DNA of 64,000 bases from Arthrobacter alpinus (lineage in GTDB: Bacteria > Actinomycetota > Actinomycetes > Actinomycetales > Micrococcaceae), in NCBI RefSeq assembly GCF_900105965.1, contig NZ_FNTV01000002.1, forward strand, positions 248,001 to 312,000, read 5' to 3'. The notes beneath the pieces were generated by a model, which searched no databases, was not told where the DNA came from, and worked only from the letters and a program-made list of their open reading frames with translations. Made by a program: the position numbers and the translations under genes. Positions 1-64,000 of the stretch are shown here, piece by piece (within the stretch, counting starts at the first letter, position 1; every line of letters starts with the position of its first letter).

Positions 1-133
1 AGGTCAGCAGCCCTGCCTGGGGGATGGCGATCCCGAGATCGGATGCGATGTCCGGCAACAGACCAGCGAGCATGAACTCGGAGGTGCCTTGTGAGAAAAC
101 GGCAGCGGCGAGGAGAAAGATGAGAAAAGGCAT
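1..133 (-). CDS. MFS drug efflux transporter, N-terminal fragment
   Basis: The first 44 codons of a membrane transporter, cut by the window edge. Translation from the ATG at 133 gives a hydrophobic first helix (MPFLIFLLAAAVFSQGTSEF) followed by MLAGLLPDIASDLGI and PQAGLLT. This is the usual start of Cmx/AraJ-type 12-helix major facilitator efflux pumps, in which the SEF..GLLPDIA segment follows helix 1. It would sit in the inner membrane and export drugs by proton antiport. The substrate (chloramphenicol-type in the closest families) cannot be judged from this fragment. Confidence 0.75.
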   Translation of the reverse strand, partial: MPFLIFLLAAAVFSQGTSEFMLAGLLPDIASDLGIAIPQAGLLT

Positions 134-540
134 TATGAGTCCTTCGAAGTGAATGGCGGTCAGGAATAGACCGGCACATCAGTGCTCAAGGACCCACAGG
201 AGGGTTCACCAAAATTTGCGTCGCGTGGGACGCTATGGAGTGTTTGGAGCTACTGGCGTACCGGCAGCTCGACCTTGGATGCTTCGGGAGAACTCATTTC
301 ACCACTATACAATCAACCGACTCAAGCTTAAATCTATGCCTCAATTCCTCTGAGCCGTCCCCCGAGTGGGTTGTTCCAGGCATGCATCTTCAGTTGTCCC
401 GTAAGCCGGTCCCTCACCGGGGCGTGTGCAGACGACTTCTGAAATTTTTGAAACAGCGTTGTTCCGCAGCAGTCAGATTCCCGTATAGGGTGCCCGACTT
501 AGTGCCCGTTGATGGGGGGCTAAACGCTACACTCAAAACC
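134..540. other. intergenic stretch before the recombinase
   Basis: About 400 bases between two divergent genes. An open frame runs into the recombinase from 235, but its first ~100 residues look random and the conserved recombinase fold begins only at 541. A res or crossover site would be expected here if the enzyme is a resolvase, but I could not identify repeated subsites. Confidence 0.4.
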
Positions 541-1122
541 ATGACCGGACTCCTGATTGGATACGCGCGCGTATCCACCAACGACCAAGACCTCACCGCC
601 CAAAAAAACGCCTTGCTTGTCCTCGGGGTGTCACAGGAGAAAACTTTCACCGACCAGGGCCTCACCGGTGCCAACAGGGCTCGGCCTGGGCTTGGGCAAG
701 CGCTAGCAGCCTGCCGAGGCGGGGATACCCTCGTTGTAACCAAGCTCGACCGACTGGCCAGGTCGCTGCGCGATGCAAAGGACATCGTTGATGAACTCAC
801 CCGTCGCGAGGTCAAGCTCAGCATCGGCGGCTCCGTCCACGACCCCACCGATCCCGTGGGCAGGCTCCTTTTCAATGTTCTGGCCATGGTGGCCGAATTT
901 GAGGCAGACCTGATCCGTGCACGAACCCGTGAGGGAATGGCTGTCGCCAAAGCAAAGGGCAACCTACGCGGAAAGCAGCCCAAGCTCTCCAAGGCGCAGG
1001 AGGCTCACCTGTTCTCCGTTCACCAGGCAGGAACACACACGACCGTTGAGATTGCCGAACTCTTTGGCGTAGCCCGCTCCACTGTCTACCGCGCCATCAA
1101 ACGTGCAGGCGCCGCAACGTAA
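541..1122 (+). CDS. serine recombinase / resolvase
   Basis: A 193-residue site-specific recombinase of the resolvase/invertase family, which makes double-strand breaks through a 5'-phosphoserine link. The N-terminal catalytic domain starts with IGYARVSTNDQDLTAQ; Ser12 is the predicted nucleophile. The motif KLDRLARS near residue 70 and the LLFNVLAMVAEFEADLIRAR helix (about 105-125) are typical. The C-terminus has a helix-turn-helix (VEIAELFGVARSTVYRAIKR). Length fits Tn3-type resolvases (about 185-200 residues). ATG 541 is chosen because the conserved fold begins there, although the frame is open from 235. No transposase lies beside it, and the Tn3-like element at 35.7-41.0 kb has no resolvase of its own. 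Confidence 0.9.
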   Translation: MTGLLIGYARVSTNDQDLTAQKNALLVLGVSQEKTFTDQGLTGANRARPGLGQALAACRGGDTLVVTKLDRLARSLRDAKDIVDELTRREVKLSIGGSVHDPTDPVGRLLFNVLAMVAEFEADLIRARTREGMAVAKAKGNLRGKQPKLSKAQEAHLFSVHQAGTHTTVEIAELFGVARSTVYRAIKRAGAAT

Positions 1123-1373
1123 CTTTTCGCGAGATTTTCCGTACTGATTATCGTCAGCACCGTTCGGGAAGCGTCATCGGCGAAATATCGAGTTCATCAC
1201 GATTCCCCTCCTCAACCTTCGGGTACCGGGTATCGGAAGTACGTTCTGGACACTTTCTACAAGGGATCCGCCGCGCCATGAGGCCTCAGGCGGAGCAGGA
1301 CTAAAGATATGGGTCGTTTTCGGTGGTTCGTCGTGGCCCTATAGGAACAACCCCAGGACCACCGCATGTGTCG
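1123..1373. other. intergenic, nothing recognised
   Basis: Short spacer between two convergent genes. No gene or clear terminator recognised. Confidence 0.3.
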
Positions 1374-1940
1374 TTATGGACCTGCGAGACTGGCTTGCAT
1401 GGAGACAGTCAGGATCTCGATAGCCCTATCGACTTCCAAATATTGTTCCAAGCCCCTTGAATTGTTTACGGTACTCATTTGGCTGATCCATGCCTGGAAA
1501 ACCAACTGAACGTTCTCCATTTCAGGTTTGAGGGCTATATCAAGCAACAACACTTCTGCGTGTGCAGTGCGCCAGTTGGTAAACCATTGTTTGGCGTATT
1601 GCCGGTCCTGTTGAGATAGCTTGCCGTTGAGGAGATTTTGGAGATTCCGACGCGCGTCCATAATGAAATCAAGTGCCTCGCCGGTCAGCTTCAAGGCGTG
1701 GACAAAGGCCAATCGCTTGCTATCAAACACCAGCTCCTTAGAGCGGGCAGAGGTTTCTCGATCAAAGCGTTCCTCTTCAAAGTTCAAGCGTGTTTTCTCT
1801 TGCTTGGCCGAGGACCGATTGCCGACAATCTGTGCACCAATCGAACCGCCAGCACCACCAATTGCACCGATGAGACCAGCCAGAAGTGTCGCCAAATTTG
1901 CATCTATCATGACCGAATCATAACCAGGTGCGGCGACCAA
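1374..1940 (-). CDS. hypothetical protein with N-terminal membrane anchor and coiled coil
   Basis: Not recognised. A glycine/alanine-rich hydrophobic stretch near residues 14-34 (LATLLAGLIGAIGGAGGSIG) looks like one membrane segment. A charged helix rich in K, E and R (about 45-75) could form a coiled coil, followed by a helical C-terminal domain. The TTG at 1940 is preceded by AGGA with five bases of spacing, which supports it; the ATG at 1910 has no good ribosome site. The upstream gene stops only 6 bases before this start, so the two form an operon. The layout (membrane anchor, coiled coil, helical domain) is seen in many phage- or island-borne proteins of unknown role. Confidence 0.6.
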   Translation of the reverse strand: MVAAPGYDSVMIDANLATLLAGLIGAIGGAGGSIGAQIVGNRSSAKQEKTRLNFEEERFDRETSARSKELVFDSKRLAFVHALKLTGEALDFIMDARRNLQNLLNGKLSQQDRQYAKQWFTNWRTAHAEVLLLDIALKPEMENVQLVFQAWISQMSTVNNSRGLEQYLEVDRAIEILTVSMQASLAGP

Positions 1941-1946
1941 TAATTC

Positions 1947-2495
1947 CTATTGTGGGCCGGTGAAACCGGAGTCAACAGACGCGGTGCCTAACGCTCTTGG
2001 TGGATGAGCCGGGTAAGTCGGGCGAGAGGGGTAAAGAGGTAGGTGCTTCTCCGCATCTTCGAAAGCGGAAACCCATGTTTTAGCATGAGCTGCCTTTTGG
2101 CTGGCCCCATACAGATCAAGAATGCCGAAGACGATCAGCGTAACGACAATTGCAACCGTAGAAGTTAGCTGCACATCAACGGCAATCTTCAATGAATCCG
2201 CAAGTTTGAGGGTGGTTGGTATCAGAAGTGCCATAGCCAAGGCCAGCACCGGGAGTGTGGCGACGGAGTAATAGTGGGCCGAGAAACGAGCAGCCTGCAG
2301 TAACACGTACCGTTTTCCCGCCGGTAGTCGCCTGTATTCTTCGGCGTCTTCAAAACTGGCCAGGCGGCGCGTGATGTGGGAGTGGTCCCACCAGCTTGCA
2401 GCCCTTTTTCTCTTGCTCAAAAGGTCAGCAAGCTCGCTGAGTGTGCGCCGGTCAGGATGGATCATCATTAGCAACCGCGAGATTAATGCGTGCAT
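1947..2495 (-). CDS. hypothetical two-helix membrane protein
   Basis: Not recognised. 182 residues: a charged N-terminal domain with RRLASFEDAEEYRRLP, then two hydrophobic helices (about 79-98 and 112-128), then a short soluble tail containing another FEDAEKHLPLYP motif. First gene of a two-gene operon with the protein ending at 1374. The pairing of two small membrane-associated unknowns next to a recombinase suggests an island accessory module; no function can be assigned. Confidence 0.55.
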   Translation of the reverse strand: MHALISRLLMMIHPDRRTLSELADLLSKRKRAASWWDHSHITRRLASFEDAEEYRRLPAGKRYVLLQAARFSAHYYSVATLPVLALAMALLIPTTLKLADSLKIAVDVQLTSTVAIVVTLIVFGILDLYGASQKAAHAKTWVSAFEDAEKHLPLYPSRPTYPAHPPRALGTASVDSGFTGPQ

Positions 2496-2509
2496 TAAAA
2501 CAGGCCCTC

Positions 2510-2615
2510 TGGGGGTTTTCTCCTAGGGCAGCGGTAGTAGCTTGGCCTTGTGCCCGTTGTCGGGGCTGCAGCTCTTGAAGGGACAGTAGGCCGAGAGCAG
2601 CAGTCATGTTCAGGC
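2510..2615 (-). repeat. degenerate copy of the 3' end of the 4.6-kb DUF4913-like gene
   Basis: About 100 bases match 4597-4691 closely. Read on the minus strand it encodes CSPDNGHKAKLLPLP followed by a TAG, where the other copy continues in frame to its own stop. It is a dead duplicate of a gene tail with no upstream coding part. Together with the copy at 4.6 kb it brackets the AT-rich gene pair 2798-4311. Confidence 0.8.
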
Positions 2616-2797
2616 CGTTGCCGACATGACTGCTGCTCTCGTGAGTAGGTAGATCTCCCGTGGACTCTCGGGATGATGGGCGTGAAGACTTGAAATCCGG
2701 GCCAACTGAAGAGCAAGGCAATGCGGAAGTGAACGACACCATTTGGCTTCACTAAATTGCACATATCACTCCGGAAAAGTAAAGATTTTCGGAAATC

Positions 2798-3346
2798 TTA
2801 ATCTAAGATTATTTTATTACCAATTCGATCAAGCAGAACACCGGACTCAGTTGTGTAAATCGCCGAAGTCATGGTCATCGCCGACGTGTCGGACGAGAAT
2901 GCCAGTGCCAGTTTTGTGCCATTATCGGAGCCAATTTCAACTATAGTCGCCGATGCTGAGAAACTAGGGAAATTAAGTGTTCCGCTTACCGCATCACGCG
3001 GTGCGGAATATGCAAAAAAGGAACCATTTGGTGTAGATATATTGCACACCTCAGTTCCGGGCGGAGGGGCAACGACATCGACACACAGTTCTTCTTTATC
3101 GGTGGAAATCGAGATTTTTATATCCTTATTGTCCTCAATAACCCAAATGCTTGCTTCGCCGACATTCGAAACCTTTTTGTAGCCAGAGTCTTCGAATCGA
3201 GCATTTCCATGTAGTGGGGTACAAGAAGCTAAAGATATTGCACACAAAAAAGCTAAGAAATATGATGCTGACTTTAAAAGAAGAGTCTTTGATTTTCGAA
3301 TCGAGTTAATTCGATTAAATTCTTGTAATTCATTCATTGAGGTCAA
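2798..3346 (-). CDS. lipoprotein of unknown function
   Basis: 182 residues with an N-terminal basic region, a hydrophobic helix and the lipobox LASC near residue 42, so it is predicted to be lipid-anchored on the outer face of the cell membrane. The mature part has no family I recognise. The start is TTG at 3346 (overlapping the upstream stop as TTGA) or ATG at 3337; coupling to the upstream gene is likely either way. Codon use is much richer in A and T than in flanking genes, which suggests transfer from another source. Confidence 0.6.
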   Translation of the reverse strand: MTSMNELQEFNRINSIRKSKTLLLKSASYFLAFLCAISLASCTPLHGNARFEDSGYKKVSNVGEASIWVIEDNKDIKISISTDKEELCVDVVAPPPGTEVCNISTPNGSFFAYSAPRDAVSGTLNFPSFSASATIVEIGSDNGTKLALAFSSDTSAMTMTSAIYTTESGVLLDRIGNKIILD

Positions 3347-4311
3347 CAGTTTGTACTAGCGGAATAGGCGCCGGCGGTCCAACTACCACCTGTTGTAGTG
3401 AAACCTACTCCCACAGAAGAAGCGCCCAGAGCCAGGCTAGATATCCCTGTACTACTCCAAGTGTGCGCATACTTTACAAAAGCTTGCACCCCGCATCTGG
3501 AATGGACAGTTTCTACTGAGACAGTAGCGCTGGTTGCATCGTAGCCATTATTTAATGTGGCCGCAGGGTCGTAATAGTCATGGTCCTGGTATTTGTAAAT
3601 TGCTCCAAATTGATTTACTTCCGCCGGATTGGGGAGCACGTCTCCTCTTTGCCATCCGTGAACAGCAGTAATCGTAAGAGGGTGACTCAGGGCTACCCCA
3701 AGGGCCTCTTCGCCACCCATGGCGCAAGGGGCGGCTTCGAATCTACAAAAGATGGAGGTGTCGGGGTACCATTTGTTGACCTGCCATTCCCAATTGTATT
3801 GACCTTGGAAAATATCAATTCCTCTCGCAGAATCGTAAATTGAGAATACGAAAATATCTACGTCGGCTGCTGTGGAATTGGGTACAGCTGCCGTGGAATT
3901 TGCCTCATTTACTGAGGTTGGAGCCGCCGATGATGGCATAGCGGTAGTCGGGGCAGGTACCGTGATCGTCTGGGATGTAAGGATAGGATCCTCAGCGGGC
4001 AATTGGAGGCCAAAGCTTGCCAGATCAGACCGGATTTCGTTCCAGCCCAATCCTGCTGCTCGGCCAGCATCAATCCTCATGTTCATGGCAGAAAGACGGT
4101 CATTTCTTTCATCATAGGTGCCGCTTCCGCCATCTGGAACCTGCGGTGCTGCCATCGAAATCTCTTTAGATTCAATTCCTGGTGACTCGGCGCTGGCTGC
4201 TGTCGCCGATGTTGATGATGAGAACGCGAGTCCAAGACTTATGATTACTGCTACAGATTTTGAATAAGCAATCGATTTTCTTTTTAGATAATTTATCTTT
4301 CGATTTTTCAA
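3343..4311 (-). CDS. secreted protein of unknown function
   Basis: 322 residues with a basic start, a hydrophobic core and an Ala-rich cleavage region near residue 40, so export by the Sec route is expected. A Ser/Thr/Pro/Ala linker (about 115-150) leads to a C-terminal domain rich in Tyr and Trp (QGQYNWEWQVNKWYPD) with four Cys that could form disulphides. TTG at 4311 follows a strong AGGGGG ribosome site. It is the first gene of the pair with the downstream lipoprotein, a layout typical of an exported factor and its partner, although no function is known. Base composition is AT-rich like its partner. Confidence 0.6.
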   Translation of the reverse strand: MKNRKINYLKRKSIAYSKSVAVIISLGLAFSSSTSATAASAESPGIESKEISMAAPQVPDGGSGTYDERNDRLSAMNMRIDAGRAAGLGWNEIRSDLASFGLQLPAEDPILTSQTITVPAPTTAMPSSAAPTSVNEANSTAAVPNSTAADVDIFVFSIYDSARGIDIFQGQYNWEWQVNKWYPDTSIFCRFEAAPCAMGGEEALGVALSHPLTITAVHGWQRGDVLPNPAEVNQFGAIYKYQDHDYYDPAATLNNGYDATSATVSVETVHSRCGVQAFVKYAHTWSSTGISSLALGASSVGVGFTTTGGSWTAGAYSASTNC

Positions 4312-4588
4312 AATTTCCCCCTGGTGGCGTTTAAGTTCTAGGACTCGAATTTAGACATATGACTCTACGTCGTCAAGATTCTACGGATGAGATTCGTAGC
4401 TAAATTAGTTTTTCAGTGATTCAATCAGTTTGAGGCGCTCTCGAGTTATTCTCAAATTTCATCCAATGTCGATACCCTATACCATGCTGGTTGAACTATT
4501 GCATATGTTACGTAGACAATCTATTGTGAGATTTCGATACTACGTGACTTTTTTCCATATATGTCGTCTAGCGAATCTGAGGTGCACG

Positions 4589-5079
4589 TTAGAAGAGGCC
4601 CTCTGGGGGTTCTTCGCAGGGCAGCGGTAGCAGCTTGGCCTTGTGCCCGTCGTCAGGGCTGCAGCTCTTGAAGGGACCGTCGGCCGAGAGCAGCACGGAC
4701 ATGTGGTGGTCCGCGTGGTCACGCCACCACACGCTCATCCCAGTTGCACCTTCCAACCGTAGAAACTCCCAAGCCCGCCATAGCGCTTCAAGCCCCTTAT
4801 TCAGAACAGCATCCCCCTCTCGTTGCTCCCTACCATGAGGGGTCAGGGAGCACTGGAACACGAGTTCATCGGTTCGTTCCCGCAACACCTTCCAAAACGT
4901 CATCAACGCCTTGTCGTTATCATTCACCGTTTCCCGCACCACAGGAACAACGTCACGCGCCAACAATACCGAGAGAGAACTAGCGAAAGGCTCCACATAA
5001 TAGGAATGCTCGGGCAGGCGCGCAGCAATCTCGGCGGCGAGTTTCTGTTTGCCTCCGAAGTACGGAAAGGCGGACGCAT
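4589..5079 (-). pseudogene. chimeric remnant: D12-class adenine methylase start fused to DUF4913-like tail, frameshifted
   Basis: Reading from GTG 4996 gives VEPFASSLSVLLARD, TVND and MTFWKVLRER, which are motifs of D12-class (Dam-like) N6-adenine methyltransferases. The preceding codons, still open, read PYFGGKQKLAAEIAARLPEH, the SAM-binding start of that family. The natural start would be ATG 5079 (MRPPF), 3 bases after the upstream stop, but one base is missing in the following codons so ATG and PYFGGK are in different frames. From about residue 70 of the 135-residue frame the protein changes to LWRAWEFLRLEGATGMSVWW and HMSVLLSADGPF, which resembles DUF4913 proteins of actinobacterial plasmids. 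The methylase DPPY motif is absent, so it cannot be active. Confidence 0.7.
4597..4691 (-). repeat. second copy of the gene-tail repeat also at 2510-2615
   Basis: Forms the 3' end of the chimeric gene described at 4589-5079. It is almost the same as 2510-2615 on the same strand, so the two are direct repeats about 2.1 kb apart flanking the AT-rich genes. Confidence 0.8.
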
Positions 5080-5081
5080 AC

Positions 5082-5354
5082 TCAGCCCTTGCCCTTCACC
5101 GTCGATAACTTCTCAGCCTTGGTACGCATCCCTGTCCGCAACACACCCTTAGGGAGCCCGGACCATGACCGTCCACCGTTGTGCTTGCGCTGCAGGCGAC
5201 GCAACTCACGCAGGGTCGCAGCCACGAGAAGGTCATTGACGGAAGAATAGCCCTCCAACGCGCCGGTAGCTTGAAACGCTGCCCGCACCTGGTCTGCCGT
5301 CTCTTCTGGCACGAGGAAGCTAAAGCTAGGTGATTTGCGGGGCTTCACAGTCAT
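5082..5354 (-). CDS. small ParB-C/ribbon-helix-helix-like protein
   Basis: 90 residues. A short N-terminal strand region (SPSFSFLVPEETADQVRAAF) is followed by GYSSVNDLLVAATLRELRRL and QRKHNGG. This strand-helix-helix layout, with a conserved HNGG-like end, resembles the C-terminal centromere-binding domain of small actinobacterial plasmid ParB proteins. A paralog lies at 58287-58520 (GYRCLNDLLVEAIHQEIRRL). It lies 3 bases before the methylase remnant and downstream of ssb. A role in plasmid partition or as a DNA-binding regulator is inferred, not shown. Confidence 0.5.
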   Translation of the reverse strand: MTVKPRKSPSFSFLVPEETADQVRAAFQATGALEGYSSVNDLLVAATLRELRRLQRKHNGGRSWSGLPKGVLRTGMRTKAEKLSTVKGKG

Positions 5355-5478
5355 GGGTGTTCCTCGATAAGATAGTGGTGGTGGCTACACGTACGAGCGC
5401 AGCCACCACCAATCATGGCAGTTAGAACGGTGGTTCGGACTGGTCCGGGCCACTCCCCCACCCACCATTGCTCGGCTC

Positions 5479-6003
5479 CTAAGGAATGGCCCATGGGTCG
5501 TTGGCGGTGGCCGGCGAGGATGGTGCATACCCTCCCCCGCCTTGGGCGCCGGCCCCGGCAGCTTGGTAACCCGCATATCCCTGCCCACCAGCGGACGGCG
5601 ATACTGCCGGTGCCGCTTGTCCGCCTTGGTTACTTGAGCGTTGGGTGCGGTTGACCTTCGCGTTGGCGTACCGCAATGAGGGGCCAATTTCATCGACTTC
5701 AAGCTCCATCACGGTGCGCTTCTCGCCTTCCTTAGTGTCATAGCTCCGGGACTTCAACCGTCCCGAAACGATCACGCGGGTGCCCTTGGTCAGGGACTCG
5801 GCCACGTTCTCGGCCGCTTCACGCCAGATCGATGCCCGAAGGAACAGTGTTTCTCCGTCTTTCCACTCGTTCGATTGACTATCAAAGGTTCTCGGTGTGG
5901 AGGCAATGGTGAAGTTCGCGACCGCTGAACCGCTCGGCGTGAATCGGAGTTCGGGGTCTGAGGTTAGGTTTCCAATGACAGTAATGGTGGTTTCGCCAGC
6001 CAT
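5479..6003 (-). CDS. ssb: single-stranded DNA-binding protein, tail cut by amber codon
   Basis: 174 residues. The OB-fold domain (about 1-115) begins with [20 protein letters not shown] and contains [18 protein letters not shown] and [20 protein letters not shown], clear Ssb motifs. It binds single-stranded DNA during replication and conjugation. A Gly/Gln/Ala-rich linker follows. The protein ends DPWAIP at a TAG (5479), but the same frame then continues with EPSNGGWGSGPDQSEPPF and a TAA at 5422. That is the normal acidic protein-binding tip of Ssb, so one stop codon removes it. ATG 6003 is chosen because the family starts there; the frame is open further upstream over nrdH. Confidence 0.9.
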
Positions 6004-6070
6004 GAGAGCACTCTCTTTCTTTGACACAGTGCCTGCGCCCCAAGTCGGGGACACAGGATGGTGTGGGAAC

Positions 6071-6436
6071 TTAGGCGATCGCGGCGGGTTCGTGGCTTGC
6101 GGCGATCTCTCGTGACTGTGTTGCCAGGTGGTGGACTTCGTAGTCAAAGTCCCCATTCTCGTCTTCAAAGGACATCGCAGCGAGAGCCTTGAGGTGGTTG
6201 ATATTCGCCTGGACCAGCTTGTCCAGGCGTAGCCCTGACCAGTGATCCTCGGGATCGGAGCCATTGACAATCACCGGTGCCTGGGAATAGCCCAGCTCCT
6301 CGGTAATGAACACCATCGCTTCGCGAACCTCAGTAACGTCTACCGTGCCGTACAGGATGCCCTTGCGGTCGAAGTAGTCCTTTGTTTTCTCGCAGTTCGG
6401 GCAGTCAGGCTTGGTGTAGATAGTGAAAGAAATCAT
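6071..6436 (-). CDS. NrdH/glutaredoxin-like redoxin
   Basis: 121 residues with a thioredoxin fold. The N-terminus [16 protein letters not shown] carries the redox motif CPNC (Cys12, Cys15); [11 protein letters not shown] holds the cis-proline, and [11 protein letters not shown] is the typical NrdH/glutaredoxin end. NrdH-type proteins pass electrons from thioredoxin reductase to ribonucleotide reductase. A charged extension of about 40 residues follows the domain. It lies directly upstream of ssb in the same direction, a plasmid-style pairing of DNA-metabolism helpers. A perfect 22-bp palindrome sits about 70 bases upstream of the start. Confidence 0.8.
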
Positions 6437-6504
6437 TGGTTTCAGCTCCCGCGTTTCGTATTAAATATTGGTTATGTTCGGCTGTTGCTATGTCTCAATT
6501 CTAA

Positions 6505-6526
6505 TATTTATTCACGTGAATAAATA
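6505..6526. promoter_or_regulatory. 22-bp perfect palindrome upstream of nrdH/ssb
   Basis: The half site is TATTTATTCAC, with its exact complement following without a gap. It is AT-rich and lies 69 bases before the nrdH start, which fits an operator for a dimeric repressor. Confidence 0.5.
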
Positions 6527-6770
6527 GGTGTTTTTACCTCATTCTGCAAGGAACTTGGGTCAAGATTATGTACCAAAGTACGTGTTTTTGGCCTGCATGG
6601 CGCCCGGTGTCCGTGGCATCAAAACGGGCAGCAGAATTCGGGAAATCGACTTGCGTATGATGACCACCCCGCAAGAATGGTTCCTGTGCCTGGGTAGCGT
6701 GGACCACTCCCCGGCTGGGGTGGCGGGATTCTATCGATTGAAGCAACACCAATTTTCAAGGTGATTCGAC

Positions 6771-7367
6771 ATGTGTCTTCGTTCTTCGTCGCCAGGGGGC
6801 GTCCGTTTTCTTGCTTCAATCCGGCAAGGGAATAGTCTCAATTCTTCCGCCCGAGCCTGCGGCATCCATAAGGAAGTCGGCTACCGCTGGGTGCATGAAA
6901 GTTATCTGCAGCGGCCCAAAGAAGGAACCAGTCCCGCGCAGGCAACGCCGTCCAATGGATTCACCACTGCCAGGCTCCCTGCATGGGAAGCGGCGGTCGG
7001 TGAGGTTACGGGCCGCCACCATCTGAAAGTCAACGTCGAAGTTGAATCCGTGTTCTGGGAGGTCTTTGATCGTGGACAAAGTCCTACCCAGTCAGCTGTG
7101 GTGGCCGTAGCTGGCCGTTCCATTGCGTATCGGTGGATCCAAGCTCGGTTCCATCAGTTCCAGAGTCAAAAGATCACCTTGAAGCGATGCCAGAGGCTTC
7201 TGCGGCTAAGGGTTCGAATCGCACCGCAACGCCGCCCTCGTAAAGTCACGGTGCCACCCCGTCGGCTCCGCCAGATCATCAAAGATTGGCCCCTCTGGAG
7301 CCGGTACGGCCACTTCTATGCCAGTGAGAATATCATTCCGATAAGGGACCACTCTGGTGTCGAATAG
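6771..7367 (+). CDS. DNA-binding protein with two helix-turn-helix segments
   Basis: 198 residues. Two similar segments of about 35 residues each look like helix-turn-helix units: RFLASIRQGNSLNSSARACG leading into GYRWVHESYL, and VFWEVFDRGQSPTQSAVVAV leading into AYRWIQARF. Such tandem units occur in transposase N-termini and in actinobacterial plasmid proteins, but no catalytic domain follows; the last 60 residues are Arg-rich. ATG 6771 follows AAGGTG. It could be a regulator or the leftover of a transposase; I cannot choose. Confidence 0.45.
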   Translation: MCLRSSSPGGVRFLASIRQGNSLNSSARACGIHKEVGYRWVHESYLQRPKEGTSPAQATPSNGFTTARLPAWEAAVGEVTGRHHLKVNVEVESVFWEVFDRGQSPTQSAVVAVAGRSIAYRWIQARFHQFQSQKITLKRCQRLLRLRVRIAPQRRPRKVTVPPRRLRQIIKDWPLWSRYGHFYASENIIPIRDHSGVE

Positions 7368-7385
7368 CAGTTTGGGTGGGACCGG

Positions 7386-7619
7386 CTAGGTCAAGGGCTC
7401 AACAAAACCGGGGGCCCCCCCAGCCGCGGCGATTAGCGGTCCGACTGCAAGCAGAAATGCGGTGGATTCCACGGTCATTGCTTCATGGAAGCGCATGTCC
7501 GGAGCCTGCCCGAGTGCGTCACTGGACGGCAAGGGGAAGGGCCACAGCTGATCGCTCGTGAGGCCGGCTAGAATACGGGCGCCAATCTCTACAAGTTCGT
7601 CGGATAGCTCGAATGCCAT
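7386..7619 (-). CDS. hypothetical small protein
   Basis: 77 residues, not recognised. Ala/Leu-rich, with a possible amphipathic helix at the start and a hydrophobic stretch near residues 53-68. The start is well supported: AAAGG lies seven bases before ATG 7619. The same leader (AAAGGCAACCTCAT) precedes a different small gene at 58198, tying this locus to the one at 57-59 kb. Confidence 0.5.
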   Translation of the reverse strand: MAFELSDELVEIGARILAGLTSDQLWPFPLPSSDALGQAPDMRFHEAMTVESTAFLLAVGPLIAAAGGAPGFVEPLT

Positions 7620-7839
7620 GAGGTTGCCTTTCAGTTTTCTTTCGTGACTTGGGAGTAAAGATTTTGGGAGGGATTCAAACGGTCCTTGAAATCAAAGTTC
7701 CTGGTAATTCCAATAGCGTTCCGAGCAATTCTCGTTTAGTGATTGCAGCAGCATTAGCAATACTTATCTACTTCGTTTCACCACTCGGGAAGCTGAACGA
7801 ACTGCAGTCCAATGCTGACATAGGACGCTGGCAGGGGCA
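7620..7839. other. spacer inside the small-gene locus
   Basis: About 220 bases without a convincing gene on either strand. Confidence 0.3.
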
Positions 7840-8073
7840 CTAAATGCTTCGCCGGCCACGACACGGTGTGGGACTGGTGGGTTCGGACTCGTCAAGTGAG
7901 CCGACCACAGTCAAGATGGCCTCACCGATCAATTTCGCAGTGTCTGGGGGCAGCGCCAGAGTCTGCCCCCGGACGGAAAGGCGCACAATCGGTAGGTTGA
8001 AGAGTCGCTTCACCGATTGCGTTTCAATGGTGAAAAAGTCTTCACTGTAGGGAAGCTGTATCTGCTTGTTCAC
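7840..8073 (-). CDS. hypothetical small protein, duplicated at 58.0 kb
   Basis: 77 residues, family unknown. The sequence IQLPYSEDFFTIETQSVKRL then LPIVRLSVRGQTLALPPDTA matches a 65-codon reading frame at 58001-58198 (VQIPYCRDRFTVEGESISSL, LRIVRVSVGQRRVALTPTAA). Conservation of two independent copies supports a real gene. The GTG start overlaps the upstream stop (GTGA), so it is translated together with the DUF11-like gene before it. Confidence 0.55.
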   Translation of the reverse strand: MNKQIQLPYSEDFFTIETQSVKRLFNLPIVRLSVRGQTLALPPDTAKLIGEAILTVVGSLDESEPTSPTPCRGRRSI

Positions 8074-8621
8074 TGTCGTCTCATCGTGTTGTCGATGGGC
8101 TGGCCTGATTCCTTGAAAAATACTGTCATAGATCTTGGCTCTACTGCAGAAGATGGAAATGCCAAACTGAACCTAGGCAAGGTGGTGGAAATGATCGCGT
8201 CACATTCACTGCGGAGAGTTCCGAGTCCAGGGGCGGTCAACTTCGCTTGAAGAGCGCTGATAATAAAGCCAGATTGATGAATGTCACGTTCTGCCACCAA
8301 GTAAGTGAATGCGTACGTTAGTGCACCATGGGGGCCAAGAACGCGCCCGTTACGATGTTCCCTAGGCGGCTCAGTGGAGTAGCGCAAGGCCTCCATATGC
8401 TCATTGGTGAAAGAAAGTGGGTGCAGACATACATTTGCCAAGGTTTTGGAAGTCGCGTTCAAGATCCATGTTGTAAAAGTAAGGATTTCGCCTGCATTGG
8501 CCACGGCTTTATCGACCGAGTGGATGAAATGGATGCCTTGAACTTCGTCACTGGAACCAGTTTGAGAAAAGGTTGCCAAGGGGCATTGCGTCGGATCCTC
8601 TTGAGAGCTATGGCTCAGCAC
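8070..8621 (-). CDS. DUF11-like beta-sandwich protein, intact paralog
   Basis: 183 residues. The core ANAGEILTFTTWILNATSKT LANVCLHPLSF resembles DUF11-type beta-sandwich repeats found in surface and secreted proteins. No signal peptide is visible, which is odd for this fold. A second copy at 58604-59045 (GAGELLTFTAWILNGTSDT) is frameshifted and is coupled to a sortase gene. GTG 8621 is the first possible start; a later start near residue 28 is also possible. It leads a two-gene unit with the 77-residue protein. A role in surface assembly is inferred only from its neighbours here and at 59 kb. Confidence 0.55.
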   Translation of the reverse strand: MLSHSSQEDPTQCPLATFSQTGSSDEVQGIHFIHSVDKAVANAGEILTFTTWILNATSKTLANVCLHPLSFTNEHMEALRYSTEPPREHRNGRVLGPHGALTYAFTYLVAERDIHQSGFIISALQAKLTAPGLGTLRSECDAIISTTLPRFSLAFPSSAVEPRSMTVFFKESGQPIDNTMRRQ

Positions 8622-9524
8622 TTAGCTAATCTCCTACTGGTTGACGGCTGACCTGCAGCGAATTCAATTTGCGCTGAATCTCGTGGATGGTGGCGAATCG
8701 TTATGGTCACCTCAACTCTTCTTCGATGGATTCTTGACACGGTTAGGCCCGTAGTCTTGGACAAGTCTGCGCCGTGTCGGGATGAGTTCGCTCTGCTCTA
8801 TATCAATCGTGGGGCGTTCGGGGCCCCAATAAGCGCATCACTGCGCCCTGCCGCACTGTCATAGGGGAAAGTTTCGTCGGTTCCATTGGCCGAACCGTCA
8901 GTATTTGGCTAGTTTTCCAGCTAGAAGACGAGTGGACAGCTCGACGTACTTGCGGTGGGGCCCGACTATTTCTTGAACTGGGGCCGGTGCTGCCCCGGAG
9001 CAAAGCTGCTCGTCGTGGACTTAGCACACGACATCTATGGAAATCGACTAGTAATCGAAAATAAATATCAGAAAATTTCTGTCGATGGCATCTTTTAGTA
9101 GCGAACATTGTGCAGTGACTAGCGGAATTTTTCATTATGAAAAAATGATCGTTTCCACAAAATGTTTCTACTTCCATTAACTATAGTCGTGTTCACGTCT
9201 GAGAAGTTGAATTCCGCTACTCAATATATGCCATTGACATAGATTGAGTAGTTACTGCCACGACAGAGGCGCTTACGCTGGCGGACTAAGATCTCATGGG
9301 TTTGCGAAGGAACCGACCAGGTACTCGCGCACTGAAGGAGGTCCCCCAGCTGTCGATGAGTAGATGATTGAGTATGGAACAAGTCGAATACTCAGTCAGG
9401 GGTCGATGGTAATTGGGTCAGAAATTCATTGATGACGCGAATTGCGGACCGGCACCATCGTGAGACTTACCTAGTTTCACGGCAGTGGGCTGAGCTGGTT
9501 GCAATTTTCGTCTGGACTCGACGG
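8622..9524. other. 900-base non-coding stretch
   Basis: No protein-like frame. A 124-codon minus-strand frame at 8803-9177 has no recognisable pattern and is probably chance. The right half holds the repeated TGAGTA/TACTCA motifs listed separately and is otherwise AT-rich around 9040-9240, as expected for a promoter region driving the 8621 gene. Confidence 0.5.
9217..9394. promoter_or_regulatory. cluster of TGAGTA/TACTCA motifs, two inverted pairs
   Basis: CTACTCAAT at 9217-9225 is the exact complement of ATTGAGTAG at 9243-9251. TGAGTAT at 9369-9375 pairs with ATACTCA at 9388-9394, and another TGAGTA is at 9357. The same hexamer forms a regular array at 20782-20852. A shared regulator, possibly the LuxR protein encoded beside it, is an inference. 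Confidence 0.5.
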
Positions 9525-12188
9525 CTATTCTGCCGGTTGCCACTCGGTGTCAAGATCGCTTCGGCTTGCGAGTCCCAATTTGCGCAGAGTTCGAAACATG
9601 TGATTCTCAACGGTTCGCACGCTGAGGAAGAGGCGGGTGGCTATTTCCCGGTTGCTTAGCCCGGCTCGGGCTAAAAGCGCGACTTCGTGCTCTCGTTCGC
9701 TGAGACTACTGTCTATAGGCAGTTCTCTCTTGTCGGCAGAGAGCGTTTTAGCTATTTCTCCAAATAATGCGATGCGTTCGTCCAAGGTCAGTGATAGTTT
9801 TCCGCTGCCGAGACGTGACGCTTCGATCGCTTTGATCGCCGTTGCTGCCAAGCCGGGTGGTATTGGAACAGTTGCAGCTTCAAGTGCGATTTTGATTGGT
9901 AGTTCTTGTACCCTTGCACAGGCGATATGTATGTTTAGGATCATTTCAAAGTGGGGCGCATCCGTCTTGTCTAAGATCTCTTGAACAACCGCCGCTTGAC
10001 GTGGCTTTAGGCGACCTTGATAGGCGGTCCAGTAGGTGAAGGCCGTCGCCAAGTGGCCCTTCGCAACGGCTGCCGTGCCAGATGACCAGAGCAGTTCATC
10101 AGCTTCAACGCTATCGCCCTCCGCGTGCATAATCGCTGCTTTGGCCAGGTTGATGAGCGTTCCTAGGACAGGCCTGAAAAGGACTGGGTATTTTTCGAGA
10201 TCCCGGAGCAGAGTCCGGGCGAGTTCGGTCTGACCATTTTGGGCTTGAATAACTGCGCCCAAGGCCAAGACGCGAGAATAGTTAAAGTTGAAGGGGCCGG
10301 GATTTCCAAGCCTGATCGAGGTGCTTATGGCCCGCCATGCTGTCGCTGTTTTCCCTTGGGTGAATAGTGCCTCCGCGAGCCCCAGTGCATGTATTCGGAT
10401 TCCATTGCTATCCAGCTGGTCGTATGCCTGTTCAAGATGACGCCTAGACCAGCGTTCCGCGTCATTTAGGCGTCCAAGCATGATCAGGGCATCGCTGCGG
10501 ATATAGTCCAGTGCTTGGGCAGTCTGCTTTCTTGAGTGATCCACAGGTTGCGCGTCGATGACTTCCAGGGCTTCCTCGGGTAGGCCCATTTCTAACTTGA
10601 GGTATGTTTTTAGAAGCGTCGACCATTCCAACGGAAAGTCACCTTGAACGCCGAATACGAGGTCTTTCACTAGGCCAGGACTAAGCGGCCGTTCATCATT
10701 GGTGAGGCAAACGAGAACCCAGAGTTTTTCCGTGATCTCGGCGTGCTTCCCGATGTCTTTGCGAGCCCTAGCGAGGAAATCCTCGATTTGCGTGGCGCTC
10801 TGCCCTGTCCAGACGCGCCATTGAAACTCATATACCTTAAACTGGGAGCACACATCCATGGAGTCATTTTCGCCGAATTTGGTTCCATGGAATATTTCTT
10901 CCAGTCGTTGGGCAACCGGGCTCCCCAGAAGAGTTTCCAGATACTGGCATGCGTTGTCGACACTTGGATCTTCATGCCAAGTGGCTCGTTTGGATGCTTG
11001 TTGGACAGCGACACGCTCGTTGAGCAGTCCGGTAAGTTCTGCAGACCATTTCCAGTATCCATCGACATCCGAGCGCTGTTGGGAACGCAGACGCTCTAGG
11101 ATGTCATCTGTGTACTCTGGTGGAAGTACGAATTCCTCCCCGAAGACATGTTGCACATGGGTCCTGAGCGTATGCCGGCGCGGCTCTGTGAGTCTGTCAC
11201 GCAAGGCGCGAGAAAGCGCTGGAGGTGACACGCTGACATAGTCATCGGAAGTCCGACCTCGGTGCCATGCGATTCTTTCCAGAGTGCTCAGTTCCTGCAA
11301 CGTTTCGCTGTCCACGAGTTTTGTCACGTCACTGGATCGCAGGGATCCAGTCCACGACAATAGCTCCAACGCTTCAAATGCCGGATGGCTAATTCGGCTT
11401 GTCAAACTGTGCGCAATGGCAGCGTGAGGGGAGTCTTCTATGGATCCAATCTCAGTCCACAGCCCGTTGCGGATGGCCAGAGCCCGACTCCACTGACCTG
11501 CATCAATGAGCGCGCCGGCAGTTTTGGGATTTCCAGCGGACTGGGTCACTATGGACGCGATCAAAGCAGCATCTGGTACCCCGCCGAGGCGTTCGGTAAT
11601 CAGTCCTGCCACCCCCCAATATCCCAACGGCGCGATCACGACCTCAGCAGGTGCCCTGATACCCAAGAGTGCCAATGCAGGTTGACCCGTCTCGTTCGCT
11701 GACCTGCCCAGCCCTCGCCCACTGGAGGCTATTAATACGGTGTCCGTATTTGCCAGGATGCGTTCCACTAACACCACCGACGCTACGTCAAGGCAATCGA
11801 TATCATCAATAAGCAATAGATTGCTAAGTCCCCGTAGTTCCTGACTGAATCTTCGGGTGATGCTGGCAAGGTCCGCACGTTGTGGCCGGTCTCTATAAAA
11901 GAGCTCATGAGACAGGAAAGGAGCAAGCGGTGCGGCGGGCTGCACTCTAATTCCAGAAACAGTCACTACATTGATGTTTCGGTCACGTGACTCTTGGGCC
12001 AATTTGCCCAGTACGGTCGACTTCCCAGATCCTTCGTCCCCGACGACAAGGACGTCTCTGCCCAGGTTGACCCAATCCGTAGCAGCAACGATTGCGGGAT
12101 CCAAATTGCTACTCATCTGAGCGCCAGCCACTTCTGCCCACTCCAGGGCTTGGTCCAGTGGAGCTCGATCATTCACGAATAGATTCAT
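9525..12188 (-). CDS. large ATP-binding LuxR-family regulator (LAL type)
   Basis: 887 residues from ATG 12188; the frame is open to 12305, so the protein may be up to 926 residues. It has an N-terminal STAND-type ATPase domain with Walker A GDEGSGKST (about 50-58) and Walker B LLLIDDIDCL. A long helical-repeat middle of TPR character contains ALGLAEALFTQGKTATAWRA and ALGAVIQAQNGQTELARTLL. The C-terminal LuxR helix-turn-helix reads LSEREHEVALLARAGLSNRE followed by IATRLFLSVRTVENHM. Such proteins hydrolyse ATP and activate transcription when a signal binds the middle part. It is the last gene of the surface-structure locus and faces the same way, so it probably controls that locus. Confidence 0.85.
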   Translation of the reverse strand: MNLFVNDRAPLDQALEWAEVAGAQMSSNLDPAIVAATDWVNLGRDVLVVGDEGSGKSTVLGKLAQESRDRNINVVTVSGIRVQPAAPLAPFLSHELFYRDRPQRADLASITRRFSQELRGLSNLLLIDDIDCLDVASVVLVERILANTDTVLIASSGRGLGRSANETGQPALALLGIRAPAEVVIAPLGYWGVAGLITERLGGVPDAALIASIVTQSAGNPKTAGALIDAGQWSRALAIRNGLWTEIGSIEDSPHAAIAHSLTSRISHPAFEALELLSWTGSLRSSDVTKLVDSETLQELSTLERIAWHRGRTSDDYVSVSPPALSRALRDRLTEPRRHTLRTHVQHVFGEEFVLPPEYTDDILERLRSQQRSDVDGYWKWSAELTGLLNERVAVQQASKRATWHEDPSVDNACQYLETLLGSPVAQRLEEIFHGTKFGENDSMDVCSQFKVYEFQWRVWTGQSATQIEDFLARARKDIGKHAEITEKLWVLVCLTNDERPLSPGLVKDLVFGVQGDFPLEWSTLLKTYLKLEMGLPEEALEVIDAQPVDHSRKQTAQALDYIRSDALIMLGRLNDAERWSRRHLEQAYDQLDSNGIRIHALGLAEALFTQGKTATAWRAISTSIRLGNPGPFNFNYSRVLALGAVIQAQNGQTELARTLLRDLEKYPVLFRPVLGTLINLAKAAIMHAEGDSVEADELLWSSGTAAVAKGHLATAFTYWTAYQGRLKPRQAAVVQEILDKTDAPHFEMILNIHIACARVQELPIKIALEAATVPIPPGLAATAIKAIEASRLGSGKLSLTLDERIALFGEIAKTLSADKRELPIDSSLSEREHEVALLARAGLSNREIATRLFLSVRTVENHMFRTLRKLGLASRSDLDTEWQPAE

Positions 12189-12436
12189 TATGCTCTCTGG
12201 ACGTAGTTCGACGGTAAGGGCACCCCGAAGGTAATGCTTTTTTGTTCGCAGACGGGTTGGACATTCCAGCATGGGCCCGCGGCGAGAAGCGGGCCAAGAA
12301 TGCAAGAAGTTAGACTAAACGGCCCCGCCTAGGACGGTTCATGCGACTTGCCCGAGGCTGTCAGCGGCCCTGCGACGTGGGCAGCCGAGGCGAGAACCGT
12401 TTCTCTTACTGTCAGGCCTGATGCGGCTGCTCGCCT

Positions 12437-13432
12437 TTAGGTTTCTGTGGTGGGAGCAGTCTGAGTCAAGTAGCACCGTTCGCACTGGATCTTTCGCGCA
12501 CCGTGGGAATCGGAGTGTTTGACCCAGTGGTCCTTACGCTTGATTGCTTCTTCGCAATCATCGCACCAGCGTCGTTGGCGCCGAATTGCCAGCAGCAGCC
12601 AGCCGAATAGTCCGGTTAGGACCGCGATGCCCAGCAATGCCAAAAGTCCCGCGCTACCTGTTATGGGCAATTTTGGGAGTACTGGAGTAGATGTGTCCCC
12701 AGTCAACTTAACATCAACGTCGAAGTTCAACACGGTGGAAGCTGCTCCCAATGCCCTGGACGTTTCCACATTCTTTGCCATTTCGAAGCCGATGGAAACA
12801 GCAACCTGTTCACCCCTAAGTAAGGAGATTTCGGCTACGTTCACTGTGCCTTTGGGAACAAGAACAGAAAACTGTTCTTGCCCAGTTACCCCTTTGACAT
12901 TCCAAAAAAGTGTCACATCCTCGGCCAGACCGGGGTTCAGTGCGCCAGCAGGGACTATTTCAGCAAAGTCGATTTCGACTGTGAGAACACCCTGGGAAGG
13001 TCCATCGTTCACGATGTTCAGAGAACGCACCACATGATCACCGGGTGAGACAGTCCGGTCGCCGATGAATGAGCCCTCGGCGCGAGCATATTCGCCCCCG
13101 GACCAGTCGAGGTTTATCGCAGGCCCATCCCACATAGCCTTTATGGCCGTGGCCTCAACATTTACCGCGTCGATGAACTCCCCCGTTCCTCGAATGCCTG
13201 GTTGTCCAGCATCCTTGTCCGAATCCAATTCACTCGTTACCCTGTTGACGGTTTGACTGCCGGTGAACGGCAGAGCATTCGCGGCCACCAAACCGACCGC
13301 GCAGCCGATAAGTAAGAAGCTTGCGACAATCCAAACTAAGGCCCGCCCCCGCCCGGACAATCCGTGCCGCGAATCGAGATAGAGGGTTTCGGTTTGCCTG
13401 ACCGAATCTCTGGGAATTGGCTGACGGCGCAC
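12437..13432 (-). CDS. LPxTG surface protein with cytoplasmic zinc-ribbon tail
   Basis: 331 residues. One N-terminal membrane helix (about 31-51) is followed directly by LPFTG (54-58). An extracellular beta-rich domain comes next, then LPKLPITG (LPITG at 255-259), a second membrane helix (about 261-283) and the basic stop RRQRR. Unlike a usual sortase substrate, the chain continues with CDDC (290-293) and CERC (317-320) spaced by a His-rich loop, which should form a small zinc ribbon inside the cell. The domain SPGDHVVRSLNIVNDGPSQG resembles SipW-type exported subunits. It follows the signal peptidase gene by 2 bases. It could be a cell-wall anchor or an outside-in sensor. Confidence 0.7.
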   Translation of the reverse strand: MRRQPIPRDSVRQTETLYLDSRHGLSGRGRALVWIVASFLLIGCAVGLVAANALPFTGSQTVNRVTSELDSDKDAGQPGIRGTGEFIDAVNVEATAIKAMWDGPAINLDWSGGEYARAEGSFIGDRTVSPGDHVVRSLNIVNDGPSQGVLTVEIDFAEIVPAGALNPGLAEDVTLFWNVKGVTGQEQFSVLVPKGTVNVAEISLLRGEQVAVSIGFEMAKNVETSRALGAASTVLNFDVDVKLTGDTSTPVLPKLPITGSAGLLALLGIAVLTGLFGWLLLAIRRQRRWCDDCEEAIKRKDHWVKHSDSHGARKIQCERCYLTQTAPTTET

Positions 13433-13434
13433 GC

Positions 13435-14364
13435 TCAGGCCTCGAATCGGTTGGTAATGAGAGGGACAGGGAGGCCCTCGTTTAGGGTGGACGGGTGGGG
13501 TGCGTTTGGAACATGCACCGGGAAGTCCAAGAGTGTGACGGATTCACTGTAGATGGTGGCCAATGCGCCTCGTTGGTGAGCGAAGGCCAGTTCACGCTCC
13601 CGAAGCTCAAGGTCACGTTCCCGAACGGCAAGTTCACGCTCCCGTAGATCACGTTCGCCCTCATTGGCGCCCCAATCCGCGTCCTCACCAGTACCGGCGG
13701 TAACATCGGGTGTACCTTTGAACGGATCCCTGGCAGCTACGTCTGCTGGGGAACCTGCAGTAGTGCGTGGAACTGTCATGACGGTGGTGCGGGGGGACCG
13801 GATGGCGCCCCATAGTCCCCAGGCGATGACGATCGCGGCGCCGGTGAACAGAAGAATTTGGGTGTTTTCTCCGGCCCATTGCCGCACCCAGCCGAGCTGG
13901 GGCACGCCAAACATGAATTGCCCTCGTACTTGGGCGGGGGAGACGGGTGCATCGACGGATGAGTTGCTGTCACCTTGGGTGACGAGGCGGCAGTGCGTAC
14001 CGTCGTCGAATGTGCCGATGGTCTTGCCCACAACGCGGTGGGTGATCAAGGTGGGTTCATTCGGTTTGGGAAAAAAGGTCACGATGGAGCCCACGGACAC
14101 GTCCGCGCAGACCCCTGCTTCGTCGAGGCCCTTCACCACCACGATGTCCCCAGGGGAAAATGTAGGCTCCATTGAGCCGGAGAGCACAGTCAGTGAATCA
14201 CCGCCCAGCATGCGGGGCACCACAACGAGCGCGAGGAGAGCACCGACGGCAAGGACAGCTAGGGCTGTTGAGAAGGCGCGCCCAGCGATGCGCCACGGCG
14301 ACTCGAACCAGAGGCCCCGCGAATTGCGGCGTGCGCCCTGCTGTGCGATGCGACGGATATCCAT
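13435..14364 (-). CDS. SipW-like signal peptidase I with charged repeat tail
   Basis: 309 residues. A membrane helix at about 32-52 leads to VLSGSMEPTFSPGDIVVV (nucleophile Ser64) and LITHRVVG (His109). His in place of the usual Lys marks the ER/SipW class, which cuts alternate-type signal peptides such as those of the four exported proteins encoded just upstream. A second helix lies near 165-185. The tail then has RERELAVRERDLELRERELA, a heptad-like repeat suited to a coiled coil, which ordinary SipW proteins lack. ATG 14364 has AAGGAAGAG before it; the GTG at 14382 is less likely. Confidence 0.88.
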   Translation of the reverse strand: MDIRRIAQQGARRNSRGLWFESPWRIAGRAFSTALAVLAVGALLALVVVPRMLGGDSLTVLSGSMEPTFSPGDIVVVKGLDEAGVCADVSVGSIVTFFPKPNEPTLITHRVVGKTIGTFDDGTHCRLVTQGDSNSSVDAPVSPAQVRGQFMFGVPQLGWVRQWAGENTQILLFTGAAIVIAWGLWGAIRSPRTTVMTVPRTTAGSPADVAARDPFKGTPDVTAGTGEDADWGANEGERDLRERELAVRERDLELRERELAFAHQRGALATIYSESVTLLDFPVHVPNAPHPSTLNEGLPVPLITNRFEA

Positions 14365-14435
14365 GGCTCTCTTCCTTCTCACTCGTGCGCGGGGAGCGCA
14401 TCCTCATACTGGTCTCTGGCGGTGTTGCGGACGGT

Positions 14436-14472
14436 GGGGGCGTGCCCGCAGTCTTGCGGTGGGCACGCCCCC
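14436..14472 (-). terminator. strong hairpin between exported-subunit gene and signal peptidase
   Basis: GGGGGCGTGCCC (14436-14447) pairs perfectly with GGGCACGCCCCC (14461-14472). There is no T-run, so it may act as a partial terminator or RNA stabiliser that keeps subunit mRNA more abundant than peptidase mRNA. Confidence 0.6.
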
Positions 14473-14493
14473 AGGGGCGCGTGTCCTTGGGTG

Positions 14494-15312
14494 TTAGTTG
14501 AACTGAACGCCGGTGTCGCGTACCTGCTCCAGGGACACGGTGAGGTCCGCCAGTGTGTCGGCCAGCTTTACGTCCGTCCGGTCAGAGACTGTGCCATCGG
14601 TAGCCTGGTAGCGGAAGTCACCGTTGGCGTCGTTGTAGAACGATGCGTAGATGACCACGTTGAGGTCGGCCGTTGTCTTCGGCATGCCGAAGACTGCGCT
14701 CTGCGCGGCAACACCAGTGACGACCGTGGCTGTGTCACCGAGGATGCCGTTGCTTGCGTCTTCCAGTCCTGCGTCCTGGCCGGTGCCAGGAGCTGAGAGG
14801 TATAGCAATGGAGCGTCAGCATCGGCCGGCAGGGCTGTCTCACTCACCAGTAGTTGATCGCCGTAGTAGACCTCGTAGCTGTAGCTGATGCCAGAAATAG
14901 CGGAAGTGACTTGATCTAGGCCGTCTACTCCCAGGCGTGCCACGAGGTTGTCGCCGTCAAGGGTGGCCGTGGCCTCGAAGGATGCTGCCAGCTTGTCACC
15001 GGGGGCAATGCGCCAGGTATTGACATCATCGACCAAGTGGCCCAGCTGCGATCCGTCACTGGCACCGACAGTGTCCACCGCATCTTTGCGGTCATTGGAC
15101 ACATCCCAGAATGAGGTCTCGGCAAGCTGGGTAATGTTCAAGTCACCGGCGGTGATCGTTCCGCCAGAGAAAGTGTCCTGAGCTGACCACAAAGCGAATG
15201 TTGATCCGCCGGCAACCAACACGACGGCACCCGCAGCCGCCCAAATGAGGCCCTTGCGGCGCTTGTTCTCAGTCACAACAATGATCTGATCGTGGTTAGG
15301 CATGGAAGCCAT
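14494..15312 (-). CDS. SipW-type alternate-signal exported protein, copy 2
   Basis: 272 residues, identical to the protein at 15378-16196. The N-terminus has the alternate signal: basic NKRRKG, a hydrophobic core GLIWAAAGAVVLVAGGSTFA, then LWSAQDTFSGGTITAGDLNI, the signature of TasA/RER_14450-like exported proteins that a SipW peptidase cuts. The rest is a beta-sandwich with the end VSLEQVRDTGVQFN. Such proteins form surface fibres or biofilm matrix in other bacteria. AGGAG stands seven bases before ATG 15312. It is the gene nearest the signal peptidase. Confidence 0.85.
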   Translation of the reverse strand: MASMPNHDQIIVVTENKRRKGLIWAAAGAVVLVAGGSTFALWSAQDTFSGGTITAGDLNITQLAETSFWDVSNDRKDAVDTVGASDGSQLGHLVDDVNTWRIAPGDKLAASFEATATLDGDNLVARLGVDGLDQVTSAISGISYSYEVYYGDQLLVSETALPADADAPLLYLSAPGTGQDAGLEDASNGILGDTATVVTGVAAQSAVFGMPKTTADLNVVIYASFYNDANGDFRYQATDGTVSDRTDVKLADTLADLTVSLEQVRDTGVQFN

Positions 15313-15377
15313 AATAAAACTCCTAATTTTTTGGGGATGGTGGTGTTGCCAAAGGTTGGGGCGCGTGCCCTTGGGTG

Positions 15378-16196
15378 TTAGTTGAACTGAACGCCGGTGT
15401 CGCGTACCTGCTCCAGGGACACGGTGAGGTCCGCCAGTGTGTCGGCCAGCTTTACGTCCGTCCGGTCAGAGACTGTGCCATCGGTAGCCTGGTAGCGGAA
15501 GTCACCGTTGGCGTCGTTGTAGAACGATGCGTAGATGACCACGTTGAGGTCGGCCGTTGTCTTCGGCATGCCGAAGACTGCGCTCTGCGCGGCAACACCA
15601 GTGACGACCGTGGCTGTGTCACCGAGGATGCCGTTGCTTGCGTCTTCCAGTCCTGCGTCCTGGCCGGTGCCAGGAGCTGAGAGGTATAGCAATGGAGCGT
15701 CAGCATCGGCCGGCAGGGCTGTCTCACTCACCAGTAGTTGATCGCCGTAGTAGACCTCGTAGCTGTAGCTGATGCCAGAAATAGCGGAAGTGACTTGATC
15801 TAGGCCGTCTACTCCCAGGCGTGCCACGAGGTTGTCGCCGTCAAGGGTGGCCGTGGCCTCGAAGGATGCTGCCAGCTTGTCACCGGGGGCAATGCGCCAG
15901 GTATTGACATCATCGACCAAGTGGCCCAGCTGCGATCCGTCACTGGCACCGACAGTGTCCACCGCATCTTTGCGGTCATTGGACACATCCCAGAATGAGG
16001 TCTCGGCAAGCTGGGTAATGTTCAAGTCACCGGCGGTGATCGTTCCGCCAGAGAAAGTGTCCTGAGCTGACCACAAAGCGAATGTTGATCCGCCGGCAAC
16101 CAACACGACGGCACCCGCAGCCGCCCAAATGAGGCCCTTGCGGCGCTTGTTCTCAGTCACAACAATGATCTGATCGTGGTTAGGCATGGAAGCCAT
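15378..16196 (-). CDS. SipW-type alternate-signal exported protein, copy 1
   Basis: 272 residues, same product as the gene at 14494-15312. The doubled gene would raise the dose of a structural subunit without change in sequence. No drift has occurred, so the duplication is recent, is kept equal by gene conversion, or is an assembly artefact. The ribosome site AGGAG and the start are the same as in the other copy. It lies 96 bases after the gene ending at 16292. Confidence 0.85.
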   Translation of the reverse strand: MASMPNHDQIIVVTENKRRKGLIWAAAGAVVLVAGGSTFALWSAQDTFSGGTITAGDLNITQLAETSFWDVSNDRKDAVDTVGASDGSQLGHLVDDVNTWRIAPGDKLAASFEATATLDGDNLVARLGVDGLDQVTSAISGISYSYEVYYGDQLLVSETALPADADAPLLYLSAPGTGQDAGLEDASNGILGDTATVVTGVAAQSAVFGMPKTTADLNVVIYASFYNDANGDFRYQATDGTVSDRTDVKLADTLADLTVSLEQVRDTGVQFN

Positions 16197-16291
16197 AATA
16201 AAACTCCTAATTAGATGTGGGCGCCAAAAACTTGGAGCGCTCGGGGTTGGTTATCTTCGCCATTCTGGGCCGAAGTTTTGGTCTGTGTAGG

Positions 16292-17200
16292 TCAGTCGCG
16301 CGCGTTAACCGCGGGATTGGCGTTGGTGATGATCGGATCGAGGGCAATCACGATGTCCGGTTCCCCTGAAGGATCGGGGTACACATCGGCGAACCATTCC
16401 GAGCTCGCCTTGGCCAAGGTACTGTCTTCGGCCGTTCCCTCGGCAAGACCGAGATTGCGGTAGGTTCCGAGCATGTCCAGTGACGGTGGGAACCCGACGG
16501 GTGCGTGCCAGCTGGCCATCGCACCATTGGTACTGCCGTCCTCGGCAGTGCCGGTGACTTGGACATCATTGACGTACAAGCCGTCCAGCTCCGCATTCCA
16601 CTGCAGGGACACACACCATTCTTGCTCGCTAACCCGGCCATCTTGTGCGGTTCCCGGCGCCTGCAGCTGAACTCCGTCAGCCTCAAAGAGATAGACGTTG
16701 CGCGCTTCTTCCCCCTCAACAGGGTTCGGTGTTGCCGGTACCGCCGAGCAGTCTCCGCCTGCTGCGGCGCGGTAGATCTTGAGGGTTGATCCCTTCAATA
16801 CTGTGTCGGCCATGGCGTGACCGGAGCTGAGATCGTGGCTAGTACCTGAAGAATTCTGTTCACGCACCGAGACTGTGTAGTCCACGCCCGCGATTCCCAG
16901 TGCGGAGCCGCTGGCCGTGAATCGCCAAATCACAGGTGCAGGGTCAACCGCTTCCTGCCCCAATACTTCGATGACAGTGGACCCGGGTAGAGCCAGTGTC
17001 ACTGCGGTACCGCCATCGGAAAAGACCGGCACAGCACCCTCGTGCCCGGTTTGAGCTGCGAACCGTACGGAACCTGTTGAGATCTCTGGGGCCGAGATCG
17101 ATACGGATGTGCTCCACAACGCGTTGGCGATGCCGAAGCCTCCCGCGGCCAGCCCTAGCGCCATTGCGCCAACGATCGTGCCCCGTGCCCATGTCTTCAT
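16292..17200 (-). CDS. exported surface protein with alternate-type signal
   Basis: 302 residues from ATG 17200, which is preceded by GAGGAGGGG and overlaps the upstream stop (ATGA). The start MKTWARGTIVGAMALGLAAG then FGIANALWSTSVSIS has the LW.. pattern just after the hydrophobic core seen in the other SipW-type substrates. The mature part is beta-rich with three Cys. The C-terminus mentions no anchor, so it should be released or join a fibre. Probably a minor subunit or cap in the same structure as its neighbours; the exact role is unknown. Confidence 0.7.
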   Translation of the reverse strand: MKTWARGTIVGAMALGLAAGGFGIANALWSTSVSISAPEISTGSVRFAAQTGHEGAVPVFSDGGTAVTLALPGSTVIEVLGQEAVDPAPVIWRFTASGSALGIAGVDYTVSVREQNSSGTSHDLSSGHAMADTVLKGSTLKIYRAAAGGDCSAVPATPNPVEGEEARNVYLFEADGVQLQAPGTAQDGRVSEQEWCVSLQWNAELDGLYVNDVQVTGTAEDGSTNGAMASWHAPVGFPPSLDMLGTYRNLGLAEGTAEDSTLAKASSEWFADVYPDPSGEPDIVIALDPIITNANPAVNARD

Positions 17201-17877
17201 GATCCCCTCCTCGCACTGGCGGATGCTTCCCCGCCGCGAACCTGATCTAAGCCGACTTTGATGCCGTCCACCGTCCAAGAACCCAGATCAAGAAGCGGTT
17301 CCTGCTCCGTCCAGCGGTAGTCGCCGTGAACGTTGACCGTGACCACCACCGTCCAATCCGTGCTGACTCCCTCGTTGCTGCCGATCAATCCGGGCAGCGT
17401 AACCGGCTCCCCGAGCTCGGCTCCTCCGGTTGCCGGGGCGAGCTGCTCGCCCTGCGCGTTCTCGACCCGGTAACTTGCTGTGATGAGTCCTGAGGAAAGC
17501 TCTTGCGAAGCCGCACTCCCAACATCAACCAAGAGTGCCGCATTCAGGTTCTCCCCCTGCAGAGTTGTGGTGATGGGTACCACGAATTCGATGACATCAC
17601 CCGGCATTGAAACGAACGGTTCCGATGCGGTGTCCAGGCTCCCGTAGGCCGGGGCGGTGACCCCCGGAGTGATCTGGTGCCAGGTTCCGGTGCCGCGCTC
17701 AAGGTTCAAATCTCCAGCCGTGACGTGACCGCCGGAGAAGCCGGTCTGTGCCTGCCACAAAGCCCAGGTGGCCCCACCGATCAGCAGGGCAGACACGGCC
17801 ACGGTCGATGCACCTACGATGAACTGGCGTCGTCGGCCCGTGGCACGTGCGGCAACTCGTGTTGCTGCCGGGCTCAC
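17197..17877 (-). CDS. SipW-type alternate-signal exported protein
   Basis: 226 residues. After a basic N-terminus (ARATGRRRQF) and hydrophobic core comes ATWALWQAQTGFSGGHVTAG DLNL, the same signature as in the duplicated genes (LWSAQDTFSGGTITAGDLNI). The domain ends WTVDGIKVGLDQVRGG, comparable to VSLEQVRDTG of its relatives. The GTG start overlaps the stop of the adhesin gene (GTGA) and the stop overlaps the next start (ATGA), so all three genes are translationally coupled. Confidence 0.82.
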   Translation of the reverse strand: MSPAATRVAARATGRRRQFIVGASTVAVSALLIGGATWALWQAQTGFSGGHVTAGDLNLERGTGTWHQITPGVTAPAYGSLDTASEPFVSMPGDVIEFVVPITTTLQGENLNAALLVDVGSAASQELSSGLITASYRVENAQGEQLAPATGGAELGEPVTLPGLIGSNEGVSTDWTVVVTVNVHGDYRWTEQEPLLDLGSWTVDGIKVGLDQVRGGEASASARRGS

Positions 17878-20699
17878 TTCCCGCCTCCCACTGTCGTGTC
17901 GCCCGGAATCAACGCGCCACAGGCGGACAGCATGGAACTCTGCCCTATGGGCAGGGCCCCGATTGACCCGATCACGCCGTTCGTACCCAGCCTGGTGTCG
18001 GAGTCGGTGACTGCGACGTCAGTCAGGGCCGTGGCCCAGTCGTCCGAGGAAATGTTCTTCACCGTGTAAACGAAACAGACCGATTGGCCGTCTGTGAGAC
18101 GGGTGCCCGACAGTGCCTCGTCGCCCGTGGCCATGATCCGCTCGGGCGTGGAGCTGTCACTCACCTCCACGAACGCCCGCTTGGTAATCTGGATCGAGGG
18201 GTCGGTGGAGAAGAGCTTGACCTGCACCGACCTCACCACCAGGCCGTCGTAGTTGACGTCATCGGAGGAGAGCGCGTGGGAGACCACAGCTTTGGTGTTC
18301 GCCGGGACGTCACCTGCCGAGGCGGTTGCCCTGACCTTGCCCGAGGTGGTCTCTCCTGCACCGATCACAGAATCGCCTGTGGAGAGCTTCACTCCGATCT
18401 GCACGCCAGCAGTGTCCACAGTCGAGGCGAAACGCAACTCTGAACTCGGCGACGGTGCGCCGGCACCCAGCTGGAAGAAGAAATCCTTGCCGCTCGGTTC
18501 GCCCTTGACCAGGGTAAAGGAGTCAGGTTTCACCGACACGGGGTTGGAGAAGGTGACATTGTTGTCCGTACTTGTCGCGGAGGCGCGGTTGGTCAGACCT
18601 CCTGAGCCTATGACCTTTCCAGCAGCAACAGTGGCCGTGACGACGGCGGAGTCATCCACACGGGCGACCACATCAAATTCGCGATTGGCGCTCCCCTCGA
18701 TGGGAGTCACTGAGACTGAGCGGGGATTCAGGCGGGCAGCATCTATGGTTGCAGCTGTGCCCACGGCACTCACACCGACAACGGCAGCCGTCACTGATTC
18801 CGGGTTCAGAGGCAGCGAAGAGACAATCTTGTAGTGTAAATCGCGCGCCACGGTGGGGTCGTTCTGATCAGCAGCTTGGTTGATGGTGAGCTCCGGGCGA
18901 CAGTTTCCGCTGAAACCAACGAGACGGGAATACTGCGAGGACTGCTTGGAGCCGTGTGCAATCGTCTGTACACGCAGGTAACCGCTGGCAGCACCGGTGT
19001 CTTCGTTTACGATCGTGACGTTGTGGCTGCCACCAACCTCCGTGGTCGGAAACGACTGCGGGCCAACCGGCAAGTTGAGGGCAAGCTTCGCGCCTGTGCC
19101 AGTGACAGCCTCGGCGCGGCCTAGGTAGACTTCCGCTGTACGATCTGCGGTCCAATAGACATCCAGATCTACAGTGCTGGCCGGGAGGGGAGCTGTGGTC
19201 GGTGCCAACACATCCAGCGTGGCCACACAGGTGCTGGTCTCCGGAGACAGCGAGCTGACTGTTGGAATGGTTTGGGCGGGCATGGCACCTGCGAGAACCT
19301 GCGCGTTCGCCGCAGGGAACCAAGTGTTTACCAGACCATTGGCGTTGAAGTCGTTATCGAGAAGGAGCGAGGTGCGGTCGCGGGTTTCCTCCGCTGTTCC
19401 CGGACGGGTCTGGCTTGCGCTGCGGGCGCCGAAGGTATTCTTCTGGACCTTCACGTCCCCTGTGTTGATCAGGTAGACCGAGGTAAAGGAGTAGCCGTCA
19501 AAATAGTTATCCTCGATGCTAAGCTCACCCGCACTCCCGCTCGTCGTGTTGCCGTTCCACGCTACGGCGTACGTCTGGCCCGACGTGGCGCGCACGAACT
19601 CATTGCCGGAGATGCGGTTGCTGCCAGCAAGAGGACCATAAGGCAAAGTGATGAATGCATTGTTCGCGCCTGTTCCAGAGCCCTGCATGTTAATGAAGCT
19701 GTTGTTGGAGATGTTGATGTTGGAGGCGCGCACGCTCGTGGCAGCGGTGCCGCGGCTGAAGGCGAGGCCGTCACGGGAGGTCAAGTTGGAAACGGATGAG
19801 TTGGTGAACGTGAAGCCGTTCAGCACCGAGCTCTGGCTGCGCGGATAGAACTGGATGATGTCGGTCTGACATCCTGACCCGTTGGACGAGTTACAGGTGG
19901 TGCCGGTCGGATAGGTGATCTTGACGTTGTCGATTGTGACGTTCTCGATCGGGGTGTTGTTCTGTGCGTTGAAGAGGAATAGAGCCGTCAGGTTGGCATA
20001 GTAGTAGAAGCCTTGAAGGCGGTAGTTCTGCACCGTAATGTTCTTGGCTCCCTCACGCAACACCATAAACCGCTCCGGGAAATAGTTCGTGTCAGTCGAG
20101 GTTGCGCCGCCGTCGAGCAGGAATCCGTTGGCGTTTGGCCCGGCCACGATCGAGGTCTCGCCCGAAAGAATGTGCGACATGTTCAAGAAGCTAATGTCTG
20201 GACCATTGACGTGGAACACGGCCGCGATGGTGTCCGTACTGGCCGTTATTGTCACCTGGTTCTTGAAGTCGATGGTGACCGGTGCAGTGACCACGAAGTG
20301 GGCACCGGTATCCCCGACAGTCGTCAAGGTTGTCGTGGACATCCAAGTGCTGGTAGTGGCGACCGGGTTGATGTTACCCGCGAAACCGTCCGCGACCGTG
20401 ATCAAGATCGAATCCTTCGACAGATTCAGCGCGTTGGATTCCTCCAAGGCAGCACGCAGCGTGCAGGTCCCAGCCGCCGTGGCACAAGCCCCATCCCCAA
20501 CTTTGGCATCACGAGCATTAACGGACGCATCCAAGGAATTGACAGTAAAAGTGTGAGTGACTGCCTGCGCACTCGTGGCAACGACAATCGGTGCAACCAG
20601 CGCTATCGCCGCAGTAAAGACAAGAAGCCGAAGACGCCTAAAACCACGTACACGACGGCGTGAGAGCGCCCGGCCCCCAACGTTCTTACGATGGCCCAT
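17874..20699 (-). CDS. large secreted CSLREA/beta-helix adhesin-like protein
   Basis: 941 residues. It has a Sec signal peptide (FRRLRLLVFTAAIALVAPIV to about residue 46), then FTVNSLDASVNARDAKVGDG and CTLRAALEESNAL, the CSLREA-type motif that starts many bacterial surface beta-helix proteins. Residues about 130-470 show repeated short NxS/NN turns of a parallel beta-helix. Residues about 500-930 are beta-sandwich segments, with a DUF11-like end (VCFVYTVKNISSDDWATALT). No LPxTG is present, so anchoring must come from its partners. It is first in the operon and lies downstream of the TACTCA array at 20782-20852. Likely the main adhesin of the structure. Confidence 0.75.
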   Translation of the reverse strand: MGHRKNVGGRALSRRRVRGFRRLRLLVFTAAIALVAPIVVATSAQAVTHTFTVNSLDASVNARDAKVGDGACATAAGTCTLRAALEESNALNLSKDSILITVADGFAGNINPVATTSTWMSTTTLTTVGDTGAHFVVTAPVTIDFKNQVTITASTDTIAAVFHVNGPDISFLNMSHILSGETSIVAGPNANGFLLDGGATSTDTNYFPERFMVLREGAKNITVQNYRLQGFYYYANLTALFLFNAQNNTPIENVTIDNVKITYPTGTTCNSSNGSGCQTDIIQFYPRSQSSVLNGFTFTNSSVSNLTSRDGLAFSRGTAATSVRASNINISNNSFINMQGSGTGANNAFITLPYGPLAGSNRISGNEFVRATSGQTYAVAWNGNTTSGSAGELSIEDNYFDGYSFTSVYLINTGDVKVQKNTFGARSASQTRPGTAEETRDRTSLLLDNDFNANGLVNTWFPAANAQVLAGAMPAQTIPTVSSLSPETSTCVATLDVLAPTTAPLPASTVDLDVYWTADRTAEVYLGRAEAVTGTGAKLALNLPVGPQSFPTTEVGGSHNVTIVNEDTGAASGYLRVQTIAHGSKQSSQYSRLVGFSGNCRPELTINQAADQNDPTVARDLHYKIVSSLPLNPESVTAAVVGVSAVGTAATIDAARLNPRSVSVTPIEGSANREFDVVARVDDSAVVTATVAAGKVIGSGGLTNRASATSTDNNVTFSNPVSVKPDSFTLVKGEPSGKDFFFQLGAGAPSPSSELRFASTVDTAGVQIGVKLSTGDSVIGAGETTSGKVRATASAGDVPANTKAVVSHALSSDDVNYDGLVVRSVQVKLFSTDPSIQITKRAFVEVSDSSTPERIMATGDEALSGTRLTDGQSVCFVYTVKNISSDDWATALTDVAVTDSDTRLGTNGVIGSIGALPIGQSSMLSACGALIPGDTTVGGGK

Positions 20700-20781
20700 A
20701 TGTTACATCCCCGATAATCCGCTTGATCTGCTTGGCTGACATTCCAAGTGAATCAAACAGATTTCCCGCGATAGCTACCGG

Positions 20782-20852
20782 TGAGTAGCTCCGTACAAAT
20801 ACTGAGTACTGCCACCCACCACAGTGAGTAGTAAGGGGAAATTCCTTGAGTA
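20782..20852. promoter_or_regulatory. four TGAGTA repeats spaced 21-22 bp upstream of the surface operon
   Basis: TGAGTA occurs at 20782, 20803, 20825 and 20847, spacings 21, 22 and 22, i.e. two helical turns each, so all sites face one side of the DNA. The array ends 83 bases before the adhesin start. Regular direct sites fit an oligomeric activator such as a MalT/LAL-type LuxR protein. Confidence 0.65.
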
Positions 20853-20859
20853 GTCACGA

Positions 20860-21235
20860 TGATGAGACTGGCGGATACCCGAAGAATCAGGTGAACAGGG
20901 GGGTCTTGGTAGTAATGGGGCGAAATTACATGATAAGCCACTGATGCTGTTCTGTTGGGTAGGTTTGGTTCATGCCAGTCTAGTTTCTGAGTGATGAGCA
21001 AGGGGAGGCGTTCGGGCGGTTCCTGGGCGGGTATTTCTGGAAACGGGGAACGGACACTGGAAGGCACCGAGCGACCGACCGGCGCCACAGGGCGGACCGC
21101 ACGAGCGATGCATCGACTGGGCACGGGGTGCGAAGGGGATCGCGTGAATTGGCGGATGAAAATCAGATTCTTTCGCTCTTTTGGGTTTAAATCCAATTGG
21201 TAGCGTAACTCTGCTCGCTCGGATAGGCTAGCGAG
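20860..21235. other. divergent intergenic region
   Basis: Holds the far-upstream region of the surface operon and the promoter of the small secreted protein at 21236. A 188-codon minus frame here covers the start of that gene and looks like chance. Confidence 0.35.
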
Positions 21236-21490
21236 ATGAATATTAAAAAGGCAGTATTGGCGACAGCAATTGCGGCAGCATGCCTTACCGGAGGGATTGT
21301 GGGCGCGGCTCCTGCTCAAGCCGCGAAGTCCTATTATCAGATCAAGTACTATCCTTCACTAGATCAATGCAAAGCCGCCTACGTCAGCCATTCGAATGCC
21401 GGATATGACACCCGCGCGGGCTGCGCCTACAAGCTAAAGCCTGCATACAACGGTGGCCCAACCTCTTACGGTTTCGGAATCATGCATTAA
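21236..21490 (+). CDS. small secreted protein
   Basis: 84 residues with a clear Sec signal peptide (MNIKKAVLATAIAAACLTGG, cleavage after AQA near residue 29). The mature part of about 55 residues is rich in Tyr and Lys and has two Cys (DQCKAAYVS, RAGCAYKL) that could form a disulphide. Not recognised. The size and Cys pair recall the small secreted protein at 26589-26840. Tyr-rich small exported peptides can be surface or antagonism factors; no evidence decides. Confidence 0.6.
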   Translation: MNIKKAVLATAIAAACLTGGIVGAAPAQAAKSYYQIKYYPSLDQCKAAYVSHSNAGYDTRAGCAYKLKPAYNGGPTSYGFGIMH

Positions 21491-21780
21491 TGATTCATTT
21501 TGAACCGAAAACCTTAGCAATGCAGCGGTCCCTCGATGAACCTTCAATGTCGTCTCCACTCTGATGAGTTGAGGTCCTTGGAGGGGTGGCATTTAGCTGA
21601 TATCAACCCACCAGCTGGCCCGTCAGCAGGCTCTTGAGTGGCTTATCGTGTAATTCCGTTCCATTGCTACCAAGTCCACAAGATGCCGGGGATGCCTCTG
21701 AGAAGGAATTGGCATAAGAATCCGCGCGGTATTGGACGGGCCCGGTACTAGTGTCCCTGGACCGCGATTTCCCCCAAAGG

Positions 21781-21825
21781 ACACAGCCTTGATGCCCTCG
21801 GATTTCTGGCCCATCAAGGCTGTGT
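21781..21825. terminator. 14-bp perfect stem hairpin
   Basis: ACACAGCCTTGATG (21781-21794) pairs with CATCAAGGCTGTGT (21812-21825). No T-run follows on the plus strand. It could be a terminator or part of a structured RNA. Confidence 0.45.
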
Positions 21826-21913
21826 ACCGGAGTCGCTCGGAGGCATGTTTTCTAGAAACCGCGGTGAGTCCGGTGCTTGTAGGATCGTCACGAACGATCC
21901 TGCATTAAAAGGT

Positions 21914-21965
21914 GAGCGCCCCGGAGAGACATGGTCTCAATCCGGGGCGCTCGTTCAATTTTTTA
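21914..21965 (+). terminator. rho-independent terminator
   Basis: GAGCGCCCCGGA (21914-21925) pairs with TCCGGGGCGCTC (21941-21952), with an inner GAGAC/GTCTC stem, and is followed by TTCAATTTTTT. No gene ends just before it, so it may belong to an untranslated transcript. Confidence 0.65.
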
Positions 21966-22625
21966 CGGGAAATTGAACTAACCAAACAGGCATGTTGCTA
22001 GGGGTTCGCTGTGGGGTTTCTCCCCCAGCAACACTCTCTGTTCGCCAAGGTCCAGCATAGCTTGAATGAATGGGCGCGAGTTTCGAACACTGCCGTCCAC
22101 TCACGCTACTTTTCCGCTCGATGGTCCCCGATCCGCTGCACGAGCTCGTGTGAAGGTGGGTCTATTCACTCAAGCGATACGCGTGGAATGCCCTTAGGGG
22201 CCCACAATGTCACAGAGTCCATAGACACCCTTCTTCTGGTCCATGGCGATCTTGTTCATCTGCTCGTAGTCATCGACTTGATCAGGGGTCGATTCTCCCC
22301 TGGGAAACCATGCCGCCGCGTTGCCGGTATCGACCATCCGCGATCCGACGTTCTCACCGCTCTCTACAACACCATCCTCACGCTCACCTAGGCCCTCCTC
22401 AAGGTCCCCAAGCCGCAAGCGGATCGAGGCTGTGCATGTTCACCGGTAACCGGTGGCGACCTCTAATAGTGTCGGTGACCTGGTGAATGTGTGCAGGCGG
22501 TCAGCTGGGTCCCGGCGTCCATCTGTGTGCGGCAAAAGACTGAAGGGCTTTATCTTTTGCCGTGCACCTGTGGGCGCGGGGAAAAAGAAGTTTCACACCA
22601 GCTCAAACCAGCACCTATGAAGCGC
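21966..22625. other. non-coding stretch with possible gene fragment
   Basis: A minus-strand frame at about 22199-22300 reads TPDQVDDYEQMNKIAMDQKK, which looks like real protein but has no start or neighbour, so it is probably a gene relic. CACCGGTAACCGGTG at 22441-22455 is a perfect inverted repeat about one base and a possible operator. Confidence 0.35.
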
Positions 22626-22955
22626 CTAGGGCCGAAGGTCGTAGGCGCTTCTCGCGTCACTCTCGGTGACGTCCAAGGCGTCAGCAATGGCTGCCCATGG
22701 CTCACCTTGGTTACGTGCCAGGGCCACGGCGGCGGCTAGCTCGCGCTGTGCGCGACGCAGATTGTCCGCATGGCCTTCTACAAGAATGAGCGGGTTGTCA
22801 ATCGCCCAGCCTCGCCCCATCATGTCCTCATCGGTAACCGTTTCAAAGCACTCCCCCAACAGCTGGTATTCGTACATGGCCTTGGCCATTTCGTCTGGGC
22901 TTAGCCTGTCGAAGTCGTTCGTGTCCGACGGCCCGGCATAGGGAATATCGCGCAT
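22626..22955 (-). CDS. hypothetical protein with sigma-region-4-like helix-turn-helix
   Basis: 109 residues. The C-terminal ARNQGEPWAAIADALDVTES followed by DARSAYD has the spacing of a helix-turn-helix. The N-terminal half is acidic and unrecognised. TAGGA precedes ATG 22955. Last gene of a run of small same-direction genes, 6 bases after the HicB-like gene. May be a regulator or DNA-binding adaptor of a phage- or plasmid-derived unit. Confidence 0.5.
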   Translation of the reverse strand: MRDIPYAGPSDTNDFDRLSPDEMAKAMYEYQLLGECFETVTDEDMMGRGWAIDNPLILVEGHADNLRRAQRELAAAVALARNQGEPWAAIADALDVTESDARSAYDLRP

Positions 22956-22961
22956 GATTTC

Positions 22962-23165
22962 CTATCGGATGCTGAACGGTAGAACGGGTTGGACGGTCAG
23001 CGTTGCGTTGGATTCGTTGACGTCTGCCACATAGGCGATTGCCTCGGAGATGATGGCGGAATCCGCCAGGTTCTTCACCTGGCTAATAGCGCCGGGGACT
23101 TCTACGCATTGCAGGGACCACCACGTATCGATTCTTTCCGCTGTCACTGTGTACCGTGTCATCAC
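22962..23165 (-). CDS. HicB-like small protein
   Basis: 67 residues: RYTVTAERIDTWWSLQCVEV, PGAISQVKNL and an ISEAIAYVAD helix follow the beta-beta-beta-alpha plan of HicB antitoxins (a WW pair in strand 2, PG turn, then an EA helix). The DNA-binding tail of classic HicB is absent and no HicA-like toxin is nearby, so it may be an orphan or serve another role. It resembles the protein at 23436-23768, suggesting an old duplication. Confidence 0.5.
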   Translation of the reverse strand: MMTRYTVTAERIDTWWSLQCVEVPGAISQVKNLADSAIISEAIAYVADVNESNATLTVQPVLPFSIR

Positions 23166-23220
23166 TGCCTCTTTCTGAGATTGTCTCTAGGGCGTGGCTC
23201 ATTCGTCTTTTCTTTGCCGT

Positions 23221-23451
23221 CTATGAACTGAAGTGAGGAAGCGAAACGGTTTCGTTGGTCATGATGTGCATACCCGTGTCTGTCACGTCCCACGTGCGAT
23301 GGAAGGCGTCCAACTGCTCGCGTGTTCCGCTTAGCTTGACGAAGACGATTGAATGGCCGTCCCGTGGATCTTCAATCGACTCGGCGCTCTCAATCACTCG
23401 CGCGTGATCTGGGAAAATCTCTTTGATGCGCTGCGTTAGTTCCTGGCCCAT
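23221..23451 (-). CDS. hypothetical small protein
   Basis: 76 residues, not recognised; alternating polar and hydrophobic residues (HSIVFVKLSGTREQLDAFHR) suggest a small alpha/beta fold. Its start overlaps the end of the HicB-like gene before it by 16 bases, so it is in the same transcript. Confidence 0.45.
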   Translation of the reverse strand: MGQELTQRIKEIFPDHARVIESAESIEDPRDGHSIVFVKLSGTREQLDAFHRTWDVTDTGMHIMTNETVSLPHFSS

Positions 23452-23768
23452 GACGCTCCGTTGCCGCGTAGATCCTCGATCACGGCTTTAGTTTTTGCCG
23501 CTGCGCTCATGGTTTCTTCTTTGGCCTTGAGCGTGTCCAGCCGGGCCGCCGACCATGCTTCGGCGGCGGCGGGTGGAAGATCAAATTTCACATTGACCGT
23601 CACCTGATCTTCTGGGACGTCAAGGACGACAGCGGCCAAACTCTCGGCGTATTCTTGCACCTCGCTGGCCTTCTTCGTGGCCGTGACTTGGTTAAGTTCG
23701 GGGATGGTGATCGTCCACCATTTTCCCTCTTTTACTGCTGTTACTTCTAAAACTCGTGCGGCGTTCAT
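23436..23768 (-). CDS. HicB-like protein
   Basis: 110 residues from ATG 23768, which has AAGGAG at good spacing. The first 65 residues (VLEVTAVKEGKWWTITIPEL, then VQEYAESLAAVVLD) match the HicB strand-strand-strand-helix layout, with VTVNVKFDLP as last strand. The tail is helical and basic. Paralog of 22962-23165. It could be an antitoxin or HicB-derived regulator; no HicA is seen. Confidence 0.5.
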   Translation of the reverse strand: MNAARVLEVTAVKEGKWWTITIPELNQVTATKKASEVQEYAESLAAVVLDVPEDQVTVNVKFDLPPAAAEAWSAARLDTLKAKEETMSAAAKTKAVIEDLRGNGASWARN

Positions 23769-23793
23769 GCCTGCTCCTTCTTTCTGAGAATGT

Positions 23794-23952
23794 CTAAAAC
23801 AATGGCGATGCGTGCAACTTCGCGCCGGTAGTCCTGACCTCGGCATCCGGGGTGTCGTGCTCCCACACCTCCGGCTCAACGTCCGTGCCTTGGTCATACG
23901 CCTTCAACGCCCGTGCGGCCTCGTCCACGCTAAACCAGTCCGGTTCCGCCAT
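23794..23952 (-). CDS. small hypothetical protein
   Basis: 52 residues (MAEPDWFSVDEAARALKAYD and on), beginning with a helix that resembles a short excisionase-like start but without a full wing. AAGG lies just before ATG 23952. It is 25 bases upstream of the HicB-like gene and faces the same way, which supports a real gene. Confidence 0.45.
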   Translation of the reverse strand: MAEPDWFSVDEAARALKAYDQGTDVEPEVWEHDTPDAEVRTTGAKLHASPLF

Positions 23953-24176
23953 GCCTTAGCCCTCCCCCGTCGGGGTGGGAACCCCTTGAGTGTCTGCGGA
24001 GACCATCTACGAGTCCTTGTATGTCCAGGCGGGGGTGCCTTGAACCGGGATCTGGCCGCGTGTTTACACACCGGGCGGGCGGTGCGCAGGGATGGATTTT
24101 CAGACGGCTGATCCAGTTCCGTTGGATTGCTCGAGGCACCTACCTACCAATCCGGAGGCGTGTTCTCCGGAATCTA

Positions 24177-24314
24177 CTACGCCAAGGCGTAGAGCGTCAC
24201 GACCCCCGCCGCCACGACAAGAAGCCCAAGGCCGATGTACGTGGCGAATTGTCTGCGCTTCCGGGATGCCAGCTCGCGAACGTGGCGCTCCCGGTGATCA
24301 TATTTTTTCCCCAT
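24177..24314 (-). CDS. small single-helix membrane protein
   Basis: 45 residues: a very basic N-terminus (ERHVRELASRKRRQ) followed by one membrane helix (YIGLGLLVVAAGVVTLYALA). Not recognised. It could be the first gene of the small-gene run ending at 22626. Small basic membrane peptides of this type are common in mobile elements. Confidence 0.4.
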   Translation of the reverse strand: MGKKYDHRERHVRELASRKRRQFATYIGLGLLVVAAGVVTLYALA

Positions 24315-24485
24315 ACGCCCCACAATAGGCGCAGACGTGTGTTATTCGGACGAGGTTACGCTTATCGCAAGCTCCGATCCGATCGAGAAATCGAAATGAC
24401 CGGTAAGTTCCTACGCCTGGGGGCTGCAGTTCAATTTCGGGTATGGGGCGTATTCATCGTCGCCGCCGACTGGGAAGACCGGGGC

Positions 24486-24725
24486 CTAGACCGCGATATC
24501 ATTCTCAAAGAGCAGCTCTGTGCCCACATCTGCAAAGGATAAATAGACAGTGAGCGTACCACTGTTGTCGAACTTGGCGACTTCAGGAGTGCCGCCAAAG
24601 AAGGCGGCTACCGCCGCGTTTTCCGGAGAAGTGCGGCCGCAAAGATTTCAATGCAGCCCGTCGCGTCGGTGACAATTCCAGGAGCGGCCTCGGGCACGGT
24701 CAGCCTAGTAGAGATGCCCTCCGGC
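24486..24725 (-). pseudogene. decayed third repeat of the immunity-like protein
   Basis: The sequence after the stop of the 332-residue gene still encodes, in a shifted frame, the linker LTVPEAAPGIVTDATG and then FFGGTPEVAKFDNSG and ADVGTELLFENDIAV before a TAG. It matches residues 160-235 of the intact gene. A 16-base gap relative to the intact copy lies between two CCGCACT direct repeats. So the ancestral protein had three domains and the third is lost. Confidence 0.7.
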
Positions 24726-25698
24726 GGGTCCCGTCATCCACACTCTGGAGGACGTCCGTGAGCATGATGGTGATCAATCGCAGCGCATTCGTCGCATCGA
24801 ACTCGAAGTGGAGCATCCGTCGGTTGACGCGGAAGAGGTTGTAAGCCTCCCCAGAACGGATTCGGTTGGCGAAGAAGACGTTGATCTCCTCACGGGTGGC
24901 GGTGAGTGAGAGTCCGTCGATGAGCGCGTCCGGGATGGGGTAGGGAGCGTTCTTCTTATCGCCCGCAGGCTTGATGAAGATAGACGTTGCGACGCCGTCT
25001 TTGAAGAGCTGGGTCACGCCCGATGTCGCGAAGATGAGGTATTCGGCAGGTGTATCGCCATAGTTTTTCTTATCCACCTTGGGCTCGCCGCCCAAGAAGG
25101 CGGCTACCGCCGCGTTTTCCGGAGAAGTGCGGCTGGTGCCGAGTGCGGCCGCGAAGATCTCAATGTCGCCCGTCGCGTCGGTGACGATTTCGGGCAAGGA
25201 TACCGGCGCCGCCTCAGGCAGGGTCAGCCCAGTAGGGACGCCGTCTGGTGAGTCATCAACATCAGCACCGTCACCCTGCGCGACGCCGACGGCAGTCAGC
25301 TTGTTGTTCTCGAAGTCGAGCCTGATATAGCCGTAGTCGGTGAGGTACAGGTCGAAGTCTTGGCTGGCGCGTCTGGGTGCTCCGAGGGCCGCGACGACGG
25401 TCTTGCGGTCGCTGCGCACTTGGACGCCGTCGATCAGGTCGCCGAGCTGCCAGTACTGCTCGTGCTCGTCGGTACGTGTCGTGTAGATGAGCGCGGAGAC
25501 GAGTTTGTCTCTCTGATAGAGGAGCGTCGTTCCGGCGTCCGGGAACGCGATGTGGGTGCTCGGTACGCCGTTGACAACGACGTCTTCTCGTTCCATCCGT
25601 GGCCCGACGAGTGCGATGACGGCGAGGCCCCGGGGCGAGGTCAGGCTGTGCCTAAGGGCATCGAGGAATGTCGCGATATCGCCGGAGATGGTCGTCAT
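24700..25698 (-). CDS. tandem-domain immunity-like protein
   Basis: 332 residues made of two similar halves. The N-half has DIATFLDALRHSLTSPRGLA; the C-half has DIEIFAAALGTSRTSPENAA. Both continue with a GTTLLYQRDKLVSALIY / GVTQLFKDGVATSIFIK strand pair and an RLDFENNKLTAVG / HFEFDATNALRLI end. No family is certain, but such tandem acidic domains occur in immunity proteins of polymorphic toxin systems, and the neighbour 25741-26373 has an Imm33-like motif. No toxin gene is present in the window. The last 12 residues are out of frame with a third repeat, see 24486-24725. Confidence 0.5.
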   Translation of the reverse strand: MTTISGDIATFLDALRHSLTSPRGLAVIALVGPRMEREDVVVNGVPSTHIAFPDAGTTLLYQRDKLVSALIYTTRTDEHEQYWQLGDLIDGVQVRSDRKTVVAALGAPRRASQDFDLYLTDYGYIRLDFENNKLTAVGVAQGDGADVDDSPDGVPTGLTLPEAAPVSLPEIVTDATGDIEIFAAALGTSRTSPENAAVAAFLGGEPKVDKKNYGDTPAEYLIFATSGVTQLFKDGVATSIFIKPAGDKKNAPYPIPDALIDGLSLTATREEINVFFANRIRSGEAYNLFRVNRRMLHFEFDATNALRLITIMLTDVLQSVDDGTRRRASLLG

Positions 25699-25740
25699 TT
25701 CTGTTCCTTCGTGGATACTCGATCGATTCCGGGCACGGGG

Positions 25741-26373
25741 TTACAGCGGCCCGTTCGCCAGGATCTCGCTGTCGCGGATGACGACGCGCACTCGGTCGCC
25801 GTCTATGATGGCCGAGACTCCGACGGGAAGTGGCAGCGCTCGTGCGACCGCTGCCCGAAGCTGTAGCACTCGCCATGCGGGCAGGCGGACGAGTTCGTCG
25901 GGTTGCCACGACTTCGCGCGGTCCGCCGGCGGGAAGGGCTCGATGAACCAGCCGCTGTCGCCCGGGGTGGTCGAGCTGATACGCGACATCGACAGCATGG
26001 ATTCGGCCTCCCACTCCCTGACGCAGATGACGGCATCGTCGAACCCCACGTCCTCGGGTTGCACCTCAGCGGCGGTGATTATGCTCGACTGACCGACAGT
26101 GAGCGCTATAGCCGCCGTGATGACGTCCGAACGGTCCGTCCGCGGGTTTCTGGCGTAGTCGGGCGACGTGACAACGAAACCGCCGTCTCTCTCGGAAAGG
26201 TAGAGCGGCCCCCAGCCGAGCCAGAGCTCGTAACCATCGAACCAGTCAGCGCGCAGGCGCTCGAACTCGCCGAGCAGCCCATCGATCATCGGCTGCAGCT
26301 CTGCTGCAGCCGTCGCCGTCAGCCGTGTTCCCGCGACATCGCGTGTGATCGTTTTCATCTCAGATGCCGTCAT
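25741..26373 (-). CDS. Imm33/DUF2185-like immunity protein
   Basis: 210 residues from ATG 26373 (AGGAG upstream). A C-terminal segment FDDAVICVREWEAESMLSMS then TTPGDSGWFIEPFPP fits the Imm33/DUF2185 pattern, in which a conserved DSGW closes the domain. The N-terminal half (GYELWLGWGPLYLSERDGGF) is not recognised. It precedes the tandem-domain protein by 42 bases in the same direction. Together they look like an orphan immunity cassette, which protects against toxins of related strains. Confidence 0.5.
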   Translation of the reverse strand: MTASEMKTITRDVAGTRLTATAAAELQPMIDGLLGEFERLRADWFDGYELWLGWGPLYLSERDGGFVVTSPDYARNPRTDRSDVITAAIALTVGQSSIITAAEVQPEDVGFDDAVICVREWEAESMLSMSRISSTTPGDSGWFIEPFPPADRAKSWQPDELVRLPAWRVLQLRAAVARALPLPVGVSAIIDGDRVRVVIRDSEILANGPL

Positions 26374-26588
26374 AAAGTCGTTGCTCCTGGTAGTTCCTCG
26401 ATGCATTCGGCAGTGTGTTAACGGCCAAGCGAGCCAGATGTAGTGACGAGACGCGAATTGGGTTTCTACCCGTCGTTTTCGATGGTCGAGGCTTTGTGAC
26501 ACGATATTGCTCGTTTTATGTAGCGAGCCCGGATCAAGGAAACTGTTTCGTGGCGGAAGGCCACTTTAGGGCTGTGTCGATGGGGTTT

Positions 26589-26840
26589 TTACGCCAGTTG
26601 TCGCTTGTAATCGAAACTCCAGTCGCCGTTAGGGAACTGGTGGCAGGGCAAGGTGAGATAACCTTTCTTGGCGTATTGATCCTTCCAGTAATAGCAAGCG
26701 TTGGAAGAGACTTTGGCGTAGGCGGTGAACCCTGCCGGAGTTGCGGAGGAAGCGGGGGCGACAGCCACGCTCAGGCCGAGCAGAATGCCACAAGCCAAGA
26801 TGATTGAAAAGAGGCGCTGCCTGAAAGATGCATTTTTCAT
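26589..26840 (-). CDS. small secreted protein
   Basis: 83 residues with a strong ribosome site (AAGGAG, six bases before ATG 26840) and a Sec signal (LFSIILACGILLGLSVAVAP, cleavage near ATPA). The mature part of about 48 residues has two Cys (SSNACYYWKD, LTLPCHQFP) and many aromatic residues. Like the 21236 product in size and plan, but with little sequence identity. Function unknown. Confidence 0.6.
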   Translation of the reverse strand: MKNASFRQRLFSIILACGILLGLSVAVAPASSATPAGFTAYAKVSSNACYYWKDQYAKKGYLTLPCHQFPNGDWSFDYKRQLA

Positions 26841-26918
26841 GCGGAACTCCTTGTTGACGTTTAAGAAAGGGAAAGTCCAATAGGGTCTCCCTGCGAGTCT
26901 AAGGAAACCAGGCGAGAC

Positions 26919-26946
26919 CCGCTATGGGTAGCAGTGCCCATAGCGG
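26919..26946. terminator. 10-bp perfect hairpin
   Basis: CCGCTATGGG (26919-26928) pairs with CCCATAGCGG (26937-26946). On the minus strand it overlaps the end of the small frame at 26922-27047. No T-run. Confidence 0.4.
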
Positions 26947-27047
26947 TAGTAGGCAGAGTCATAGGGGCGCAGCAATGGATTTGCCTTCCCGCGTGGATGC
27001 TCGGTGATGTCCGCCTCCCACAGTTCGTCCGCCAACTCATCGATCAC
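26922..27047 (-). CDS. short open frame, possible gene tail relic
   Basis: 41 codons from GTG 27047 read IDELADELWEADITEHPRGK and then NPLLRPYDSAYYRYGHCYP. Composition looks like real protein, with Tyr/Pro-rich end. A stop closes the frame just upstream, and I do not recognise it; it may be the end of a lost gene. Confidence 0.3.
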   Translation of the reverse strand: MIDELADELWEADITEHPRGKANPLLRPYDSAYYRYGHCYP

Positions 27048-27511
27048 CGGTCAAGATTCTTCTGGGCGGGGTTTGCCCTGGCCGAGATGCTTCGCTGCTC
27101 GTTCGGGGTCTCTACTTCATTCTCAATTCCCGTTAATATCTTCGAATATTTGTCAAATCAACACTTCCCAGTGGCGACTACATGACTGACCGCAGTGAGA
27201 CCAGTTGCTGGTTTATTGCCTCCATGATTGCCCGGCCCCAAGTCGCGGCATCTGCGACTCTTGCGCCCCCGAATGATGCGTACTTCCAAGGGCAGGTTCC
27301 GGATCCAAGGCTGGAAACCCTACTGTGCTTCGTAGACAATCCCTACTAACGGATGTCCCGGTGCCTATAAGTCAATCATTTTCGGTCGACGTAATAACTT
27401 TTAACGACAAAAAGACGTGCCTCATAAAGCGGCTACACTTTAGCGACGCAAAATATGGTTGGATTCAAGCGCACGACATGAGGTGCCTAAGGGTGACAGA
27501 TTAACGGGGCA
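27048..27511. other. non-coding stretch
   Basis: AT-rich in parts (27120-27180, 27370-27440). No convincing gene; likely carries the promoter for the plus-strand operon starting at 27512. Confidence 0.35.
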
Positions 27512-27718
27512 TTGGGCGCGAACTTCATTTGGGAACTCGCTGGCGAAGCGACGACGGGCCGCATCATGCTCTACATTGGTCCGGCGCACGCGCAGACCGA
27601 CAGGGAGCTTGAAATTCTCGTCCATGAGTACCCTGGCACCAGTCCTGAGGCGGAGATCTGCCACGCCATGGAGCCAAGCCCGATATTCCGACGACTGCGA
27701 GAGGAGAACCAAAAATGA
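27512..27718 (+). CDS. hypothetical small protein
   Basis: 68 residues from TTG 27512 (an alternative inner start is possible). It overlaps the next gene by ATGA, which supports it. The sequence LYIGPAHAQTDRELEILVHE is not recognised. First of three coupled plus-strand genes. Confidence 0.4.
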   Translation: MGANFIWELAGEATTGRIMLYIGPAHAQTDRELEILVHEYPGTSPEAEICHAMEPSPIFRRLREENQK

Positions 27719-28017
27719 CTGAAACAATGATTGACTACGAGGCGCTCATAGAACGCCTACACGGTGACGAACCCATCACCGGCGTAGGGGAAACCTTGCG
27801 CGGACACGCAGCGGCAGCCGCCGGACATGCCATGTTGTTGGGTGAGTATGGCAGCGACAAGGCCAAGCGTGGCCCCTCCCCTACCGTGCGCGGACGCATT
27901 GCCGAGCACGAATATGCCGCCCTGGAACAGCTCGAAGTACGCACCGGCGAAAGCGAAAGCGCCCTAGTGCGTGTAGCCGTGCACATGCTCCTGCAGATGC
28001 ACCAAGTAGCCAGCTGA
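27715..28017 (+). CDS. small putative ribbon-helix-helix DNA-binding protein
   Basis: 100 residues. The C-terminal VRGRIAEHEYAALEQLEVRT followed by SESALVRVAVHMLL resembles a ribbon-helix-helix domain (strand, helix, turn, helix), as in MobC-like and antitoxin proteins. The N-terminal part (LHGDEPITGVGETLRG) is not recognised. It sits between a small unknown and an HNH-like gene; the next start lies 5 bases after the stop. Possibly a regulator or a mobilisation accessory protein. Confidence 0.5.
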   Translation: MTETMIDYEALIERLHGDEPITGVGETLRGHAAAAAGHAMLLGEYGSDKAKRGPSPTVRGRIAEHEYAALEQLEVRTGESESALVRVAVHMLLQMHQVAS

Positions 28018-28021
28018 TCAT

Positions 28022-28492
28022 GTGCAGCAATCTGCCGTAGATCGGTTTAGGTCCATTGTCCTTAAGGGTCCTGGTCCAGATGCACACTGGCTGTTCCTTG
28101 GGGCCGTTGCTGACGATGGTTATGGCCGCTATTTCCTGCGTCAGAACGGGTGCGACACTTCTGCGCGTCCGCACCGCTACGCGTATGAGCTGGCCATAGG
28201 TGTTCGCTTGGGTGAGGGTGAGGTGTTGCGGCATATGTGCAATATCCCGATCTGTGTCCGCCCGGACCCGGGACACTTGATAGCCGGCATGCAGCGGGAG
28301 AACGTGCTTGACCGCGTGTGGGATGGCCGTCACGCCAACGGCGCCACCTGGCGGTGGCGAGGTGTGGGGCGGGAGATCTTTGCCGCCCGTTCATGTGCCT
28401 TGCGGGACGCTGCCTTGGAACACGGTTGGGGCTTGGAGATTCTGGGTCCGTTGATGAGCGGGGCAGATCCTGACGCGCCTCCATTGTTCTAG
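28022..28492 (+). CDS. HNH-like nuclease of plasmid/phage type
   Basis: 156 residues from GTG 28022. The region PHRYAYELAIGVRLGEGEVL then RHMCNIPICVRPDPGHLIAG followed by MQRENVLDRV has the layout of a His-Cys/HNH fold: a leading RH, two Cys (MCNIPICV), an HL pair, then N. These proteins nick or cut DNA and often occur in phages and plasmids. Its 3' end overlaps the convergent gene at 28489 by 4 bases. Confidence 0.6.
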   Translation: MQQSAVDRFRSIVLKGPGPDAHWLFLGAVADDGYGRYFLRQNGCDTSARPHRYAYELAIGVRLGEGEVLRHMCNIPICVRPDPGHLIAGMQRENVLDRVWDGRHANGATWRWRGVGREIFAARSCALRDAALEHGWGLEILGPLMSGADPDAPPLF

Positions 28493-28848
28493 CCCAGTAA
28501 GCCCTCGGGAAGCCATGCTTGACGATTCCTTTTTCCCTTAATCCTGCCCAGCGCGCGCAGGAACTCGTCACCGTTTTGAACCTCGGCGGTCTCTGGCGGA
28601 TAGGCGCACAGTTCCCCTGCACGGGGCCAGTCCATCAGTACCGCGAAGACACGATCACGCACGATGGTTGTTTTCATGGGACGGTCCTGCTCTGCTGCAC
28701 TTTCACGGGCCGCAAGCCGCCATTGGTTACTGGTTGCCGTCAGGTCCGCCTCATCGATGAACGAGTATCCGCGAGACGCCAGCTGCCGGCCGATCTCGGC
28801 CCGCAGGTCAGAAATAACTGATTCTCGATCGATTTCCAAAATATTCAT
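28489..28848 (-). CDS. hypothetical protein
   Basis: 119 residues from ATG 28848 (GTG 28884 is possible). Not recognised. Acidic first half (ILEIDRESVISDLRAEIGRQ) and a second half with RDRVFAVLMDWPRAGELCAY, ending QAWLPEGLLG. Convergent with the HNH-like gene. Soluble, cytosolic. Confidence 0.45.
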   Translation of the reverse strand: MNILEIDRESVISDLRAEIGRQLASRGYSFIDEADLTATSNQWRLAARESAAEQDRPMKTTIVRDRVFAVLMDWPRAGELCAYPPETAEVQNGDEFLRALGRIKGKRNRQAWLPEGLLG

Positions 28849-28939
28849 GAAAAAAGAGCCTACAGAACACTCCGAAACGATCACGTTTAGGATGTCATAA
28901 CAAGCACTGTGTCCCGTGCATCGTAGGCTTGGAACCGTA

Positions 28940-28984
28940 GCCCTGCCAGGCGACCGCTATGACCCCGGCAGGGCCTTTTTCTTG
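28940..28984 (+). terminator. rho-independent terminator
   Basis: GCCCTGCC (28940-28947) pairs with GGCAGGGC (28967-28974), followed by CTTTTTCTT. It could end transcripts from the 27512-28492 operon that read past the convergent gene. Confidence 0.65.
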
Positions 28985-29265
28985 CCCTCACGGGGGTGCA
29001 AATCCGAGGCGAGCTTCCATTGTATTTCAGGGCGGCCTGGTACTCGCAGGCTCGCACCAGGCTAAAGAGCGTCCGTTGCGCGACCAAGTGTCGGACGGAT
29101 GATCCCGGTGGTGGGCAGGCGTGCGGGTGCCGTCTCGGCAAGGGAGCGGGCGTTTCCCGCTTTTGCCTCGGACTGGTCAACTGCGGGGAGTTGTCCCCAT
29201 TGCGGGTCCTGAATAGACAATGCAATACTTTGCAAGTCTAGGTAAATCCATTCAATGGGGGAATT
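28985..29265. other. intergenic, promoter of lipoprotein gene
   Basis: No gene recognised. Leads to the GTG start at 29266, preceded by GGGGGAA. Confidence 0.3.
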
Positions 29266-30000
29266 GTGCGTATCAATTATGTAGTGAAGATCAGCGGCCT
29301 TGCGGCGGCCGGATTGCTGGCCCTGACCGCCTGCAGCGGCGCAACAGCTGACTCGACGACGGGTGGTTCCGAATCATCGTCGGCCTCTTCACCGTCGACG
29401 TCCTCATCTGCGTCCGCTCCTGCCTCGGCATCCGCTTCAGCCTCGGCGGGAGCAGATACTTCCTCAGGTGCTTATAAGGTTGCCGCCTGGGCGCTGCCCA
29501 TCACTGACACGGGCGACAAACTCGGCACTTTGAAGGGCGAGAGTTTTAGCGTAGACATCTACCAGGTAGCCACGGATGTCGCGTCTAAGGACAGCATGTT
29601 CGTGGACAAGGAAACTAATGAAAACCTGCTCAAGAAGGGCGAGCCTGTGGTGTACCTGAACTACGTGGTCACCAACACCTCATCGGCGGAGGTGCCTCTG
29701 AGCCACTCATTGATCACGCCAAAGGCCGAATACACGGACTGGAAATACCTTGGCGGCATGCCGTCAGACTCCAGCAGTGACGGGTTCAAGAAGCATGGGC
29801 TGAGCAGCTCCGGCGTGAAGTTGAAGGAAAAGGACCCATTCATCCTGAAGCCAGGTGAGTCCTTCAACATCGCTGAGAACTTTGCCTATACCGCCGGTAA
29901 GGAAACGCAGATCACGGCGACCATGACACCGCAAGACGCAACCGGAGATCTTGATCATGACAAGAAGGAAAAAGCGGAAACAACCGTCACACTGAAATAA
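29266..30000 (+). CDS. lipoprotein with Ser/Ala linker and DUF4352-like domain
   Basis: 244 residues. The signal region ends with LLALTACSG, a lipobox with Cys23, so the protein is lipid-anchored outside the membrane. A long low-complexity linker of Ser and Ala (about 30-68) holds it away from the surface. The folded part (VAAWALPITDTGDKLGTLKG, PVVYLNYVVTNTSSAEVPLS, FILKPGESFNIAENFAYTAG) is an immunoglobulin-like beta-sandwich, as in DUF4352-type lipoproteins. No ligand is known. A strong hairpin follows the stop. Confidence 0.7.
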   Translation: MRINYVVKISGLAAAGLLALTACSGATADSTTGGSESSSASSPSTSSSASAPASASASASAGADTSSGAYKVAAWALPITDTGDKLGTLKGESFSVDIYQVATDVASKDSMFVDKETNENLLKKGEPVVYLNYVVTNTSSAEVPLSHSLITPKAEYTDWKYLGGMPSDSSSDGFKKHGLSSSGVKLKEKDPFILKPGESFNIAENFAYTAGKETQITATMTPQDATGDLDHDKKEKAETTVTLK

Positions 30001-30012
30001 CTTGTGTCACCC

Positions 30013-30046
30013 TTGCCCCTGCCAGCTCTAGTGCTGGCAGGGGCAA
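30013..30046 (+). terminator. 14-bp perfect hairpin after lipoprotein gene
   Basis: TTGCCCCTGCCAGC (30013-30026) pairs with GCTGGCAGGGGCAA (30033-30046), loop TCTAGT, 12 bases after the stop. No T-run, common for high-GC actinobacteria. Confidence 0.7.
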
Positions 30047-30234
30047 CCACAACTTCATTGCGATGCTGCCCTTTCCTAACGGTTATTCGCTAGCTCCGGA
30101 TCAGCCAATAACCGTTAGAGAAAATGACGGATGGGCCGCTTGTGCGTGCTCGGAATATGAGGTCGATCGCACCGCGCTTCCTCGTAATGAGCGGAGTCGC
30201 AAGAGTAATTTCCAAACTTTAGATCGGCGAATCA

Positions 30235-31356
30235 GTGGAAAATTTTGGGCAAGATCCCCAGCACCAGCGCCCAGTGGGCGCGCCCGTAGACCCGGAGGCC
30301 CCTTCCCGTCTGGCTTCCCACGACATTGACATAGCGCCCGCCGGGGTCAAGATTGACGGCGTCCCGGTTGGCGAAATGACGGTTGCTAGGTTTACGCACT
30401 TCCTTGGTCAGCCTCGCGTGGTTGAGCCAGCTTTAAAAGAGTCCGATGCTCACGGAAACTTACCAAAGACTCGGGTGATTTGGGACACCTCGGGTGTGAT
30501 GGTCTGGGTGAATGGTTCAGCGCAGGTAACAGAGATCTCAGTTCGGCTGGCAGAAGATCCGGAATGGGAGTCCCGCGTCAAATGGGACTTCGCTGAGCAC
30601 AGCCCGCGTGGAGTCTTCAGTGGAGTTTTTACCGTGGCAGGCAAGTCCCCCCTTGATGGGATCCCTGAGGAGAAACTGCGCGCCGCGTACCTGTTCTTAA
30701 AAAGAAGAACAGGGAACTGGAATGTGAGTTTCGCACTCACCGACGCCGTACAGCGGCTACCTGGGGCCACGGATTGGCGCGATCGAGTGGCAAAGACTGA
30801 GGCCGCTGGAACCGTCCCGCCCCTCCTCACAAGCCTCGCCCCATTCCGTGAAGTGACAATGTACTTCAAGCCAATACCTAAACCCAGCGGCAAGTGGAAG
30901 ATTCCCGCCGCAACCGAACCAGTCCTGACCTTGCCAAAACTACCCTTCCGGCTGGCAGTCATCCAGGAACTGATGTTCGAGCAGGATGAGTTGAAACCTC
31001 GATTCGACGTGAATGATTTCGCCGCAGACCAGGGTGCCCGCTCCTTCGATCCGCATACTTTTTACGATTCGCCAATTCCTGCTGTTCGCACCTGGTTCCG
31101 TAGGATCCCTATTCCCGCTCGCCTCGCTGAGAGGGTGCAGAAACTCACCTTCGACGGTGGAAACGACATCTATCTTCAACTCATACCGCAATGGGACGGC
31201 GAGGATGAGCAGTTCTTCATCACGACACTATCGGACGAGGAACTTGATCAATTTCCGAACCTTCGTACGGTTGAAGATCCCGCTGAGTTCCTCAGCCCCT
31301 CAGTAAGACGAAAGCTCGAATCCCGCGGCATCGTGGTCGACGGCCTAAATGACTGA
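30235..31356 (+). CDS. DUF6892/DUF7738-like protein
   Basis: 373 residues with two parts. The first (about 35-190) contains IKIDGVPVGEMTVARFTHFL and TRVIWDTSGVMVWVNG. The second (about 240-370) contains LPFRLAVIQELMFEQDELKP, IPAVRTWFRRIPIPARL and DGGNDIYLQLIPQWDGEDEQ. I recall this pairing from DUF7738 plus DUF6892 proteins of actinobacteria and proteobacteria, where they are suspected immunity proteins, but I cannot check that here. Cytosolic, single gene, with the spacer 30047-30234 before it. Confidence 0.5.
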   Translation: MENFGQDPQHQRPVGAPVDPEAPSRLASHDIDIAPAGVKIDGVPVGEMTVARFTHFLGQPRVVEPALKESDAHGNLPKTRVIWDTSGVMVWVNGSAQVTEISVRLAEDPEWESRVKWDFAEHSPRGVFSGVFTVAGKSPLDGIPEEKLRAAYLFLKRRTGNWNVSFALTDAVQRLPGATDWRDRVAKTEAAGTVPPLLTSLAPFREVTMYFKPIPKPSGKWKIPAATEPVLTLPKLPFRLAVIQELMFEQDELKPRFDVNDFAADQGARSFDPHTFYDSPIPAVRTWFRRIPIPARLAERVQKLTFDGGNDIYLQLIPQWDGEDEQFFITTLSDEELDQFPNLRTVEDPAEFLSPSVRRKLESRGIVVDGLND

Positions 31357-31991
31357 ATACTATTGGGCGCAGGGCGGTCGACCTCGCCGGGACGGACCTA
31401 GACTTTGACGGCGCTGACGGGGCTACCAATGGAACCGTTCCGCTGTGCCTGATAGTTCGGCTGGGTCCTCAAAAAACTGGGACTACAGGGAACTCCAAGC
31501 CAAAGACGTCGGAATCCTCCACCCAAGCTGCCCACGGGGGCAAAGCCGTTGAAGAAATCATATTTGGACCGCAATACAACCGAACTTTCGAGCATTTTTT
31601 ATGCCTAGAGTTGCCCGTGAAGAGCACCAAAAGGCGCCCGTCGAATCCACGACTTTGTCGATCAAAGGAATACACCACCGATCCACCTCAAGAAAATGGA
31701 GCCGGGATGCATTTGATGAGGTCCAGCCCGGTCAAGGTTCCTCCTGGGGTACTGGGTACTTTCAGAGCAACGGTGGCCCGGGCGGCTTGATCCTCTAAGC
31801 CCGAATTTCCGTATCGGTGCTCCTCAGACCCAACTTCCTGCATTGTCACGTCATGATTCTTTGCAAAGATACTCCTTAATAGATGAAGGGAGCATTCGAT
31901 GTTGGGGGTGTTCCCGCAGTTCAGGGCAGCAGCTTCTCCTATTTCTGAGGGGCAGCTGTTTGACACGTCTCCATTGACCGAAAGTGAAATT
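31357..31991. other. non-coding stretch
   Basis: Several short frames on both strands, none with protein-like pattern. A 92-codon minus frame at 31688-31966 may be an old gene fragment but was not recognised. Confidence 0.35.
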
Positions 31992-32827
31992 ATGGCCCAG
32001 TCTCAAAGCATGTTCGCAAACAGTCGAACCCTTCGGTTCGCAGCCATCTTCCTGGTAGCACCCGCGCTGGCATTGGGGGCTGCTCATCCGCACCAGCAGA
32101 CAAGCCAGCTGAATCACAGAATGCCACCGCGCCTTCCACAACCGTGCAGGCTCCAGCAGACGCTGCCAGCCTGGCTAAAACAGTCCAAGAGGCTGCCAGC
32201 AAGATCACTACCGTTTCCTTCACTTCGGAGGTGTCGGCGGCAGGGCAATCCATCTCCGGGAAGGGCCAGCAGAAGATGTCCGGCGGGAAGTTGGAGGCAG
32301 CCAATATCTCCCAAACTATGGGTGAAATAGGGCAGATAGAGATGATCCTTGTTGACAGTAAGGTCTACCTCAAGCTCCCCGCAGCCATGAAGGCGACCAC
32401 GGATGGCAAGCCCTGGGTTGAAGTTAGCGAGGCGAGTAGCGACCCCACGATAGCCGCGATGTGGACGAGCCTGAAGCCGACACTGGAAACATCACCCGTC
32501 GATACCTACTCAAACTTCATCCAGGCTACATCGTCCGTAACTCACGTCGGCGCGGAGGTAGTGGACGGGGTTAAAACCAACCACTACATCGTTGACGTTG
32601 ACCCCAGCAAACTTCCTGCAGGCAGCCAAGAGAAAACACAGCTCGAAGCCGCCGGCCTCACGTCAATCCCCACCGAAATGTGGATTGACGAGTCCGGGCG
32701 CCCTGTCAAGCTCACGCAGAAGTTGGCGGTCCAGGGACAGGCTCTTTCCACCACCATGACGTTCAGCGACTACGGCTCTCCTGCCGACATCTCAGCACCG
32801 CCCGCAGGGGAAATCAGCACCAGCTAG
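31992..32827 (+). pseudogene. LppX/LprG-like lipoprotein, frameshifted in its lipobox
   Basis: The ATG at 31992 starts a signal peptide (LRFAAIFLVAPALALG) that runs out of frame at a run of five Gs (32075-32079). One more G would give ALGGCSSAPADKPAESQ, a perfect lipobox joined to the downstream frame. That frame (QAPADAASLAKTVQEAASKI, VTHVGAEVVDGVKTNHYIVD, TEMWIDESGRPVKLTQKLAV) is a typical LppX/LprG-like lipid-binding lipoprotein of about 260 residues. As written, the mature domain could only be made from an internal start and would stay in the cytosol. It may be a slipped-strand switch, a mutation or a read error. Confidence 0.7.
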
Positions 32828-32917
32828 AACGCTTCGCACAGGCGCGCACACAGAATTGAACTGCTCCCCGAAAGTTGGACTGATTAATTCAGTTCCTTAC
32901 TTTCGGGGAGTTTTTCT

Positions 32918-33376
32918 ATGCCGCAACAAAGTTCCATGCCAGCCGACCAGCGGGTGGCTGCTGTCGATCTGTTCGAGGAGGGTTTCGGGCACAAGTCAGT
33001 ATCGGCGAGACTGGGTGTAGGTGCCCATGCTGTTCGCGGGCTTGAACGCCGGTACCGGATCTGGGGCATGGAAGCATTAATCGATAAGACGACTAAGAAG
33101 AGGTATTCCTTCGAGTTCAAGCTAGCGATTGTCCACCAGTTCCTCGAGGGCGAAGGGACTTTGACTGAGCTGGCCCAGATGCATCAGCTCAGTGCTACGA
33201 CGCTTCTGCGCAGATTGGGCAAGACCTATCGGGAGGAGGGTGCGGAGGGCTTGGGTCCCAAACCTATGGGCCGCCCCGCGTCCCATATACCCATAACCCG
33301 CCACCAGTTAAGAGAAACGAGACGGAAAAGCTGCGTGGTGAGATTCAGCGACTTCAGGCAGAGAACGCTTACCTAA
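32918..33376 (+). pseudogene. IS3 OrfA, frameshifted
   Basis: Two helix-turn-helix units are intact: VAAVDLFEEGFGHKSVSARL near the start and FKLAIVHQFLEGEGTLTELA in the middle, as in IS150-group OrfA. After MGRPA the frame is lost; the expected leucine-zipper end (RNETEKLRGEIQRLQAENAY) is in another frame from about 33300 to 33395. The protein could bind ends but not multimerise. Confidence 0.75.
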
Positions 33377-33424
33377 AAAAGTTCGGGCCTTGAGGAACCA
33401 AGCACGGCGCTGAAGGCCACCATC

Positions 33425-33805
33425 GTGCTCGACCTCAAGGCCTATCACCCGCTCAAGCTTCTCTTAGAAGTAGCCCAGCTGCCCCGCTCCGCATTCTTCT
33501 ACCACCAAACCGCCCGCCGTCGCCCTGACCCACAGGCGGAGCTTCGGGAACGAATCACTGAGATCCTTACACAGGCCCGGATACGCTACGGGCACAGGCG
33601 CGTTCACGTTGTCTTGGTGCGCCAAGGCTGGCATGTGGCGAAGAAGACCGTGCTGAAACTGATGCGCGCTGAGAAGCTCATTTGTAAGGTCCTCAGCCGG
33701 CGGCGGTACATCTATTGCAAAGGCCAGGTTGGTAAGATCGCTGAAAATCATCTCAAACGGGAGTTCAGTGCTCCAGCGCCGAATACCAAGTGGGTGACTG
33801 ACGCC
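33425..33805 (+). pseudogene. IS3 OrfB transposase, 3' truncated
   Basis: Reads LLLEVAQLPRSAFFYHQTAR, YGHRRVHVVLVRQGWHVAKK and FSAPAPNTKWVTD, the HTH_21 start and first DDE aspartate of IS3 OrfB. The rest of the catalytic core is gone; codons after 33805 belong to unrelated DNA read backwards through tnpC. Inactive. Confidence 0.8.
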
Positions 33806-33807
33806 AG

Positions 33808-34107
33808 TTTGGCTGTGAGCGTTCGAATGATGCTGCTGGTATCGAGACCCGATAGTTCCGTCCGCTCGCTGGTGATGGCGGTACGTCTGATTGGCGATTG
33901 TTGATCACGCAACTTCATTATGCGGGCTCGTAGTTCCGGAACCCGGTAGAGGAAATCTTTCGATACGCCAGCGGCGGCGGCGACACCTTCAAACGTCACT
34001 GGTGCTTGAGCGCGCAGGACGGCCTTGAGACCCTTTTCGGCCCGCAGTATGGCGGCGTCGTGTTTCGCGCGGGCCGCGTGGCGCAGGTTTTCTGGGTTGC
34101 CCCTCAT
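33808..34107 (-). pseudogene. TnpC/DUF6262-like transposition accessory protein, 3' truncated
   Basis: From ATG 34107 (overlapping the tnpB stop, ATGA) the frame reads MRGNPENLRHAARAKHDAAI, then VTFEGVAAAAGVSKDFLYRV and PELRARIMKLRDQQ. This fits the DUF6262 accessory proteins that follow tyrosine recombinases in Tn554-type elements. Around 33808 the gene is replaced by IS3 sequence; the frame stays open to 33748 by chance. Confidence 0.7.
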
Positions 34108-34999
34108 GCGGACCACCCAGGTTGTCGGGTTGGTCGAGTGTTCTGGTCCCCTGCTGTGCGGACACTCACCGCTGGGGCAGCGACGGCTACATCGGTCGTT
34201 GTAGCGTCGTTCTCGAGAGTATTGATGATGCTGGTCAGTGCTTGTTGCTCCCGGCGCCGCAGGGTCAGCCAGACATGGTTTTTGACCATTGCTTCGCCGG
34301 TTCGGTGTCGGTGCGCTTCCTGGCGTTTGTCGATTAGCGAGTCCAGGGAGACGAGTTCGCTTTTGTGGATGTCCAGAAATCGTTCGTCAGTAACGAAGGG
34401 GTTGCAGGTCAGGCAGGCGTTGCCCTTCTCGCAGGTTTTCGCTGGGGGCAGGGTGCACCAGCCGTTGGGGAGGACCCTGTCAGTGCGGGAGTCCAAGAGG
34501 ATCAGGTCATAGAGGTCCTCCGCGTTGACCGATACTGGGGTTGCTTCGCTGGTGATCTCCTTGTATTTGAGGAATTCCGCTTTCGCCGTGAAGTCCAATG
34601 TTTGGGCGTAATGCATAGTCATTTCCGGTGTCGTGTGTCCCAGATAGAGCTGTACTATATGCAGCGGGACGCCGCCGTTGAGCAGACTGATTGCCTTGGT
34701 GTGGCGGAAGCGATGTGTCTTGCGCAGATTCAGGGGGCGGCCGGCGTCATCCGTTAGGTGAGAACGGTCAACAAGTTTTTCCAGTTGTTTCCTCAAGACG
34801 TGGGTGAGGTACAGATTCTGGCTACGGAGGTTGTTGTAGGTGCGCACGAATAGGTCTGGAGGGTCCAGAGTGGTGCCTGTTTTCGCTAAACGCGCCTTCA
34901 GCCAGAGCTGCTGCTCTACAACGAGGTCGACAACTTCCTGGTCGACGAAGATCGTGTCCGGCTCACCAATGACACACTCCAAGACGTTAAAGACAGCGA
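34104..34999 (-). pseudogene. Tn554-type tyrosine recombinase (TnpB-like), 5' truncated
   Basis: The catalytic C-terminal half is present: THRFRHTKAISLLNGGVPLH, IVQLYLGHTTPEMTMHYAQ (His-x-x-Arg, His and the nucleophile Tyr). A Cys-rich region (CEKGNACLTCNPFV) follows, as in TnpB of Tn554-like elements. Upstream of about 35000 the frame is open but has no recombinase pattern, since it runs backwards through a SRAP remnant. The N-terminal core-binding domain and the first catalytic Arg are missing. Confidence 0.75.
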
Positions 35000-35007
35000 C
35001 GCACGAG

Positions 35008-35422
35008 TACCGGATAAGCCAGCCGATTTCTACTACGAGTGGCACACAGAGGGCAAGACCAAGACCCGTATGCAATCCACTCCCCTGGTGATGAGATTCT
35101 GGCGTTCGCTGGTCTGTATATTTGGTGGCCGGACAAGTCCCTACCCGAGGACCATGAGGACTACTGGACCTTGACGGCCGCGATCCTGACACGCGCAGCG
35201 GTCGGACAGGTGAGCCAGCTCCATGACCGCACACCGGTGACCCTGCCGCCGAGCCTTTGGGACGAATGGCTGGATGCCGGCCAGGACGGGAACCAGACGT
35301 TAATTGACGCTGCTGTTGCTGCAGCTACGCCGGTCGCTGAGTCCCTGGAATTTCACCAAGTCGGCCAGCTGAAGGGCGACGGGCCTGAGCTGATGGCACC
35401 TGTCGAGATCAACCACCCATGA
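35008..35422 (+). pseudogene. SRAP (SOS response-associated) protein, fragment with frameshift
   Basis: One frame reads PADFYYEWHTEGKTKT and then breaks; the next frame continues PYAIHSPGDEILAFAGLYIW, TLTAAILTRAAVGQVSQLHD and RTPVTLPPSLWDEWLD. Together this is the C-terminal two thirds of a SRAP/YedK-type protein, which shields abasic sites in single-stranded DNA by a covalent link. The catalytic N-terminal Cys2 half is missing, cut at the tnpB junction. Inactive. Confidence 0.75.
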
Positions 35423-35733
35423 TTTTCCCCAGACGGCTGGAGCTTGGGCCGAGGGAGCGCTCTTCTCCAACGATGCCATTCAGTGGACGAAGCGGGGATG
35501 GCGCAAGCTGATTCTCGGTGAGAGCCTCAAAGACTCCATGGCACTGGATCTGGCCCGGAAAATCCAAAAAACCATTCGCCAAGTGCAGTCAGAAGCGATT
35601 GCGGTCTCGGCTGATAGCGGTCGCCACTCCCCTGCCACCTTGCTGAATGGATCAGATTCTCCTGAGGTTACGCCAGGTCGAAACCGACCACGGATCGCCA
35701 TCCGCACGAACAAGCCTGCCGCGGCCACGAAGC
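35405..35733 (+). pseudogene. open frame interrupted by the Tn3-like transposon
   Basis: A frame running through FSNDAIQWTKRGWRKLILGE and LDLARKIQKTIRQVQSEA is broken at the target site GAAGC. If the element is removed, it continues from 40963 as RTWTVQPHAGINL with a stop at 41003. The protein is not recognised, but precise rejoining supports the boundary of the transposon. Confidence 0.4.
35729..35733. repeat. target site duplication GAAGC, left
   Basis: The 5-base direct repeat GAAGC directly abuts the outer end of the left terminal repeat and recurs at 40958-40962. Five bases is the Tn3-family standard. Confidence 0.85.
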
Positions 35734-35771
35734 GGTCCTTGACGAAAATTGGAACAGTATCCGGCGCTAAG
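35734..35771 (+). repeat. Tn3 terminal inverted repeat, left
   Basis: Begins GGTCCTTGACG at the outer end and finishes GTATCCGGCGCTAAG inside, the GG...TAAG plan of Tn3-family ends. Differs at four positions from the right end. Confidence 0.85.
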
Positions 35772-35851
35772 GGCTCGCCGATGTGCCGAGGCCTGAGAAT
35801 ATGGACTACGCCGCCGCCTGTTTTGTCTTGTAAGCCATGGGTGGCGGATTC

Positions 35852-36937
35852 TGGCGGTCATTGCAACAGGAGGGGTTCGATCAGTTCGATCGGTTTCTTG
35901 AACTCTAGTCGTTTGCGTGGTCTGTCGTTGAGTTCGGCGGCGACCCAGTCAAGATCCTGGGCACTGTGGATGCTCAAATCAGTGCCTTTGGGGAAATACT
36001 GACGTAAGGGTCCATTGAGTTCTCGTTGATGCCACGCTGCCAGGGCGAATGCGGGTCGCAAAAGTAGATCTCGATCCCGATATCCATCTTCACCGTTTTC
36101 CAGTCCTGCATTTCGATGCCCTGGTCCCACATCAGCGAATGCCGCAGCGCTTGGGGGAGTGTGTTGGTCTTCGCGGTCAACGCTTCACGCATCTGCGCGG
36201 CTTTGTAGCCATCGGGTAGGTCAACGAGCATCGTGTAGTTGGTAGTCCGCTGCACGAGTGTCCCAATAGCGCTCTGGTTACCTTTGCCAATAACGAGGTC
36301 CCCTTCCCAGTGCCCTGGCACGGCACGGTCCTCTACTGCAGGCGGACGCTGGGAAATGTTGATCATTCCCGGGATCCGGTTCTTACGCTGCCCGGCCTTA
36401 CGAGACGGAATGGTCGGGGAACTGGACCCGAATCGTCCTGCGATTTGTTCCGGTGAATACTTCTTGGCAAGATCACCTTCCACTACTGTACGCAGGGCCA
36501 TGTTCGTGTGGAGTTTGGCAGGTTTCGGCCGGCTGGCACGCTCGTAGGCGAGCATATGGGCGGACGTTGCCCGATAGGCGGTGCCGGGTTTCGTGTTGCG
36601 GTTCAACTCGCGGGATACCGTCGACGCCGAACGGCCAATAACCTCCCCGATCACTCTCAAGGACTGACCTTGGGCGCGGAGAATCGCTGTCTCTTCACGC
36701 TGGATGAACGTCAGGCACCGGCCCTTCAAATTCCTGCCACGGCGAGGTGGGACGCCACCGGCAGCGGCCAAGACAGTGCGCCCCGTACGCCTACTGGTAC
36801 TGATCTGAATCACAGCATCAGTGATGAAATCACCAGCCCGCATCCCTACCCAAAACACCTGCAATAAATCCGGCCGGAAAAGGATCAAATACTCCGCCAT
36901 AACAACACTCATTCACTAAGTGTTGCAATCACCGCAA
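35852..36937 (-). mobile_element. IS30-family insertion, defective
   Basis: TGGCGGTCATTGCAACA at 35852-35868 is matched inversely at 36921-36937 (TTGCGGTGATTGCAACA on the minus strand). These are the likely ends. It encloses one broken IS30 transposase and is inserted in the 3' part of the Tn3 tnpA. Confidence 0.75.
35858..36912 (-). pseudogene. IS30 transposase, frameshifted and internally deleted
   Basis: The frame 35974-36912 has the N-terminal helix-turn-helix (VIGEVIGRSASTVSRELNRN) and the DDE parts GHWEGDLVIGKGNQSAIGTL and LMWDQGIEM, FCDPHSPWQRGINEN. One base is then missing, and the end (GPLRQYFPKGTDLS, LDWVAAELNDRPRKRLEFKK) continues in the frame 35858-36130. Between SPEQIAGRF and GQRKNRIPGM about 45 residues of the usual family are absent. 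Inactive. Confidence 0.8.
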
Positions 36938-38487
36938 GAACCCAAGGAACCTGATACGACCCGCCCGGCCAGGCCCACCGACTGGTCATTGACCATGTTC
37001 AGCCACGTCACGCCGCGGCGCCGACCGAAGTATTTCGGGTTCGGGCGGGCATCGGCGCTGCGTACCGGGACGACGAACGGATCCCGTCGACCGCGGCGAC
37101 AAGCCCGCCACCCCATGCCTGAGCCAGCGCCACATCAGCCTGGCCGGTGATCAACGGTGCGTTGGCGGCGGCGTAGTTCTCCGCCCGCAGGTAGTTCTGG
37201 TTCACATGGCTAATCCTGCTGCGGGTCAGTGCCTGAGCCCCGGAGATGACCGGAGTGAACCCGACATTGAGCGCGTGCGCTGTCAACGCTGCAGCGATCG
37301 TGACGTGTAGGTCATCCAGCCTTGTCTCACCGCCGGATGCGGCGGTGAATGCCTTGAGGAAACCGGGTTCCCAGGCCATTACCTCCAGGATTTGCTCACC
37401 GACATCGACCTGCGGAATCATCGCCTCGCAGCGATTACGGAGATCGGTCAAACTCGCAGGATCCATGATCGCCGGGTCCTTTTCCGTGTGCAGACGCCCC
37501 TCATCATCGATGCGGACACCGCCTTTGCTGTCCAACCCTTCGCCCACGTGGCGCCAAGCCGCGTCGAGGTCGCCCGCCCGGCCAATAGCTCGGAAGGGTC
37601 CACCGGAAGCTGGAGGTCATTGAGGACAGGACCGCGGGCGGCGTCCCAGGCCGGGACGGTCAATAGTTGGGCCCGGGGATCGGCCCATCGGGTCGAGGCC
37701 GCGGCGTAAATGTCGCGGCGTTTGAGATGCCGGTGGAACTGCTCCAGCACACAGAACACGTATCCTGCCCGGTCGACGGGTTCCTTCGGGCCGGTCGGGC
37801 CGGTCGGGCCGGAACACCAGCGGCCGCCACCACCCTGCCGGTACCAGGTCCACAGCTACCTGCCGTGCGTCAAGGAATCCGGCTGGTACACGCTTGGTCG
37901 CCTTGGTCGCGAGTAGCTCAGGCAATGCCTGCATTGCCTCCAACACCGGCGCGGACTCGGACATAGCCCCGAACGAGACTACCTCAGTGAGCAGAGGAAG
38001 GAATCCCCGCACCGCAGCGAATCGAGTCACCAGTGTCGCCCGCCAGTCCCCGTTTGGGTCGGCGTCTGGCGGGGGGATGACGTCAGCTAAATTGGTCACC
38101 GCTGTACGGAGTTCGGCACGCGAGACCACGCTTTCGATCGCGTCCCACAGCAACTCGACAGTGATTTCCTCACCCCACTCAGTGGCAGCCAGCATCACCT
38201 CCACCGCGGCAGCGCACTTTGCAGCGTCCTTGGACAGTCGCGGGGAGCGTCGCAACTTCTCTGCCTTGGACTCCCGCTCTGCCCGGGCGAGCAGCTCGGT
38301 GGTCATCAAAACATCAAACATCTCCAGAGTGTCATCGGTGGCTTTGGCCTCCAAATACACCACAGTGGCAAGCATGGTGGCGAGTTTTCGAGAACGTCGA
38401 TGACGACGCAACGCCGTAGCAGTACCCGACATGCCCCATCTGGCCAGTTCCACCACCCGCCGATTTTGCACCGCCTCCAGACCCAAC
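36938..38487 (-). pseudogene. Tn3-family tnpA, middle and C-terminal part, several frameshifts
   Basis: Three overlapping frames carry consecutive parts. 37617-38489 has VVELARWGMSGTATALRRHR, TTELLARAERESKAEKLRRS and PAGWWRPLVFRPD. 37448-37759 has VLEQFHRHLKRRDIYAAAST. 37008-37547 has HTEKDPAIMDPASLTDLRNR, PLITGQADVALAQAWGGGLV and AAVDG, then 36916-37116 has RSADARPNPKYFGRRRGVTW. At 37787-37816 a 9-base unit (GGTCGGGCC) is repeated and coincides with one frame change. The gene stops at the IS30 end; its last ~150 codons are absent. Confidence 0.8.
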
Positions 38488-40101
38488 ACCCGTTACCTTT
38501 TTAGTAGCCCCTTAAAGAGTAAGAATTGGGGTTGTTGGCCTGTCGGTCTCGGCATGATTATTACCCCCAGTCATCAATGATCCGGGGGTGCTGTCACCGA
38601 GATCCGATAGGCGCCAGGGGATCGCTAATGGGGACCGGACCAGCACAACGAAACACCGTGTAGGTCAGCCGTAACGTGGATGCCGAGCCTTGCCGCCGTA
38701 GGACATGCCAACGAGATTTTCACAGGACTATTTCTGGGAGGTTTGCGTTGATCAAGAACCACGAGGACGTCGATATCTTCATTGGGGTTGACGTCGGCAA
38801 AAGCAATCACCACGCGGTCGCTATCGACCGTACAGGTAAGAAACTTCTCGACCGGGCACTGCCCCAGGACGAGGCGAAACTTCGCGCCATCATCAAGGCC
38901 GTCGCTGGTAAGGGCACGATGTTGTTGGTTGTTGATCAGCCCTCGACCATTGGTGCCCTGCCGGTCGCTGTGGCCCAAGCAGAGGGCATCATGGTCGGTT
39001 ACATTCCGGGGCTAGCGATGCGCCGTATAGCGGATCTGCACCCGGGCGAAGCCAAGACGGATCTGCACCCGGGCGAAGCCAAGACCGACGCTAGGGATGC
39101 GGCGATTATTGCTGAAGCAGCAAGATCCCTGCCGCACACCCTTCGTTCGATCGTGGTCGCCGATGAGCAGGCCGCAGAGCTGTCGATGTTGTGCGGTTTT
39201 GATGACGACCTAGCAAAGCAGGCCACCGCCACCTCGAACCGGATCCGGGGGGCTGCTGACCCAGATCCACCCAGCCCAAGAACGGGTCATCGGCAAGCAC
39301 TTGGATCACCCGGCCATGGCCGAATTACTGATCAAGTACCCGTCGCCGGACAAGCTCCGCAGGGCAGGCCTAAACCGAGTCACAACGCTGATGTCCCGCC
39401 ACGCACCGCGGGCCGGGAAAGGTTGGGCTACCGAGATCTTCACCGCCCTCGATGAGCAGACCGTGGTCGTTGCCGGCACCCACGCCGCAGGCATCGTCTT
39501 GCCTCAACTCGCCACCATGCTCAAACAGCTACGCACCTCCCGCCAAGAGATCCTCACCAAAGTCGAATCCCTCGTGGAGGCCCACCCTCTTCACCAGGTC
39601 CTGACCTCCATGCCGGCGGTCGGGGTCAGGACCGAAGCCCGCATCATCACCGAAGTCGCCCGCAAAGAATTCCAAAGTGCCGGCCACCTCGCGTCCTATG
39701 CTGGCCTCGCCCCGGTGACCTGGCGCTCCGGGACCTCGATCCGCGGCGATCACCCCTCCAAGAAGGGCAACAAGTCCCTCAAACGGGCCTTCTTCCTCTC
39801 CGCCTTCGCAGCGTTGAAGGACCCGCTCTCACGGGCCTACTACGACAGAAAACGCGCCGAGGGAAAACGACACAACCAAGCCCTCATCGCCCTCGCACGC
39901 AGGCGCTGCGACGTCCTCTTCGCTATGCTCCGCGACGGCACCTTCTACGAAACACCAACCCCGAAAACCATCTGATCACCACCAATCAGCCGCTGGCGGA
40001 CGCACACCGCCAGCCATCAACTCCTGCCCACAATCAGTGGCTCGAAAAACTTGAAGAAAATCCTTCCAAACCCTTGACGAAAAACATAGGGACACCCCCC
40101 C
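38488..40101 (+). mobile_element. IS110-family insertion inside tnpA
   Basis: The tnpA codons ...AELAGLG (40102 side) and LEAVQNRRVVELARWG (38487 side) rejoin in frame when this stretch is removed, which sets the borders to within a few bases. As usual for IS110, no terminal inverted repeats are seen. Both flanks begin with CCCAAC/CCAACC-like bases. Confidence 0.75.
38748..39975 (+). pseudogene. IS110 transposase, frameshifted
   Basis: TTG 38748 follows GGGAGG. The N-terminal DEDD domain has DIFIGVDVGKSNHHAVAIDR and KTDARDAAIIAEAARSLPHT. At a run of six Gs (39247-39252) the frame is lost; with one G fewer it continues LLTQIHPAQERVIGKHL into the frame 39301-39975, which has LTSMPAVGVRTEARIITEVA, LASYAGLAPVTWRSG and KRAFFLSAFAAL, the C-terminal Transposase_20 part with its catalytic Ser. 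A perfect 27-bp tandem repeat (39033-39086) also inserts nine residues (DLHPGEAKT twice) at the DEDD motif. Inactive on both counts. Confidence 0.85.
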
Positions 40102-40814
40102 AACCCGGCCAACTCAGCCACCCGATCCAAGGGCTTGACCATGTTCCGCCCGGACGGCGGCCGAGGTGCTTTCCGCAACCGTTCCAGATCCGAAACCCGA
40201 CCACCCTCGGGAACCTCAAGTAGGCGCTCTACCAGCCGGGCTTGCTCTGCCGTCAGCATCGAAGCCATCACGTCCCACAACCGCTGCATGGCCGCGTCCC
40301 GGACCTGTGCGATCAACCGCGCAAGAATTGTGACCCCGGGCAGCAGGACTCGCCGTTCTCGAAGCCACACCACCGCTCCGTCGAACAGAGCCTTTGGGCC
40401 ATCCCCGGTGTTCCCCGCCCGATCATCCACCCACTTCACCATTTGAGCCTCGACAGCCGGAAAGTCGCGGTACCCGTACTCGCCAGCGATCTCCCACTGG
40501 TGCTCCAGCCGGGTCTTCTCCCGCTCCCCGTAGGCCTTCAGGCATGACGGGTAAGCCACTCCCAACTGCCCGGCGACGAAATCAATCATCTCAGTCGAAA
40601 CGTCTAGCGGATCTGCCAGGAACGACCCCTTCAGCCGAACCGTGCCCAATTGCAAGCTGAACCCCAGCCGGTTATGGTCACCACGCCGCTTGTTGACCAG
40701 CGCTTTATCGCTGTCATCGAGGAAGAAGAACCGCTCCAACTCCGCCAGAGACGGCGGCACTATGAAGCGACTGTAGGCCGCAGCCTGGACATCAGTGAGA
40801 AACTCAACCGGCAT
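40102..40814 (-). pseudogene. Tn3-family tnpA, N-terminal part (DUF4158)
   Basis: From ATG 40814 the frame reads MPVEFLTDVQAAAYSRFIVP, then HNRLGFSLQLGTVRLKGSFL and GYRDFPAVEAQMVKWVDDRA, the DUF4158 start of Tn3-family transposases. It binds the 38-bp ends. The frame leaves the gene at 40102, where IS110 begins, and closes at 40017. Confidence 0.85.
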
Positions 40815-40919
40815 AACCCCAACATAGACCCAAGACCGGACCAACATCACAGAACGGAAGAACTGTTACAGGCTTTCCCGGCGCCGCTGAATTCACACTC
40901 ATGTCAACAACCCAGGACC

Positions 40920-40957
40920 GTTAGCGCCGGATACTGTTCCATTGTTCGTCAAGGGCC
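40920..40957 (-). repeat. Tn3 terminal inverted repeat, right
   Basis: On the minus strand it begins GGCCCTTGACGAACAATGG and ends CCGGCGCTAAC inside. Bordered on the outside by GAAGC (40958-40962). A third, solo relative lies at 56554-56591. Confidence 0.85.
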
Positions 40958-40962
40958 GAAGC
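40958..40962. repeat. target site duplication GAAGC, right
   Basis: Same 5 bases as 35729-35733, directly outside the right terminal repeat. Confidence 0.85.
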
Positions 40963-41101
40963 GGACATGGACTGTCCAGCCCCATGCGGGAATCAACTTG
41001 TAGAGTGCCCACGACCAGCCATACGAAGCCGAGATTTAATTTCCTCGCGATGGCGATGACACGGTTGAGTTCATTTCCTTTCGACCCCAGAGATAGGACG
41101 T

Positions 41102-41118
41102 ATGATCGTAACGATCAT
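41102..41118. promoter_or_regulatory. palindromic operator before the regulator gene
   Basis: ATGATCG TAA CGATCAT, 27 bases before the start of the DeoR/LacI-type regulator, with a further half site ATCGTTCG at 41122-41129. Position suggests autoregulation. Confidence 0.55.
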
Positions 41119-41144
41119 TCAATCGTTCGGAATAGGAAGTGCTC

Positions 41145-42302
41145 ATGGCTGGCAGTGTTGAAAAACGACGCGCGGCAATACTTGCGATCATCGAACGTGA
41201 TGGCACTCAGCTGGTAGTCGACCTGGCGGAAAGGTTCAACGTCTCCGCTGTGACACTACGACGTGATGTGGAGGAGCTATCGGCCCAGGGCATGGTGCAC
41301 CGCACCCACGGTTCCGTGTCCTTACCCAAGGTTCCCGGGTCTGCCGCCCATGATGGGCCGTTCACTATCGGCATGGTTGTTCCCCACAGCAACTACTACT
41401 TCGACGGGGTCATCCACGGTGCCACCACGGCAGCTGGTGCTGCCGGCGCCCAGCTCGTTCTCGGGGTTTCGGACTACGACAACTCGACCGAGATTCAGCA
41501 GGTAGCCCGCCTGACGGCCAGAGGAGTCGATGGACTCATCATCGCCCCTACGCCCGACTTCCATACGGGGGAACTGAGCATCGACCAACAGAAGTGGCTT
41601 GTGTCGCTGCCTGTCCCCATGGTTTTGGTCGAGCGGCCGGTGGCTTCATCTGGGGTTGCCACGGTCCTCGATTCCGTCAGTTCCTCGCATGCAGCAGGCG
41701 CGGCACTGGCCGTTCGTCACTTGGCGGAACTCGGGCACGAGAAGATTGCCTGTGTGGCCATTGCCGGGCCGAACACGCCTCGCATCTTGGAAGGGTACCT
41801 GGGAGCTGTTGAATCGACTGGCCTGACCTCAATGGGCATCATTGGTGAAGGAACCCCTGGTTCTGATGATGCGGCGGCAGAGCTCATCAGGGTTGTGAAG
41901 GAGGGCGTCACGGCGGTGTTCGTTCACAATGACCAACTGGCCGTGAAATGCATGATGTGGCTCGAAGACGCTGGCATCAGCATCCCCGGCGATGTCTCCT
42001 TGGCCGGCTACGACGATGTAATTGCCGCCCTGGCCCCCGTGCAGATCACTGCCGTCGCCCCATGGAAGAGGGAGGTGGGCCATCGCGCGGTTCAAAGATT
42101 GTTGAGCCGTCTCCGATGGGGCTCCCTGGGGGGAAGTTTCGCAAGGCTGGCCACCGACACCATGGCGACCGAGCACATCGATCTCATCCCACGGCTGCGC
42201 GTTCGTCAATCCACGGCCACACCCCGCAAGGCAGGGCCCCTCGTCCCTAGATCGCTGTCCCCCGCCGCGACGGCGGAGCCCGCAGGAACCTTTTCAATCT
42301 AG
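41145..42302 (+). CDS. DeoR-HTH/LacI-type sugar-sensing regulator
   Basis: 385 residues from ATG 41145 (AGGA upstream). The N-terminal DeoR-type winged helix reads KRRAAILAIIERDGTQLVVD then LAERFNVSAVTLRRDVEELS. A LacI/periplasmic-binding-type effector domain follows: TIGMVVPHSNYYFDGVIHGA, GVDGLIIAPTP, AVRHLAELGHEKIACVA, VFVHNDQLAVKCMMWL and GDVSLAGYDDV. Such hybrids repress sugar or polysaccharide genes until a sugar binds. Its neighbours (PL8 lyase, ABC transporter, heparinase-like enzyme) give the likely targets. The Tn3 element ends 187 bases upstream. Confidence 0.85.
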   Translation: MAGSVEKRRAAILAIIERDGTQLVVDLAERFNVSAVTLRRDVEELSAQGMVHRTHGSVSLPKVPGSAAHDGPFTIGMVVPHSNYYFDGVIHGATTAAGAAGAQLVLGVSDYDNSTEIQQVARLTARGVDGLIIAPTPDFHTGELSIDQQKWLVSLPVPMVLVERPVASSGVATVLDSVSSSHAAGAALAVRHLAELGHEKIACVAIAGPNTPRILEGYLGAVESTGLTSMGIIGEGTPGSDDAAAELIRVVKEGVTAVFVHNDQLAVKCMMWLEDAGISIPGDVSLAGYDDVIAALAPVQITAVAPWKREVGHRAVQRLLSRLRWGSLGGSFARLATDTMATEHIDLIPRLRVRQSTATPRKAGPLVPRSLSPAATAEPAGTFSI

Positions 42303-42392
42303 GCGTCCGTCTCTTTTGTGGGGCCCGTACTGCAGGCGCGGAGCGAAAAGACAACGACGGCCAGGGGCGGCCTCCAGGCGCATAATGGAAGC

Positions 42393-42800
42393 ATGAAAAA
42401 CTCGCCAGTCATCGTCGGCTTGCCCATCTCTGATCGCCGCAAATCGTTCGACTTCTACGGCGTCGGACTTGGTCTGCTTCCCATTGGTGAAATTGCGGAG
42501 GACGGCTTGCCAGAACCTTTGCAGTTCCAGCTCAATGACGGGCTCCGTCTTATGCTCATCCCCACGGAAGGTTTTGGGTGGGTTGTGGGGAACCGAGACG
42601 TTGCGCAAGGCGGCCACAGCGAATGCGTCATCAGCATCACTGTCGGCAGTGAATCCGGTGTCGACGAGCTTGTGAAGAAGGCCCTGCAAGCTGGCGGTGA
42701 AATTGTTTCCGAGCCTGGGCAAAAGCCGTGGGGTTACGTGGGAGCCTTTGCTGATCTAGATGGCCATGTCTGGCAGGTAACAGCAGACTGGCTACCCTAG
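42393..42800 (+). CDS. VOC-family (glyoxalase/bleomycin resistance-like) protein
   Basis: 135 residues with two beta-alpha-beta-beta-beta modules. MKNSPVIVGLPISDRRKSFD then FYGVGLGLLPIGEIAEDGLP forms the first; GYVGAFADLDGHVWQVTADW, with a DLDGH..W end and Glu-free metal site, the second. These bind metals and small ligands or detoxify, but the substrate cannot be told. It is 90 bases after the regulator gene and may be co-transcribed. Confidence 0.75.
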   Translation: MKNSPVIVGLPISDRRKSFDFYGVGLGLLPIGEIAEDGLPEPLQFQLNDGLRLMLIPTEGFGWVVGNRDVAQGGHSECVISITVGSESGVDELVKKALQAGGEIVSEPGQKPWGYVGAFADLDGHVWQVTADWLP

Positions 42801-42914
42801 ATGGTCGTTGACTGAATCGAAACAAGCCCTCCAACCATGCCCCAGTACGAAGAGCCCCTTGTCGAGACCCCAGGACTCAAGTCTCGGGGTCTCGACAAAC
42901 CCGACCACCGCGCG

Positions 42915-45359
42915 CTAGCGCTTCAGTGTAATGGTTTTCTGGTGGCCGTGGTTGCCTGCCAGACTGAACTCGAGCGTCAACGGCTTCGTGGAGACCACGG
43001 TGACGCCCGGATCGGCGGCGGCGATTCCGGACCACTCCTTCCCCGTCACGGGCACCGTCAGGCGTATGGACGCCTGCGTGCGCGAAGGGTCGGCCACGGT
43101 GATGGAAAGTTTCCGCCCGTCCTCGTGCACGGCAACGGAGCAGGGGCCGGATGCGGTAAAACCCTTGGCCGAGGATGCGGCGTAGAAATTACCCAGGGTC
43201 AGGGAATCGCCGGGCACGCTGAGCAGCTGGGAATCCTTGGTGTTGACCAGCACTGTGACCCTCGGCTTGGCCTGGTTCTTGAAGGTGTCCGAGTGGTCGG
43301 CCGCCGGCAGGACCATGTAGGCGTACCCCTGGTTGACGGGATCGGTGCCGTGCGAGGCGGTGATGGTGACATAGTCCTGGGTCACGGGCGCGTCCTTTCC
43401 GCCGGTGTCGGCACCGGAGTTGATGGCACGCCAGTTTCCGGTGCGGCGGACGACGGACACGGTGGCCTCTCCCGTGCCGTTTTCCGAGGGCAGGAGGACA
43501 AATCCCGCATAGCCCTCCACATGGACCGACCCGGACGCCGTGCGGCTTGCCCCGACGGCCAGCCGGACGTTGGTATGGTCAATGCGCACATCCGGCGTCT
43601 GCCCCGTGGCGTAAGAGCGGTTTTCCAGGGTGGTCAGGACCTCCGCTCCTCCCGTGCCGGTAATGCCCGCTCCGAGGCACACGAGGGTGTCGTCAAGGAA
43701 GAACCAGGACTTCTTCGCGGCCAGCGACTTGTTGTAGTTCAGGTGGTCCATGCCCACCACACCCCAGCGGGCATCCACGCTCAACCCGCCGGCGAACGGT
43801 TGGAAGGCGCCCGGGATGCCGGTACCGGCCCCGGAGGAACCGGTGGGCCGCGGCGTGAGGTTCACGGTGGTTCCGGGCAGGCGGTACGGGTCCACCGTGG
43901 GCCAGAAGTCGCTGCTGAACTGGGATCTGTCCGTGCGGTTGTAGATATATGTCATGCCGTCGCCCTGGTACCAGCCGAAGTTGTTCTCGTCGTTGCCCCA
44001 TTCGTAGCGGCCCACCCTGTTAGAGGACGTGCTGACGGTTGAACCCCACGCCGGGCGGTGGTGGACCAGGCGGTCCTGATCGGCAAACATCCGCGTGTAC
44101 ACGGGCGCGGGAGCTGCAACGACGGCGGCATTGTTCAAGACGTCCAGGGCCAGCAGCGAGCGGGCCAAGCGCTGGGTGGGATGCCCCACCATGGCCTGGT
44201 CGGTGCAGCGTTGCAGCCAGCCCTTGGCCAATGCCAGGAAGCGCGAGGTGTACGGTTCCCCGGCACCGGGAGCCATCAGCAGGACGGCCCCAATCAACGC
44301 GAAGCCGTCCACGTAGTCCGGCTCGGCCTGGCGGGAGACGGCGCGGCCGCGAATGGTGTCCATGATCCGGCCATCCCACACGAACGGGGCAAAGGTGTTC
44401 TCCACGGCATCCAGGAGCGTTTCGCGCGCCGGGTCTGTGACCTCCCAGCTGCTGCCGCCCACCATGTTGATGATTTCGGCGACACCGGCCATCGCCACCA
44501 CACCGTACGTTCCCGCATAGGGCAGCTGCCCGTGCTGGATGAACGAGCCGTCGGCATAGAAGCCGTCGCCGGAAGTCACCAGCTTGAACAGGCTGTTCTT
44601 GCCCCCGCCGGCAACGTCGCTCAACGCATCCCGACCCATCGCAACGTCTCCGGCGTTGGCGTCGAGGATGCCGCGCATGGCGCAGGCCAGGGACTTGTCC
44701 ACCCGGTTGGCACCGGTCTCGGCCAGGCTGGTGGCCCGACCGCGCCAGCCGGGGTTGGGGGCAAACCAGCGGGCCGCGGCGAGCAGCGAGGTGCGCAAGG
44801 GGGCCGGCACGACGTCGTACATCAGCGTCAGGATGTCGACCACCTTGCGGGGGTTGCCGATTTCCCAGAACCACCAGTTTCCGGCTGCCTTCATGCCGGG
44901 CTTGTACGCGGTGTCCGAGAGCAGCTGCAGACCGGAGATGATGTCTGCGGCCAGCTGCGGGTCCCCGGCCTGGGCTGTACCGGGGACGGCGTACCCCATG
45001 GCCAGGTCGAAGAGGCGGTTGAAGTGAAGGGCCATGTTGCTGGTAGCGTTCGCGCTTTGGCCGATGCCGGTGAGCGGGATGTCGGCCCAGAGGCTGGTGC
45101 GGCCCGCGGAGGTGTCCATGGACTCCCACGTGGCGGAGGTTTTGGCCACAATCTGTGCCAGTTGTGCGCTGAGCTCGGGGACGGCTGAGGCGTCGATGCC
45201 TCCGGTCAATATGGCCCGGCGGCGCACAATCAGCTCCGTCATTGAGGCCGGGGTGGCCGCGAAACCGGTGCCCGCGGCCGAGCTGAGGAGGGCGCCGGCC
45301 ACTGCCGCCGAACCGGCCGCGCGGAAGAGGGTGCGCCTGGAAATATCTGAAATAGCCAT
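42915..45359 (-). CDS. polysaccharide lyase family 8 enzyme, Tat-exported
   Basis: 814 residues. The signal SDISRRTLFRAAGSAAVAGA has the twin-arginine motif, so it is exported folded. The alpha/alpha toroid has the PL8 catalytic features NWWFWEIGNPRK (Asn), DGSFIQHGQLPYAGTYG (His and Tyr) and later RGRAVSR (Arg). The central beta-sandwich has NENNFGWYQGDGMTYIYN and the C-terminal sheet ends at GHQKTITLKR. PL8 enzymes cut hyaluronan, chondroitin or xanthan by beta-elimination; which one cannot be told. ATG 45359 is chosen over the upstream start. It lies next to a 2-hydroxyacid dehydrogenase and ABC transporter in one direction. Confidence 0.88.
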   Translation of the reverse strand: MAISDISRRTLFRAAGSAAVAGALLSSAAGTGFAATPASMTELIVRRRAILTGGIDASAVPELSAQLAQIVAKTSATWESMDTSAGRTSLWADIPLTGIGQSANATSNMALHFNRLFDLAMGYAVPGTAQAGDPQLAADIISGLQLLSDTAYKPGMKAAGNWWFWEIGNPRKVVDILTLMYDVVPAPLRTSLLAAARWFAPNPGWRGRATSLAETGANRVDKSLACAMRGILDANAGDVAMGRDALSDVAGGGKNSLFKLVTSGDGFYADGSFIQHGQLPYAGTYGVVAMAGVAEIINMVGGSSWEVTDPARETLLDAVENTFAPFVWDGRIMDTIRGRAVSRQAEPDYVDGFALIGAVLLMAPGAGEPYTSRFLALAKGWLQRCTDQAMVGHPTQRLARSLLALDVLNNAAVVAAPAPVYTRMFADQDRLVHHRPAWGSTVSTSSNRVGRYEWGNDENNFGWYQGDGMTYIYNRTDRSQFSSDFWPTVDPYRLPGTTVNLTPRPTGSSGAGTGIPGAFQPFAGGLSVDARWGVVGMDHLNYNKSLAAKKSWFFLDDTLVCLGAGITGTGGAEVLTTLENRSYATGQTPDVRIDHTNVRLAVGASRTASGSVHVEGYAGFVLLPSENGTGEATVSVVRRTGNWRAINSGADTGGKDAPVTQDYVTITASHGTDPVNQGYAYMVLPAADHSDTFKNQAKPRVTVLVNTKDSQLLSVPGDSLTLGNFYAASSAKGFTASGPCSVAVHEDGRKLSITVADPSRTQASIRLTVPVTGKEWSGIAAADPGVTVVSTKPLTLEFSLAGNHGHQKTITLKR

Positions 45360-45401
45360 TACTTTGTGCCTTTCACTTCGAGGATGGTGCATCGGAAACT
45401 T

Positions 45402-46406
45402 CTAGGCCGTGATGTGCAGCGTCCCTTGTTGGACCAGGTGCCGCAGGGGGCGGCCGGCCAGCGCGCGCTCTATTTCATGGACCGCCGAGTCGCCCAGGCG
45501 GAACATCTCGTTGCCCTGGGAGCCGGCAATGTGTGGGGTCAGGGTCAGGTTGGGTGCGTCGAACCACGGCGAACCCGCCGGCAGCACGTCGGGTTCGGTG
45601 ACATCGACGACGGCGTGCAGGCGGCGGGAGTGCAGTTCCGCCAACAAGGCTCGGTCATCCACCAGACTGCCGCGTGCCGTGTTGATCAGCGTGGCGCCGT
45701 CGGGCATCAGTGACAAGGCCCGGGCGTCGATCATGTGCCGGGTTTCGGGCAATTCGGGGGCGTGCAGGCTGACCACGTCGCTATGGGACAGTAGGTGGTC
45801 GAAGTCCACGTTCTCGACGCCGGGGACCGTGTGGATGGGGTCGTAGAGCAGCACGTTGATGTCAAAGGGTGCCAGCAGCTCGATGACGCGTCGGCCGATC
45901 CGGGATGCGCTGATGATTCCGACGGTGATTCCGTAGTTGCCCCACTGGCGCGGACTGTCGGCAAAGGGCCGGTAGCGGCCGGTGGCCCGGTATTCGGCGT
46001 CTATTTCAAACACCCGTTTTCCGGCCAACAGGATGGCGGCCAGCGTAAACTCGGCCACCGGGAGGGCATTGGTGTCCGCGCCGGAGCTGACCTTCACGCC
46101 CCGGGCGAAGAGTTCATCCGTGGCAAAGCCCTTGACGGTGCCCGCGGTATAGACGACGGTGTGGAGCATGGGCATGCGAGCCAAGAGGTCGGCGTCGAGC
46201 ACGGGGCAGCCCCAGCCGCCAATGAGGATTTCGGTGGCGGCCAGGTCTGCGCCCGCTGTGGATGGCCCGCTGATGACCCCGTCCTGGAGGTGGACGATCG
46301 ATTTCAGATGCGCCAGGGCCTCCGGGGTGAAAAGGCTTTCTACGAGGTGGGGGTCCATGGCCAAGGTTGCCTGGGGGCGGTGCGGGGTGGTGGGCACGGT
46401 ATTCAC
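45402..46406 (-). CDS. D-2-hydroxyacid dehydrogenase
   Basis: 334 residues with the NAD-binding GIISASRIGRRVIELL motif and catalytic residues in NTARGSLVDDRALL (Arg), VDVTEPDVLPAGSPW (Glu) and LTPHIAGSQGNEM (His). It oxidises or reduces a 2-hydroxy acid with NAD(P). In this setting it probably acts on an acid from uronate or sugar breakdown. The start is directly after the ABC permease stop (46407), so it is translated with the transporter genes. Confidence 0.85.
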   Translation of the reverse strand: MNTVPTTPHRPQATLAMDPHLVESLFTPEALAHLKSIVHLQDGVISGPSTAGADLAATEILIGGWGCPVLDADLLARMPMLHTVVYTAGTVKGFATDELFARGVKVSSGADTNALPVAEFTLAAILLAGKRVFEIDAEYRATGRYRPFADSPRQWGNYGITVGIISASRIGRRVIELLAPFDINVLLYDPIHTVPGVENVDFDHLLSHSDVVSLHAPELPETRHMIDARALSLMPDGATLINTARGSLVDDRALLAELHSRRLHAVVDVTEPDVLPAGSPWFDAPNLTLTPHIAGSQGNEMFRLGDSAVHEIERALAGRPLRHLVQQGTLHITA

Positions 46407-47327
46407 TTACTTTAACGCTCCCGAACCGAGGCCGGATTTCCAGAATCGCTGCAGCGACATGAACAACACGATCACGGGAATGATGGCAATCAGGGAGCCG
46501 ATGATGGTCAGGTGGGCAAATTCGGGGTCCGTCACGGAACGTCCGTTCCAGGAGTAGAGACCCAAGGAAATCGGGAAGAGCTGGTTGTCCGTCAGCATGA
46601 CCAGAGGCAGGAAGATGTTGTTCCAGCTGGCGCTGAAGGCCATGAGCAGCAAGGTCACGATACCCGGCTTCATGAGCGGCGCAGCGATGGTCATGAAGAT
46701 CCGCATTTCGCCGGCACCGTCGAGGCGGGCAGCCTCGATGAGTTCCTTGGGCACGTAGCCGTTGCAAAAGACGCGGGCCAGGTAGACGCCAAATGGGCTC
46801 GCGATGCTGGGCAGGAAGACACCCCAGAAGGTGTTGACCAGGCCGATGTTGGCCGCCAGCAGGTACAAGGGCATGGTGGTGACGGCGGCGGGGATCAAGA
46901 CACCCACCAGGATGAAGCCGAACCAGCGTTCCTTGCCGGGGAAATCAAATTTGTCGAAGGCGTAGCCGGCCAGGAAGGAGACGAACACCGAGCAGACCGA
47001 ACCGAAGACGGCGTAGCCAACGGTGTTCAACAGCCAGCGCAGGTAGGTGCCGTTTTCCCAGGTGAAAAGCTCGGTAAGGTTCGTGAGGAAATTGTTCTCC
47101 GCGAACGAGAATCCGGGGGTGCCGAAAAGATCGGTGGTGTCCTTCGTGGAGGCGACGATCAGCCAGGTCAGCGGCAGCAGGGTGTACAGGCAGAACAGGA
47201 TAAGCATGATGTTGACGGCGGCCTTGGAGGACCACGCCGGCGCTGATTTCCGGATGTGGCGCTTTGCCGGTGCCGGGGCGCCCGGTGCTGGGGCCGGGTT
47301 GCGGCGGGAGAGGGTTGTTGAACTCAT
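46407..47327 (-). CDS. carbohydrate ABC transporter permease (MalG type)
   Basis: 306 residues with six membrane helices. It has the EAA-loop signature EAARLDGAGEMRIFMTIAAP followed by LMKPGI, which contacts the ATPase. Forms the membrane channel with the permease upstream, whose stop overlaps this start by 4 bases. No ATPase gene is nearby; in actinobacteria a shared MsmK-type ATPase often serves such systems. Confidence 0.9.
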   Translation of the reverse strand: MSSTTLSRRNPAPAPGAPAPAKRHIRKSAPAWSSKAAVNIMLILFCLYTLLPLTWLIVASTKDTTDLFGTPGFSFAENNFLTNLTELFTWENGTYLRWLLNTVGYAVFGSVCSVFVSFLAGYAFDKFDFPGKERWFGFILVGVLIPAAVTTMPLYLLAANIGLVNTFWGVFLPSIASPFGVYLARVFCNGYVPKELIEAARLDGAGEMRIFMTIAAPLMKPGIVTLLLMAFSASWNNIFLPLVMLTDNQLFPISLGLYSWNGRSVTDPEFAHLTIIGSLIAIIPVIVLFMSLQRFWKSGLGSGALK

Positions 47328-48265
47328 GTCTGTGCCTTGTTTCCGATCTTTGTCACGGCCCAGGAGAGCAGGCCGATGAGGGAGGCGAATATGAGGGCCG
47401 TGGCCGCCGCATAGCCAAAGTCATGCTTTTCAAAGGCCGCCTGGTAGATGAACATATTGGGTGTCCAGGTGCTGTTGATGGCGGTGGCCTTGCCCTGCAG
47501 GAGCAGCGGTTCGGCGAACAGCTGCATGGCGCCGACCACGGTGAACAGGACGGCTAGGCCCACCGCGCCGGAGATCATGCGGGCCTTGATCGCGAAGGCC
47601 GTGCGGATGGCGCCGGCACCGTCAACCGTGGCCGCTTCCAGCACTTCCCGGGGGACCGCCTGGAGCGCTGCATAGAACAAGATCACGTTGTAGCCGGTGT
47701 GCAGCCAGATGGTGATGTTTGACAGCGAAAACAGTGCCGCAAGCTGCCCACCCATGTTCCAGGTGGACCCGGTCACTTCAAAGAGATCCACCACCGGGCT
47801 GACGCCGGGCGTGTACAGGTACGTCCAAATGATGGCCGCAATCAAGCCAGGAACAATGGTCGGCATGTAGTAGACCACCCGCAATACTGACTTGGCGCGT
47901 GCGGCGGCCGAATCCAGGAGCAGCGCAATGACCAGGGCCAGGATAATCATGACCGGGATATAGATCAGGCAATAGACGGCGACGTTGCCAAAACCGGTGA
48001 AGAATACCGGGTCCCGGAAAGCGCGCAGGTAGTTCTCCGCGCCGACGAAGGTCTTCTTGATGCCGCCAAAGCCCAAACCACTGGACTTTTCGGTGAAGAG
48101 ACTCAAATACGCCGAGTAGGCGATGGGGGCGATCGTAAACGCCAGGAACAGCACGAAAAACGGTGCAATGAAGGCCCAGGCGATACGCCTTTGCCGACGA
48201 CTGTGGACCCGCCCGGCGGGTGCCCTGGTCTTCGCAGGTGTTCTGGTCGCGGTGGTGACAACCAT
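47324..48265 (-). CDS. carbohydrate ABC transporter permease (MalF/UgpA type)
   Basis: 313 residues from ATG 48265 (AAGGGAA upstream). Six helices, beginning AWAFIAPFFVLFLAFTIAPI, and the loop LEAATVDGAGAIRTAFAIKA. Partner of the MalG-type permease. Substrate is probably an oligosaccharide freed by the PL8 or heparinase-like enzymes. Confidence 0.9.
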   Translation of the reverse strand: MVVTTATRTPAKTRAPAGRVHSRRQRRIAWAFIAPFFVLFLAFTIAPIAYSAYLSLFTEKSSGLGFGGIKKTFVGAENYLRAFRDPVFFTGFGNVAVYCLIYIPVMIILALVIALLLDSAAARAKSVLRVVYYMPTIVPGLIAAIIWTYLYTPGVSPVVDLFEVTGSTWNMGGQLAALFSLSNITIWLHTGYNVILFYAALQAVPREVLEAATVDGAGAIRTAFAIKARMISGAVGLAVLFTVVGAMQLFAEPLLLQGKATAINSTWTPNMFIYQAAFEKHDFGYAAATALIFASLIGLLSWAVTKIGNKAQT

Positions 48266-48376
48266 GGGGTTCCCTTCGTTGAGGGGCACGACGGCGGGTG
48301 GCCGAAAGATGCCCCGGGTCTGCCGCCGGGGAGCCGCGCGAAGCGCAGACCCTGCCCGGCGGCAGTGGTGGATTGA

Positions 48377-49672
48377 TTACTTGACGGAGATGCCGCGATT
48401 TTTCAGATCGGCCACGGTGGCCTTCTGGGCGACCGGCAAACCGTCCTGCAAGGTGGAGGTGCCCGCCTTGACCTTGGCGGCGTCGTCAATCAGCGACGTG
48501 AACGTGGTGACGGTGGCCGGACCCCACACCCAGCCTTCCGGGATGGCAGCAAGGCCCTTGGCGGCAACATCGTAAATGTCCTGACCGCCAAAGTAGCTGG
48601 GGTCGAAGGCGTCAATGGCGGCGGCGCGTGCCGTCTCGTTCACGGGGAACGTGGTCGACTTGCCGGAAATCCGGGCCTTGATGCCCTCGGGGTTGGTGGT
48701 CATCCACGTGATGAACTTCAGGCCGGCGTCGACCTTGTCACTGGTGCTGGAGATGCCAAAAGACGATCCGCCGTACATGGCAGCCGCCGGTGCGGCTGCC
48801 GGGGACGGCAGCGGGGCAACACGCCACTTGCCGCTCTGGTCCGCGAAGGTGGTGGTCAGGCTGGCCCCGTACCAGGATCCGCTGATGACGGACAGCAGCT
48901 GGCCGTCGGCCTGCTTCTGCGCCAATACGGGCGCATCCCCGGTCCACAGCAGCTTGGCATCCACGAGGTCCTGCTGGACCTTCAAGGCTTCAATGGAGGC
49001 GGCGCTATCGATGTCGACCTTCCAGGAATCGCCGTTGAGGGCGCCCCACTTGGCGCCGTTCTGCCAGGCCAGGGCCGCGCACAGGGCGGGATCGCCCACG
49101 GGGCTGGCTCCGAGGCGGACCTTGGGATCGGCAGCGGCAACCTTCTTGGCGGCAGCGGCGTACTCGGCCCAGGTCGTGGGCACTTCGATGCCGTACTTTT
49201 CAAACAAGTCGGAGCGGTAGTACATCTGCAGAACGCCGGCATCCAGAGGGACACCCCAGGTGGCGCCGCCAAAGTTCACCAGCGAGGTGATCGAAGGGGA
49301 AAAGCTCTTGGAAAGCAGATCCCCGGCTTCCTTGGAAATGTCCTTCAACACGCCCTGGGTCGCCATCTCGGAAACCCTGGGGTATTCCACGGTGATCACG
49401 TCGGGTGCGGTCTTGGCCTTGACCTGGTTGGTCAGTTGCGGGTAGTTGTCGGTGGAAGAGGCCACTTCCTTGAACGTGACGTGGACGTCGCTCTGAGCGG
49501 CGTTGTAGGCGTCAACGACGTTCTTGGAGCCCTTCTGCCATGAGGAGAAGGTGATTTCCACCGGGCCCTTCGGGGTGCTGGAGACCGGACTTCCGCCGCA
49601 GCCGGTGAGAGCGGCGATGGTGAGCATGCCGGCGGCGCCGCTCAAGAATTGGGACCTACTGATGGTGCGCAT
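48377..49672 (-). CDS. ABC transporter sugar-binding lipoprotein
   Basis: 431 residues from ATG 49672, with AGGGAG before it. The lipobox is ALTGCGG (Cys25), preceded by FLSGAAGMLTIA. The mature part has the family 1 solute-binding fold: VEITFSSWQKGSKNVVDAYN, TAPDVITVEYPRVSEMATQG and GGSSFGISSTSDKVDAGLKF. It catches the sugar outside and gives it to the two permeases. First gene of the operon 49672-45402 or on to the lyase; the region before it holds the promoter. Confidence 0.9.
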   Translation of the reverse strand: MRTISRSQFLSGAAGMLTIAALTGCGGSPVSSTPKGPVEITFSSWQKGSKNVVDAYNAAQSDVHVTFKEVASSTDNYPQLTNQVKAKTAPDVITVEYPRVSEMATQGVLKDISKEAGDLLSKSFSPSITSLVNFGGATWGVPLDAGVLQMYYRSDLFEKYGIEVPTTWAEYAAAAKKVAAADPKVRLGASPVGDPALCAALAWQNGAKWGALNGDSWKVDIDSAASIEALKVQQDLVDAKLLWTGDAPVLAQKQADGQLLSVISGSWYGASLTTTFADQSGKWRVAPLPSPAAAPAAAMYGGSSFGISSTSDKVDAGLKFITWMTTNPEGIKARISGKSTTFPVNETARAAAIDAFDPSYFGGQDIYDVAAKGLAAIPEGWVWGPATVTTFTSLIDDAAKVKAGTSTLQDGLPVAQKATVADLKNRGISVK

Positions 49673-50415
49673 GAATGACTCCCTTGTCGTTGTGTGGGTA
49701 GTCACATCTTCTAAGGTGGGTTGGAGCGCCGTCAACTTAAACGAAAGAATTTCATAAGAGATGAAGGAAACGAAATATTGAGGGTCTCTAGTCAACGATT
49801 TTAGGGGATCAATGGCGGCTACAGCGCCTAGTGATCAGCCGTCTTGACAGCTGTCCCTGTGTCGGAAATCCGTTCCAGGAGCACCAGGAGCAGTGGGATC
49901 GCTTGGTGTCCCACGCTTGACGTGAAGGGTGGGCGTCGAAGCGAGTGGATGGCGGCAAGTCAGCGCAAAGACGCCCATCCTATGAATGGACGTGATCGAA
50001 TCCAGCATGGTGGCCGGCTCGGCGGACGACGCGGCCGCACGTCGCTCGGCAGCGCTTTTGGCCGTGGATCCAGACCGCTGTCTGGGCATGGCTGAGTTAG
50101 TGACTCCTCGAGGTGATCATATGAGCAATTTTGATTCGTGACCGTCGACTTGTTTCCCGTGGAGCGGCTTAAAGCGTGGTCGGTTCACAGTGAAAGTGAT
50201 TTCTCCTTCAGTGAGGATGATGAAGATTTCGTTCTTTGCCACGTGCTGTGCGTGGACGCCAGGTGTCCCCGCACAGCACGGACCACGGTCACCAAACTCA
50301 AGCGCTTGGGTCTCGAGGTCATCTTTCCGGCCTGCCTGGCCCGCTGTTTTGGGTCATAGCACCGGCACAGGACTGAGCCAGCGCTGGGGGTTTGGTGGCG
50401 TTTCAGGGCGCAAAG
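49673..50415. other. promoter region and unassigned stretch
   Basis: TTCAT AAGAG ATGAA at 49751-49765 is a small inverted repeat before the transporter operon and could bind a regulator. TGATCATATGAG near 50115 recalls the palindrome at 55726. No gene is convincing between 49800 and 50415. Confidence 0.4.
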
Positions 50416-50649
50416 TCACTCTGAGCGCTCTGGTGTTGCTTGGCATTCTTGAGTTTCGCCGTAGGGTACTTCGTCGCTGACCGCGACGGTGTAAGTGGTG
50501 AGGTTGTGCCGAGTGACCAGAATTCCGTGTTGGCGATCCTGCATGGCCCATGTGCGCGCCATGGCTTCGGCGGTGTTGAGTTCGTTCTCGATGGTGACCG
50601 GGTCGTTAGCGATGATTTCGAGGGTCAGGTCGGAATGTCGCTTGATCAT
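50416..50649 (-). CDS. hypothetical small protein
   Basis: 77 residues with a very good ribosome site (TAGGAG, six bases before ATG 50649). The start MIKRHSDLTLEIIANDPVTI then NELNTAEAMARTWAMQDRQH and GILVTRHNLTTYTVAVSDEV suggests a small alpha/beta fold. Not recognised. Stands alone between two polysaccharide-degradation genes. Confidence 0.5.
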   Translation of the reverse strand: MIKRHSDLTLEIIANDPVTIENELNTAEAMARTWAMQDRQHGILVTRHNLTTYTVAVSDEVPYGETQECQATPERSE

Positions 50650-50834
50650 TGTGGTCTCCTAAAGGGGGACTCCCGGTGGGGCAGTCGTCGATCGGGGATA
50701 ACAGCCAGCGCCAGATTGGCGTCGGGCAATTCTAGAGAAGATACGTGAGGCTCTGGTCGGTGGTGATGAACGAGTACAGAAGAAGAAAGGGAACACCTCG
50801 ACGAGGGGCAGCTGCCAAGAACAGCTAGGCACAA

Positions 50835-50895
50835 CTGCGGGGAGCGTGTGGGTGCCATGGTGCGAACGGGGACACCCTTAACACTCTCCCCGCAG
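50835..50895. terminator. long hairpin
   Basis: CTGCGGGGAG (50835-50844) pairs with CTCCCCGCAG (50886-50895); the inner arms also pair (GTGT/ACAC, GGGTG/CACCC). It lies 85 bases past the stop of the large gene's tail at 50980 and is probably its terminator. Confidence 0.6.
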
Positions 50896-50979
50896 TCTCA
50901 GCGATGTAGAGCCGTTGCATCGCTGGGCTTAGGAGGGTAAATTCAGCGTTCCCTCGTGGGTCGCTCTGACAGTCATGCC

Positions 50980-51596
50980 CTACCGGGTGACAGTTGCTCC
51001 CCTGAAATCATCCAGTGCCGTCTGTGCGGCAAGGAGAGACCAAATCCCTACCTGGCCTGTCTTGCCGGCGAAGAACTGTGCGTCGACGGCGGACAGCGGA
51101 ACCGTGGCCACCAGGGCTGCATTGCGGTAGACGGTCACAACCCCCTTTTCATAGCGCGCCCTGAGCACGTCCCCTGCAGTAAAAGGAGCAGCGACATTGG
51201 AGTAGGGGTGCCAGAGGTCTTTGTTTGTGCCCAGGGTTGAGACGCGAACCGCTTTGGCGCTGGCATCGTAGACCACCGAAATCGCCCCCTCAGCACCGAC
51301 TTGGTGGACTGGGACTTCAGGAGGACACCCTGCGATGGAGAACCCACGCCAATGGTGGTGAACTTGACCGAGGCTTCCTGGTCAGGGCCGAAGGTGTCAT
51401 TCCAGATCAGGGCTCCACCGAGTACAGGGCGCAGCGTCTTGTTGTTCAGGAGGTAACTGAGCGCGGAGCTTTGACCAGTCCAGATTCCCCCAACGTGGCC
51501 GTTGATCCCATCGAAGTTATCCAGCAGAGGCGACCCAACACTGAAGGTTACTGCAACGCCGGGCGCGGCAAGGTAGTTCGCTCCCCGAACTGTGAC
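50980..51596 (-). pseudogene. out-of-frame C-terminal end of the heparinase-like gene
   Basis: After the main stop at 51548 a shifted frame continues GANYLAAPGVAVTFSVGSPL and DNFDGINGHVGGIWTGQSSA, FGPDQEASVKFTTI, then shifts again near 51270 to VVYDASAKAVRVSTLGTNKD and VVTVYRNAALVATVPLSAVD, stop at 50980. This is a jelly-roll, carbohydrate-binding-like domain of about 190 residues. Two one-base indels separate it from the parent gene. Confidence 0.7.
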
Positions 51597-54500
51597 GCCG
51601 TGATGGTGCACGAGCCGGCGGAGATCAGGTGGACGGTGGTGCCGGTGACGGTGCAGGCCCCACTTCCGACAACGGTCGCTGGCAAGGTCGATGACGCGGC
51701 GGCGCTGACGGTGAAGTCAGGATCACCATAGGTCTTTGCCGGAAGAGCTGCGAAGCTCACCGTCTGGGCAGCCTTGGACACCGTGAACGTTTGGACCACA
51801 GGGTCAGCCAGAGCGAAGCTGCCATCTCCTGCCTGTGAGGCCGTGACCGTGCAGTCTCCGGCTCCCGTCAGGTGGACGGTGGCGCCGTCCACGGTGCAAG
51901 CCCCGCTGCCAGCAAACGCCACCGGCAGGTTCGAGGACGCCGCGGCGCTGACGGTGAAGTCAGGATCACCATACGTTTTCGCCGGCAGAGTTGCGAAGTT
52001 CACCGTCTGAGCGGCCTTGGCCACGGTGAAGGTTTGGACCACCGGGTCAGCCAGCGCGAAGCTGCCATCGCCCGCCTGTGAGGCCGTGACCGTGCAGTCT
52101 CCAGCTCCCGTCAGCTGGACGGTGGCGCCGTCCACGGTGCAGGCACCAGTGCCAGCAAACGCCACCGGCAGGTTCGAGGACGCTGCGGCATTGACGGTGA
52201 AGTCAGGATCGCCGTACGTCTTTGCTGGCAATGAACCGAAGGTCACTGTCTGGGCGGTTTTGGCCGATGGCGCGGGCGTGTAGTCGTTCAGCTTGGCGGT
52301 GTCGATGGTTGTCCCGGCGACACTGACCTGCGAACTAGTTGTTGTGGCGGTGGGGATGGTGGTGCCTTTGCCGAGTGCCATGACGATGTCGAAGTCCGCG
52401 CTGGTTCCCGTGCGCGTGATCCGGAAGGAGCCATCGGTGAATGCCGCCGTCGCGCCGGCGGCATTCAGCAGCCAGCCCCGCAGGTATGAGTCCCCCTTGT
52501 GGAAGGTGAACTGCAGATTGTCGCCGACGTTCTGGAAGTCGACGGTGATGCCGGCCTCGGGGGCGAGCTGCCAGGCCCATGAGTGGCTGACGGTGTCCGC
52601 GAAGCGGTCGTGGATGGCAAGGAGCGTATTCGTGTCGCCTCGGCCAGTCATGTCGACCGCTGCTTCGCGGGTTGCTGTGGCGACCTGGTAGTTGCCGCTG
52701 CCGTCCAGGGAGACATAGCCGCCACCCTGTCCGTCATAGGCGTGGGACCCCAGGGTCTTGCCGTTGCCTATGGCCTGGGTTGTTTTGTTGTCGACCATGA
52801 CTCGTGAGTACTGGCTTGCGACGTCTTGGTGCTTGCCTGGTTGCATGGCCCAGTGGGCATCGTGGCCGATGAGGGAGATCCCGAAGGTTTCGTATCCGGT
52901 CCATCCCACATGGCTGTGGTTGCGGTTGTTGAGTTGGACCAGCACATCGTTCGCGTCCACGAGCCGATTGCGGAAGGAATAGGAGCCCGCTTCGTTGTCC
53001 AGGAGGGCGGGGTAGAGCTTGGCAGGGTCATACTGCTGCCCTGCCAGATAGGATTCGGGCCAATCAATGAGCCCCTGGGTAATGAATCCGGGCGAGTACG
53101 TGGGCTTGGTGGCGTCATGCCCTTCGGTCTGGTCCATCAGTTTCACCAAAGGCGCCAGCTCCCCGGACTTGGCCTGGTTCAGGTACAAAGGCAGTGCCGT
53201 CGTCGAGGTCGCGTAGCCGACCCCCCACTGGAGCCGATCTGCCGGCTGGCGAAGGGACACCGTGTGAAGGAGGAGATTGGTAGTGTCGGGTGTCGTCCAG
53301 GATGAACGCAAAGCGTCAATGCCAGCATCGAAGCTGCCCAGAATGCCCGGAAGGGACATCATCTCGGTGTAGTCGAGGTAGTCGGGTCCTTCCTGGAACC
53401 AACCGCCGTCGGAGTGGGCGGTATCCAGGTGCTGGCGCAGCTGGTCGATCAATGTACCGATGCGTGCGTCCCGCATTCCGTAGCTGCCGTCTCCCCGCAC
53501 GGCGAGGTCCTGGGCAAGTTCGGCTCCCCGGACAACGGCAATCCAGTTGCTGGCCTTGTCAGGCATGGTGAGGTTGGGATGGTTGGCGAACTCGAAGAAC
53601 ACGCTGGTCCGCTCGAAGAAGTCCTGCGCGTAAGCGCGCTGAGCGTCCGACCATCCGTTGTAGGCCCAGTCGTAGGCAACAGCGAGCTGGGACACGGGGT
53701 TTGCCGTGTTCAGTTCCTGTTCTGCGGTAAAGGGTGCCGCCGACGCCGAAGCGGTGAAGGCATCGAAGGTCAGGTCCGCGTAGTGGGTGTCGCCGGTGAT
53801 TTCGTACACGAAGGCCGCTTCGCGGGCGTACCGGTCGGGGGTGGAGGGGAAAGCGACCATGCCGGCGTCGACACGGGCTTTGATGGTGTTCCAGGCATCC
53901 TGCGGTGTTCCAGTGGTTTCGATGATGCGATGAATCTTTGCCAGCGACTCAGCGTTCAGCCCGATCCTCGGGTGTGCCAGCTCAGCCGTTGATGCGGTCG
54001 CCTGGATGCCGCCGTTGGCGTCAACAAGTGCGAAGTAGGCTGCCGGGGCTGGTGAGGTGGCCCCGCCGAATCGGACGAGGTTCGAGACGACATCGAGGGC
54101 TGCTGAAACGTTGGCAGCGGTGACCGGCTCCGAAGAGGACACCACTTTCAGTGGCAAGGGTGCGTTCGCCTTTGCCCGCCAGCCCAGGTCGGCACCAGCA
54201 GTTTGGCTCGTGACGCTGAGGTAGCTGGTGGCGGTGGGGTCCGTGGCAGCCGAACGGAAGCTGCTTTCGTTGGTGCGGGCTACTTCATTGCCTGCACTGT
54301 CTTTGGCGATGACCAGGTATTTGTAGTTGGTGGCCGGGAGCCATTCCTGGTCGGTTGTCCGGGTCAGGCTGGCCGGGACCGTGCGGATCAGCGTGGAAGC
54401 ATCGGACGCTACCGCTGAGCCATCGGGCCCGCGGTGGATTTCAAACGAGGCCGGAGTCCCCGTAGGTGCCGTCACGACCCAGTTCAGACCGATGCCACCG

Positions 54501-55537
54501 GCAGCGGTTGCCGCCGCGGTCAGGGCAGCAGAGCTTGTCGAGGGAGAGACGTGGATTTCATCCAGGTCCATGGTCCCCTGGACGGCGTCACTGAAGGCGA
54601 GGATACGAATTTTGGTGGCCGCAGTTGGCACTGAGATCAGCCCGGAAGACTTCTCCCAACCAGTGGTCGGGGTGTTCCGGCCTATAAAAGTTGTGCCTCC
54701 TCCCCCATCCAAAATATCGATCCTGATGCCTGCCTTCCCACTGCCGGTGATCGTGTCAATCCGGCTCATGAAATCTATGGCAAACGTTCCGCCACCGGAT
54801 GGCACGGTGATGTCCTGAGTGACCGCGAGGCGGCTGGTGGTCGTATCAGTGGTCAGATGCAGCGCGTTAGTTCCGTCATAGCCAGCGGTGTGGCTGATCG
54901 TTCCAGTGCCTGCGGGGTTCCATGAACTCCAGTTGTCGGGGACGGTACCGGAGAAGGATTCAAACCCCCCATTGGTGCTCAGATTCGATGCTGCATCGTA
55001 GGCACTGAGGTTGATGTCATCGATCTGCATTGGCCCTTGAAGGGTGTCGACCATCGGCTCAATGCGTACCGTCGTTGCTCCAGCAGGAACATCCAGGTAG
55101 CCCGAGACCTGCCGCCAAGCAGTGGCTGCGTCGAGGCCTAAGTACTGGGTCGGCAGTCCAGGGAAGGTAACCCGGATACCTGCTTTGCCGGTACCGGTCA
55201 GTGTCCCCTTCTTCTGCCAAAAGGTCAGACGCAACTTCTTTGCGGTGCTGGGAATGCTGGCATCCTGGGAAAGGAAGCCGCGGCTGGTTGCGGTGCTTGT
55301 TGCGATTTGGACGGCTCCGCTGCCGTCCCGTCCAGTCACTTTTGTGTAAATTGCCGTTCCGGCGGGCGTCCAGGTCCCCCAAGACACTGGACTGGAAGGG
55401 CCGAATGTTTCAAATGATCCATTCACGGTCAAATTGGTGTTGTCCGCGAAGACTGGCGCCGTTGCCAGAGTCGCGCTTACCGCCAGTAAAGCGGTAACGG
55501 CTACCAATCGCCGCAACGTTTTGATTGGGGATGTCAT
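51548..55537 (-). CDS. secreted heparinase II/III-like polysaccharide lyase with three MBG-type repeats
   Basis: 1329 residues from ATG 55537 (AGGA upstream), signal peptide to about residue 32. Two carbohydrate-binding-like beta-sandwiches follow (NLTVNGSFETFGP..., NLSTNGGFESFSG...), each ~150 residues. A fibronectin-like stretch leads to the alpha/alpha toroid with LDTAHSDGGWFQEGPDYLDY and the heparinase-type sheet with NRNHSHVGWTGYETFGISLI and GHDAHWAMQPGKHQD. Three repeats of about 80 residues (KTYGDPDFTVNAAASSNLP...) end the frame. Catalytic candidates are the YLDY Tyr and NHSH His. The natural C-terminus lies beyond two frameshifts. Paired with the PL8 lyase, it should degrade a uronic-acid polysaccharide outside the cell. 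Confidence 0.8.
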   Translation of the reverse strand: MTSPIKTLRRLVAVTALLAVSATLATAPVFADNTNLTVNGSFETFGPSSPVSWGTWTPAGTAIYTKVTGRDGSGAVQIATSTATSRGFLSQDASIPSTAKKLRLTFWQKKGTLTGTGKAGIRVTFPGLPTQYLGLDAATAWRQVSGYLDVPAGATTVRIEPMVDTLQGPMQIDDINLSAYDAASNLSTNGGFESFSGTVPDNWSSWNPAGTGTISHTAGYDGTNALHLTTDTTTSRLAVTQDITVPSGGGTFAIDFMSRIDTITGSGKAGIRIDILDGGGGTTFIGRNTPTTGWEKSSGLISVPTAATKIRILAFSDAVQGTMDLDEIHVSPSTSSAALTAAATAAGGIGLNWVVTAPTGTPASFEIHRGPDGSAVASDASTLIRTVPASLTRTTDQEWLPATNYKYLVIAKDSAGNEVARTNESSFRSAATDPTATSYLSVTSQTAGADLGWRAKANAPLPLKVVSSSEPVTAANVSAALDVVSNLVRFGGATSPAPAAYFALVDANGGIQATASTAELAHPRIGLNAESLAKIHRIIETTGTPQDAWNTIKARVDAGMVAFPSTPDRYAREAAFVYEITGDTHYADLTFDAFTASASAAPFTAEQELNTANPVSQLAVAYDWAYNGWSDAQRAYAQDFFERTSVFFEFANHPNLTMPDKASNWIAVVRGAELAQDLAVRGDGSYGMRDARIGTLIDQLRQHLDTAHSDGGWFQEGPDYLDYTEMMSLPGILGSFDAGIDALRSSWTTPDTTNLLLHTVSLRQPADRLQWGVGYATSTTALPLYLNQAKSGELAPLVKLMDQTEGHDATKPTYSPGFITQGLIDWPESYLAGQQYDPAKLYPALLDNEAGSYSFRNRLVDANDVLVQLNNRNHSHVGWTGYETFGISLIGHDAHWAMQPGKHQDVASQYSRVMVDNKTTQAIGNGKTLGSHAYDGQGGGYVSLDGSGNYQVATATREAAVDMTGRGDTNTLLAIHDRFADTVSHSWAWQLAPEAGITVDFQNVGDNLQFTFHKGDSYLRGWLLNAAGATAAFTDGSFRITRTGTSADFDIVMALGKGTTIPTATTTSSQVSVAGTTIDTAKLNDYTPAPSAKTAQTVTFGSLPAKTYGDPDFTVNAAASSNLPVAFAGTGACTVDGATVQLTGAGDCTVTASQAGDGSFALADPVVQTFTVAKAAQTVNFATLPAKTYGDPDFTVSAAASSNLPVAFAGSGACTVDGATVHLTGAGDCTVTASQAGDGSFALADPVVQTFTVSKAAQTVSFAALPAKTYGDPDFTVSAAASSTLPATVVGSGACTVTGTTVHLISAGSCTITASQFGERTTLPRPALQ

Positions 55538-55725
55538 TTTGATCCTGAGGATAAGTCCGCATGCGCGGAGGTCCGAAGAGAATTGCCCCCATGAAGGGCT
55601 GCACTGTCAACTGGCCATGAGGTGGGGCCGGCGAACAACGAGATCAGCGACATGCAGGGTGGGCTGCATCACATTCAGGGTGCAGATCACGGTACAGAAG
55701 AGGGTGGATTAAAATCAAATCATAT

Positions 55726-55739
55726 TGATCATATGATCA
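55726..55739. promoter_or_regulatory. 14-bp perfect palindrome before the lyase gene
   Basis: TGATCATATGATCA lies 189 bases before the heparinase-like start, in an AT-rich stretch (AAATCAAATCATATTGATCA). Likely an operator of a dimeric regulator. Confidence 0.5.
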
Positions 55740-56553
55740 CTCCTTGGTATCGCCCGCCCCCGTAACTTTGCTTAAATTTAGGCGCTAAATTCGAGTTCAT
55801 CCAAACGATCGAAATGATCTTTTGAGTTGTCCGAAGTCCCTGGCGACAGCGTCGAGCCGGATTCAATGCCGTGCTGCCCCGGCGCTCATTCGTAGCGTTC
55901 GAAAGCCCTTCATCTTGTCTGCGGGTCTAGCGGTGGGGGCCCTTAGGGCGGCCGACGAGGCGTCACTGTCGCACATTCATACCGTGTTTGAGGAAATGCT
56001 GGCCACTGCGTCCATAGTCAGAGAGATGGAGAAAATGATCAGCCCGGTGGCTGTTTCGCTGATGAGTTGTCCCAACACCGCAGTCACATCACGCGCCATC
56101 CGTCGTGTCTCCAACGTCCGGCACTTGCGCGATCTATTCGCTCCATGCCGCGATCTGGCGCCCGTTGATTTCGCCCATCGATTCGTTCTCTACGTCTCGC
56201 GTCGGCTTCCCCATTCTCACCGGAATGACCGGCGGCCTCATCGAGCGTCACGCTGTTCTGAGACAAATGGCGGGCGAGGACTATTTTTTAGCGTCAAAAT
56301 TCTGCTCTTAACTAGTGTGCGTACGTTTCCCGTCGCTGTTGGCCCACATGTCTAAACAGTGGCGAGAGTTCAAGGCGTCGCACAACCAGTTCTGCCGTCA
56401 CACCCTAGCCGCGAATCAACCGCTTCACATGAATTTTCATACTGATCACCACAGACCCCGACTACTGAACTGTCCGCCGCGCCCCCTGTCCACTTGTCTT
56501 GCGCTCGTTCCGTCCCGTCGAAAAAGTGGAGTTCCATTCCCGTTCGACGGTCC
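55740..56553. other. stretch with possible gene relics
   Basis: A plus-strand frame at 56105-56311 reads STSRVGFPILTGMTGGLIER, and the neighbouring frame before it DLAPVDFAH. This recalls the N-terminal part of type 2 isopentenyl diphosphate isomerase (DLST..L...L..P..I..MTGG), but it is too short and degraded to be sure. Nothing else recognised. Confidence 0.25.
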
Positions 56554-56591
56554 TTTAGCTCCGGATACAGTTCCATTGTTCGTGAGGGGCC
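56554..56591 (-). repeat. solo Tn3-type terminal repeat
   Basis: On the minus strand GGCCCCTCACGAACAATGG leads to GTATCCGGAGCTAAA. It matches the 40920-40957 end at 33 of 38 positions. I found no partner end or transposase next to it. Confidence 0.65.
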
Positions 56592-56665
56592 ATTACCGGA
56601 GGAGAAACCCCTTGGAACATCTGGAAGATGAGCTCACCTGCACCGTGACCAGCTACTGAATCGAA

Positions 56666-56866
56666 TCAGTCGCTCTTGCGCCTGTTGTCGAACGGCCAGT
56701 TAAATCTGACCCAACTGTCATTACTGGAGCGCCCATGAAGCCCCTTGGCGTAGACCACGTTAACCTTCTCTGGAATCACTACAGGAGCTTTGGCCTGCAG
56801 GAGCTGATGAACCTCGTTGCTGGCAGGGAGAGCACCCGGTGAACTCTTTGTGAGCGCGAGGCTCAT
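56666..56866 (-). CDS. small hypothetical frame
   Basis: 66 codons reading SSPGALPASNEVHQLLQAKA and VVIPEKVNVVYAKGLHGRSS. Sounds protein-like but has no ribosome site and no known relatives; may be a gene relic. Confidence 0.3.
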   Translation of the reverse strand: MSLALTKSSPGALPASNEVHQLLQAKAPVVIPEKVNVVYAKGLHGRSSNDSWVRFNWPFDNRRKSD

Positions 56867-57248
56867 TCATCATCCGAAAAGTGTGCCGGCTGGCTGCCCA
56901 AGCGTATGCCCGTATCTTTGGGGGCTCCCGCAGAAGTTAGCGTGTAGCCCTGCCTCCGCCGTTCGATTCGGAAGCAGGGCCGTGGTGGGGGATGCGGTCC
57001 TTCCCTTCAGAATTCAGGTCCAAACTGCAGAGAGAGAAAACATCCCCCACTCTTATAGCGTTGGCATTGGCAAAATCATCACGCGAACAAACACTCGAAT
57101 CTTTTGAATTTTCACAGTACCTGAAGTGTGGGCCGCACGGTATGCAGGGGGCTCTCGAACGTAGGCGCTAACCCTAAAAAATCATCTGTCTCATCCCCTG
57201 AAGTCTCTCTCGTGCAACCGACTAGTGCACTGGCCGTCGGGCTCCAGA
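56867..57248. other. intergenic, nothing recognised
   Basis: No convincing gene. AT-rich around 57040-57110. Confidence 0.3.
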
Positions 57249-57802
57249 TCAGGTGAGGAATTCGAACTCTGCCGTGCTCAGGAGGCCTGCTTCGAGCATG
57301 GGATTCAATGCGTCGAATTGCCCACTAACCATAGAGGAAGCTAGTCCTTGGCTGCTCGGACGCTTGGGAAATTGGCTGCGGGTACGGTAGGGGAAGTGAC
57401 GGAGTGAATCGATCAACTCACCAGTCGTGATCCCAACTGAAGCCCGCATTTGGGCGAGTTCCATGGGGGATTCATGGTTTCCGTTGCTGGGGCGCGCCAC
57501 TTTTCTATCTGTGGCAACCAGGCGATGAGATCATTGGCCCGCTGAAAGATTCTTTGGTAGGGATTTCGCTGCGTTGACCAGGTGGCGGGTTCCACCGTGC
57601 AGAAGCCTGGTTCTTCTGGAGCATGGAGGAAGATCCCTGTGGGATACCCCTCTGAGCGAATCGATTCGTTGACGGGTAGACTTGCGATGAAGTCCCAGAC
57701 GGGGCTTTCTGAGGAACCGAGCTCAGTATTGCACTTCCATCCCCTTGTGCTCAGCAGCTCAGAAAGATTGGTCTCAAGACCATTTGATACAGGTGTTGCC
57801 AC
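57249..57802 (-). pseudogene. hypothetical protein, frameshifted
   Basis: From GTG 57802 (AGAGGAAAG upstream) the frame reads LSELLSTRGWKCNTELGSSE, SPVWDFIASLPVNESIRSEG and IFQRANDLIAWLPQIEKWRA. Near 57490 the sense passes to another frame, SPMELAQMRASVGITTGELI and SGQFDALNPMLEAGLLSTAE FEF, stop at 57249. Joined length about 180 residues. Not recognised. It ends the gene set that parallels 7386-8621. Confidence 0.45.
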
Positions 57803-58000
57803 AGTGCGCTTTCCTCTTCATGTGTTCGTCCCTGATGAATGGTGGTTCTGGCGCAAACACTTGATGCTCTTGCCGTTATCAAGCCGCATGCCGTTGGAGG
57901 GCGAGGCTGGCGATGAAGTTGCCGAGGTCGACATGACCGAACCTGAAATACATAGGGTTGGAGTTGGATTCCAGCCGGTCGTTGCGGTGACGAGATGTTG
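57803..58000. other. spacer between small genes
   Basis: Several overlapping minus-strand frames; none has support. May hold a decayed small gene. Confidence 0.3.
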
Positions 58001-58198
58001 TCAGTTAGGAGCCGGAGACGTGTCGTGGCAAGCTTCAAGAAGTGCTTGTCCTAGCTCTTTGGCTGCCGTGGGAGTGAGTGCTACTCGACGTTGTCCGACT
58101 GAGACTCTCACGATGCGCAAGCCATAGAGGGACGAAATTGACTCGCCTTCTACGGTGAATCGGTCCCTGCAATAGGGAATCTGGACTTCAGTCTTGAT
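58001..58198 (-). pseudogene. second copy of the 7840-8073 small gene, start codon ATC
   Basis: 65 codons (VQIPYCRDRFTVEGESISSL, LRIVRVSVGQRRVALTPTAA) match the 77-residue protein at 7840-8073. The codon at the expected start is ATC, preceded by the same leader, AAAGGCAACCTC, that stands before an ATG at 7619. No other start is available in frame, so the gene is probably silent, or uses a rare ATC start. Confidence 0.6.
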
Positions 58199-58286
58199 GA
58201 GGTTGCCTTTCGTGAAACGACCATGTGCATGGCCGCGAGGTTTGGTTCGGTCGTTTTTGTGCTGACTTCAGCATGTGAACGGTTCC

Positions 58287-58520
58287 TCAGATCGAGGTCG
58301 TTCCCGCGGGCCCTCGACTATCAACGTTGTACCTATGGCGCAACCGTCGAATCTCCTGATGGATTGCTTCCACGAGCAGATCATTGAGGCATCGGTAGCC
58401 TTCCATTTCGCCAGCAGTAACAAGGACTGATTGCAGCTGAGGCACCATGATTTTGGGGAGAATCAAATCGATAGAGACGAAAGCATCTTCATGAAGGAGA
58501 GCTACTTCGGGAATCGGCAT
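58287..58520 (-). CDS. small ParB-C/ribbon-helix-helix-like protein
   Basis: 77 residues from ATG 58520 (AAGGG upstream). VSIDLILPKIMVPQLQSVLV then EGYRCLNDLLVEAIHQEIRR and RHRYN match the protein at 5082-5354 (VNDLLVAATLRELRRLQRKH). Possibly DNA-binding. It lies between two frameshifted members of the second small-gene set, but looks intact. Confidence 0.5.
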   Translation of the reverse strand: MPIPEVALLHEDAFVSIDLILPKIMVPQLQSVLVTAGEMEGYRCLNDLLVEAIHQEIRRLRHRYNVDSRGPAGTTSI

Positions 58521-58603
58521 CAGCCCTTCATTTCTTTTCGTTGCCCCCTGCGGTGGTGAGCTTGTGGATTGTGTGACTATCGGCGCGGAACCATATCGGG
58601 TAC

Positions 58604-59045
58604 CTAGACAGCGACCAAGGCGTCGCATTCGCTGTGGATCCGGCCGGCCCGCGGAGAAGTCAGCGCCGCCTGGAGCGCTCTGATGATGACGTCCTCGTGG
58701 GCAACGTCCTCCTGGGTGACCCGGTAGCTGAGCGTGTAGTGCAGTGATCGGCGGCCCCAGAACCCTGCCCGCGAGTTCCATGGCGCTTGGCTGGCTGGTG
58801 TACTTCAGGCAGTCCAGTCCCCCGTTTCGAAACGATCTAAGTCGGAGGCAAACATCCGTGAGGGTGTCGGAGGTGCCATTCAGTATCCAGGCGGTAAAAG
58901 TCAGCAGTTCCCCTGCGCCCGCGACTTCTCTATCTACCAGGTACACCAAGCTGATGCCATCAATGTCCTCGCCCGAGCCCAGCTGCCTGAATCCCGCTAG
59001 CGGCGGGTACAAGGTCATAGTGAGCAACTTTGAGTCGACGCTCAT
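58604..59045 (-). pseudogene. DUF11-like protein, frameshifted paralog of 8070-8621
   Basis: ATG 59045 has GAGGAG upstream and overlaps the sortase stop (TGATG). DIDGISLVYLVDREVAGAGE, LLTFTAWILNGTSDTLTDVC match the intact copy at 8070-8621. Near 58745 one base is out; in the next frame it goes on HYTLSYRVTQEDVAHEDVII, RALQAALTSPRAGRIHSECD and ends at 58604. Joined length is about 146 residues. The tight coupling to the sortase suggests it once worked in pilus assembly. Confidence 0.7.
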
Positions 59046-59968
59046 CACGAACTCCTCGCTTGATGTTTTCTTCCTCGGACCCGGCGACCTTTGGGATGAG
59101 TAACAATGATTGCTGCTGCTGTGGTTCCGATAAATATCACAGCCCACCAGGGGAAGCCCGGGCCGGTGCTATTGTTGGCCATCGTCTGGTTGGCTGATTC
59201 GCTGGCTACTGGAGCAGGAATTCTTTCACCTCTGACCAGGAGCCGGTGCGTGTTGACGCCCGTGGGCGTGCAAGTGATTAGCGTGATGTAGTCCTTGCCC
59301 TTGACCTGACGCAGGTCATCTGTTTCTTCAGGGAGGATCGTCTTGATTTGATCAACCTTGTAATAGATCGTTTCGTCTAGGACTGTGACGCTGAAGACGT
59401 CGCCCGTGACCACCTTTTTCAGGGAGTCGAACAGGGCGGAACTGACGTATCCCGAATGAGCTGTCAACACGCTATGCGTGCTGGTGCCACCAGCCGGCAG
59501 CGATGAGCCGAAGAGATGCCCCACACCTTTGCTTTGGCTGTCTTCTCCGGTGCCATGAAAGATCGGCAGATTCGTTTTGATGGAAGGAATGCTGATGTTT
59601 CCCATCATTCCCTCGGGGCCTAGCGAGATGATCTCTTTGTAGGCAGCAGAGCCGGAGCCGATGGCTTCCTGCTCTCCTTTCTCGTTGAGTGAGTAAGGAT
59701 CGCGGAGGGGTCCGGCCGGTAGCTCTGCGTTGTAGTCGCGGGTCTGGGCGAGCAATTTTTGTTGAGCTGTCGGCTCTAACGATTTCACTGACTCGGCATA
59801 ACCACTGATTTCAGTGTCATGAATTCTGGCTGAGGACCACGCGGCGGCTGCGGGGTAGAGCAGGATTCCTACGCCGATGACAGCGATAAGGATAATGAGG
59901 ATTCGTTGAAAACCCCAACGACCTTCTCGGTGTTGCCGCCGCCGTGGGGTGGTTCCTGTGCGTTGCAT
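59045..59968 (-). CDS. class C (pilin-type) sortase
   Basis: 307 residues. One N-terminal membrane helix (about 23-43) and one C-terminal helix (about 272-290), the class C plan. The catalytic residues are His171 (VLTAHSGYVSS), Cys233 (ITLITCTPTGVNTHRLL) and Arg242. It links LPxTG pilins into a covalent fibre outside the cell. ATG 59968 follows AGGA. It lies 123 bases after the truncated pilin gene, with a hairpin between them, and before the DUF11-like gene. Confidence 0.92.
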   Translation of the reverse strand: MQRTGTTPRRRQHREGRWGFQRILIILIAVIGVGILLYPAAAAWSSARIHDTEISGYAESVKSLEPTAQQKLLAQTRDYNAELPAGPLRDPYSLNEKGEQEAIGSGSAAYKEIISLGPEGMMGNISIPSIKTNLPIFHGTGEDSQSKGVGHLFGSSLPAGGTSTHSVLTAHSGYVSSALFDSLKKVVTGDVFSVTVLDETIYYKVDQIKTILPEETDDLRQVKGKDYITLITCTPTGVNTHRLLVRGERIPAPVASESANQTMANNSTGPGFPWWAVIFIGTTAAAIIVTHPKGRRVRGRKHQARSS

Positions 59969-60020
59969 GGTTTTTCCTGGGACTGAGTTGAAGTGGTTGT
60001 GTGCATTGATCAGGCACAGC

Positions 60021-60049
60021 GGGGAAGAACGGTTGACCCGTTCTTCCCC
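60021..60049 (-). terminator. hairpin between pilin and sortase genes
   Basis: GGGGAAGAACGG (60021-60032) pairs with CCGTTCTTCCCC (60038-60049), flanked by CACAG/CTGTG. Likely a partial terminator that keeps pilin mRNA above sortase mRNA, as in other pilus operons. Confidence 0.65.
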
Positions 60050-60091
60050 TCTGTGTTGTTTCAGTCCTTCACAGCTTTCACTGTTGAGGTG

Positions 60092-60645
60092 CTAGCTGTT
60101 GTTGCTGGCCCGACGGTTGCGAACCAGCAGCAGTGCAGCTCCGGCGAGAAGCAGTATGCCCCCACCGTATAGCAGGGACGTTCCAGGACCACCGGTGAAG
60201 GGCAGCTCAAAGCCACTGTTGGAGGGGACGTTCTTGACCTGCAGGTCTACACCAACGGCTGTTGTTGCGGAGTTGACCAAGAAGGAAATCGGCTCAGCCA
60301 ACAGTTCACAGCCACTCGGCGCGACAGTCTCTACCAGGTAGTACGTGCGGTAGTTAGCGTCACCGGGAACCAGAGCAACACCATCGGCGAAGTCAGAGTA
60401 ACGCAGGCCCATGATGGTCAGCTGGCCATTCGCACCGACGGTGAAGACGGTCTCGCCAGCCAGGTTGATCGGGTTCGTGCCGGCCCTGGCGTCTGCTTCA
60501 TTGGCATAGACAGAGAATGATGCACCAGCAAGGGCTGTACCGTTTTCGTTGATCTTTTCAAGCGTCAGATTTCCCCACTTGGGGACAACCGGAGGAGTAA
60601 CGATGGGACCACCGGGCTCGCCGGGAACGACGTCAAAGCTGTGCG
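60092..60645 (-). pseudogene. LPxTG pilin (SpaA/SpaH-like), N-terminus missing
   Basis: Encodes the last prealbumin-like/SpaA domain (GNLTLEKINENGTALAGASF), the E-box YYLVETVAPSGCELL, the sorting signal LPFTGGPG, a membrane helix and a basic tail (RNRRASNNS). Before about 60645 the reading frame runs into DNA of the opposite-strand SAVED gene, so the signal peptide and first domains (about 300 residues in usual backbone pilins) are lost. It can no longer be exported. Confidence 0.8.
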
Positions 60646-60699
60646 CGGCTCCTGCGACTCGCACCTGAGCGCACGCTGGCAGACAAGAAGCAGAGCAAC

Positions 60700-61651
60700 A
60701 TGCTCGAAAACACAAGTGAACTGGAAATAGCACGTGACCTGCTCATGCACCGCATCGAGCAACGCAAGCCCACGATCCGGACAGAAAATAGAGCGTTCAC
60801 CATTCGTGTACAGAGCCGGCCGACTTCATTCGCCACCGATGCCGACAATGAAGACCTGCACATGCGGGTTAACGCCGCAGAGCACGGACGCCTCCCGTCA
60901 CCCGAAGGACTTCATCTCCTTCGAAAAACTCTCCCCCTCATCAGCGACGCCCTCTATGGTGCCCGGGCACCGTGTGCACAGATCTTTGGCGGAGCTCACC
61001 TTTCAATCTCGCTGGCGCTGGGAACCGCGCTACCGGGAACAAAATTCGGAATCTTCGAAGCAATAGACACGCGCAACGAAGCCTGGGGTTCTGAAGCGGG
61101 CCAAGCTGATCCACTCAACAACGTCATCAGTGTGGAGGAAATCGTTCTACCCGCTGCGCCAGCAGCCAGCGCCCATGAAAGAATCGCAATCTGCATCAGC
61201 CTCTCTTCAGGAGCCGATCGCATGGCATTTGACCAACTGGTCCGCACGTCTCCGTACGAAATCACCAAAACGGCAATGGTTACTGCAACGACCACCAAGA
61301 TTGATGCTCGCGAGGCCGGGCGCCTCAGTGCCTCTATCGCACAGCATATTAAACAGTTTGCAGCCGATAGCGGGCGGGCTGAGGTCCATCTGGCATTCCA
61401 GGGCCCATATCCTATGGCCGTGCTGATCGGCCGCCATCTGAATACACTCCGAACCGTAGCCTGTGAATGGGACGACGAGGACGGCAAACCCCCGGTACAT
61501 TCCGCCCCTCATTCTCGACCCCGGGCGAGCCAGCGGTCCTATCACAAAAGTGCTGCTTGAAATTGACGCTTCAGAGGGGTCCGGTGGGGCCCTGACAGGC
61601 CTTGTTCCCGTGCTAGCAACGAATCCATTCACTGAACCGCCGACCATATGA
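60700..61651 (+). pseudogene. SAVED-domain sensor protein, 5' truncated and frameshifted
   Basis: The frame from about 60655 encodes LADKKQSNMLENTSELEIAR, then AAEHGRLPSPEGLHLLRKTL, SISLALGTALPGTKFGIFEA, RIAICISLSSGADRMAFDQL and AEVHLAFQGPYPMAVLIGRH, the pattern of SAVED domains that bind cyclic oligonucleotides in CBASS anti-phage defence. After DDEDG (about 61485) the frame is lost; one base fewer gives NPRYIPPLILDPGRASGPIT KVLLEID to a stop at 61651. Upstream it meets the truncated pilin gene, so any N-terminal effector is gone. No CD-NTase gene is in the window. Confidence 0.65.
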
Positions 61652-62099
61652 TCCATGACACCCACAATCCACCCTGAACCATTAGGAGAATCTATGCAAC
61701 GGAGAAGGATCGCCTGCTCCTACATAGAGAACCCCATGACCTTTAGCCTCGGTATTGCTTCATTAAGCGGAACACATGGATCGCCGTGCCGCAGCCCGCT
61801 CAGTATCACTACGACTCCACAGGACTACGTGGGCATGTAGTCGCTGCCCGGCATCAAGGCCGGGCCTGAAGGGTCAGCGGTTCGGATGCGCATCAAAGCA
61901 CCTGGCCTAGCCCCGGAGGTCGCGAAAACAGGTCTCAGCCATGCCCAACACACTCAGCGAGATTGATAATGCCGGTCGGCCGCTGATGGACTCATGTATC
62001 AAGCAGAAAGACCCCCCCGAACCCCACTCCATGAGGGGCAGAAACGCCGGGAGCCTGCTGTAGTGTGCCGCCGCTCGGCACCCGAGTCTGAACTATTGC
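61652..62099. other. intergenic, nothing recognised
   Basis: No gene with protein-like pattern on either strand. Confidence 0.35.
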
Positions 62100-62747
62100 T
62101 CAGCGAACGAGTGGCCTTCCGAGAGGAAGCCCACGGCCGCCGGTCTGGCTCCACATAACGTCGACGTAGAAATAGACTGCCACGGCAACGAAAGCAAAGG
62201 TAAACCAGCCTCCGAGGCTGGTCATCCTCGGGTCGCTTTCCAATGTGCCGATGAGGAGAAAAATGAGCGCGATATCGACAAACACGAGCATGAGGGTTGA
62301 ACCCCAGGATTGGCGCAGCGTTACAAGAGTGAGCATCACGAATATAAAAAGCCAACAAATCAGCCACAGTGCTTGAGCATTTACAACCTGATCAGCAGGA
62401 ATTCGATACCAATCATTGAGAAGTCCAAGTGACAAGGCGGCGTAGGTGGCAAAGAATCCGAAGAACAATACGAAGATGCCCGCTGATGCATTTTGGCCGA
62501 GCGCACAGGCCCAGACAGTGGCCAACAACAGACCAATGGCAGAGGCCGCGATGACCGTGGGTAAGGCGGCGGCGGCGGCGCTGGCGGGTACAAACCCAGT
62601 GTTGACCAAGCCAAGACCGAAGGCTCCGGCTATGGCCATGGGGAGTCCGACTATGCCCGGCACCCCTGCCAGCGGAGCGGATGGGGCTGTGGGAGCTTGG
62701 GGGACGACTGCAAGGGGCGGGTTGTCAATAACAGGCATGCTGGACAT
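62100..62747 (-). CDS. SatP/GPR1-FUN34-YaaH acetate transporter family protein
   Basis: 215 residues with six membrane helices: IVGLPMAIAGAFGLGLVNTG, LPTVIAASAIGLLLATVWAC, GIFVLFFGFFATYAALSLGL, ALWLICWLFIFVMLTLVTLR, MLVFVDIALIFLLIGTL and GGWFTFAFVAVAVYFYVDVM. The FFGFFATYAAL and WLICW segments agree with the AceTr family that carries acetate and succinate with protons. ATG 62747 or 62738 are both possible. Convergent with no one; lies after hxlA in the same direction. Confidence 0.78.
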   Translation of the reverse strand: MSSMPVIDNPPLAVVPQAPTAPSAPLAGVPGIVGLPMAIAGAFGLGLVNTGFVPASAAAAALPTVIAASAIGLLLATVWACALGQNASAGIFVLFFGFFATYAALSLGLLNDWYRIPADQVVNAQALWLICWLFIFVMLTLVTLRQSWGSTLMLVFVDIALIFLLIGTLESDPRMTSLGGWFTFAFVAVAVYFYVDVMWSQTGGRGLPLGRPLVR

Positions 62748-62870
62748 GGCAGGGAAACTCCAAGGGCTATAGGAAGGTGAGGGGCAAGACAGTTATTTAA
62801 AGCGCTGCGGGGAAGGGCGGAGGCTGACCCCAACCATGGACGTGGGACGCCACCGTCAATCGGGGTGAGG

Positions 62871-63494
62871 CTAGCTGATGGCGTCGCGGAGCTGCTTAGC
62901 AGCCAGGGCTGGGTCGGCCGCTCCGTAGATAGCACCGCCGGCGACAGCGACATCGGCGCCAGCACGTTCAACGGCTTCGATCGTGGTAAGGCTCACACCA
63001 CCGGCCACGGAGAACGGAACGCGGGCTTCTACTCCGGCGCGGAGCAGCCCCGTCAGGTCGAAACCGGGCTTGGCCTGCTCGTCCAGACCGGCGTGCATCT
63101 CTACGAACTTCGCACCCAGCGCACGGACTTCCTTGGCGCGAGTGACCTTGTCTGTCACACCAATTAGGTCGACAACGATGCCCTTGTTGTGAGCCTTGGC
63201 TGCTTTGACGGCACCGGAAATAGTGGAGTCATCGGCGGCGCCGAGCACGGTGACCAGGTCAGCACCCGCCTTGAAAGCGATGTCAGCCTCAAGTTCACCG
63301 GCATCCATGGTCTTCATGTCAGCAAAGACAATCTTGTCCGGGTGCGCATTCTTGACCGCGGTGACCGCTGAGAGCCCAGCGGCCTTGATCAGAGGGGTAC
63401 CGAGCTCGATGATGTCAACGTATTCAGCAACCTGGCCAGCCAGTTCGAGGGCGGCTTCGGTCGTAAGGAGATCCATAGCTACTTGGAGTTTCAT
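62871..63494 (-). CDS. hxlA: 3-hexulose-6-phosphate synthase
   Basis: 207 residues, the usual length. It joins formaldehyde with ribulose 5-phosphate in the ribulose monophosphate pathway, which detoxifies or fixes formaldehyde. The orotidine-decarboxylase-like barrel is plain: LQVAMDLLTTEAALELAGQV, VDIIELGTPLIKAAGLSAVT, KIVFADMKTMDAGELEADIA (the DxKxxD active site), ADLVTVLGAADDSTISGAVK and VPFSVAGGVSLTTIEAVERA. It follows hxlB by 55 bases. ATG 63494 is chosen by family alignment. Confidence 0.95.
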   Translation of the reverse strand: MKLQVAMDLLTTEAALELAGQVAEYVDIIELGTPLIKAAGLSAVTAVKNAHPDKIVFADMKTMDAGELEADIAFKAGADLVTVLGAADDSTISGAVKAAKAHNKGIVVDLIGVTDKVTRAKEVRALGAKFVEMHAGLDEQAKPGFDLTGLLRAGVEARVPFSVAGGVSLTTIEAVERAGADVAVAGGAIYGAADPALAAKQLRDAIS

Positions 63495-63549
63495 GATGTT
63501 GCTTCTTTCTGTAGGGAACTGCGATGGGTGTGGAAAATGAGTGTCTCGA

Positions 63550-64000
63550 TTATTCGAGATTGGCGTGCCTGAGCCATAACTGTTCGGCCGGTTCATTCGA
63601 GTTGTCCCACAACGACTGGAAGATGGTCTCGGTGGCGAGGAAAAGTACCTGCTCGAACAGAGACCCCGCATACTGGCGGGACACGCTGGAACCATGATCA
63701 GTCTTCTGGGCGGCCGGAATGATCACGAGTGCGTCGGCAAGTCCAGCCAGAGGCGAATCCGGGTTGGTGGTGAACACAGCAATGCGCGCACCCGCCTTCG
63801 CCGCCGTTCCCGCGGACTTAACCACTCCCGAGGTCGTCCCTGATCCGGAAGCCACCAAGAGCAAGTCACCGGAACTGATGGCCGGAGTGGTGGTGTCACC
63901 GGCGACATGAACGACCATGCCCAAGTGCATCAGCCGCATCGCGGCCATGCGCAGAACCAGCCCGCTGCGACCCGCTCCGGCCACGAACACCCGGATTGTC
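63550..64000 (-). CDS. hxlB: 6-phospho-3-hexuloisomerase, 5' part beyond window
   Basis: At least 150 residues of a SIS-domain isomerase that turns hexulose 6-phosphate into fructose 6-phosphate, the step after HxlA. Motifs: VFVAGAGRSGLVLRMAAMRL, LLLVASGSGTTSGVVKSAGT and QYAGSLFEQVLFLATETIFQ. The frame is open to the window edge, so the start is not seen. Partner of hxlA in one operon. Confidence 0.92.
   Translation of the reverse strand, partial: TIRVFVAGAGRSGLVLRMAAMRLMHLGMVVHVAGDTTTPAISSGDLLLVASGSGTTSGVVKSAGTAAKAGARIAVFTTNPDSPLAGLADALVIIPAAQKTDHGSSVSRQYAGSLFEQVLFLATETIFQSLWDNSNEPAEQLWLRHANLE

Follow-up and report, generated by a model that had tools for sequence, protein, structure and literature searches.

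Regularly spaced direct repeats upstream of a SipW/TasA-like export operon in Arthrobacter alpinus, a candidate operator for a LAL-type LuxR regulator

Four copies of the hexamer TGAGTA lie at regular distances in front of an apparent export operon of Arthrobacter alpinus (assembly GCF_900105965.1), and a gene for a large ATP-binding LuxR-type (LAL) regulator is encoded in the same locus. This raises the questions of whether the hexamers form an operator and, if so, which protein reads it. The window analysed here is the whole stretch of 64,000 nucleotides from position 248,001 to 312,000 of contig NZ_FNTV01000002.1. On its + strand, TGAGTA starts at 20782, 20803, 20825, and 20847, reproducing exactly the positions and the steps of 21, 22, and 22 bp that had been reported from inspection of the sequence. 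Because the operon is located on the - strand, each site is TACTCA when read along the genes; the steps are then 22, 22, and 21 bp, and the sites conform to STACTCA (Table 1). They are asymmetric, are arranged in direct repeat, and are placed between the 941-aa gene and a divergent ORF of 84 aa (21236, + strand), at about 82-88 bp from the first codon of the operon and 384 bp from the ORF.

The hexamer alone shows no clear enrichment: counting both strands, the window has 19 matches, against an average of 13.07 (sd 3.49) in 100 shuffles, six of which attain 19. Its clustering is another matter: four hexamers occur within 71 bp, whereas none of 300 sequences from a first-order Markov model has more than two. 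Likewise, three same-strand pairs 20-23 bp apart are found in the array, compared with no more than one in 300 first-order Markov sequences. In the whole 4.62-Mb genome, the pattern TGAGTA-N14-17-TGAGTA occurs four times, three times within the array and once elsewhere, and the reversed control pattern of the spaced pair occurs twice. A scan of positions 20690-21240 detected neither an inverted pair nor a direct-repeat family of at least 10 nt, and an operator of the long inverted-pair type was rejected on the former ground. By eye, a 4-bp CTAC/GTAG inverted pair flanks site 4 (20775-20788), and no second heptamer is seen 2 bp past any of the four sites. A consensus search near the array gave no sigma-70-like promoter (0.3 expected in shuffles).

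Table 1. Features of the window (positions are those of the window; bit scores refer to the named family models)
Feature	Position	Strand	Remark
Second TGAGTA/TACTCA cluster, five hexamers	9218..9394	9218-, 9245+, 9357+, 9369+, 9389-	3' of the LAL gene
LAL-type LuxR regulator, 926 aa	9525..12305	-	recognition helix SVRTVENHMFR
331-aa protein, no family match	12437..13432	-	LPITG, then a hydrophobic stretch (by eye)
SipW-like signal peptidase I	13435..14382	-	TIGR02228, 76.6 bits (cut-off 51.85)
272-aa TIGR04089/TIGR04088 protein, copy B	14494..15312	-	family scan run on this copy
272-aa TIGR04089/TIGR04088 protein, copy A	15378..16196	-	same protein sequence as copy B
328-aa protein, weak TIGR04089	16292..17278	-	21.2 bits, under the cut-off of 60
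226-aa protein, alternate-type signal peptide family TIGR04089	17197..17877	-	66.0 bits (cut-off 60)
First operon gene, 941 aa, no Pfam/NCBIfam match	17874..20699	-	secreted and beta-helix-like by eye only
Array site 4, TACTCA (context CTACTCACC)	20782..20787	-	-88 from the start codon
Array site 3, TACTCA (context GTACTCAGT)	20803..20808	-	-109 from the start codon
Array site 2, TACTCA (context CTACTCACT)	20825..20830	-	-131 from the start codon
Array site 1, TACTCA (context CTACTCAAG)	20847..20852	-	-153 from the start codon

The operon contains a SipW-like signal peptidase adjoining proteins with SipW-type signal peptides, as in SipW-dependent export operons; TIGR04089 scores of 70.5 and 66.0 bits (cut-off 60) and a TIGR04088 score of 29.7 (cut-off 19) were obtained within it, and the SipW model NF046067 reaches 58.9 bits on the peptidase, under its cut-off of 190. 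From these family matches, the gene set appears to be a SipW-type export operon with a LAL gene of its own, and it looks like one that makes surface fibres. The two identical 272-aa proteins arise from a perfect tandem duplication of 844 bp (14485-15328 and 15369-16212; period 884 bp), and the relative loci contain one clear counterpart each where any was found by tblastn. The window is located on the second contig (384,619 bp), which is likely to be an Arthrobacter-like plasmid, because 31% of a 24-kb query from this contig matches an A. alpinus plasmid at 94.1% identity. Elsewhere in the window, 42915-49795 carries genes for a polysaccharide lyase 8, a hydroxyacid dehydrogenase, an ABC transporter, and a solute-binding protein; as far as 46000, to which it was searched, this segment is ~94% identical to an A. 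alpinus plasmid.

The presence of a LAL-type regulator in the same locus, as originally stated, is supported. The 926-aa protein has the size of this class (~900 aa) and a C-terminal LuxR/GerE helix-turn-helix (GerE, 53.1 bits, cut-off 23.5, residues 866-918), and its N-terminal part matches AAA_16 (26.7 bits, cut-off 32.6, E 9e-6) and AAA_22 (24.6 bits, cut-off 27, E 3e-5) just under the curated cut-offs. The strings GDEGSGKS and LLLIDDID were found in the translation by eye. It is not MalT itself, scoring 20 bits with the curated MalT model NF003420 (cut-off 537), and no SARP-type domain is present among its Pfam matches. The helix-turn-helix matches the DevR, VraR, and GerE chains, and the Asn of its VENH motif aligns, by counting in the DevR alignment, with DevR Asn183, which we take to be a DNA-contacting residue. 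Ten homologues of this regulator obtained by a protein search (P0002-P0011; 32-77% identical) all contain VENH as well. A search of the genome itself with the LAL query gave 19 matches, the gene itself counted and several lying within the same genes. On its main contig, several LAL-type genes stand in a row (L054, G000:C1:2176001-2195000).

An operon of the same kind, usually with a linked LAL gene, is also present in Microbacterium. Three Microbacterium records contain relatives with 56-62% identity, and the protein was matched in 18 of 366 Microbacterium genomes. In the family of the window, its own genome was the only one of 295 with a match, no member being found in the 294 others. In the family to which the Microbacterium relative belongs, four of 299 genomes matched, namely the already known G119 and G163 and the remote G430 and G474, and a first set of 118 relatives yielded three matches, the genome itself and two remote ones. 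No plasmid record matched the 941-aa protein; the LAL query matched 24 of them, none over more than 80% of its length, and the intergenic DNA matched two, over 10-13%. The test set comprised 17 operons from 15 of the 18 Microbacterium genomes, with the remote-match genomes G304, G405, and G929 set aside and the remote homologues L014-L019 and L023-L030 kept outside the test sets; no array was seen in the upstream or neighbouring DNA of L014-L017, with the intergenic region of L016 inspected by eye. The counterpart of the 941-aa gene in Microbacterium thalli (L020, 10001-12847, the same gene as in L040) contains one in-frame TAG, and intact relatives exist.

By tblastn, all six non-regulator genes were found in 15 of the 17 operons. 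L098 (G962) retains only the first three and shares its genome with a second operon (L097), and the contig of L100 ends past the first gene, with the last operon gene and the LAL gene on another contig (L101). The LAL gene, placed by tblastn positions, is linked to the operon in 13 of the 17, once across two contigs. It follows the last operon gene in the window, L020/L056, L021, L057, L058, L094, L095, and L101 (for L100), is located upstream and codirectional in L059, and is divergent with a shared intergenic region in L061, L062, L064, L096, and L097. The linked regulators share only about 23-25% identity with that of the window. In three Microbacterium genomes, the gene that best matches the LAL query is in each case located by the operon, in the third one beside the last gene on the other contig. 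No linked LAL gene was found in L063, L098, and L099, yet array-like chains are present there. In L060, a 142-aa LAL remnant with its helix-turn-helix and VENH motif kept (5305-5730) lies directly upstream of an operon with the six other genes.

Arrays are also found before the orthologous first gene of the relatives. In gene direction, L021 (M. hominis) has CTACGCAC-21-CTACGGAG-21-CTACGGCG-22-CTACCCAA, L100 has TTACGGAT-21-CTACGCAC-21-CTACGGCG-22-CTACCGAA, L057 has GTACCGAG-21-CTACCCGG-22-CTACGGGA, and L056 has CTACGGAG-22-CTACGGAG. The array of L058 is TACGGA-21-CACGTA-21-TACTTC-22-TACGTA, that of L060 CACTCA-22-TACCCA-22-CACTCA, that of L063 TACCTA-22-CACTCT-22-CACTCA, that of L062 TACGTA-21-CACTGA-22-TGCTGA, and that of L094 CACCCA-21-CACTCA, and L059 carries two copies of TACTCACC 44 bp apart with a poor match in between. 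NAC cores are kept at 22/22 bp in L060, L098, and L099. In many of the 17 operons, sites of the NAC type (CTACGG.., CACTCA/TACCCA, and TACGTA/CACTGA) stand at this spacing; information content is low about 11 positions past the site start in both site sets, group C loci carry additional GTAC sites with different steps (42, 15, and 46), and no clear array was found in L095. The original prediction expected the same array in relatives carrying the 941-residue gene and named the loss of hexamer or spacing as the finding that would speak against it. The 21-22-bp steps, two helical turns on one face, do recur, but the letters vary between loci: strict conservation of TGAGTA has to be rejected, the hexamer being conserved only in part and not outside operons with one type of regulator. 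The TGAGTA array of the window is real, but the recurring unit is a NAC core, often CTAC, at 21-22 bp. Spacing is therefore the conserved property, the hexamer drifts, and some relatives are without a clear array.

The recurrence of the spacing was supported by several counts, in which the STAC-pair, k-mer-ranking, and TACTCA-probe sets consisted of relatives without the window. STAC pairs at 21 and 22 bp within 300 bp upstream numbered nine in seven core relatives, as against a shuffle mean of 0.09, and five in a 10-locus set, as against 0.15 (0 of 2,000 shuffles in either case); they stem from five of the seven and three of the 10 loci, respectively (CTAC counts). As the STAC core had been picked by eye, a ranking of 4-mers and tests with a TACTCA probe were run to remove that choice. 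By observed/expected ratio at 21 and 22 bp, CTAC ranks first of 256 4-mers and CTA and TAC rank first of 64 3-mers; in raw counts, GC-rich 3-mers rank higher. A strict chain scan covered 22 loci, the window among them (901,048 bases with both strands counted, and with some overlap). It found 57 STAC chains of at least two sites and four of at least three (window, L021, L022, and L057), and six YACYCA chains of at least two sites and two of at least three (window and L060), so that every strict chain of three or more sites falls in this promoter. With the TACTCA probe alone, a three-site score of at least 12 was reached by 11 of the 17 relatives, close kin included, compared with 2.2% of 20,000 random 300-bp pieces cut from the same loci, promoters included; L056, L057, L058, L095, and L097 score 11 and L061 scores 10. 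The mean chain score over eight lineages peaks at spacings of 21-22 bp (z = 8.8 for three sites and 10.9 for four), with 8.8 and 7.5 at the overlapping 22-23 setting. Other spacings from 12 to 41 give z values of 1.7 to 6.5, the highest at 32, and this baseline, raised at nearly all spacings, probably reflects upstream composition.

We favour the reading, with a probability of roughly two in three, that the array is the operator of the SipW/TasA-like export operon and is bound head-to-tail on one helix face by a MalT-like, multimerizing LAL activator. As described in PMC4381067, MalT activates transcription and multimerizes, and binds its boxes cooperatively upon multimerization; the LAL regulator is accordingly taken to multimerize on activation. 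The STAND-type LAL protein would multimerize on a signal, the multimer would bind the four asymmetric STACTCA sites cooperatively with one DNA-binding domain per two turns, and the bound complex would recruit RNA polymerase before the first operon gene. The array, its spacing, the recurrence of that spacing in many relatives, the restriction of strict chains of at least three sites to this promoter within the DNA scanned, and the linkage of a LAL gene to most of the operons are observed; the identity of the binder, its multimerization, and its activating effect are inferred.

The classes of site and regulator offer a further indication. Of the linked regulators, those of the window, L059, and L094 as well as the L060 remnant carry VENH, and those of eleven operons carry VESH. 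ACTCA occurs within 420 bp upstream of all four operons with VENH regulators (one of them the remnant) and of two of the 11 VESH operons (L058 and L096). L098 and L099, which are close kin of L060 with no linked LAL gene, stand outside the count of four; among the operons with no linked LAL gene, L099 and L063 have one ACTCA each and L098 has none. The change between N and S in the helix occupies a single branch of the LAL tree, and because it is one evolutionary change the association is suggestive only: site class follows LAL class, as would fit recognition by the LAL protein without proving it. A more specific reading, which we consider possible but put forward tentatively, is that the two-turn geometry rather than the sequence is the conserved feature, the array acting as a ruler of the subunit spacing of a STAND/LAL multimer while the letters drift with the recognition helix. 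One DNA-binding domain would then be set down every 21-22 bp on one helix face, with VENH reading ACTCA and VESH reading CTACG-type sites.

LAL genes located away from the operon were examined at four loci (L114-L117), in which no operon gene was found (none matched in the 18 kb of L114). The strict chain scan detected no array in any of them. In L114 (G320), an unlinked LAL gene of the VENH class is directly followed on its 3' side by three copies of GTACTCAG (10266-10352; steps of 20 and 23 bp). In L117, about 6800-6880 and upstream of a VESH LAL gene, TACGCA-21-CACTGA-22-TGCTGG aligns with the array of L062 and scores 12; L116 also scores 12 with unaligned sites, so that the score alone does not discriminate. 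The conserved islands GCCGAGCTTGCGTAC, GCAGTA, and ACTGAGA remain in L116 and L117, where the LAL genes are of the divergent type with no adjoining operon. The negative strict scan of the unlinked loci and the weakness of the arrays there lower the confidence in the LAL-operator reading.

That a different regulator of the host reads the array, for instance a SARP, a response regulator of the NarL/DevR type, or some other protein that binds direct repeats, with the LAL gene being operon cargo, seems unlikely. Direct repeats are bound by SARPs (PMC10972967) and by BldC (PMC5859096). TACTCA agrees with positions 1-6 of the NarL heptamer TACYYMT (PMC4886647), which would allow a different GerE-fold protein to read the array. 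The 19 genomic matches to the LAL query and the array-like chains of L063, L098, and L099 that lack a linked LAL gene point in the same direction. Against this stand the linkage in 13 of 17 operons, the correspondence of site class and LAL class, though by one change, and the absence of an inverted pair of at least 10 nt at the array. It seems quite improbable that the LAL protein, when bound to the array, acts as a repressor of the operon or chiefly controls its own expression. The shared intergenic region with divergent LAL genes in L061, L062, L064, L096, and L097, the aligned array beside the unlinked LAL gene of L117, and the GTACTCAG triplet just 3' of one in L114 would suit such a role, but the LAL gene follows the last operon gene in the window, L020, L021, L057, L058, L094, and L095, no chain above control level was found directly before the LAL gene of the window, and MalT is described as an activator (PMC4381067). 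The divergent 84-residue ORF faces the same intergenic region and might be served by the array instead of the operon; this is very improbable, since the array is far closer to the operon (about 82 bp against 384 bp), no chain above control level occurs in 20901-21236 on the strand of the ORF, and the arrays of the relatives sit before the orthologous first gene. A functionless chance cluster or decaying tandem repeat is scarcely credible: the window shows no clear excess of the hexamer by itself, but the Markov, STAC-pair, 4-mer-ranking, chain-scan, and TACTCA-probe results all speak against chance, no direct-repeat family of at least 10 nt is present in 20690-21240, and the array recurs in relatives.

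The putative LAL operator can be compared with several known systems. The MalT box is GGGGA-like, a sequence that the STACTCA sites of the window do not match, and MalT acts on a different kind of target from the window operon. The boxes of the Escherichia coli maltose regulon resemble the array in combining a LAL/STAND regulator with direct-repeat sites, but consist of two decanucleotides in direct repeat as presented in PMC6099782, whereas up to four NAC-type sites at 21-22 bp are found here. The same paper describes TpdR of Rhodococcus jostii, an activator of the LAL class from an actinobacterium, for which the tpdABC promoter likewise has two upstream direct repeats; these are, however, 15-nt repeats with a 13-nt gap and a 28-bp period (motif TnnAAnnGCGGAnTC). 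At milA, several direct repeats jointly serve the binding of the LuxR-family activator MilO, but as three 11-bp repeats with 2-nt gaps and a 13-bp period (TGTCNNNCGGT; PMC11784345). SARP heptamers are likewise short head-to-tail repeats, classically with an 11-bp unit and often overlapping the -35 region (PMC10972967), unlike the period of 21-22 bp. TACTCA fits TACYYM of the NarL/NarP heptamer (PMC4886647), but NarL heptamers form an inverted pair (PMC6099782), whereas the window array consists of direct repeats. With respect to the genes controlled, the matrix-fibre operon of Bacillus is alike in having a SipW-like signal peptidase beside families with SipW-type signal peptides. The Bacillus SipW/TasA operon involves other protein families, and the 941-aa first gene, the LPITG protein, and the LAL regulator are extra here.

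Among the matches listed in a literature search that covered few subscription journals, there was no LAL operator with a 21-22-bp period, and a full-text search of the same coverage gave nothing combining SipW, Microbacterium, and LuxR. To our knowledge, the placement of multimeric STAND activators on DNA is known for few proteins. If spacing is conserved in this promoter family as the sites change, the distance between protomers could be read directly from it, and it would offer a ready test set for changes of specificity in the recognition helices of GerE-fold proteins. For actinobacterial SipW/TasA-like operons, the LAL protein and the array also provide a first candidate pair of regulator and operator.

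Two further elements were observed in these loci. A shared palindrome-like sequence, GTGGYCTGACCAC, precedes the start codon in L056, L094, and L095 and is possibly another operator. In the window, the second hexamer cluster (Table 1) comprises five hexamers in 177 bp, compared with a maximum of three in 300 Markov sequences; it is off the 21-22-bp period, and its segment 9217-9251 forms an inverted repeat.
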